Part shown: piece by piece, positions 1 to 64,000 of the stretch
How positions within the stretch are numbered: position 1 is the first letter of the stretch
Layout of the letters: each line of letters starts with the position of its first letter
DNA from: Seriola aureovittata
Taxonomy: Eukaryota > Chordata > Actinopteri > Carangiformes > Carangidae
DNA: 64,000 bases
NCBI RefSeq assembly: GCF_021018895.1
Contig: NC_079379.1
Coordinates: 25,226,276-25,290,275 of the forward strand
Direction of reading: 5' to 3'
Notes under the pieces: generated by a model
Seen by the model: only the letters and a program-made list of their open reading frames with translations
Told to the model about the DNA's origin: nothing
Database searches by the model: none
Program-made: the position numbers and the translations under genes

Positions 1-147
1 GTCCCTGTGATATCGATGACTTTTTCATTTTGATCAAAACTATTTAAGTATTTATGTGTTTGATTTGTTTATATATTTATTGTCCTGATTCCTCAGACTG
101 AAGCTTGCTTCATCTTTTATCTCTACAAAGATCTACTGAGCGTCTCT

Positions 148-172
148 TTGTTGTTGTTGTTGTTGTTGTTGT
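148..172 (+). repeat. (TTG)n microsatellite
   Basis: A short run of TTG/TGT triplets in the srsf10 intron, beginning after CTCTTTG. The rest of 1-497 is AT-rich intron with no other exon I can support. Confidence 0.8.
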
Positions 173-497
173 TTTTCATTTATCTTTCAGTGTGAATTAA
201 TCTATATGTAATTAATCTATATGTAATTCCCTGTCATTTTCAATTTACAAATCAGGTCACACAAATGAAAGAAAATGTTTGATGAATCCCTCCTTCCCTT
301 TACCATGAATATAAAACGAGGGTGTGAACAATGTAAGAATTAAGAGCTAAACGTTTGATGATGTCACTTAAAGGGGAAATTCATGAAAACTGGAATTTAT
401 TAATGTTTTTAAGTGACAGGAAATAGTTTTTATTGTTTGAGAGTAAAACATTTATGATCTCTTGTGTGGCCTTCATCGAAAACGAACTTAAATAAAA

Positions 498-2990
<2,493 letters not shown>

Positions 2991-4015
2991 AAAGTGTCTG
3001 CCCCCCCCCCCCCCCCCGACCCGTCGTTCAGTCAGATGGACCCGAGCTGGTCATTTGTTTTTGACATGAATGTAACGTCCACTGAATCATTTGTAGAGAG
3101 CTTGTTTAAGAACAACGCTGGTCCTTTGCTTGTTTTTATAAAATTGTTTTGGTGATATTTCCTGATAGGAACGTGACAGTCGGCGGTTTCTGTGTTCAGT
3201 GGTAGTCGGCCAGGAATAATCTCTCTTTTTTTATATACAGTTACTGATGACTTTGTTTTTTAAACCCTATGCACTCGTTTTTGCAAAGAAAGAACATCCA
3301 GTATTTTAAAAGGAATCCGGTCGAGAGCAGCATTTCTGTGTCTTTATCACACGCCGACACGTAATAGACTTTCTACATCACAAGTGCGGATCGCTCCTTT
3401 TTCTCCACAAGAATCAACCTGGAACCTGCTGGAGATGATCCATCACGTCGAACGTTACCGAGATAATCTTCGACTTTTATCGGTTACAGAATCATCGCAG
3501 GTGTTTGAGCTGCAGGTGACGACTGGATGGAAAAGCACAGAGCTGCAGCAGAGACAGGTGGAAGCAGACATGATGTTCATGATGTTCACTGTGATGAATT
3601 CAGCTTCAAGTCACTTTGAGTCGGTGGTTTTTATATTAGAAATGAAACTGGTGGCTGCCTGAAGAAGAGTAAGGACTGTGTGGCAGTTGTTGAGTGGAGG
3701 ATTAAATTCACAGAAATGCTGCTTGGTGCTTTACAAGTGTTAAAATGTTGTCGACCAGTGACTTTAACCACGAGCTGTTTGAACTGTACATTGATCTGTT
3801 TTGATTTTGTGGTGTTTTCTGTCAGTAGACCTTTTTCTGAAGGTATTTCATATTGGAACATTTCTTCTAAAATGGCGTCTGTCGTCGCTGTTTACACGAC
3901 TGTGTTGATAGATGTTCTGAATGAATCTTGTCACTGCATGTTTTATCCTCCTAATCTTCTACCATTAGAGGGAAGAAACTGTTATTTGAGTAATAAATTG
4001 AATATGTTCAGTATA
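2991..4015 (+). other. Probable srsf10 3' UTR
   Basis: Noncoding sequence after the srsf10 stop. It begins with a poly-C run at 3001-3017. The first good polyadenylation signal, AATAAA, is at 3992-3997, so the transcript probably ends near 4015. ORFs here (3384-3662 and 3680-4138) have no recognisable protein. Confidence 0.5.
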
Positions 4016-5990
4016 AGGAAACAGTGCGTGGCTTCAGTTTGTGGATGCTGTGCGCCGCGGTCAGCTCGGGGTTATTCATGTAGCTCAGTGTTGAACACAA
4101 AACAAACCAGGCTCCATGTGAAGACGAGGAAAAACTGATGCCAATCCAAAACCAGCACTCACCCCACAAAGTCATGACATCAGCAAGATTATTACTCCCT
4201 GAGCGCCACCAGACCTCCCTTCACACTCCTGCTCGTCCTGGTCTGTCTAATATGGAAATGTGGAAACAGGAGCGAGTAAAAATCTCCCTGGAAATAAGCT
4301 GCTGAATTTGCGTTGAAGTCTCTGCGGCAGTCGGATGTTTCTCCCATCGCACTGAGGCTCACTGCAAACTCTGCAAGTCGCTGTGTTTTGGTAAACGCAT
4401 CGTCTGAAAGACGTTCCTGCGTTCTGTGAAGAAATGATGTGCAAAGAGTGAAGTTCGTGGCCGTGAGGTCGAGTTAAAGACGAGCTGGAGCGCCTCTCTC
4501 TCCTCTCTAGCTCATGCAATACACACCAATTATAAACTCAGAAACTGTGAGATATCAAAAAGCTGTGTAGAAGTTTGACTGGAAGTCTTGTGATCTGTTT
4601 AAAGTTTAAATGGCGCCTCCAGGTGAAAGTATGTTATTGCAGTTCAAAGAGGAGAAAGATTTTTCCCTACAGGGGAATAAAAGATTTAGATCTAATAAAG
4701 TGAAGAGGAAATACCACAGGAAAAGGATGGTCAGCAGAGACGAAGCCTCAGGAGGGATTCAGGTTCCTCCTCCAGCTTCGGTGTCATGAGTGGGAGGAGC
4801 CTCAGTCTGCGGCCGTCAGCTTGGAAAACTGCAGCACAGCCGGTCAGTCGAGTCCATTGATTTCCTTTTAATGGAACAGTAGCTGGGAGGAATAACTGAA
4901 ATTAGATTCACGCTGAAGATGCAGCCATGTATGAAATCGGACGTGTCCCATTGATCGGTGTATTGAAAGTATAACATTGATCAAACAAGTACAGTGTTAC
5001 CGTGGAGCTGAGTGAGTTAGTTTATAAAGAACAGCAGGTGAGAGTTAAATCACAGGGTTTATTACAAACACAGAACAGGACCAAGATGATAAATGATGCA
5101 TGATGGGAAAAAAACCTGATCACATTGACTTCAGTAACTGAGCAGGTCAGACGGGGTCAAGGGGCACGACCTCCAGTGAGAGGCTGACCTGCGACCTGTG
5201 GCTCCGTCCCTGCTGCTCATGGGTCGTTTTATTTTACATGTCTGTTTTTGATAATTATAATAATTCTCCTGGGAAAGTTCATATAGTTTATTTATTTCTA
5301 ATTACAGGAAGAATAGAGACAAAGTTTATTATTGATTTCCTGGTGAATTTTCATCAATGAAATCGCTCCATTTAAACCCAGGGAATATTAATTACTGATA
5401 ATAACTGAATTCTTCAGTTATGCTGAACATTTTACCTGCTGTCCTCTAAATGATTATTATAATATACTTTATTTCATCAGGACGTCACATTAAGATCATT
5501 TACAAGTGAGAAATGAGAACAAAAACAAATAAAAAGAAATATTAATAGCAGAAATACAAATGTACAGTGATTTTAAATAAACAGATACAGGATGTATTTC
5601 TATAAACAAGTTGATATGAACAGACGTGTATTTTAATTACTTTTAAATCTGTATTAAGATACAGAACCAGCTTGAGAATAAGATGCCGAGTTAAACACTT
5701 ACACATCAGAGCATTAATGCTGTTAGCTTAGCATTAAAAATAACTGGAGGTGCACCAATCACTCTCTCTTACCTATAATTAATACATCTTACCAGCTTGC
5801 ACCAGTTTGTCCTGAATGAATCTAAAGGATCAAACCAGTTCAGGTTCCTCCGGATCCAAACAGAAACAGGCAACGACCCGTTTCACCTCTAACGACCCGG
5901 AGGACCTGACGCTCACTCTGCTGCAGCATCGACCGCTTCGCTCTCCCGGACTATAAGTCGTTAACAGCTGGAGCTGGTTGGATGATCAGT
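4016..5990. other. Intergenic, no gene seen
   Basis: No coding exon, RNA gene or well-bounded element recognised. AT-rich single-copy-looking sequence, with a possible diverged dispersed repeat near 5450-5530. Confidence 0.5.
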
Positions 5991-6049
5991 GTTTGTCCAG
6001 TTTTCAGCAACAGAGAGACTGAAGTCTCTGCGGCGGGAAACATTTACTT

Positions 6050-6152
6050 CATACAGGAGGGAAAGAAGATGAAGATGTTCCTGTAGGACGGAGTTTAACT
6101 TCAGCAGCAGCAACAAAAAGGCCTTTATTACATTTCATATCCAACATGAAAG
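6050..6152 (+). other. Candidate 5' noncoding exon of gja9
   Basis: A strong donor (AAAG/GTGAGT at 6153) lies about 0.9 kb before the connexin coding exon, which itself follows a good acceptor (TCATCACAG ending 7064). Connexin genes usually have one noncoding 5' exon. The start is not defined. If spliced this way, a short upstream ORF (Met-Lys-Ala-Leu-Leu-Met-stop) ends just before the main ATG. Confidence 0.35.
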
Positions 6153-6689
6153 GTGAGTGAACTCTTTTAAAGTTAATATCCAACTTCTTTTATCAGTAGA
6201 TTTAATGTTTTAAAGTGCGTCACACTGAGACACACATCAGCTTTTCACTGTAAAATTCATTGTTTTTCCTTCGATGTGAGGAAACTTCACTGTCCTGTGA
6301 AAAACTTCCTAGATTTCAATTATTGATTTATATTTGATTGGTAATGTCTATTGATCATCTTTTACTAATTTTACCACTTAGTCCATGTTGCTCTAACACC
6401 CGGTCCGGAGCGTTGAAAAGGTTGTATAACGCAGTGTGAGGAATCAGAACAGCTGCAGCAGGTTGATCAGTGTGTGATGGATGAAGGTTCAGGTGTAACT
6501 GGTTCTATAAAGATACAACACGTATTTAAAGTATCTGTAATTTGAGTAAAAGCAAAACCCCGATGTGCAAATACTCAGAAGCACAGATGATCAGAAAATG
6601 TACTTAAAGTATAAATTGAAGTTCTGGAGCGTTGAATGACAATTTAACCTCTTACATGCCGAGTTATCATTTTCAAAACTCATAGTTTA

Positions 6690-6868
6690 ACATGAAAAGT
6701 AGCTGCTGACTCTTTAACCAGATGTCACCAAATATAAAGAAGTGAAACTACATTTCCCTTTGAAATGTGATGAAGTGGCGTCAGATGGAAATCCTCAAGT
6801 AAAGTACAAGTACCTCAAAACTGCTCTGAAGTATTTGAGTAATAGTACTTAGTTACTTTCCACCACTG
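6690..6868 (-). mobile_element. Non-autonomous DNA-element remnant (CAGTGGTGGAAAGTAACT end)
   Basis: Read on the minus strand it begins CAGTGGTGGAAAGTAACTAA and continues with GTACTATTACTCAAATACTT, then an AGTACTTGTACTTTACTTGA-type stretch. I recognise this from many fish genomes as a hAT-like non-autonomous element. The other end is decayed and lost somewhere before 6700. A related piece in the opposite orientation lies at 57100-57190. Confidence 0.6.
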
Positions 6869-7082
6869 GTTTGTGTCAGAGCTTTAAAGTTTCCTCTGTT
6901 TTTACAGTGTTGCTCTGACCAGGTGATTTTTTCCGTTTGTGTTTTTATAAAAATATGACGTGTCGTTAATCGATTTCAAAACGTATTGATCAGGTTCAGC
7001 TTCAGTCGTCCAGTATTGATGGAGCCTCATCAACAATCGTAACTTTGTCCCTCTCTCATCACAGCTCTGCTGATGTGAAACC

Positions 7083-8593
7083 ATGGGAGACTGGAACTTC
7101 CTTGGCGGGATCTTGGAGGAGGTTCATATCCACTCCACCATGGTGGGAAAGATCTGGCTGACCATCCTCTTCATCTTCCGGATGTTGGTGCTGGGCGTCG
7201 CGGCGGAGGACGTGTGGAACGACGAGCAGTCGGACTTCGTCTGCAACACGGAGCAGCCGGGCTGCAGGAACGTCTGCTACGACCAGGCCTTCCCCATCTC
7301 CCTCATCAGGTACTGGGTGCTGCAGGTGATCTTCGTGTCCTCGCCCTCCCTCGTCTACATGGGTCATGCCATCTACCAGCTGCGGGCGCTGGAGAAGGAG
7401 CGCCACTGTAAGAAGGTGGCTCTGCGCCGTGAGCTGGAGGCGGTGGACGTGGAGCTGGCGGAGGTGAGGAGGAGGATTGAGAAGGAGATGAGGCAGCTGG
7501 AGCAGGGGAAGCTCAACAAGGCTCCGCTCAGAGGTTCCCTGCTGTGCACGTACGTGGCCCACATCGTCACCGCTCCGTGGTGGAGGTCAGCTTCATGATG
7601 GGGCAGTTCATCCTGTACGGACACCACCTGAGCGCTCTCTACAAGTGTGAGAGGGAGCCGTGTCCCAACGTGGTGGACTGCTTCGTCTCCAGACCCACAG
7701 AGAAGACCGTCTTCATGATGTTCATGCAGGCCATCGCCTGCATCTCCCTGTTCCTCAGCCTCCTGGAGATCATGCACCTGGGCTACAAGAGGGTGAAGAG
7801 GGGCATCCTGGACTACTACCCCCACCTGAAGGACGACCTCGACGATTACTACGTCAACAAGTCCAAGAAGAACTCCGTCGTGCATCAGGTTTGCACAGGA
7901 ACATCAGTGGGACGGAAGACGACCATCCCCACGGCCCCCAGCGGATACACTCTGCTGCTGGAGAAGCAGGGCAACGGGCCCAACTACCCCCTGCTCAACG
8001 CCTCATCTGCCTTCATGCCCATACAGGGGGACCCTGGTCCAAAACCAGACGGTCGTAAGGACGGCAAGGAGGGGGTGCCGAGCCCCACGGAGCAGAACAG
8101 CAACTCCAACAACACCAGCAGTGAGACTCGTTCACCTCCTGCGGACAAACAGGACGAACCAGAGGAACAGTCCTCCCCCCACCACGAAGACCTGCAGTGT
8201 CCGAGCTCCGAGTACCCCACCCTCCCTGTAGCGGACACCTCCTCCTGCACCACGCTGTCAGGGATAGCGAGGAAGTCTCGGAGGGTCACCCCCCCGTGGA
8301 ACTGCTCCACGGTGGTGGAGGGGAACGGCTCGGACAGCGGAGACTCGTACCACGGCAACAGCAGCAGCATGAAGCTGCGCAGCAGCTGCATCGGCCCCAG
8401 AGCCAGGGTGCTCTCCAAATCTGACATCAAGAGGCCGAGCAGGTCCCACAGCCCCGACTCCGCGGAGGAGCTGAGCTCCGTGTCTCGACACAGCCGGGAG
8501 AGTAACAGCCCCACCGCCTCTTCCCCCAACCGCAGGGTGTCAGCGGCGAGCAGCGCCAGCAGCAGACGAGCCCCCACCGATCTGCAGATATAA
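7083..8593 (+). CDS. gja9: Connexin, GJA9 (Cx59) type, with a 1-base frameshift
   Basis: Connexins assemble as hexameric hemichannels that dock into gap junctions. The protein opens [20 protein letters not shown]. The first extracellular loop has Cys54, Cys61 and Cys65 ([13 protein letters not shown]), then TM2 and a charged cytoplasmic loop. In the second frame the second loop has [12 protein letters not shown] and FVSRPTEKT, then TM4 and a long Ser-rich tail ending RRAPTDLQI, which matches the RRVPTDLQI end of human GJA9. The reading frame breaks at about 7569-7572. After CACATCGTCACC one C is missing, so frame 1 stops at 7598 and the rest continues in the +1-shifted frame to 8593. The coding part is a single exon, as usual for the family. 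Conservation on both sides of the break suggests a very recent mutation or a sequencing error rather than an old pseudogene. Confidence 0.9.
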
Positions 8594-8642
8594 ACAGACT
8601 GTGGCTCCCAACATGGCAACACAAACTCTCCCGCAAGTACTG

Positions 8643-8812
8643 AAGAGGATCAGGGCCACGTCACGTTTAGATTTTATTTTAGATTTTTATAATTCTCACT
8701 TTAAACTCAGAATTCTGAAAAAAGGCAAAAATTCTGAGAAAAAAAATCATAATTCTGAGATTAAAATCAGATTTCTAAAAATAAAAAAATCACGTGTCCC
8801 TGATCCTGTTCC
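8643..8812. mobile_element. MITE copy 1 (GAGGATYAGGGCCAYGT inverted ends)
   Basis: The left end is GAAGAGGATCAGGGCCACGT. The right end reads, as its reverse complement, GGAACAGGATCAGGGACACG. The inside is AT-rich with repeated TTCTGAG/CTCAGAATTC motifs and no coding capacity. The same ends and internal motifs occur in the copy at 40458-40600. It sits in the gja9 3' UTR, 50 bp after the stop. Confidence 0.8.
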
Positions 8813-9390
8813 GTAGAGAAGCCAGGTCCGTGTTTGGGTTCAAACTGTGGTTATCCCACTGAAACCAGAGAGAAGCCTTTTCCAGTCACAGAGACAATCT
8901 GAAGTCAAACATCTGTCCTTACTTTGAAAAGGCGGCCATTGTTTTTTTCACATGTGCAGGTTGTTACATGAATCCAGATGGATGTTAATGATTTGGTTGC
9001 ATGGGACAGTTCTGTGTGAATGATTCGGGGGGATGGAAACTGAACCGCAGATCTATAAAGCTGTTTTAGGCCGCCACACTGTTACACAACCGGATCCTTT
9101 TAAATCAGTAACACTGAATTAATGCAGCTCCTGTACCAGTTCTGGAGCCTCTGTCACTGTGGAAATATCTTTGTGTTGTTATGACATGAATAAAATCAAT
9201 CTTTAATGTGCTGTCATCTATCAGACTTTAAATTCCCATCAAGCCTCTGGATTATTACTTTTATATGAAATTATTTTTTTTACTTGATAATCGGTCAATA
9301 TCAATTAAAGTGTGAAAATATTTAGTAATTTTTGAGCTGTTTCAGATGAGTGACTGTGAACAGACTGACACCAAATGCTGAAAAAACATT
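8813..9390. other. Convergent 3' ends of gja9 and mycbp
   Basis: The probable gja9 3' UTR continues to an AATAAA at 9189-9194. TTTATT at 9391-9396 (AATAAA on the minus strand) is the likely polyadenylation signal of mycbp. No other gene is seen between the two stops. Confidence 0.5.
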
Positions 9391-9556
9391 TTTATTTTGA
9401 GAAAGCAAAAGTTGCTTCTTGTTGCAAAACAAAAATTAACAGTGATTTTCTTCTCACTGTAAAACCGTCACTATGTAATAAATATTTACATACTCTACAA
9501 AAATCCTATTGAACTTTTTCTTTTCTATTTCTTGCAATAACAAAACCTCTCCTCCT

Positions 9557-11192
9557 CTACTCTGCTGCTCCCTCCTCAGGCGACGGCTCGTACTGCATCA
9601 GCTGGAGGACAATATTAAAGCAGAGGTTAAAGGTCACAGCAGGACAGACTCAAACGCAGCCTACACAGATATTTCAGCAGCGTCTCACCCTGTTCCTCAG
9701 CTCCTTGTTCTCCTCCATGAGCAGGTTGCACTTCTGTTGAAGATCAGCCAGCTCCATGCGAAGAGCCTCAACGTCGGCCGGCTCTGGACCAGCTGCACCC
9801 AGGTGAAGCTTTATGAAACTGAGCAGGTGGTTAAAGTCAACGCATTTAATCTTTCAATCTGTTTCCACGACACGTTCACAATAGATCACGGGCTTCTTCA
9901 CAGCGAAAATGACAGATGTAGAAAATATTTAGCACCTAAAGGCTTCCAGCTGAACTGCTGACATTTTAAAAATGAGCTGGAGACACTGAGCTTCATTTCC
10001 ACTGGCTGATATCTGGTCAACAGCACAGTGAGGAATCTTCTCTCCCGTCAGATCAGGCTTTATTCATACAGCACCAAATCACAGATGTTATCTAAAGGCA
10101 CTTTTCTAATGGAGCAGGTCTAGACTGAATGTAATGCCATCTAAATCAATATTACATATATAAGTAAATAAAAAAAATAGAGCTATGAAATCAATCCTGA
10201 AATAAATGAGGCAATAATAAAATACAATTATTATACATTTATAAGCACCTTTCAAGGCACCTTATAATGCAGTCAAAAATAAACTAGTACAAGGCGATTA
10301 GGTGCTGGTGCTGTAGTTAAAGGCAAGTTTAAAATAATAAAAATATAAACAAATATATTTATACATACAATACCTAATTTATTTATTTATTTAATACTGA
10401 TTTAAATGACTTTCCATATAGACCAAACTCTGAACTGAACCAGAACTGTGAAGAATCTTATGTCCTGTCACCTGTTCTCACCTGACATTAGAATAGATGT
10501 GGAAAAGGAGCTTTTAATGGGAACAGTTGAGCCTTTCACCTTCTATGTTGCCAGGTTTGATCCAATACAAAAGGATTTTACAGCAGAAGTCGATAACAAC
10601 TCCAAACATCATGTCCGACACATTGTGACGTGTTTACTGACACTGAGGCTCCATACAGCTGCAAACACAAGTAAAGGATACTCCAGAGCATTGTTGGGTT
10701 TGTCACTCTCTTCATAAAGTGCCACTAAAACTGCAAAAGAGAAACGAAATGCAAATGAAACAGTGAAAACTAAGAGAGATTAACACCAGACTTTGGATGT
10801 AAATGTTTAATAAAGTCTTAAACCTACCGCTCGTTATAGTGTCAAGGACTCCGGATTTCTCCAGGTATCTTCTAAACTGTTCTCTCTTCGACTCTGAGGC
10901 CTGAAACAAGACACACATTTGACTTTAGACTCGGAGTTAGCAGCTGGTTTTTATCCGGAAGTACATAATGACTCCAGTGAGTTTATAAAAGGATAAAAAC
11001 AAATCCACAGAGAACCAAAAACATATACGGAATACGCCCGTGGTGCGTTCACGGCCTAGCTTCACGTTGCTACGATGCTATCCAGTTAGCACGAGCTTCG
11101 TAGCAGCAACTACGAACTAATTTAACATCGTAAATAAACCGCGAACAGCTACAGAGAGCACGCGGACACATACTCACTCTGTAATGGGCCAT
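9557..11192 (-). CDS. mycbp: c-Myc binding protein (MYCBP/AMY-1)
   Basis: Small adaptor protein that, in mammals, binds the MYC N-terminus and AKAP proteins. Exons in transcript order: 11178-11192, 10828-10900, 10682-10730, 9689-9818 and 9557-9601. Together they are 312 nt, giving 103 aa plus stop, the same length as human MYCBP. The protein starts MAHYRASESKREQFRRYLEK, continues SGVLDTITSVLVALYEESDK, then ALDFIKLHLGAAGPEP. It has a helical heptad region (LRMELADLQQKCNLLMEENK) and ends LMQYEPSPEEGAAE. All phases are consistent (0, 1, 2, 0). Intron 3 (9819-10681) is U12-type: donor GTATCCTTT and branch CTTTAAC before CTGCTCAG. The gene is convergent with gja9, its usual vertebrate neighbour. 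Confidence 0.95.
9819..10681 (-). other. U12-type (minor spliceosome) intron of mycbp
   Basis: The minus-strand donor is GTATCCTTTA directly after CTCTGGA (exon ends at 10682). The acceptor region is ACTTTAACCACCTGCTCAG before TTTCATAAAG (exon starts at 9818). The donor is an exact match to the GT-AG class U12 consensus, and the branch A is about 12 bases from the AG. The protein reads through as ALDFIKLHLG, so the junction is fixed by phase. Confidence 0.88.
10040..10290. repeat. Dispersed fish repeat remnants
   Basis: GGCTTTATTCATACAGCACC, CAAATCACAG and GGAGCAGGTCTAGAC (about 10050-10130), and TATAAGCACCTTTCAAGGCA (about 10240), are forms I recognise from common fish repeats. They lie in the mycbp U12 intron. 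Exact ends cannot be set by eye. Confidence 0.45.
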
Positions 11193-11500
11193 GACTGCGA
11201 CGGTAGCGGTGATATTTTCGGTGCGTGAAAAAACGGTGACACGTTAATCAGGTCGGAGCACCGGCAGCTGGTCGTTAGCTTCAACAGCACACACCGGAGG
11301 CGGATTCGTTGCCATAACAACGCGTTAAAAACGGCAGTAGACGTAAGAAAACGTGTATACTTCCGACTGTCCTATAACACGTTAAATGAACAATAGTGAC
11401 GGAAAAAGAACCACCGAACAAATCAGAGGAGAAAGTTTGGCGCCTTTTATTTTCTTCAATATCAGAATGTGCCGTTTTGTTTACAAGCTAACACCGCCCG
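11193..11500 (-). promoter_or_regulatory. Probable mycbp promoter region
   Basis: GC-richer sequence upstream of the mycbp ATG with several CpGs. An E2F-like site TTTGGCGCC is at 11436-11444. There is no TATA box at a convincing place. The transcription start is not defined. Confidence 0.35.
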
Positions 11501-11617
11501 GCGAGCTCCTAGCCGGGGTTGCCAGGTTTGACAGTTAAAAAGTAAATCCGTCATGTAGACACAGATGTGTCAGAAAGTGTTGGTACCCTTCCACTTAAAA
11601 CTGAAATTAATTTAAGT

Positions 11618-11639
11618 GGGGGGGGGGGGGGGGGGGGGG
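11618..11639 (+). repeat. poly-G tract
   Basis: About 22 consecutive G after TTTAAGTG, upstream of mycbp. Confidence 0.9.
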
Positions 11640-11790
11640 TCAGAGCTGGATAACTTTATTTAAAAATAAAATTGAAATAATAATAATAATAATTTCAAAA
11701 AGAAGAACAATAACATAAAAATTAAACAATAATAAAAAAGATAAAGAAAAGATCCTTTTTATTCTGCGGTCAGTTAGAAAGACCGCCAAT

Positions 11791-11805
11791 GTGTGTGTGT
11801 GTGTG

Positions 11806-11836
<31 letters not shown>
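11791..11836 (+). repeat. (GT)n microsatellite
   Basis: About 46 bp of GT repeats with one GC interruption. Confidence 0.95.
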
Positions 11837-12349
11837 TGACTGTGCCCCTTGCTGCTTACGCAGATTTATTTTACAGGTTTACAGAGATGAATTTACAACC
11901 ACAGACTTCTTTGAAACATTACATGACAAGCTATAAATCATGTCGGGAGATAAGTCAGCAACCCTAACCCTTCATAAATTAAATATTTTCTACTGCTTAG
12001 TCTGTTAATGTGGAACAGATTCTTATATGTGACAAAAGGCAAAAACGAAATTTCAAACTCAGCTTTAAATAAAACAAAAGAAGGTGAAGCTTTGAATCCT
12101 TCACATATTTCCTTCAGCATTGTTGTAAATACAAAATAAAAGTTGAAATTCTTAATTGAGATCCAGCAGAAAAGAGATAGTGTGAGTTGTCTGCCCCCTG
12201 CTGGACGCTGCAGACAGCTAAAGCCTCTGTCCTCTGTTGTTTGATGCTGTAACTGATGTAACTTTCCTTTTGTCTCTGTCACTTTGTCTCTGTCAAGTCC
12301 TTTCACACAGAAAGTTAATACAACTAATTTCCAGCTGCGTCCTGTCGAG

Positions 12350-12574
12350 CTCTGAGCGGTTGCTGGGAGATGATGTTTGCAGAGTGCAGAGAACAAAGCA
12401 AATTAAATTTCCGCTGCTGATGGTGAGACAGACGTTCATGCAGATTAACTGCAGCTCTGTGACTCTGATCAAACACTCTGCTTCCAGGAGGCGTAACACG
12501 CTGCCGGAGCGCTGCAGCTCCACAGAGGACACAAGCTCCGGGATGGAGAGCCTGGATCTTCAGGTGTGACTGAG
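12350..12574 (+). other. Possible noncoding 5' exon of the FFAR-like gene
   Basis: A strong donor GAG/GTGAGT at 12575 follows moderately GC-rich sequence, and the coding exon has an acceptor near 13940. No ORF across it joins the receptor frame. The left boundary is unknown. Confidence 0.25.
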
Positions 12575-13254
12575 GTGAGTTCATCACACTTTTAATATTT
12601 TACTCATTATTGTCAACAAACCAACAGATCATTTATTCTCCTAGCAGTGAAGTCTGATATAGCTCATATAGATCTGATATTCGTCTGTGTCCAAAAATGA
12701 TTAAAACATAAATGAGTCACAGTTGCACTGGACGACATGTTCCGTCATTTATTTTTTTATTTTGACTAGATTAAATATTATATACACCGTCCTAATATTC
12801 TCTCCAGCAGCAACAGTCCCCAGTAAATGAACAACTGACTCCTGCTTGAGTGAAAAACTACAGTGACCAGCAGAGTTAGAAAATTACCTTGTTAAGTAAT
12901 TAATTTAAATACAGGGTGAAGAAGCTGGAAAGTATTGAGAGACGTTACGTGTTGTTGGTTTTGGTCATTTCATTGTATTTGTTGATAATCAGAAAAATAC
13001 AGAATAACAGCAGCTTCGTCCTCTAACGGTCGAACCACAAAACCATATGTTATTATATATAATATACATATAATATTTGAATTTCATTTAAAGGAGAATA
13101 TGAAGTTTTTTTAGAAGATGATGAATTATTTCACACAGTTTACTTTGAGAGATATTTGAAGGAGAAGCTCTGCAGCTTGGAACAGTTGCACTGAATCAAT
13201 AGAGTTTCTTTGAGTCGTTCATTTTTCAGTCCCACTAACTTCCTGAAGTGTTTC

Positions 13255-13345
13255 AAGCATCAGAATCAGAATCAGATCAGAAAACTTTATTGATCCCCAG
13301 GGGGAAGTCAGGTGATGTTACAGGTACAGTTGCAAGAATGGAAAT
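13255..13345 (+). repeat. Dispersed repeat fragment (TTTATTGATCCCC type)
   Basis: AAAACTTTATTGATCCCCAG followed by GGGGAAGT is a sequence widespread in fish genomes, which I take to be the tail of a non-LTR element. Family not certain. Confidence 0.45.
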
Positions 13346-13684
13346 GTAACAGCAAAGAATAGAGAATAAGAAGTAAGATTATAAAGATAAAATATAAAAA
13401 TTAAATGTAAAAACATGTCCTTATACTATGAAATATAAATAAAAAATAGAAATATGTAAAGAAATATGTGCCACTACTATTGAAAAGTGATTAGAAAGTG
13501 ATTAAAATACATATGGTGTAATTGAACAGTTTCAAGTTACACTTGTCTGAAACAACAGTATATTATTAACAGTAATATCTCTAATTAGCACTAAAACAGC
13601 TGAGCTGATCGTAAGGTCACTAGTTCATAAACCAAAGTAAAGAACATGAATATCAGATTTAATGACAGTCCAGTTGTAGAGACA

Positions 13685-13860
13685 ATTCCCTCTGAACCAC
13701 AGATATCAACCTCATGGTGGCGCTAGAGGAGAGTCAGGGGACCAAAGTCCCAGGGGTTCATCCTCTGAGGAGCATGAATGTCTGTGAAGAATTTCATGAC
13801 AATCCATCTGATGGTTGTTGAGATATTTCAACCTGAACATACGGTGGACGATGGATGAAA
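13685..13860 (+). repeat. Dispersed fish repeat (CATGGTGGCGCTAGAGG type)
   Basis: CATGGTGGCGCTAGAGGAGA, then GTTCATCCTCTGAGGAGCAT, TTTCATGACAATCCATCTGA and GTTGTTGAGATATTTCA form an ordered block that I recognise as a common interspersed fish repeat. It lies directly upstream of the receptor coding exon. Confidence 0.55.
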
Positions 13861-13972
13861 ATGAGATTATTACGTCTGTCTAAACTATCAGCTTCACTTT
13901 AACTCTTTTATAAATAATGATTGATGTTTCCTTTGGTCCAGAGTCTCAGAGTCGGTCCCTGCGAACGCCATC

Positions 13973-14962
13973 ATGCGGTGCAGTCACGTGCTGCTGTCCG
14001 TCTACATCCTCACCTTCCTGATGGGCGTTCCCGCCAACATCCTGGCATTCTGCACCTTCTGCCGCAAGGTGCACCGGAGGGCGACCCCAATAGACATCCT
14101 GCTCCTCAACCTCACCATCTCCGACCTCATCTTCCTCGCCTTCCTGCCCTTTAAGATGAAGGAGGCGTCGGACGACATGGCCTGGCTGCTGCCCTTCCCC
14201 CTCTGTCCCTTCACGGGCTTCCTGTTCTACGTCACCATCTACAACAGCACCCTGCTGCTCACAGCTGTGAGCGTGGAGCGTTACCTGGGGGTGGCGTTCC
14301 CCCTCAGGTACTCCCTGTGTCGCAGGCCTCGCTACGCCGTGCTGGCCAGCCTCATGTTCTGGGTGGTGACCTCCCTGAACCTCAGCATCGTCTACATCAT
14401 CCCCTACGCCCAGTGGAGAAAAGGTGCAGACGGTGACAGCAACACCAGCAGAAGCAGCCCCGCCCCTCCTCCACCCACCTGCTACCTGAATTTCACTGAG
14501 GACGAGTTGAAGATCGTGCTGCCGGTCCGCTTGGAGCTCTTCCTCGTCCTCTTCTGCATCCCCTTCTTCATCTGCTGCTTCTGCTACATCAACTTCATCC
14601 TCATCCTCTCACGTCTTCCAAACATCGGCCGGCGGCGGAGGCTGCGTGCCATAGGCCTGGCGCTCGGCACGCTGATGGTGTTCGCCGTCTGCTTTGGGCC
14701 TTACAACGCCTCCCACGTGGTGGGGTTTGTGCGGAAGGAGAGCGAGGAGTGGAGGAACATGGCGCTGCTCTCCAGCACCTTCAACGCCTGCCTGGATCCA
14801 TTCATCTTCTACTTCTCCTCAGCAGCCGTCAGGAGCATGTTGAACCACTGCTGCAGGAGCATCATGGCGAAGCTGCACATCCTGAGGTGTGGGGGGGCTC
14901 CTCACCGCTCTCACCAGAGACCCCCCAAGACTGACAAGTACAAGGAAGCAGCCCCTCCTTGA
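13973..14962 (+). CDS. Free fatty acid receptor-like GPCR (FFAR2/FFAR3 type)
   Basis: Class A GPCR of 329 aa in one coding exon, ending TGA at 14960. The family senses short-chain fatty acids at the plasma membrane through Gi/Gq. Seen: TM1 with GVPAN (18-22), TM2 LNLTISDL (45-52), ERY at 102-104 after TM3 and the family motif ERYLGVAFPLRY, PVRLE in TM5, CFGPYNASHVVG in TM6-7 and NACLDPFIFYF in TM7. The carboxylate-binding residues of mammalian FFAR2 (Arg180, His242, Arg255) align with Arg186, His248 and Arg261. Extracellular loop 2 carries an unusual Ser/Pro-rich stretch (about 151-169). The start is the first Met, 3 residues before TM1, with context GCCATCATG. An acceptor at about 13940 (TTTGGTCCAG) suggests an upstream noncoding exon. 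The fish paralogue number is not assigned. Confidence 0.88.
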   Translation: MRCSHVLLSVYILTFLMGVPANILAFCTFCRKVHRRATPIDILLLNLTISDLIFLAFLPFKMKEASDDMAWLLPFPLCPFTGFLFYVTIYNSTLLLTAVSVERYLGVAFPLRYSLCRRPRYAVLASLMFWVVTSLNLSIVYIIPYAQWRKGADGDSNTSRSSPAPPPPTCYLNFTEDELKIVLPVRLELFLVLFCIPFFICCFCYINFILILSRLPNIGRRRRLRAIGLALGTLMVFAVCFGPYNASHVVGFVRKESEEWRNMALLSSTFNACLDPFIFYFSSAAVRSMLNHCCRSIMAKLHILRCGGAPHRSHQRPPKTDKYKEAAPP

Positions 14963-15019
14963 AAGAAGACATTATACAAATGAGTTTTTGAGGGAGCGTC
15001 TGTTGTATCCCTCCAACAC

Positions 15020-15345
15020 TCAGACTAGTTCCATGTTACATCCTGTTTATCCAGAGTCAAAGAATTGAACCATTTGTGTAAAATTTTGTCATAATCGCTC
15101 TGAAGTCTTGAGTAAAGGCTAAAAAGTGTTTTGTGAGATCACACTGACCTTTGACCTTTAGCCACCAAAATCGAATCAGTTCGTCTTTGAGTTTGAGTGA
15201 ATGTTTGTGCCAAATTTGAAGAAGTTCATGTCGAGGTGTTACTGAGATATCGTGTCCACGAGAACGAGACGCATGGACGGGCAACCTGAAAACAAAATGG
15301 CCGCTGCTCTGACTGTCGCTGGCGCTGAGGAATAAAAAAAAAAAA
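15020..15345 (+). repeat. Dispersed repeat, copy A (related to 46739-47000)
   Basis: Shares an ordered series of blocks with 46739-47000: TGACCTTTGACCTTTAGCCA, CCAAAATC, AATCAGTTC, GTGTTACTGAGA, ATCGTGTCC, CGAGAA, AAAATGGCCGC and GAGGAATAAAAA. It is a common noncoding fish repeat of uncertain class and carries a DR1-like motif. Confidence 0.8.
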
Positions 15346-17440
15346 AAGTTCAGGAGAAATTTGAGATAAACCAATCACTGTCCTAGTCTCACATTTAGCG
15401 GGATTGGCATTGTTTCACTCTGGAAAAAGTGCATGCTGGGAAGTCTGCTAATACGCCGGTAGTGTTTTTTAGAAACTTAATTTAATGAGACGTTCATTCA
15501 GTCAACTCCTCATTTCAAGATGGAGGAACTCGTGTTTATAAGTTCTGAAGTGGTCTGAAAATAAAACCTGGAAATGTAACTTCAATTAACTTGATGTTGA
15601 TAAAAACGTAAATGTTAATTTTAAGAAATTATTAGTTAATTCCACAAAATTTCTGCTTATAATTCATCTTTATATTTCTCTACAGTTACAAACCACAGTG
15701 TGAGTTCTGCGCTGTCTGACCTTTGGTTCAGATGAAACAGGAAACTGTCCCTTCATACGTTCAGTTTCCTGTTAAACACACGTTTCTGTGACTCAGAGAA
15801 AAAACCAGGACACTGTTTAATCACAGATGAGAGTTTTACAGGTGTGACGGATGAAGCAATTAAACCCAGGGGATGTTAGAGTACATAAGCAGGAAGTGGA
15901 GACTGAACACTGTCAAGTTAATATGGAGTCATAAGCACAGACAACAGGAAGAGTAAACACAGAGATTACACAGCGCTGTGGTGAAGAGCAGTTATACAGT
16001 GAGTCTGTTTCTGGTCTGAGCGACTTCAAACAGGGTCGACTGATATGATAACCGCCCTCCCGCCATTTCCTGTCAGTAATAACGGAGGCAGCGCTCCTCT
16101 GCAGGTGGAGTGCACGTAGATAACATCCTTTATAGTGTCCTGTTGTGTGCTGCAGGGACATCAGCTCAGCAGTGCGTGTTCGTTTATTAGTTCAGTGTGT
16201 ACAGTTTATAAGACGTTTAATGAAGCTGTTGACTGTTGGCTGCAGCTGATGTTGTTGTGATGTGGTGTAATAAGATCATTCAGCTGAATGTTTAATATTA
16301 GGCTTATTGCTTTCCGGTCGAACCATATGATGATACACAATTCACACACTGTATTTATGAGTCCTATAATAATTTGATTTAATAACTTTTTTATCAGTGT
16401 TAGATGATGGTGACATGTTGTTCAGTCTTCAGCTGCAACTCTAAAACCCCCGGATGCTGTCGACCGCTCTGCTCTCAGGTTCATTACTGCTGATGCCTGT
16501 AACAAGGTTGGATGAGGCCGGATTTTATGTATTTATTTATAAGGCCCTTATTTAAAATCTGCTTGTGGTTGCTTTTTTTTACACCGTCCACCTTTAACTC
16601 ACTAAAAAGCAGTTTAAAAATGAATTTGTTGGTAGATTTTTAGTCTCTGACCTTTGACCTTGATTCTTGTTTTAATTAGATGTCCTATTTTAACTGGTGT
16701 TTTTATCTGCTCGACCTCATTGTAAATGAGGGCTTTACCTTCAGTGATTTTCGAGTTTAAATAAAGACATATAAATAATTTCTGAAATGTAACTGTAATT
16801 ATTGGGTCACAACAGTGACAGTAAGACAGCTTGACTTAAAATGGAAACAATGGCACTGTAAAAGTGAAAAAGTTGTATTGGCACTGAAAAATGTTCCACT
16901 GAAAAATAAAACATCTGCATTAAAATTAAACGTCAGTCTTACAATCTTAACTTTTCATTTTTAATACATTTTTATTTGAACATTTTAATTTTGAAATTCT
17001 TTTAATTAAGATGTTTTTCGATATAAATCTTCAGATATTTTCTTCATTTTTTCCAGTAATAATTATTTTTGTGCTCTCACTATTGCTTCACTGGTTTTCA
17101 CTTTCAACTTTCTGACACTTTCTGACACTTACCATAAGTGTGATTCTCTCTCCCGGTGTTTCTTCACATAGGTAGGACTGGGTTAATGTTAGCCTTAAAT
17201 GGACGTTATGCTGTTCTGGCAGAGGTCCACTGGAGCAAGAGCTAATGGTAGCTAATACAAGTTAGTTAGCTAACCTGTAGTTAAAAACCTGCCCATTTCC
17301 TCCTGCACAACTTGTTTTGGGGATTGAGCATGACTATTATACGACTTGCGTCTTATGACACATCCATGGGTTTGGCCTTAAACTCCTACTGAACAAAACA
17401 CGTCACAGGGCGGGAAACTCAACAACCATAAACCACAGGT
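15346..17440. other. Intergenic, repeats only
   Basis: No gene recognised between the FFAR-like receptor and the satellite, apart from a retroelement tail near 16640-16775. The minus-strand ORF at 15913-16161 has no family resemblance. Confidence 0.55.
16480..16775 (+). mobile_element. 3' remnant of a non-LTR retrotransposon
   Basis: Ends with GCTCGACCTCATTGTAAATG, AGGGCTTTACCTTCAGTGAT and TTTCGAGTTTAAATAAAG, a tail I recognise as the 3' end of a widespread fish retroposon. No coding frame survives upstream. Confidence 0.55.
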
Positions 17441-18454
17441 TACCAGTCTATACTATTTTATGACATTTTATACCTAAATTTACTATGAATTTTTAAACCT
17501 TACTAGATTACATTTTTAATGAATTTTTATACCTACTCATATACTTCTTATGCCTTACTATACTATAACCTTTTATGTCTTACTATACTATGACTTTTTA
17601 TTCTTTCCTATACAATGATTGTTTTATGACTTTTTATGCCTTACTATAGTTTGACATTTTATGTCTTACTGTAATATGACTTTTTATACCTTACTATACT
17701 ATGACTTTTTATTCCTTACGATACTATGACTTTTTACTCCTTACTATACTGTGACTTTTTATTCTTTCCTATAGGATGATTATTTTATGACTTTTTATGC
17801 CTTACTATAATATGAGTTTTTATGGCTTACTTTATTTTGACTTTTTATACCTTACTATAGTATGACTTTTTACTCCATTCTATATTATGACTTTTTATGC
17901 CTTACTATAGTTTGACATTTTATACCTTATGATACTATGACCTTTTATGCCTTAATTTACTATGACTTTTTATGAATTTTTATGCATTATTATAATAAGA
18001 GGTTTTCATGACTTTTCATACTTACAATACCATGTCTTTTTATGCCTTACTATACTATGACTTTTTATGCCTTACTATACTATGACTTTTTATACCTTAC
18101 TATACTGACTTTTTATGCATTATAATAACAGGTTTTTATGACTTTTTATGCCTTACTATACTATGACTATTTATTCCTAACTATACAATGACTTTTTATA
18201 CCTTACTATACTATGACTTTTTAGGACTTTTTACGCCTTACTATAGTTTGACATTTTATGCCTTACTATACTATGACTTTTTATACCTTACTATACTGAC
18301 TTTATATGCCTTACTATACTATGACTTTTTATGCCTTACTATACTCTGACTTTTTATTACTTACTATACTATGACTTTTTATTACTTACTATACTATGAC
18401 TTTTTATGCCTTACTATACTATGACGTTTTTTTTAACTTTTTATTCCTTGCTAT

Positions 18455-21400
18455 ACTATGACCTTTTATGTCTTACTATACTATGACCTTTTATGACTTT
18501 TTAAGCCTTAATATAATATGACTTTTTATGCCTTACTATACTATGACTTTTTATGACTTTTTATGCCTTACTATACTATGACTTTTTATGCCTTACTTTA
18601 CTATGACTTTTTATTACTTACTATACTATGACTTTTTTTATGACTTTTTATACCTAACTATACTATGACTTTTATACCTAACTATACTATGACTTTTTAT
18701 TACTTACTATACTATGATTTTTATGCCTTTTTATACCTTACTATACTATGACGTTTTTTATGACTTTTTATACCTTACTATACTATGACTTTTTATGACT
18801 TTTTATGCCTTACTATACTATGACTTTTTTTATGACTTTTATACCTTACTATACTATGACTTTTTATGCCTTACTATACTATGACTTTTTATGACTTTTT
18901 ATGCTTACTATACTATGATGTTTTTTATGACTTTTTATAACTTACTATACTATGACGTTTTTTATGACTTTTATACCTTACTATACTATGACTTTTTATG
19001 CCTTACTAAACTATGACTTTTTATGACTTTTTATGCCTTACTATACTATGATGTTTTTTATGACTTTTTATACCTTACTATACTATGACGTTTTTTAATA
19101 CTTTTTATGCCTTACTATAATCTGACTTTTTATGCCTTACTATACTATGACTTTTTATGACTTTTTATACCTTACTATACTATGACGTTTTTTATGACTT
19201 TTTATACCTTACTATACTATGACTTTTTATGCCTCACTAAACTATGAATTTTTATGCCTTACTATACTATGACTTTTTATGACTTTTTATGCCTTACTAT
19301 ACTATGACTTTTTATGCCTTACTATACTATGACTTTTTATGACTTTTTATGCCTTACTATACTATGACGTTTTTTATGACTTTTTATGCCTTACTATACT
19401 ATGACTTTTTATGCCTTACTATACTATGACTTTTTATTCTTTCCTATACAATGATTGTTTTATGACTTTTTATGCCTTACTATACTATGACTTTTTATTA
19501 CTTACTATACTATGACTTTTTTTATGACTTTTTATACCTAACTATACTATGACTTTTATTCCTTACTATACTATGACTTTTTATTACTTACAATACTATG
19601 ACTTTTTATGCATTACTATACTATGACGTTTTTGATGACTTTTTATAACTTACTATACTATGACGTTTTTTATGACTTTTTATGCCTTACTATACTATGA
19701 TTTTTATGCCTTACTATACTATGACTTTTTATGCCTTACTATACTATGACTTTTTATACCTTACTATACTATGACGTTTTTTATGACTTTTTATGCCTTA
19801 CTATACTATGACGTTTTTTATGACTTTTTATACCTTACTATACTATGACTTTTTATGCCTTACTATACTATGACTTTTTATACCTTACTATACTATGATG
19901 TTTTTTATGACTTTTTATACCTTACTATACTATGACGTTTTTTATTACTTTTTATGCCTTACTATACTATGACTTTTTATGACTTTTTATGCCTTACTAT
20001 ACTATGATGTTTTTTATGACTTTTTATACCTTACTATACTATGACTTTTTATTACTTTTTATGCCTTACTATACTATGATGTTTTTTATGACTTTTTATA
20101 CCTTACTATACTATGACGTTTTTTAATACTTTTTATGCCTTACTATAATCTGACTTTTTATGCCTTACTATACTATGACTTTTTATGACTTTTTATACCT
20201 TACTATACTATGACTTTTTATGCCTAACTAAACTATGAATTTTTATGCCTTACTATACTATGACTTTTTATGACTTTTTATGCCTTACTATACTATGACT
20301 TTTTATGACTTTTTATGCCTTACTATACTATGACTTTTTATGACTTACTATACTATGACTTTTTATGACTTTTTATACCTTACTATACTATGACGTTTTT
20401 TATGACTTTTTATACCTTACTATACTATGACTTTTTATGACTTTTTATGCCTTACTATACTATGACGTTTTTTATGACTTTTTATACCTTACTATACTAT
20501 GACGTTTTTTATGACTTTTTATGCCTTACTATACTATGACTTTTTATACCTTACTATACTCTGACTTTTTTTTTGACTTTTTATGCCTTACTATTCTATG
20601 ACTTTTTATACCTTACTATACTATGATGTTTTTTATGACTTTTTATGCCTTACTATACTATGACGTTTTTTATGACTTTTTATACCTTATTATACTATGA
20701 CTTTTTATGCCTTGCTATACTATGACTTTTTATGACTTTTTATACCTTACTATACTATGACATTTTTTATGACTTTTTATGCATTACTATACTATGACTT
20801 TTTATGCCTTACTATACTATGACGTTTTTTATGACTTTTTATACCTTACTATACTATGACGTTTTTTATGACTTTTTATGCCTTACTATACTATGACGTT
20901 TTTTATGACTTTTTATACCTTACTATACTATGACTTTTTATGCCTCACTAAACTATGAATTTTTATGCCTTACTATACTATGACTTTTTATGACTTTTTA
21001 TACCTTACTATACTATGACTTTTTTTATGACTTTTTATGCCTTACTATACTATGACGTTTTTTATGACTTTTTATACCTTACTATACTATGACGTTTTTA
21101 TGACTTTTTATGCCATACTATACTATGACTTTTTATACCTTACTATAGTCGGACTTTTTTTTTTACTTTTTATGCCTTACTATTCTATGACTTTTTATAC
21201 CTTACTATACTATGATGTTTTTTATGAGTTTTTATGCCTTACTATACTATGACGTTTTTTATGACTTTTTATACCTTACTATACTATGACGTTTTTTATG
21301 ACTTTTTATGCCTTACTATACTATGACGTTTTTTATGACTTTTTATACCTTATTATACTCTGACTTTTTTTATGACTTTTTATGCCTTACTATACTATGA

Positions 21401-24400
21401 CTTTTTATTACTTACTATACTATGACTTTTTTTATGACTTTTTATACCTAACTATACTAGGACTTTTATTCCTTACTATACTATGACTTTTTATTACTTA
21501 CAATACTATGACTTTTTATGCATTACTATACTATGACGTTTTTTATGACTTTTTATGCCTTACTATACTATGATTTTTATGCCTTACTATACTATGACTT
21601 TTATGCCTTACTATACTATGACTTTTTATGCCTTACTATACTATGACTTTTTATACCTTACTATACTATGACGTTTTTTATGACTTTTTATGCCTTACTA
21701 TACTATGACGTTTTTTATGACTTTTTATACCTTACTATACTATGACTTTTTATGCCTTACTATACTATGACTTTTTATACCTTACTATACTATGATGTTT
21801 TTTATGACTTTTTATACCTTACTATACTATGACGTTTTTTATTACTTTTTATGCCTTACTATACTATGACTTTTTATGACTTTTTATGCCTTACTATACT
21901 ATGATATTTTTTATGACTTTTTATACCTTACTATACTATGACTTTTTATTACTTTTTATGCCTTACTATACTATGATGTTTTTTATGACTTTTTATACCT
22001 TACTATACTATGACGTTTTTTAATACTTTTTATGCCTTACTATAATCTGACTTTTTATGCCTTACTATACTATGACTTTTTATGACTTTTTATACCTTAC
22101 TATACTATGACTTTTTATGCCTAACTAAACTATGAATTTTTATGCCTTACTATACTATGACGTTTTTTATGACTTTTTATGCCTTACTATACTATGACTT
22201 TTTATTCTTTCCTATACAATGATTGTTTTATGACTTTTTATGCCTTACTATACCATGACGTTTTTTAAGACTTTTTATGCCTTACTATACTCTGACGTTT
22301 TTTATGACTTTTTATGACTTTTTATACCTTACTATACTATGACTTTTTATGACTTTTTATTCCTTACTATACTATGACTTTTTTATGCCTTACTATACTA
22401 TGACTTTTTATTACTTACTATACTATGACTTTTTATGACTTTTTATGCCTTACGATACTATGACGTTTTTTATGACTTTTTATGCATTACTATACTATGA
22501 CTTTTTATGCCTTACTATACTATGACGTTTTTTATGACTTTTTATGCATTACTATACTATGACTTTTTATGCCTTACTATACTATGACGTTTTTTATGAC
22601 TTTTTATGCCTTACTATACTATGACTTTTTATGACTTTTTATGCCTTACGATACTATGACGTTTTTTATGACTTTTTATGCATTACTATACTATGACTTT
22701 TTATGCCTTACTATACTATGACGTTTTTTATGACTTTTTATGCCTTACTATACTATGACGTTTTTTATGACTTTTTATACCTTACTATACTATGACCTTT
22801 TATGTCTTACTATACTATGACCTTTTATGACTTTTTAAGCCTTAATATAATATGACTTTTTATGCCTTACTATACTATGACTTTTTATGACTTTTTATGC
22901 CTTACTATACTATGACTTTTTATGCCTTACTATACTATGACTTTTTATTACTTACTATACTATGACTTTTTTTATGACTTTTTATACCTAACTATACTAT
23001 GACTTTTTATACCTAACTATACTATGACTTTTTATTACTTACTATACTATGATTTTTATGCCTTATTATACTATGACTTTTTATACTTACTATACTATGA
23101 CGTTTTTTATGACTTTTTATACCTTACTATACTATGACTTTTTATGACTTTTTATGCCTTACTATACTATGACTTTTTTTATGACTTTTATACCTTACTA
23201 TACTATGACTTTTTATGCCTTACTAAACTATGACTTTTTATGACTTTTTATGCCTTACTATACTATGATGTTTTTTATGACTTTTTATAGCTTACTATAC
23301 TATGACGTTTTTTATTACTTTTTATGCCTTACTATACTATGACTTTTTATGCCTTACTATACTATGACTTTTTATGACTTTTTATGCCTTACTATACTAT
23401 GATGTTTTTTATGACTTTTTATACCTTACTATACTATGACGTTTTTTAATACTTTTTATGCCTTACTATAATCTGACTTTTTATGCCTTACTATACTATG
23501 ACTTTTTATGACTTTTTATACCTTACTATACTATGACGTTTTTTATGACTTTTTATACCTTACTATACTATGACTTTTTATGCCTCACTAAACTATGACA
23601 TTTTTTATGCCTTACTATACTATGACTTTTTATGACTTTTTATGCCTTACTATACTATGACTTTTTATGCCTTACTATACTATGACTTTTTATGACTTTT
23701 TATGCCTTACTATACTATGACGTTTTTTATGACTTTTTATGCCTTACTATACTATGACTTTTTATGCCTTACTATACTATGACTTTTTATTCTTTCCTAT
23801 ACAATGATTGTTTTATGACTTTTTATGCCTTACTATACTATGACTTTTTATTACTTACTATACTATGACTTTTTTTATGACTTTTTATACCTAACTATAC
23901 TATGACTTTTTATTCCTTACTATACTATGACTTTTTATTACTTACAATACTATGACTTTTTATGCATTACTATACTATGACGTTTTTGATGACTTTTTTA
24001 TAACTTACTATACTATGACGTTTTTTATGACTTTTTATGCCTTACTATACTATGATTTTTATGCCTTACTATACTATGACTTTTTATGCCTTACTATACT
24101 ATGACTTTTTATACCTTACTATACTATGACGTTTTTTATGACTTTTTATGCCTTACTATACTATGACGTTTTTTATGACTTTTTATACCTTACTATACTA
24201 TGACTTTTTATGCCTTACTATACTATGACTTTTTATACCTTACTATACTATGATGTTTTTTATGACTTTTTATACCTTACTATACTATGACGTTTTTTAT
24301 TACTTTTTATGCCTTACTATACTATGACTTTTTATGACTTTTTATGCCTTACTATACTATGATATTTTTTATGACTTTTTATACCTTACTATACTATGAC

Positions 24401-27150
24401 TTTTTATTACTTTTTATGCCTTACTATACTATGATGTTTTTTATGACTTTTTATACCTTACTATACTATGACGTTTTTTAATACTTTTTATGCCTTACTA
24501 TAATCTGACTTTTTATGCCTTACTATACTATGACTTTTTATGACTTTTTATACCTTACTATACTATGACTTTTTATGCCTAACTAAACTATGAATTTTTA
24601 TGCCTTACTATACTATGACTTTTTATGACTTTTTATGCCTTACTATACTATGACTTTTTATGACTTTTTATGCCTTACTATACTATGACTTTTTATGACT
24701 TACTATACTATGACTTTTTATGACTTTTTATACCTTACTATACTATGACGTTTTTTATGACTTTTTATACCTTACTATACTATGACTTTTTATGACTTTT
24801 TATGCCTTACTATACTATGACGTTTTTTATGACTTTTTATACCTTACTATACTATGACGTTTTTTATGACTTTTTATGCCTTACTATACTATGACTTTTT
24901 ATACCTTACTATACTCTGACTTTTTTTTTTACTTTTTATGCCTTACTATTCTATGACTTTTTATACCTTACTATACTATGATGTTTTTTATGAGTTTTTA
25001 TGCCTTACTATACTATGACGTTTTTTATGACTTTTTATACCTTATTATACTATGACTTTTTATGCCTTGCTATACTATGACTTTTTATGACTTTTTACAC
25101 CTTACTATACTATGACATTATTTATGACTTTTTATGCATTACTATACTATGACTTTTTATGCCTTACTATACTATGACGTTTTTTATGACTTTTTATACC
25201 TTACTATACTATGACGTTTTTTATGACTTTTTATGCCTTACTATACTATGACGTTTTTTATGACTTTTTATACCTTACTATATTATGACTTTTTATGCCT
25301 CACTGAACTATGACTTTTTATGCCTTACTATACTATGACTTTTTATGACTTTTTATACCTTACTATACTATGACTTTTTTTATGACTTTTTATGCCTTAC
25401 TATACTATGACGTTTTTTATGACTTTTTATACCTTACTATACTATGACGTTTTTTATGACTTTTTATGCCATACTATACTATGACTTTTTATACCTTACT
25501 ATAGTCGGACTTTTTTTTTTACTTTTTATGCCTTACTATTCTATGACTTTTTATACCTTACTATACTATGATGTTTTTTATGAGTTTTTATGCCTTACTA
25601 TACTATGACGTTTTTATGACTTTTTATACCTTACTATACTATGACGTTTTTATGACTTTTTATGCCTTACTATACTATGACGTTTTTATGACTTTTTATA
25701 CCTTATTATACTCTGACTTTTTTTATGACTTTTTATGCCTTACTATACTATGACTTTTTATTACTTACAATACTATGACTTTTTTATGACTTTTTATACC
25801 TAACTATACTATGACTTTTTATACCTTACTATACTATGACTTTTTATTACTTACAATACTATGACTTTTTATGCATTACTATACTATGACGTTTTTATGA
25901 CTTTTTATGCCTTACTATACTATGATTTTTTATGCCTTACTATACTATGACTTTTTATGCCTTACTATACTATGACTTTTTATGCCTTACTATACTATGA
26001 CTTTTTATACCTTACTATACTATGACGTTTTTATGACTTTTTATGCCTTACTATACTATGACGTTCTTTATGACTTTTATACCTTACTATACTATGACTT
26101 TTTATGCCTTACTATACTATGACTTTTTATACCTTACTATACTATGATGTTTTTTATGACTTTTTATACCTTACTATACTATGACGTTTTTTATTACTTT
26201 TTATGCCTTACTATACTATGACTTTTTATGACTTTTTATGCCTTACTATACTATGATATTTTTTATGACTTTTTATACCTTACTATACTATGACTTTTTA
26301 TTACTTTTTATGCCTTACTATACTATGATGTTTTTTATGACTTTTTATACCTTACTATACTATGACGTTTTTTAATACTTTTTATGCCTTACTATAATCT
26401 GACTTTTTATGCCTTACTATACTATGACTTTTTATGACTTTTTATACCTTACTATACTATGACTTTTTATGCCTACTATACTATGAATTTTTATGCCTTA
26501 CTATACTATGACGTTTTTATGACTTTTTATGCCTTACTATACTATGACTTTTTATTCTTTCCTATACAATGATTGTTTTATGACTTTTTATGCCTTACTA
26601 TACCATGACGTTTTTTAAGACTTTTTATGCCTTACTATACTCTGACGTTTTTTATGACTTTTTATACCTTACTATACTATGACTTTTTATGACTTTTTAT
26701 TCCTTACTATACTATGACTTTTTATGCCTTACTATACTATGACTTTTTATTAGTTACTATACTATGACTTTTTATGACTTTTTATGCCTTACGATACTAT
26801 GACGTTTTTATGACTTTTTATGCATTACTATACTATGACTTTTTATGCCTTACTATACTATGACGTTTTTATGACTTTTTATGCATTACTATACTATGAC
26901 TTTTTATGCCTTACTATACTATGACGTTTTTATGACTTTTTATGCCTTACTATACTATGACTTTTTATGACTTTTTATGCCTTACGATACTATGACGTTT
27001 TTATGACTTTTTATGCATTACTATACTATGACTTTTTATGCCTTACTATACTATGACGTTTTTATGACTTTTTATGCCTTACTATACTATGACGTTTTTT
27101 ATGACTTTTTATACCTTACTATACTATGACGTTTTTTATGACTTCTTATG
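18455..27150 (+). repeat. Two tandem copies of a ~4.35-kb higher-order satellite unit
   Basis: Rare variant monomers recur in the same order at an almost constant offset: ACCTTTTATGTCTTAC at 18461 and 22795, TAAGCCTTAATATAATATG at 18502 and 22836, TATTCTTTCCTATACAATG at 19435 and 23789 and again at 22203 and 26553, and TAGTCGGAC at 21146 and 25502. Offsets are 4334-4356 bp. The boundary between the copies is near 22.8 kb. Confidence 0.85.
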
Positions 27151-27599
27151 CCTTACTATACTATGACGTTTTTTATGACTTTTTATACCTTACTATATTA
27201 TGACTTTTTATGCCTCACTGAACTATGACTTTTTATGCCTTACTATACTATGACTTTTTATGACTTTTTATACCTTACTATACTATGACTTTTTTATGAC
27301 TTTTTATGCCTTACTATACTATGACGTTTTTTATGACTTTTTATACCTTACTATACTATGACGTTTTTTATGACTTTTTATGCCATACTATACTATGACT
27401 TTTTATACCTTACTATAGTCGGACTTTTTTTTTTACTTTTTATGCCTTACTATTCTATGACTTTTTATACCTTACTATACTATGATGTTTTTTATGAGTT
27501 TTTATGCCTTACTATACTATGACGTTTTTTATGACTTTTTATACCTTATTATACTCTGACTTTTTTATGACTTTTTATGCCTTACTTACTATACTATGA

Positions 27600-29050
27600 C
27601 TTTTTATGCCTTGCTATACTATGACTTTTTATGACTTTTTATGCCTTACTATACTATTAAGTTTTTTATGACTTTTTATGACTTTTTATGCCTTACTATA
27701 CTATTACGTTTTTTATGACTTTTTATGACTTTTTTATGCCTTACTATACTATGACTTTTTATGCCTTACTATACTATGACTTTTTATGACTTTTTATACC
27801 TTACTATACTATGACGTTTTTTATGACTTTTTATGCCTTACTATAATATGACTTTTTATGACTTTTTATGCATTACTATACTATGACGTTTTTTATGACT
27901 TTTTATGACTTTTTATACCTTACTATACTATGACGTTTTTTATGACTTTTTATGCCTTACTATACTATGACTTTTTATGACTTTTTATTCCTTACTATAC
28001 TATGACTTTTTATGCCTTACTATACTATGACTTTTTATTAGTTACTATACTATGACTTTTTATGACTTTTTATGCCTTACTATACTATGACTTTTTATGA
28101 CTTTTTATGCCTTACGATACTATGACGTTTTTATGACTTTTTATGCATTACTATACTATGACTTTTTATGCCTTACTATACTATGACGTTTTTATGACTT
28201 TTTATGCATTACTATACTATGACTTTTTATGCCTTACTATATATGACTTTTTATGACTTTTTATGCATTACTATACTATGACGTTTTTTATGACTTTTTA
28301 TGACTTTTTATACCTTACTATACTATGACGTTTTTTATGACTTTTTATGCCTTACTATACTATGACGTTTTTTATGACTTTTTATACCTTATTATACTCT
28401 GACTTTTTTTATGACTTTTTATGCCTTACTATACTATGACTTTTTATGCCTTGCTATACTATGACTTTTTATGACTTTTTATGCCTTACTATACTATGAT
28501 TTTTTATACCTTACTATACTATGACATTTTTTATGACTTTTTATACCTTACTATACTATGACTTTTTATGACTTTTTATGCCTTACTATACTATTAAGTT
28601 TTTTATGACTTTTTATGACTTTTTATGCCTTACTATACTATTACGTTTTTTATGACTTTTTATGACTTTTTATGCCTTACTATACTATGACTTTTTATGC
28701 CTTACTATACTATGACTTTTTATGACTTTTTATACCTTACTATACTATGACGTTTTTTATGACTTTTTATGCCTTACTATAATATGACTTTTTATGACTT
28801 TTTATGCATTACTATACTATGACGTTTTTTATGACTTTTTATGACTTTTTATACCTTACTATACTATGACGTTTTTTATGACTTTTTATGCCTTACTATA
28901 CTATGACTTTTTATGACTTTTTATTCCTTACTATACTATGACTTTTTATGCCTTACTATACTATGACTTTTTATTAGTTACTATACTATGACTTTTTATG
29001 ACTTTTTATGCCTTACTATACTATGACTTTTTATGACTTTTTATGCCTTA
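27600..29050 (+). repeat. ~936-bp higher-order duplication in the satellite
   Basis: The variants TATTAAGTTTTTTATG (27655 and 28592) and TATTAGTTACTATAC (28036 and 28972) repeat at offsets of 937 and 936 bp. This is a second, shorter duplication level. Confidence 0.75.
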
Positions 29051-30239
29051 CGATACTATGACGTTTTTTATGACTTTTTATGCCTTACTATACTATGACT
29101 TTTTATGCCTTACTATACTATGACGTTTTTTATGACTTTTTATGCATTACTATACTATGACTTTTTATGCCTTACTATACTATGACGTTTTTTATGACTT
29201 TTTATACCTTACTATACTATGACGTTTTTTATGACTTTTTATGCCTTACTATACTATGACGTTTTTTATGACTTTTTATACCTTACTATATTATGACTTT
29301 TTATGCCTCACTGAACTATGACTTTTTATGCCTTACTATACTATGACGTTTTTTATGACTTTTTATACCTTACTATACTATGACTTTTTATACCTTACTA
29401 TACTCTGACTTTTTTTTTTACTTTTTATGCCTTACTATTCTATGACGTTTTTTATGACTTTTTATGCCTTACTATACTATGACTTTTTATACCTTACTAT
29501 ACTCTGACTTTTTTTTTTACTTTTTATGCCTTACTATTCTATGACTTTTTATACCTTACTATACTATGATGTTTTTTATGAGTTTTTATGCCTTACTATA
29601 CTATGACGTTTTTTATGACTTTTTATACCTTATTATACTATGACTTTTTATGCCTTGCTATACTATGACTTTTTATGACTTTTTATGCCTTACTATACTA
29701 TGACTTTTTACACCTTACTATACTATGACATTATTTATGACTTTTTATACCTTACTATACTATGACGTTTTTATGACTTTTTATGCCTTACTATACTATG
29801 ACTTTTTATGCCTTACTATACTATGACGTTTTTTATGACTTTTTATACCTTACTATACTATGACTTTTTATGCCTTGCTATACTATGACATTTTTTATGA
29901 CTTTTTATACCTTACTATACTATGACTTTTTATGACTTTTTATGCCTTACTATACTATGACTTTTTATGCCTTACTATACTATGACTTTTTATGACTTTT
30001 TATACCTTACTATACTATGACGTTTTTTATGACTTTTTATGCCTTACTATAATATGACTTTTTATGACTTTTTATGCATTACTATACTATGACGTTTTTT
30101 ATGACTTTTTATGACTTTTTATACCTTACTATACTATGACGTTTTTTATGACTTTTTATGCCTTACTATACTATGACTTTTTATGCCTTACTATAATATG
30201 ACTTTTTATGACTTTTTATGCCTTACTATACTCTGACTT

Positions 30240-33200
30240 TTTATGACTTTTTATGCCTCACTATTCTATGACTTTTTATACCTCACTATACTATGATGTT
30301 TTTTATGACTTTTTATGCCTTACTATACTGACGTTTTTTATGACTTTTTATGCCTTACTATACTATGACTTTTTATGCCTTACTATACTATGACTTTTTA
30401 TGACTTTTTATACCTTACTATACTATGACTTTTTATGACTTTTTATGCTTTACTATACTATGACTTTTTATGCCTTACTATATTATGACTTTTTTTTTCT
30501 TTTTATGCCTTACTATACTATGACTTTTTTTTTCTTTTTATGCCTTACTATACTATGACGTTTTTTATGACTTTTTATGCCTTACTATACTATGACTTTT
30601 TATGCCTTACTATACTATGACGTTTTTTATGACTTTTTATACCTTACTATACTATGACTTTTTATGACTTTTTATGCCTTACTATACTATGACTTTTTAT
30701 GCCTTACTATACTATGACTTTTTATGACTTTTTATACCTTACTATACTATGACGTTTTTTATGACTTTTTATGCCTTACTATACTATGACGTTTTTTATG
30801 ACTTTTTATGCCTTACTATACTATGACTTTTTATTCCTAACTATAATATGACTTTTTATGACTTTTTATGCATTACTATACTATGACGTTTTTTATGACT
30901 TTTTATGCCTTACTATACTATGACTTTTTATGCCTTACTATACTATGACTTTTTATGCCTTACTATACTATGACCTTTTATGACTTTTTAAGCCTTACTA
31001 TACTATGACTTTTTATGCCTTACTATACTATGACCTTTTATGACTTTTTAAGCCTTACTATACTATGACTTTTTATGCCTTACTATACTGTAACGTTTTT
31101 TATACCTTACTATACTATGATGTTTTTTATGACTTTTTATGCCTTACTATACTATGACTTTTTATGCCTTACTATACTATGACTTTTTATGACTTTTTAT
31201 ACCTTACTATACTATGACGTTTTTTATGACTTTTTATACCTTACTATACTATGACGTTTTTATGACTTTTTATGCCTTACTATACTATGACTTTTTATGC
31301 CTTACTATACTATGACTTTTTATGACTTTTTATACCTTACTATACTATGACCTTTTATGACTTTTTATGCTTACTATACTATGACTTTTTATGCCTTACT
31401 ATATTATGACTTTTTATGCCTTACTATACTATGACTTTTTATGACTTTTTATACCTTACTATACTATGACTTTTTATGCCTTACTATACTCTGACTTTTT
31501 TTTTGACTTTTTATGCCTTACTATTCTATGACTTTTTATACCTTACTATACTATGATGTTTTTTATGACTTTTTATGCCTTACTATACTATGACGTTTTT
31601 AATGACTTTTTATGCCTTACTATATTATGACTTTTTATGCCTTACTATACTATGACTTTTTATGACTTTTTATACGTTACTATACTATGACTTTTTATGC
31701 CTTACTATACTCTGACTTTTTTTATGACTTTTTATGCCTCACTATTCTATGACTTTTTATACCTCACTATACTATGATGTTTTTTATGACTTTTTATGCC
31801 TTACTATACTGACGTTTTTTATGACTTTTTATGCCTTACTATACTATGACTTTTTATGCCTTACTATACTATGACTTTTTATGACTTTTTATGCGTTACT
31901 ATACTATGACGTTTTTTATGACTTTTTATACCTTACTATACTATGACGTTTTTTATGACTTTTTATGCCTTACTATACTATGACTTTTTTTTACTTTTTA
32001 TGCCTTACTATACTATGACTTTTTTTTTCTTTTTATGCCTTACTATACTATGACGTTTTTTATGACTTTTTATGCCTTACTATACTATGACTTTTTATGC
32101 CTTACTATACTATGACGTTTTTTATGACTTTTTATACCTTACTATACTATGACTTTTTATGACTTTTTATGCCTTACTATACTATGACTTTTTATGCCTT
32201 ACTATACTATGACTTTTTATGACTTTTTATACCTTACTATACTATGACGTTTTTTATGACTTTTTATGCCTTACTATACTATGACGTTTTTTATGACTTT
32301 TTATGCCTTACTATACTATGACTTTTTATTCCTAACTATAATATGACTTTTTATGACTTTTTATGCATTACTATACTATGACGTTTTTTATGACTTTTTA
32401 TGCCTTACTATACTATGACTTTTTATGCCTTACTATACTATGACTTTTTATGCCTTACTATACTATGACGCTTTTATGACTTTTTATGCCTTACTATACT
32501 ATGACTTTTTATGCCTTACTATACTATGACCTTTTATGACTTTTTAAGCCTTACTATACTATGACTTTTTATGCCTTACTATACTGTAACGTTTTTTATG
32601 ACTTTTTATACCTTACTATACTATGATGTTTTTTATGACTTTTTATGCCTTACTATACTATGACTTTTTATGCATTACTATACTATGACTTTTTATGACT
32701 TTTTATACCTTACTATACTATGACGTTTTTTATGACTTTTTATACCTTACTATACTATGACGTTTTTATGACTTTTTATGCCTTACTATACTATGACTTT
32801 TTATGCCTTACTATACTATGACTTTTTATGACTTTTTATACCTTACTATACTATGACTTTTTATGACTTTTTATGCTTTACTATACTATGACTTTTTATG
32901 CCTTACTATATTATGACTTTTTATGCCTTACTATACTATGACTTTTTATGACTTTTTATACCTTACTATACTATGACTTTTTATGCCTTACTATACTCTG
33001 ACTTTTTTTTTGACTTTTTATGCCTTACTATTCTATGACTTTTTATACCTTACTATACTATGATGTTTTTTATGACTTTTTATGCCTTACTATACTATGA
33101 CGTTTTTAATGACTTTTTATGCCTTACTATACTATGACTTTTTTTTACTTTTTATGCCTTACTATACTATGACTTTTTTTTACTTTTTATGCCTTACTAT

Positions 33201-33500
33201 ACTATGACGTTTTTTATGACTTTTTATGCCTTACTATACTATGACTTTTTATGCTTTACTATACTATGACGTTTTTTATGACTTTTTATACCTTACTATA
33301 CTATGACTTTTTATGACTTTTTATGCCTTACTATACTATGACTTTTTATGCCTTACTATACTATGACTTTTTATGACTTTTTATACCTTACTATACTATG
33401 ACGTTTTTTATGACTTTTTATGCCTTACTATACTATGACGTTTTTTATGACTTTTTATGCCTTACTATACTATGACTTTTTATTCCTAACTATAATATGA
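30240..33500 (+). repeat. ~1.49-kb higher-order duplication in the satellite
   Basis: CTCACTATTCTATG at 30257 and 31738, CCTAACTATAATATG at 30836 and 32331, and CTGTAACG at 31089 and 32584 give offsets of 1481-1495 bp. A further partial copy follows at shorter spacing (CCTAACTATAATATG at 33485, CTGTAACG at 33688). Confidence 0.75.
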
Positions 33501-36500
33501 CTTTTTATGACTTTTTATGACTTTTTATGCATTACTATACTATGACGTTTTTTATGAGTTTTTATGCCTTACTATACTATGACTTTTTATGCCTTACTAT
33601 ACTATGACTTTTTATGCCTTACTATACTATGACCTTTTATGACTTTTTAAGCCTTACTATACTATGACTTTTTATGCCTTACTATACTGTAACGTTTTTT
33701 ATGACTTTTTATACCTTACTATACTATGATGTTTTTTATGACTTTTTATGCCTTACTATACTATGACTTTTTATGCCTTACTATACTATGACTTTTTTTT
33801 TGACTTTTTATACCTTACTATACTATGACGTTTTTTATGACTTTTTATACCTTACTATACTATGACGTTTTTATGACTTTTTATGCCTTACTATACTATG
33901 ACTTTTTATTCCTAACTATAATATGACTTTTTATGACTTTTTATGCATTACTATACTATGACGTTTTTTATGAGTTTTTATGCCTTACTATACTATGACT
34001 TTTTATGCCTTACTATACTATGACTTTTTATGCCTTACTATACTATGACCTTTTATGACTTTTTTTATGCCTTACTATACTATGACTTTTTATGCCTTAC
34101 TAATACTATGACTTTTTATGACTTTTTATGACTTTTTATACCTTACTATACCATGACGTTTTTTATGACTTTTTATGCCTTACTATACTATGACTTTTTA
34201 TGCCTTACTATACTATGACTTTTTATGACTTTTTATGCCTTACTATACTATGACTTTTTATGCCTTACTATAATATGACTTTTTATGACTTTTTATACCT
34301 TACTATACCATGACGTTTTTTAAGACTTTTTATGCCTTACTATACTCTGACGTTTTTTATGACTTTTTATACCTTACTATACTATGACTTTTTATGACTT
34401 TTTATTCCTTACTATACTATGACTTTTTATGCCTTACTATACTATGACTTTTTATTAGTTACTATACTATGACTTTTTATGACTTTTATGCCTTACGATA
34501 CTATGACGTTTTTATGACTTTTTATGCATTACTATACTATGACTTTTTATGCCTTACTATACTATGACGTTTTTATGACTTTTTATGCATTACTATACTA
34601 TGACTTTTTATGCCTTACTATACTATGACGTTTTTTATGACTTTTTATACCTTACTATACTATGACGTTTTTTATGACTTTTTATGCCTTACTATACTAT
34701 GACGTTTTTTATGACTTTTTATACCTTACTATATTATGACTTTTTATGCCTCACTGAACTATGACTTTTTATGCCTTACTATACTATGACGTTTTTTATG
34801 ACTTTTTATACCTTACTATACTATGACGTTTTTTATGACTTTTTATGCCTTACTATACTATGACGTTTTTTATGACTTTTTATACCTTATTATACTCTGA
34901 CTTTTTTTATGACTTTTTATGCCTTACTATACTATTACGTTTTTTATGACTTTTTATGACTTTTTATGCCTTACTATACTATGACTTTTTATGCCTTACT
35001 ATACTATGACTTTTTATGACTTTTTATACCTTACTATACTATGATGTTTTTTATGACTTTTTATGCCTTACTATAATATGACTTTTTATGACTTTTTATG
35101 CATTACTATACTATGACGTTTTTTATGACTTTTTATGACTTTTTATACCTTACTATACTATGACGTTTTTTATGACTTTTTATGCCTTACTATACTCTGA
35201 CTTTTTTTATGACTTTTTATGCCTTACTATACTCTGACTTTTTTTATGACTTTTTATGCCTTACTATACTATGACGTTTTTAATGACTTTTTATGCCTTA
35301 CTATACTATGACTTTTTTTTACTTTTTATGCCTTACTATACTATGACTTTTTTTTTCTTTTTATGCCTTACTATACTATGACGTTTTTTTATGACTTTTT
35401 ATGCCTTACTATACTATGACTTTTTATGCCTTACTATACTATGACTTTTTATGACTTTTTATACCTTACTATACTATGACTTTTTATGACTTTTTATGCT
35501 TTACTATACTATGACTTTTTATGCCTTACTATATTATGACTTTTTATGCCTTACTATACTATGACTTTTTATGACTTTTTATACCTTACTATACTATGAC
35601 TTTTTATGCCTTACTATACTCTGACTTTTTTTTTGACTTTTTATGCCTTACTATTCTATGACTTTTTATACCTTACTATACTATGATGTTTTTTATGACT
35701 TTTTATGCCTTACTATACTATGACGTTTTTAATGACTTTTTATGCCTTACTATACTATGACTTTTTTTTACTTTTTATGCCTTACTATACTATGACTTTT
35801 TTTTTCTTTTTATGCCTTACTATACTATGACGTTTTTTTATGACTTTTTATGCCTTACTATACTATGACTTTTTATGCCTTACTATACTATGACGTTTTT
35901 TATGACTTTTTATACCTTACTATACTATGACTTTTTATGACTTTTTATGCCTTACTATACTATGACTTTTTATGCCTTACTATACTATGACTTTTTATGA
36001 CTTTTTATACCTTACTATACTATGACGTTTTTTATGACTTTTTATGCCTTACGATACTATGACGTTTTTTATGACTTTTTATGCCTTACTATACTATGAC
36101 TTTTTATTCCTAACTATAATATGACTTTTTATGACTTTTTATGCATTACTATACTATGACGTTTTTTATGAGTTTTTATGCCTTACTATACTATGACTTT
36201 TTATGACTTTTTTGCCTTACTATACTATGACTTTTTATGCCTTACTATACTATGACCTTTTATGACTTTTTAAGCCTTACTATACTATGACTTTTTATGC
36301 CTTACTATACTGTAACGTTTTTTATGACTTTTTATACCTTACTATACTATGATGTTTTTTATGACTTTTTATGCCTTACTATACTATGACTTTTTATGCC
36401 TTACTATACTATGACTTTTTATGACTTTTTATACCTTACTATACTATGACGTTTTTTATGACTTTTTATACCTTACTATACTATGACTTTTTATGACTTT

Positions 36501-39500
36501 TTATGCCTTACTATACTATGACTTTTTATTCCTTACTATACTATGACTTTTTATGACTTTTTATGCATTACTATACTATGACGTTTTTTATGAGTTTTTA
36601 TGCCTTACTATACTATGACTTTTTATGCCTTACTATACTATGACTTTTTATGCCTTACTATACTATGACCTTTTATGACTTTTTAAGCCTTACTATACTA
36701 TGACTTTTTATGCCTTACTATACTGTAACGTTTTTTATGACTTTTTATACCTTACTATACTATGATGTTTTTTATGACTTTTTATGCCTTACTATACTAT
36801 GACTTTTTTGCCTTACTATACTATGACTTTTTATGACTTTTTATGCCTTACTATACTATGACTTTTTATGACTTTTTATGCCTTACTATAATATGACTTT
36901 TTATGACTTTTTATACCTTACTATACCATGACGTTTTTTAAGACTTTTTATGCCTTACTATACTCTGACTTTTTTATGACTTTTTATACCTTACTATACT
37001 ATGACTTTTTATGACTTTTTATTCCTTACTATACTATGACTTTTTATGCCTTACTATACTATGACTTTTTATGCTTTAGTATACTATGACTTTTTATGAC
37101 TTTTTATGACTTTTTATGCCTTACTATACTATGACGTTTTTTATGACTTTTTATGCATTACTATACTATGACTTTTTATGCCTTACTATACTATGACGTT
37201 TTTTATGACTTTTTATGCATTACTATACTATGACTTTTTATGCCTTACTATACTATGACGTTTTTTATGACTTTTTATACCTTACTATACTATGACTTTT
37301 TATGACTTTTTATGACTTTTTATGCCTTACTATACTATGACGTTTTTTATGACTTTTTATACCTTACTATACTATGACTTTTTATGCCTCACTATACTAT
37401 GACTTTTTATGCCTTACTATACTATGACGTTTTTTATGACTTTTTATACCTTACTATACTATGACGTTTTTTATGACTTTTTATGCCTTACTATACTATG
37501 ACGTTTTTTATGACTTTTTATACCTTAATATACTATGATTTTTATGACTTTTTATGACTTTTTATGCCTTACTATACTATTACGTTTTTTATGACTTTTT
37601 ATGACTTTTTATGACTTTTTATGCCTTACTATACTATGACTTTTTATGCCTTACTATACTATGACTTTTTATGACTTTTTATACCTTACTATACTATGAT
37701 GTTTTTTATGACTTTTTATGCCTTACTATAATATGACTTTTTATGACTTTTTATGCATTACTATACTATGACGTTTTTTATGACTTTTTATGCCTTACTA
37801 TAATATGACTTTTTATGACTTTTTATGCCTTACTATACTCTGACTTTTTATGACTTTTTATTCCTTACAATACCATGTCTTTTTATTCCTTACTATACTA
37901 TGACTTTTTATGCCTTACTATACTATGACTTTTTATGACTTTTTATTCCTTACAATACCATGTCTTTTTATTCCTTACTATACTATGACTTTTTATGCCT
38001 TACTATAATATGACTTTTTATGACTTTTTATGCATTACTATAATATGACTTTTTATGACTTTTTATGCCTTACTATACTATGACGTTTTTTATGACTTTT
38101 TATGCCTTACTATAATATGACTTTTTATGACTTTTTATGCCTTACTATACTATGACTTTTTATGACTTTTTATTCCTTACAATACCATGTCTTTTTATTC
38201 CTTACTATACTATGACTTTTTATGCTTTACTATACTATGACTTTTTATGCTTTAGTATACTATGACTTTTTATGCCTTACTATACTATGACTTTTTATTC
38301 CTTATGATACTATGACTTTTTATTCCTTACTATACTGAATTTTTACGCTTTTCTGCAATATAACTTTACATGCCTTACTATACTATGAATTTTAATGCCT
38401 TACTGTAATAAGACATTTTATGCTTTATTATACTATGCCTTTTCATGACTTTTATGCCTTACTATAGTATGAATTTTCATTACTTTTTATACCTTAATAT
38501 ACTATGATTTTTCATGGTTTACTATACTATGACTTTTTATGCCTTACTATAATATGAAATTTTATATTATCTATGTCAAAATGTTACCATCACTGTTCTA
38601 GCCCCATACTGTTTTGAGTAAGTCAGTTACACTGGTGATTGTAAGTAATATGGCGAGTGTAGCATCTTAATCTGGATGTTTTAATTTCCCCTAAAAATAT
38701 ATTTCTCACTGTTGTCTCAAATTTGTTATATTTTCTTCAGAGAGAAAAAAACATTACATAAATTGGGAAATTTTCCTCAGCCGTTTTACAAAACTCAGAT
38801 AGTTCACAAGTAAATTTGTTTAACATATGACTTAACATATTTATCACATTATTATAAATCTGCTTAACACTTTGAGGTATTGATCCCTGATGTTTATTTT
38901 TCATGAAATGAGTCTCAACTGTATTTGTGTATTAAGTTTTCTGATTCTCTGGAAAATTCAACTACAAGCGTCTTCACTTCTTTCTGAATTTTTTCATTTC
39001 CTGTAATGAGGGAAGAAACTGTCCAAATACCAAAAACAAACTCACGTTTCATACATAGAGTATTTATTCAAAAAATTAAATATAACAACCAAATAAAAAG
39101 GCTCAACTTAGGACCAGGATCAGATGAGTGTTAAGACAAAAAAAAAACTGTTTTACTTCTAAAAGTGACACCATTTCATCATCAGGCAAAAAAAAACAAC
39201 AAAAGCACATGAAAATACTGTGAAACCCAAACCTCCATTTTGTTTCTGAGTGTGGTGATATGCAGCCAACCACAGATTTGTTTTTGTGGGGAGACGGGCA
39301 CTTAAAGAACTACCCCAAGTCTGTAAACTTCTAAATTTCACATTAGAAGCAGAAAAACTAAAACCATAAAGAGGTTTGATAGTGACATGCAAACACAGAG
39401 GGAAGGCCAGGCAAACCGACTGCACAGAAACTTAATGATTGCTTCATTATTGCCGTTCATCTGAGAATGAACCATAAATTAAACTCTGAGGGAGGAAAAC

Positions 39501-39763
39501 AGGCAGTAATAGAGGGGTCACGTCCCAATAGAGATAAGGTTAAATAAATAATGCTACATAATGTCTACACTGAATTACTCTTCACCTACAGAGTCTTGAA
39601 TATTCCCCTAATCTATTTTCTTTGATTCAGAAATCTAAGTTTGTGGGTTTGTGCTTCAAAGTGCCCGTCCACTAAAAACTGATCCCCACAGGCCTTTTGG
39701 TCCTGCAGCTCCAAACTGATCAGTTCTGCATATTATGTGTTCTTGGCATATGTCAGAGGTACT

Positions 39764-39800
39764 CACACACACACACACACACACGCATGCACACACACAC
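39764..39800 (+). repeat. (CA)n microsatellite
   Basis: About 37 bp of CA repeats with a short GCATG interruption. Confidence 0.9.
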
Positions 39801-40457
39801 CTTACAGTATTGTCATGTATCAATATATACTTGTTAATGTAGACTTTCTGAATGTTAAGATTTCTTTGATTTACTTGTTTTTTTTCAGCACCATCAGAAA
39901 AGGCACAGTCTGTTAACGGACCGGTCGACGAACTTTCAACCCTCCTCCTTCTCTTCTGAGGAAAATGCAAAAATAATTTTAAAAAATGATGAAGTTTGAG
40001 AAACATATGAAACCCCATCAGAATAAAAGTCTTTCACCTCTCTGATGAGCTACTGAGATGATAAAATGACAGAGTAAAGGGAGGTCGTCACTGTGGAGGA
40101 GGGTTGATGGTTCATCGCCGTGACAACACGACCGCCAACAATCTCCACAAAGCAGCAAATGCATCACTTTTGCTTTTCACACACAAGTATTGCATCATCA
40201 AATTTGGAAAAAATGATCACAGACCACTTTGATTATTAAATGCCATATTTCAACACAGCTTCTGCTTCAAATAGGACTTTGTTAGAAAAAATAAGTGGTG
40301 TGCATTTACATTAGTATCTTTAAATATAAATATATCTCCGTTCAGATTAAAAATGCTTCTGTTTGTGAGGAAAAAGGCGACTGCAGGTCGATTTACTGTG
40401 AGTGGCATCATGACAGGAAAAGGGATTTCCATAATAAGGCTCTCTCTATATATTACA

Positions 40458-40600
40458 GAGGAGGATTAGGGCCATGTGAATTTTTTTTTTTTTTTTCACT
40501 TTAAATCTCAGAATTCTGACATTAAAAATTTTAATTTTCTCAAAATCCTGATTTTTAATCTCTTGAATAAGGTTTTTTCACATGGCCCTAATCCTCTTCC
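40458..40600. mobile_element. MITE copy 2 with a perfect 20-bp inverted repeat
   Basis: GAGGATTAGGGCCATGTGAA on the left is matched exactly in reverse complement on the right (TTCACATGGCCCTAATCCTC). The inside is about 100 bp, AT-rich, with CTCAGAATTCTG and a poly-T run, and is noncoding. Same family as 8643-8812. No clear target-site duplication could be settled. Confidence 0.85.
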
Positions 40601-42714
40601 ATACTATACATATACATATATACATATATAAACTCTCTGAATCAGGCGGCGCACTAACCAACAATGTTAAACATGCCCACGACTTCTATAACTATTCAAG
40701 TAAAATCAAATGCTGGTAATGTCTGACATTAAGAAACAGCTTCAACATGACAACAAACACGGAAGGAAACGATCTGCTGAGATATTCTTACAGTTCAAAC
40801 TGCAGCAGAGAAACAATCTCCATCAACCAGAAACACATGCATCTTTTAAGTGCAGTTAAACTCCATTATCCTCTCATATATTTCATCTATATGTATCTGA
40901 TGAGATATTATATTATAAATGTTTTCTTATAGCAGCTAAGGTTTGGTTCTGGTGACATGTGGCTAGCACAGTTAGCAGTACAGAGGCTTTTAGCACGACG
41001 CTGTAAGAGCACTGACACCACGACCACCGCCTCCCGTCCTCCACCCTCACCCTGACCAGGCACGTTGGTTTGGTCCAAGTGATAAACTGAAGGCTTCGTC
41101 TGGATTAAACTGCACGGTCATGAAGGACAACAACCTCCAGGGCTGAGCAACAAACACCGTTTCTAAAACTCTGGAAACTACGGTCGAACCGTTCAACTCT
41201 TCAACCTTCTCTTTATTCTTCCTGGTAACTTCACTTTTACGTCATTATATTGATATTTGTTTGGTTGTAGTTGCATAATGACTCCGTTTTATCCAAAATA
41301 CAAAGATATATTTAGAAAAACTGTCTTGGAAATGTGTTAAATTTCAACGGAGACTCCCACCAGTGAATCTGTCTGTCTCACCTGGATGAACGTAAACCTG
41401 CTCAGAAATTCATCATGTGTGAGATTATTCATGAAACAAAAATACTTTATGATCTCAACATAAACATCTTAGTTTGTTCTTTGGATCTTTACAAAAATAC
41501 TAATTAGTATGAGAAAACAAAGATGCTTGGAATTAAGTATTTAGTGATATCAAGAAAAACTGGAAATTATTTTTAAATGTTTTATATTATAATCTTATAT
41601 TTAGTCTGATAATAATAATAATAATAAGTGTCATTTTTTTGTGTTTGGACAAAGTAAACAGTTTTCATAGATTTCTGAGACTCGAGTAAATATTTGATTT
41701 TGTTTTATGAAAATAGTTTTTCTTGAAAAAAAGTCAATTTTTGTATATTGTGAGAAATATTAATAATTGGAGAAAATAGTTTGTGATATTTCATAATCAA
41801 TGTAAGCTGCTGTCTTTTGTGTTGAAATCATAAGATAATTTAGTTTCTGATCATTAGAAAACAAAACATTAAAAATGCTCTCACACGCTCGGCCTGTTCT
41901 CAGATCAGCTACCGTCCTCTGCTCTGGGCAGAGAATTCATTAACAGACACTCAAACCCACATACCGTTAAAATCCTTCCCTCTTCAAACCAAACAAGGCA
42001 CTTGATTTACTCCGTCAGACACCATCAGACGTCGCTGATCCCGCTCCTCCATCAGAATGTCAAACACTGAACATTCCTGAATCCAAGTCACTTTCCTAAA
42101 CTCTCATAACAAACGTTTCATCAGACGAATACTGATGGGAAACATTCAGCACCTGCTCTCTCTGCTCGAACACCTTATTGCACCGAAGGACTTCGTCACG
42201 ACTAAACTGCTCGAGTTCTTCTGAACTGAAATAAAAAATCTAAAGGTTTGTGGTCGTCAGAAGAAACAAACTCTCTGTTCTATTGCTGATGTTCATTTAA
42301 AATTCTAAAAAAAGAAAAAAAGAAACTCATAAATATCAAGAGGAATAAAACACACGGAAAGGTTTGGTGTAACGCACGGTGCCAAGATGAACTTTCACTC
42401 AGAGAAGGTTAAAATCGTCCATCTCATGGCTGTGGCGTTGTTTTCCAACAGTCCTCTTCACTGCACTTAAAGTCGACGAGCGCCACGCGGCGCCTCAGAG
42501 ACTCGACGCACGAGGCTTTTCTTAAAAAAGTGAAGGTTTCATTCGCTGTGTTGGTGGCGTCACTTCAACTGTGTGAGTGACCGAGGAGCCGCCGGCTTAA
42601 AGGGAGACAGAAGAGTAACCACGAAGGCGTGTTTTTTGTGAGTGTTACTCGACTAACAGGTTGCCATGGCGATCAGACAAACAACACGTACAGTATCTAG
42701 AAAGTTGAAAACAC

Positions 42715-42737
42715 ACAAACAAACAAACAAACAAACA
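42715..42737 (+). repeat. (AAAC)n microsatellite
   Basis: About six AAAC units in the presumed ago3 3' UTR. Confidence 0.85.
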
Positions 42738-43220
42738 TGTAAAACCGTCGACTATATAAACCAGCGACGTCAGGCTCAGCGTGAGGCTACGGAGCGAGTC
42801 GGTCCTCGCTGGTTCGGCTTCGTTCCCGTCCATGCACCAAAAAAATCATCAGTTTTTCTTCCCGCCGCTCCGCCATCATTCAAACACAAAAACCCAGTAA
42901 AACAAAAGTTTGAGCTGCTGTTGAATCTGGAGGCTTAAAAAAAAAAAAAAGAGAGAGAATTCATGGTGATGTAAATACAGCAGAGGAAACGTGGAGGAGG
43001 AAGTGATGCATGGGTCGGAGCACAGAAACTATTGGCTGGTTTCAGATTGCATAATGTGGCTGTAGCTCCTCCCCCTCTGGCTTCTGTCATCCTCACGCCG
43101 CCTCAGTAGCTGCCGGCGTCACCGTCGAGTTCCAGTGACCAAAGCTGCACCAGCAGGGAGTCGGACCCTAAGACTGTGGCTGGGAGAGGTGGAGGGACGT
43201 GGGGGCGTGGGGGCGGGGTT

Positions 43221-55996
<12,776 letters not shown>

Positions 55997-56660
55997 TCAT
56001 GAGGTCTCAGTCCGGATGACCCGGCACCCAGTGATCACTTCTGCCTCTGCGTGGATTCAAACTTTCACTACAGTTCCGCTGACACCCCGCTCCCCGGCTC
56101 CCCGGCTCCCCGGCTCCCCCGCTCCCCGCTCCCCGGCTCCGGCAGCTGCTGTGAACCCGGGCCGCTTTGGGGTCCCCTCGGCTGAAAGACCTCTCTCTCT
56201 CTCCGGACCCGCGTTACCACGACTGACAGCTCAAAGTTCAACAAATCGTCTCCGCTTTCGTTCTTTAAAGCTCTTTTTCGTGGACCTGAAACAAGAAGAT
56301 TATTTTCAGTGTTGAAAATGTTTCGTGACAGTTTAGTCACGGAGTTTGTTAAATTTCGCCGATAGCCGCGGCGGGTAAGCTAACAGCGTCCGTTAGCTTT
56401 AGCCGACCACAACTAGCCACTAACAGCCAACTCGAAACCCAAAACCGACATAAATATTTACCGGGTCAGCGGCTGTATTCGTCTTCCCGGTGGGTTAACG
56501 TGACAATCCGGTGTTCTTCTTTAACGAACTGATACGGGAGCTTCACTACCCCGGCGTCCTCCTCGGTATCGGCGAGAAACCGGTCTGAAATCTGCACTTT
56601 ACACCGCCCTCTCCCTCACTGACGTCAAGCTAACAAGAATACAACAGTAAGACTTCCGGA
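55997..56660 (-). promoter_or_regulatory. Probable ago3 5' UTR and promoter
   Basis: CpG-containing region upstream of the ago3 ATG. It includes a GC-rich short repeat of CCCCGGCTC units (56085-56140), a perfect palindromic CRE TGACGTCA at 56620-56627 and an ETS-like CTTCCGGAAG near 56653. The exact start site is not visible. Confidence 0.4.
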
Positions 56661-58030
56661 AGGCTCCTTCAAAACAAAAGCATAACGGACAAATTACGGC
56701 AGATTCTGCAAAGCAGATATTTTAAAACCTGTTTTAGAGCTGCGATGCCAAGTGAATTTCCTGTTCATTTCCTTTTGCTTTTTGTTGTCATATGCACTCC
56801 AATAATCACTTAAAGTAGCTATTTACAGTGTTTTCCCAATATCCCTATTATCACTTTCTCATCACGTCCCATACAGATTGTACAGGCTGAATCATGCAGT
56901 AACAATACAATGATTTGAGATTTTGGGATTTTGAGATCAAAAATACTTATATATATATATAATTTAAAAATTCCCTGCAAATGTTCACATTTTCCTTTCA
57001 GGTAAGACATTTCCATCTTCCATCTTTTTTTTGGTCAATCATTTTTGGTTTGCAGAGTTGAGTAGTATAATTATGAAATTATAATAGTATAATTTTGAAC
57101 TTTGAGTATTTCCATTTGATCATACTTTATATTCTGATCCACTATATCTCAGAGGGATTTATTGTACCACACAACTTTGACTTGAAATTCTGTATTTTCA
57201 CACCCGGGTGTTGCTGCTTTTAGTAAATGACCTGAACGCTTCTTGGCTTTTATTTGGACAGGGACTGCTGTGTGATTTCCGGTATAATCCTGACTATCTC
57301 TGTGTAACTTGACAGATTGTCTGTCCCTCCTCCTCCTCCTCTACAACCGAGGGAAATCCGTCAGGAAATACCAACTACAGAAAACAACGTCACTTCCTAA
57401 AAACTTTTTTTTTTAGATTCCATGCGTCATGGTTTGAGATAATATGTTGTATTTCAGGTGTTGTAACCTGTCCATCAAGCCGTCAGAAGAACACGTATCA
57501 CAGTATGACAGAAATGAATACGTGTAAAAACTGATGCGGATGATTTCCATCCTGTCAGGAAGATTCACACTCCACACTGTAGATGTCTCCAGAATCCACA
57601 GACATAATGTTACAGCAGCTCCAAATATAAACCATAGAAGAAAACAACCAGGAAGTGTTACACTCCAACATGAGGAGGTGCCACAGTTTTCTGAGGAGAA
57701 GTTAATGGAGCTTCCAGCATCAAACAGGTGTGATTTCATATTTAATAATTCACCTTAGATTGAATTCATCAGTTCTGTTGGAAAAGCCTCAGCTCAGTCT
57801 GTGTGTTCAGCTGCTGAACAGAACCACAGTCCAAACTGAGGTGGATCAGCCCTGGATTTTCTTATATGCTGCTTTTTTGTAAATTTTTGTAAATATTGAC
57901 TTGTACATATGATGTTATTATTACCATTATTTATCTGTCTTAGTATTTGTTACTGACATCTTGCAGTTATTTTCTTTCTTGTACAGTCACTTTGCTGCTG
58001 TGACATTAATAAAGGAATATCTTATCTCAT
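56661..58030. other. Intergenic between ago3 and olah
   Basis: No gene recognised. A fragment related to the element at 6690-6868 lies at about 57100-57190. An acceptor (TTACCTCAG, ending 58040) implies an upstream noncoding olah exon somewhere here. Confidence 0.5.
57100..57190 (+). mobile_element. Fragment related to the CAGTGGTGGAAAGTAACT element
   Basis: TTTGAGTATTTCCATTTGAT, CATACTTTATATTCTGATCC and ACTATATCTCAGAGGGATTT correspond to the inner part of that element as I know it from fish genomes. Confidence 0.45.
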
Positions 58031-58041
58031 GTTACCTCAGG

Positions 58042-59622
58042 ATGGAGAAGGTGATCAACTGTTTCCAGAAAAGGCCGGACGCTGTGGCCCGGCTCATCTG
58101 CTTCCCCTGGGCAGGTGGAGGGTCCATACACTACGCTCGCTGGGGAAACGTCCTCAACAGCTCCATTGAAGGTAACACACCTGGAGGGTGTTATTCAAGA
58201 GATGCACTTTGCTGTTTACTCAGTATTCACCATTTCTCAGGTGTGTGGAAAAATACCCATCACTCTGGGAAGGTGAGAGTTTAACGTCAGGATCGATACG
58301 TCTTTGTGAAGCCATGTTGCTGGAAATGTTTTTCACACGCTTCCTGTCACTGTCAGTGTTCGCTGTCAAACTTCCCGGCAGAGAGAGTCGAGCCAAAGAG
58401 CCGTTCTTTCTCAACATGCAGCAGATTGTGGACGAGGTTGTTGGAGTGTTGTTACCGGTGCTGAAAGAGAAGCCGTTTGCTCTCTTCGGCCACAGGTATG
58501 ATCAGAATAAAGCTTTATGAATAACATCGTATCTGTCACTGTCTCCGTGCTCTTCTCCAGCTTTCTTTTTATATTAAGACATGTTTGCTTCCTCCTCTGT
58601 CTCAGTTTTGGTGCCTTCACAAGTTTCGCTGTAGCAGACGCTCTGAAGAAAATCCACAACCTGGAGCCGGTTCACATCTTCCTCTCTGGAGCCTCTGCAC
58701 CTCATGTAAGTTTATTTCTCTAATTTATAGTTTAGACTCTTTAAATGAACACGAGGGTTTGGTGTTTATAATCCTGTGTTGTGTTTCAGTCAGAGACTCG
58801 TATCAAAGCCCCGAAGAGGAGCGAGTTGTCGGATGAGGATTTTCTCAAGTGGCTGATGTCTATTGGAGGAACTCCTCCTGAACTTCTGTCCAACCCTGAA
58901 GTCCTGAAGCTCTTCCTTCCCGCCCTGAAGGCCGACCTGCACGTGGTGGAGAACTACAGGTCGGCTGACATCTCTGTTAGTTTCTTCGTTCATGCTAATC
59001 ATTCATTTTAATCAAGGTGAGATTCAGTGGGAGGAGTCTGTGTCTTCACTGCAGGTGTGAGAAGCCGGACGTTCCACTCCTGTCCTGCCCGGTCACATGT
59101 TTCGATGGAAAAGAAGACGTCCCTCATGATTTACAAGGTCAGATATCTGATGATTCATTACACTCACTCCACCTGATGATGGACGGTGCTGATGTCGCTC
59201 TCAGGATCCTCAGTGTCAGTAACTGTGGAACTTTAGGTCTCAACAAATTCATTTTTAGTTAAAAACATCAGCAGCTTGTGAAGCTGGACTGTAGAGGAGC
59301 TGGAATATTATTGATCTAGTGACAAATTCAAACAGTTCACTTCAGAAACTGCCTCAGAGCAAAGACACAAAGTTAAAACTGTTCCAGACGGATCAGACAA
59401 CAGGCCGAGCTGTGTCGGCTGACGTGTCATTCATGATTCCTGAATGTAATTAATGATATTCGTTTATTTTGATCAACAGCTTGGAAAGACATCACGTCAG
59501 GAGATTTCACCACCAGGATGTTGGATGGATCTCACTTTTACCTGAAGGATTCTGGGAATGAGAAAGTTTTATTAGACTACGTCACAAAACATCTGGAAAC
59601 ATCAGAAATGGACTATTTATAA
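58042..59622 (+). CDS. olah: S-acyl fatty acid synthase thioesterase, medium chain (OLAH)
   Basis: Alpha/beta hydrolase that releases medium-chain fatty acids from fatty acid synthase in the cytosol. Exons 58042-58171, 58357-58495, 58606-58705, 58790-58959, 59055-59137 and 59480-59622 total 765 nt, 254 aa plus stop, with consistent phases. Motifs: LICFPWAGGGS (18-28), KLPGRESR (48-55), nucleophile Ser90 in FGHSFGAF, Asp201 in FDGKEDV and His226 in DGSHFYL. The Asp-His spacing of 25 equals that of human OLAH as I remember it. The nucleophile codon is split by intron 2. The start ATG is two bases after an acceptor (58038-58040), so the 5' UTR has another exon. The N-terminus is about 12 residues shorter than in human. 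The exon 4 donor (AG/GTCGGC) is weak but fixed by phase. Confidence 0.93.
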
Positions 59623-60535
59623 TGAAATATGGACAATTACTGCACCGAGTCTAATGACTTCATGTTGTTTTACTAATTCATTGTGATGGATTTAATTGTT
59701 TGATTAATTAATTAGTTTTTCTTTAAAAAAAAAAAAAAAAAACATTTTTTAATTCATTTTGTTTTGTCAAACCAACTTGTGACTGAGAAACGAGCCCACA
59801 GGTCGTCTGTGCAGCAGCTTGTTATGACATCATAGTTAGGTTTTGTTGCTAGGCGACATCTAGTGGTCGTAGTAATGATGACAGGACCAAAGGGTAAAAG
59901 TGTCAGTGACGTAGTATAAAGAGAGACAGAGTGAGCGGTGTTCGATTCCCATGTTGTTTCTATTGTCCATGAGCGTTCGTTGTTGGTACTGTAACCATGA
60001 CAACAGAGATCGTCTAACGTTGAGGAAGTACTTTTACTTTTAACCCAAATCACGATCTTTTCAAAAACGTAACCAGGCCATGACCGTTACTATAGTAACC
60101 TTGGCAACGATCGGCACGCCAAACTCGGCACATTCGCGTGTTTATAATGGTAACCATGACAACCAAGGTCCGGTACTATGGGCGCTATTGCAGGAGACGC
60201 TTTGATGAGTCGTATCAGAGGGTTGAATAAAATGGCAGATTAAATGTCTTGAACCGTTTCAGCTTCTTGTAAACGGAAACTCTTTAGAGTTTAGAGTCAA
60301 AAAGTCTTTTATCCAACATGATACTGAATTTAATGTTCACAGGCGCAAACGCTGGAAAACATGAGTAGTAATATTTTTCAGGCTTATTTAAAAAAAAGTG
60401 TTTTTAAAGATTAAAATGGATGACGTCATCCTGACCTGTATTCAAGCCACTACTTATTAAAAGATTAAGAAATGATTCTTTGCATTTTTATTAGTTAATA
60501 TGCCATAAAATCGACTGCACAGACATATTTTCTTC
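59623..60535. other. olah 3' flank and repeat-derived sequence, no gene
   Basis: A poly-A run at 59724-59742. Then GTTGCTAGGCGACATCTAGT with GTAGTAATGATGACAG (about 59845-59885), and several TAACCATGACAAC blocks to 60180, which look like a degraded dispersed repeat. No exon recognised. Confidence 0.4.
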
Positions 60536-60539
60536 ATTT

Positions 60540-61210
60540 TTATTTCTAAATCCACATTTTAAAACACATACAGTTAAAAACTAAACCCGGTCAAAGTGTT
60601 CGTTGTTGGAGGTAAATGAAATGTTAGAAACAGCTGCATGTGCACAGATCTGAGATGGTGGACATGTCCATACATTACAAACTTCATTTGTGAATAAATA
60701 TAATCTCTTTATCATACAAGTCACATTTTTACAATGTTTTTAATCTTCAAGTTCAACATTCGACGTCAAGTTTCTGACACATGAGAAAACACACAAAGAT
60801 TCAGATCATAGCTTTGGAATTGATTTCATGTCACTCTAAATTAAATCTTTTATCATCTTTATAAGCAAACACAACCGATAAATATCTGCAGAGGTTTTTG
60901 CATCACATCAGGATGAAGGTCCCCCAGGACTGATTGACAGTGTTTAGATGCTTGACTATGAAACATGACAATGTTCAACAGGAGCTGGTGAATACACGGT
61001 CTCACCTTCACCTGCAGCTCTCAGCGGGGGGTGACGTCAGAGCGACAGGAGCTGGATCTGAAGAGCAGAGGTCAGAGGTCACAGGACTGTGAATGTTTCA
61101 TCTGAAAACCTGAGACTGAGATTAAACTGAGAAGAAAACTTTCCCTCGTCAGTATTTTGAGTCTGTGGCGGCTCCTCACAGGGGGGTGAAGTGGGGGGGT
61201 CAGGATGCTG
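60540..61210 (-). other. Probable slc9a3 3' UTR
   Basis: Noncoding sequence after the exchanger stop. Minus-strand AATAAA-type signals (TTTATT) occur near 60487 and 60540. It contains a CRE TGACGTCA at 61032-61039 and a DR1 AGGTCAGAGGTCA at 61069-61081. Confidence 0.4.
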
Positions 61211-63944
61211 CTACATGCAGTCACCGTCTCTTTTAGAAGCAGGTGGGGGTGGAGGAGGCGGCAGCTCCTCGCCGTCCCTCTGCTGCGTGGCGGGAGCGTC
61301 GGCCAGCATGAAGGAGTCTGTGGAACGGGTGCTGGTGCGGAGGGGGGCCAGGCGCCGCAGGTTGCTGGGCGTCCATGGCAACCTCACCTGAGCTCGCTGC
61401 GAGGGAGCGACCGTGCTGCTGTCGAGCTCCGCCTCCGCCAGCCACGGAGGGATCTGCATCGGGTCCATGTCGGCCATGAAGGCGGGGTTCTCGATTCCAG
61501 CTGGATGAAACAGAGAGAGCGACTCAGTGCTGAAGGTCTGAGGTTAAAGACACGAGAGCGAGGTGATGGATTTATTTACCTCCTGCTCTGTAGGTGACTC
61601 TCATGGGGAACGAACCCGGTGCGTCGTAGCCAGAGGCGCTGTCGCCCTCCGAGAACCCGAAATCTGGACGAGAAAAAATGATTTTTAAAAGGCTGCTCAT
61701 GAAGTTTTATGAAGTTTATTAATGGTTAAACACAGACACAAACCTTCATCACCAGAGTGGTAGCTTTTACTCTTGTCCAGTGATTTTCCATTTGGCATCT
61801 GCAGAAAGAAGAGAAGTTTTAAATTTATAAATTACATCTTAAAGCTGAGAAACAAAAGGGATTTAATTATTTGAGCTGATGCTTCTGTAATAACTTACTT
61901 TGATAAATATTTTCTGTATATTTTATTGAACGAAAGAAACCAAGAATGTTAAAATGGACAGTTATTTAAATACTATAGGTACTTATATACTTTAGTACTA
62001 TCTAACAATTACAAATCCATTCATTCAATGCCAGATTTCACTTTCAGAATCTGCAGCCAATAAAACACTGAAGTTCCACACTGAGCTCGATCTGTGTGAT
62101 GATGATCGGAGGCTCTGACCTTTTGCTGCGGCTCTTTCTTTGTGTGTTTGGAGATGGTCTTTGGCGGAGCGACGCCCATCTTGGCCGACTTAAAGGACTC
62201 CAGACGGCTCCTCATGGTCCTCTGGAAGATCTCCTGCACCTCGTTTTCATCTTTGTTGACATCAAAGTGGCTCCGGCTGTATCGGTGCCGGTGCTGCAGA
62301 TCAGAGAGGAAGGGACGAGGATGTGAGGACAAAGAGGACAAGAAGACTCGTTACTCAAACTTTATTAGTCTTGAGTTCAGAGGGTGTAATGACACTGTGA
62401 TGTGTCTGAACAGGTTCACCTGTTTCCTGCCCTTGTACAGATGCTGCTGCAGCAGGTGGTGAGTGTTGATGTCCTCAGCTCCTCTCATGCCGTTCATGGT
62501 CTGCTCGTGCATTTCCAGACTCACTGAAGGAACAGGGTCTCTCCTACAGGCAAACAAAGCATCAACACGTTGTTCAGGTTTCTCCTATAAAATAAGCTTT
62601 GACTGTTTCTGGTCACCAGGTGGCAGCGTCTGAGCAGCTGATCTAAGGTCAGTAGACCTGTAGTAGATCAGCTCTAGTTTTCAGGCAACGTGCTTTTGGT
62701 AGTTTTAGAATTAAATATATTTATCTTTAAATTCAGAGCTGAAACTTAAGTCATGAAGGAGTTTGTTCACCATCAGCTCACCTGTGATTGTAGAAGTGTT
62801 CGCTCACCTCATAACAGACGTTCCTCCGTGGTCGTCTGACATGTCGGCCATGATGTCAGGCATGACCTCTGAGAATTCATCACCAAACTTTTTCTTGAAG
62901 TCGACGTACGCCGTGTCGTTTCGGACAAACTCCAGAGATCCTCTGCGTTCACCCTGAGCCAACAAGACCAGAGTTTACTTCCTGTTCCAGCTGTTACTGA
63001 CCAGCAGATCATCTAATATCTCCGTCTCCTTTAATGTCAACAGACGTTTGCAGCATATGATCCTCACCTCAGCCACGTAGCTCATGGCGTCCTTCAGGTT
63101 CAGCTGATGGAAGACGTTGAAGACGTAGTCTCGGTTCTTCCTCGCCGACGGTTTCATCAAAACCCTCGACATCCAATTCTCCTCAAAGTTATTCCACCTT
63201 CACAGACAGAGGAGAGAGATGACTGTAGCTTCATTCAGACACAAACACACCACAACTTCATCCAGTTCAATCATTTAAAGTGTCTCTACATACTTGTCCC
63301 TCATGTAGTTGTGTCCTATCTGTCCAGATATGTCTTCTATGGCAACAAGCATGTGATCAAACACCTGAACAACAGGAAGAGACAGACTCTGTGACACCTG
63401 GACACAAACTGTAACAGGTGAAATGTTAAAAATAAAATATGATAAAATGAGATAAGATGAGATAAAATAAGATGAGATAAATGAGATAAAAGACGATGAG
63501 ATAAAATGAGATAAAATAAGACAAAATAAGATAATATAAAATGAGATAAGATGAAATAAAATAAGATGATGAGATAAAATGATATAACAAGATAAAATGA
63601 CATAAAAATGAGAAGATGAGATAAAATTAGATAAAATAAGAAGATGAGATAAGATGAGATAAAATGAGAAGATGAGATGAAATAAGATGAAATGAGCTAA
63701 GACGAGATAATTTGCAGTACAAAGTGACAGTACAAAGAAAGAAAAACTGCAAAATGACAATATAAAATACTTAAAAGAAGATTAATAATGTAAAATATAA
63801 TATGTACAATTAGATATTTAAATTTAAAAAAGTAAATTTAATGTCGAGTTTTACCTTGTTCTGCACTTTTTCTACGAGTGTGAGTTCAGACAGTGCAGCT
63901 CTCTTTACTTTGAGCCACGTGACCAGAGGTTTCATGGTTATTCC
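61211..63944 (-). CDS. slc9a3: Na+/H+ exchanger 3-like, C-terminal cytoplasmic part (partial gene)
   Basis: NHE3 exchanges Na+ for H+ at apical membranes of gut, kidney and fish ionocytes. The transmembrane exons lie beyond the right edge; the last 387 residues are here. Exons: 63855-63944, 63294-63364, 63068-63197, 62808-62953, 62420-62543, 62120-62293, 61744-61798, 61580-61663, 61211-61500. Phases fit throughout. Seen in order: [12 protein letters not shown] after the last [110 protein letters not shown] and [37 protein letters not shown] and S-DSF-ADGP-type motifs favour NHE3 over NHE2 or NHE5. The C-terminus is DGDCM instead of the mammalian STHM. A Pro-rich run precedes it. Fish have several NHE3 paralogues; which one is not decided. 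Confidence 0.9.
63425..63715 (+). repeat. (GATAAAATGA)n-type microsatellite
   Basis: About 290 bp of irregular GAGATAAAATGAGATAAGAT purine-rich repeats with many GATA cores, in a slc9a3 intron. The minus-strand ORFs over it (Ile/Leu/Phe/Ser/His-rich) are repeat artefacts. Confidence 0.95.
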
Positions 63945-64000
63945 CTGAAACAGGAAGCTTCGTTACTGAAGCTGTGTTGTTTAATTAAAACAAATGTACC

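What the first reader, a model, noticed from the sequence alone, without database searches (positions are those of the whole stretch)
17447..38565. 21-kb satellite array with three interconvertible monomer lengths
One array makes up a third of the window. Its 25-, 35- and 37-bp monomers differ only by whole TTTTTATGAC or GTTTTTTATGAC modules before the final TTTTTATG. The longer types therefore look like internal slippage products of the basic unit. Orientation never flips and no transposon has inserted, which suggests rapid turnover. I cannot match it to a named satellite.
Basis: seen in the sequence. Interest (0 to 1): 0.75.

Follow-up and report, generated by a model that had tools for sequence, protein, structure and literature searches.

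The report
Fish minisatellite array, block-duplicated
A 21-kb stretch of short DNA repeats lying between ordinary genes in an amberjack-like fish, in which a few repeat lengths arise by small internal changes and then spread as the array copies kilobase-sized blocks of itself; it is a tidy example of a familiar kind of repeat rather than a new system.

Summary
The array is real: about 17447-38565, one orientation, no foreign insertion found. The main classes differ exactly as described.

The 35-bp unit is what one duplication of the TATG-flanked 10-bp unit would give, and 10-bp gains and losses are seen between aligned duplicates. Class changes are uncommon: 12 of 290 anchored monomer pairs, 1 of 160 by a narrower count. 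Length order is mostly inherited in blocks: the longest repeated class string is 111 monomers against 9-14 in shuffles, and 18447-22780 and 22781-27114 are adjacent 4334-bp copies. 35- and 37-mers seem linked by one- or two-base changes, not 12-bp slippage.

The array lies between a free-fatty-acid-receptor-3-like gene (100% identical to Seriola dumerili) and opposite-strand argonaute exons. I judge it an ordinary, unnamed, gene-flanked minisatellite built by slippage plus unequal exchange. No function is shown. Genome-wide distribution was not testable: the genome search did not complete.

The parts
17447..38565 (+). Tandem array of 25/35/37 (and 45/47) bp monomers, single orientation, about 25% GC, T-tracts on + strand only
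17447..18446 (+). Left edge: diverged copies, mostly 25-bp (28 of 37 monomers in 17441-18446); identity about 0.85-0.90 to templates
   Evidence: 17441-18394 lies outside every >=97%, >=300 bp internal duplicate
18447..22780 (+). Block A of a 4334-bp tandem duplication
   Evidence: 136 monomer pairs, 98.9%; 22 substitutions, 28 indels
22781..27114 (+). Block B of the same 4334-bp tandem duplication
22281..22327 (+). 47-bp monomer with an extra TTTTTATGAC relative to its 37-bp counterpart at 26631
33486..33530 (+). 45-bp monomer that shares a rare head with the 35-bp monomer at 30837 and differs from it by one 10-bp module
31079..31105 (+). 27-bp monomer lacking 10 bp relative to the 37-bp monomer with the same rare head at 32575
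25594..27059 (+). Stretch with clustered one-base T losses in T6 runs (11 of 14 G-T modules have T5 against 9 of 167 elsewhere; bounds chosen after seeing the data): suspected assembly or polishing error
38176..38565 (+). Right edge: diverged copies, mostly 25-bp (13 of 16 monomers in 38176-38600)
13973..14962 (+). Free fatty acid receptor 3-like GPCR gene, left neighbour
   Evidence: PF00001; 100% to Seriola dumerili
45598..52347 (-). Argonaute gene exons (ArgoN in the ORF 52009-52347, Piwi in the ORFs 46262-46558 and 45598-45981), right neighbour, pointing towards the array

Best explanation
This is a non-coding minisatellite (short-unit satellite) array in the convergent intergenic space between a free fatty acid receptor 3-like gene and an argonaute gene of an amberjack-like fish. 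Likely steps: (1) a 25-bp unit, TATGACTTTT-TATGCCTTAC-TATAC, was amplified in tandem; (2) strand slippage between the two TATG copies 10 bp apart duplicated (and now and then lost) the 10-bp unit in some monomers, giving 35 bp and, on repetition, 45 bp; (3) 35-bp monomers gained a G and a longer T run to give 37 bp, and a further 10-bp duplication in 37-mers gave 47 bp; (4) unequal sister-chromatid exchange (or break-induced replication or gene conversion) duplicated runs of monomers of about 0.4-4.3 kb, spreading the mixed-length order through the interior while the edges were left old and diverged. Shown from sequence: the anatomy, the block duplications, the edge/interior contrast, and a handful of 10-bp and one- or two-base length changes between aligned duplicates. 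Inferred: the recombination mechanism, the order and direction of the steps, and the absence of a sequence-specific function.
For: Anatomy. Edge/interior gradient: template identity 0.853 and 0.849 in the outermost bins (0.903 in the second) against 0.916-0.977 in the rest; 41 of 53 edge monomers are 25 bp against 220 of 609 inside. Block duplication: longest repeated class string 111 monomers against 9-14 in 20 shuffles; longest run of identical monomers 17 against 3-4; adjacent 4334-bp copies with 22 substitutions and 28 indels; 82% of 17441-38600 lies in self-matches of at least 300 bp and 97%. Slippage: of 12 class-different pairs among 290 anchored ones (no pair passed in 5 shuffles), I read seven as changes of about 10 bp; three of the seven share one monomer, 36182, so about five events. 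In all 16 two-module monomers the distal module is the 10-bp one (11 LM, 5 MM, 0 ML, 0 LL), as expected if the 10-bp unit at the tail is what duplicates. Gene neighbours.
Against: Class changes are not negligible: 12 of 290, 6 of 197 or 19 of 347 by cut-off, all but one of the 12 to the right of 30 kb. My first anchored count (1 of 160) was biased low, because its flanks stopped at any class difference. A looser alignment gave 144 class-different pairs of 1008: 73 of 420 in an over-chained block with 147 gap monomers, but also 69 of 452 in the 14 smaller blocks, one of them ungapped with 3 of 17 (33230-33776 against 36276-36811); some of these are surely real. Long monomers already occur at the edges (12 of 53), so 25-mer-first is not proven. 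The 10-bp self-similarity of the 25-mer is weak once all shifts are allowed for (p = 0.12).
Confidence: 0.78

Rival explanations
1. A genome-wide (for example pericentromeric or subtelomeric) satellite of which this is one outlying array.
For: The length (21 kb), the single orientation and the higher-order blocks are satellite-like. Reviews describe satellite arrays outside heterochromatin (passages of PMC10048060). Three other minisatellites lie in the same window, a clustering sometimes seen near chromosome ends (recalled).
Against: It lies between apparently ordinary genes, and no TTTTTATGAC occurs elsewhere in the window (0). Copy number genome-wide was not testable: seven genome-search requests did not complete.
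Confidence: 0.2
2. Free, frequent slippage interconverts 25-, 35- and 37-mers, so lengths reflect local equilibrium rather than descent.
For: The classes differ by whole modules. 12 of 290 anchored pairs differ in class, with apparent gains and losses of the 10-bp module. A loose alignment lists 144 class-different pairs of 1008.
Against: 278 of 290 anchored pairs keep their class; a class string of 111 monomers is repeated unchanged; no re-duplication of the 12-bp module in 16 two-module monomers.
Confidence: 0.1
3. The large internal duplications are partly assembly artefacts.
For: The two 4334-bp blocks are adjacent and of equal length. One-base T losses cluster at 25594-27059, 11 of 14 against 9 of 167 (bounds chosen after seeing the data), which looks like residual homopolymer error.
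Against: The blocks differ by 22 substitutions spread along their length and 28 indels, too many for a simple duplicated contig. Other duplications of over 350 bp lie between about 18.7 and 36.7 kb (28 matches listed).
Confidence: 0.1
4. The array is kept for a DNA-shape or protein-binding role (paired T-tracts one helical turn apart, or hundreds of copies of one binding site).
For: 403 of 416 T-tract pairs closer than 15 bp are 9.5-11 bp apart; 10.0 and 10.5 bp are the commonest close spacings. A simplified wedge model gives a higher mean bend than shuffles at 31, 60 and 120 bp. TTTTTATGAC occurs 336 times, all on one strand.
Against: At 120 bp the 95th percentile is already below shuffles (1.101 against 1.111), and at 240 bp the mean is too (1.088 against 1.091-1.111), so bends largely cancel. 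The spacing is inherited by copying, so it is no sign of selection. No binding or expression data.
Confidence: 0.05

Closest known systems
Interspersed-variant minisatellites (VNTR / minisatellite variant repeats; recalled)
   Same: Short units, a few variant types interspersed along one locus, order inherited in runs, gene-flanked location
   Different: Variant types here differ in length by whole modules as well as by substitutions; the array is far longer than most described minisatellites (recalled); allelic variation not tested
Higher-order-repeat satellite DNA such as alpha satellite (PMC8122249, passages and section 4.2 read)
   Same: Multi-monomer blocks copied as units; a homogenised interior with older edges is also a common picture (recalled)
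   Different: 25-47 bp units rather than about 171 bp (recalled); irregular, nested block lengths (about 0.4-4.3 kb) instead of one regular higher-order period; no centromere link shown
Euchromatic satellite DNA arrays (PMC10048060, passages read)
   Same: Tandem non-coding repeats among genes
   Different: Many of those described are short, dispersed and inside transposons; here one long array with no transposon link found. Dispersal not tested

Membership tests
Minisatellite / short-unit satellite DNA | Head-to-tail tandem units of roughly 10-100 bp | tested here: met
Minisatellite / short-unit satellite DNA | Non-coding | tested here: met
   No stop-to-stop ORF of at least 90 aa lies within the array; transcription not tested
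Minisatellite (VNTR) | Copy number varies between alleles | not testable with these tools
   one assembly only
Higher-order-repeat array | Multi-monomer blocks more alike than neighbouring monomers | tested here: met
   (irregular rather than one fixed period)
Genome-wide / pericentromeric satellite | Many arrays or one heterochromatic block per chromosome | not testable with these tools
Already named satellite | Unit sequence in print or in a repeat library | tested here: inconclusive
   Full-text search for tatgactttttatg gave 1 paper, a hantavirus mouse study (listing only). Searches for Seriola with satellite DNA (8 papers) or minisatellite (2 papers) listed no title or abstract opening that describes such a repeat; of these only PMC8620147 was looked into (passages: satellite clusters in the roosterfish, no unit sequence in the passages). 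No repeat library was available
Transposon-derived tandem repeat | Terminal repeats or transposon sequence at the array edges | tested here: inconclusive
   The repeat finder was run separately on 14900-17700 and 38300-42500; left and right flanks were not compared with each other and no TE library was searched

The most novel reading that the evidence does not exclude
The monomer-length series is constrained by DNA helical geometry: only insertions that put a second T-tract one helical turn (10.0 or 10.5 bp) from the resident one persist and spread, so the array is a 21-kb strand-polar string of paired T-tract kinks, possibly acting as a chromatin boundary or homeodomain-type protein sink between two convergent genes.
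Probability: 0.04. Interest if true: 0.6.

Novelty: new member of a known kind. Interest (0 to 1): 0.2.

Why it matters
The array records three scales of tandem-repeat mutation in one sequence: one-base T-run changes, 10-bp module duplication or loss, and 0.4-4.3 kb block duplication. It could serve as a test locus for measuring their relative rates, and perhaps as a hypervariable marker in amberjack aquaculture. It does not point to a new mechanism.

Tried and rejected
Rejected: a coding role (no ORF of at least 90 aa inside the array); a known RNA family or tRNA (0 matches at Rfam gathering scores; 0 by ARAGORN); long-range curvature as a clear signal (simplified model, wedge angles recalled); an ancestral 10-mer behind the 25-mer as proven (p = 0.011 for shift 10 alone but 0.12 over all shifts).

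Replaced: the first BLAST self-comparison, which chained through the repeats at 82-87%, by a stricter one. The first base alignment of the big duplicates (39 substitutions, 32 indels), which ran past the block end, by the exact blocks. The first decomposition (676 monomers) by one that allows two-module monomers (662); the edge-bin identities and the shuffle test still come from the first. The loose block alignments below the best one (142 class-different pairs of 872) were set aside, because common heads and tails let unrelated monomers pair; that discards some real changes.

Searches of viral contigs and prokaryote genome contigs for the 24-base unit found 0, as expected for fish DNA. Papers: passages and section 25 of PMC8122249, passages of PMC10048060 and of PMC8620147 were read; all others were seen in listings only (one search found 0; one search listed 12 of 35).
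Full report
OBSERVATION. Tandem Repeats Finder reports 17625-38565 at period 25 and 18188-38198 at period 37. Diverged copies extend to about 17447 on the left and the last copy ends at about 38565. The 24-base unit with up to 3 mismatches occurs 506 times against 0 in 100 shuffles (200 rows shown). GC falls to about 25%, with strong strand asymmetry, inside the array. The stated module differences between the 25-, 35- and 37-mers are exact.

MONOMERS. A first Viterbi decomposition with three templates gave 676 monomers (287/149/240). It left odd 20-bp remnants, most of which a second decomposition with two-module templates removed (13 down to 1): 662 monomers, 261 of 25 bp, 147 of 35 bp, 238 of 37 bp, 11 of 47 bp and 5 of 45 bp, as classes. 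Mean identity to template is 95.6% overall and 96.2% inside. No interior monomer is more than 7 edits from its template, so no foreign insertion is present there. All 616 core matches are on the + strand and none on the - strand. No minus-strand self-match was found at word size 32.

EDGES. The outermost 20-monomer bins have 0.853 and 0.849 identity to templates, the second 0.903, and all others 0.916-0.977. Of edge monomers (17441-18446 and 38176-38600), 41 of 53 are 25 bp; of interior ones, 220 of 609 (Fisher p = 5.9e-9). Longer monomers are nevertheless present at the edges (12 of 53). This fits the 25-mer being older and the mixed-length interior being younger, but does not prove it.

BLOCK STRUCTURE. 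A strict self-comparison shows a 3.6-kb match at 98.9% at a lag of 4350, and 27 others of more than 350 bp at 96.9-99.5%, including a 632-bp block in four places. At monomer level the best alignment pairs 18447-22780 with 22781-27114, adjacent and both 4334 bp, in 136 pairs with one gap monomer. Base by base they differ by 22 substitutions and 28 indels, 23 of them one-base T changes. The longest repeated class string is 111 monomers against 9-14 in 20 shuffles; the longest identical-monomer run is 17 against 3-4 (first decomposition). 82% of 17441-38600 is covered by another copy at 97% or more over at least 300 bp, and 34% at 98% or more over at least 1000 bp. Both edges and the stretch from 36927 are not covered.

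ARE THE LENGTHS INTERCONVERTIBLE? Three counts were made. (a) A narrow one, with flanks that stop at any class difference: 160 pairs, 1 class change (47 bp at 22281 against 37 bp at 26631, exactly one TTTTTATGAC), 38 edits in same-class pairs, 1 whole-monomer indel. It is biased low. (b) A fairer one, with flanks that tolerate class differences at a penalty: 12 of 290 pairs differ in class; 6 of 197 at a tighter and 19 of 347 at a looser cut-off; no pair passed in 5 shuffles at any cut-off. Same-class pairs differ by 0.0100 edits per base at the middle cut-off. (c) A loose alignment of 16 blocks: 144 of 1008, namely 2 of 136 in the best block, 73 of 420 in a plainly over-chained block with 147 gap monomers, and 69 of 452 in the 14 others. 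One of the 2 in the best block is a 14-bp difference rather than a module. I rely on (b): class changes are real, run in both directions as far as rare heads allow one to tell (gain 30837/33486, loss 32575/31079), and affect about 4% of pairs. Eleven of the 12 lie to the right of 30 kb; the 4334-bp duplicates give only one.

HOW THE CLASSES AROSE. The 25-mer holds TATG twice, 10 bp apart. Slippage between them yields precisely the 35-mer, and again the 45-mer. Of the 12 pairs, I read seven as changes of about 10 bp (three share the monomer at 36182), four as 35/37-class pairs that differ by an inserted G or a longer T run (30414/31895, 30959/32454, 33777/36400, 33851/36472), and one, 34651/37281, as neither. 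So the 37-mer looks like a small derivative of the 35-mer (or the reverse). G-less monomers of the 37-bp class with T7 exist (9 of the 164 that the pattern matched, of 238). In 16 two-module monomers the distal module is always the 10-bp one, so the 12-bp module does not seem to re-duplicate; several of the 16 are copies of each other, so the independent events are fewer.

SURROUNDINGS AND SOURCE. Left neighbour: a free fatty acid receptor 3-like gene, + strand, 13973-14962, 100% identical over 329 aa to Seriola dumerili; the best other named species is at 89% (120 of 1064 hits listed). Hits are clustered at 90%, so another Seriola species cannot be excluded. Right neighbour: argonaute exons on the - strand. 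The array therefore lies in a convergent intergenic interval. No ORF of at least 90 aa lies inside it. No Rfam family at gathering score and no tRNA was found in the window.

POSSIBLE FUNCTION. 1072 T-tracts of 4 or more lie on the + strand and no A-tract of 4 or more. 97% of the 416 tract pairs within 15 bp are 9.5-11 bp apart. A simplified wedge model with recalled angles gives a higher mean bend than shuffles at 31, 60 and 120 bp but a lower one at 240 bp, and a lower 95th percentile already at 120 bp. This does not argue for a large-scale shape. I consider the array most likely without sequence-specific function.

ASSEMBLY. One-base T losses cluster at 25594-27059: 11 of 14 G-T modules have T5 against 9 of 167 elsewhere (Fisher p = 4e-10, but the bounds were chosen after seeing the data). 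14 T's present in block A are missing there in block B, while 3 of the 9 opposite changes also fall there. Residual homopolymer error in that stretch is the simplest reading; real local contraction is not excluded.

LITERATURE. The general mechanism (slippage, unequal crossing-over, concerted evolution) is standard; section 4.2 of PMC8122249 was read. Satellite DNA outside heterochromatin is described in passages of PMC10048060. PMC8620147 (passages) reports satellite DNA as the commonest annotated repeat class in the roosterfish, another carangiform. No paper describing this unit was found by the searches; this covers only the open-licence library, mostly as listings, and no repeat library was available.

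VERDICT.

Noticed in passing
window 25594-27059: Clustered one-base T losses in T6 runs inside the array (11 of 14 against 9 of 167 elsewhere), suggesting residual homopolymer error in the assembly.
   Followed up: partly
window 27600-38000: Length-class changes between anchored duplicates concentrate in the right half of the array (11 of 12 pairs to the right of 30 kb); the two halves may differ in age or turnover.
   Followed up: no
window 7074-8593: A connexin gene is split between two + strand frames, with Pfam profile positions 1-153 in one frame and 154-224 in the other, switching near 7571: a frameshift, either real or an assembly error.
   Followed up: no
window 1327-1816: A separate 14-bp minisatellite, 35 copies at 97%, unit ATGTATGATACATG, nearly palindromic.
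   Followed up: no
window 43366-43594 and 63432-63710: Two more minisatellites with periods of about 10 bp and multiples; four minisatellites in 64 kb may point to a repeat-prone chromosome region.
   Followed up: no
window 40449-40608: A 32-bp inverted repeat with 88% complementary arms 96 bp apart, like a small MITE-type element.
   Followed up: no
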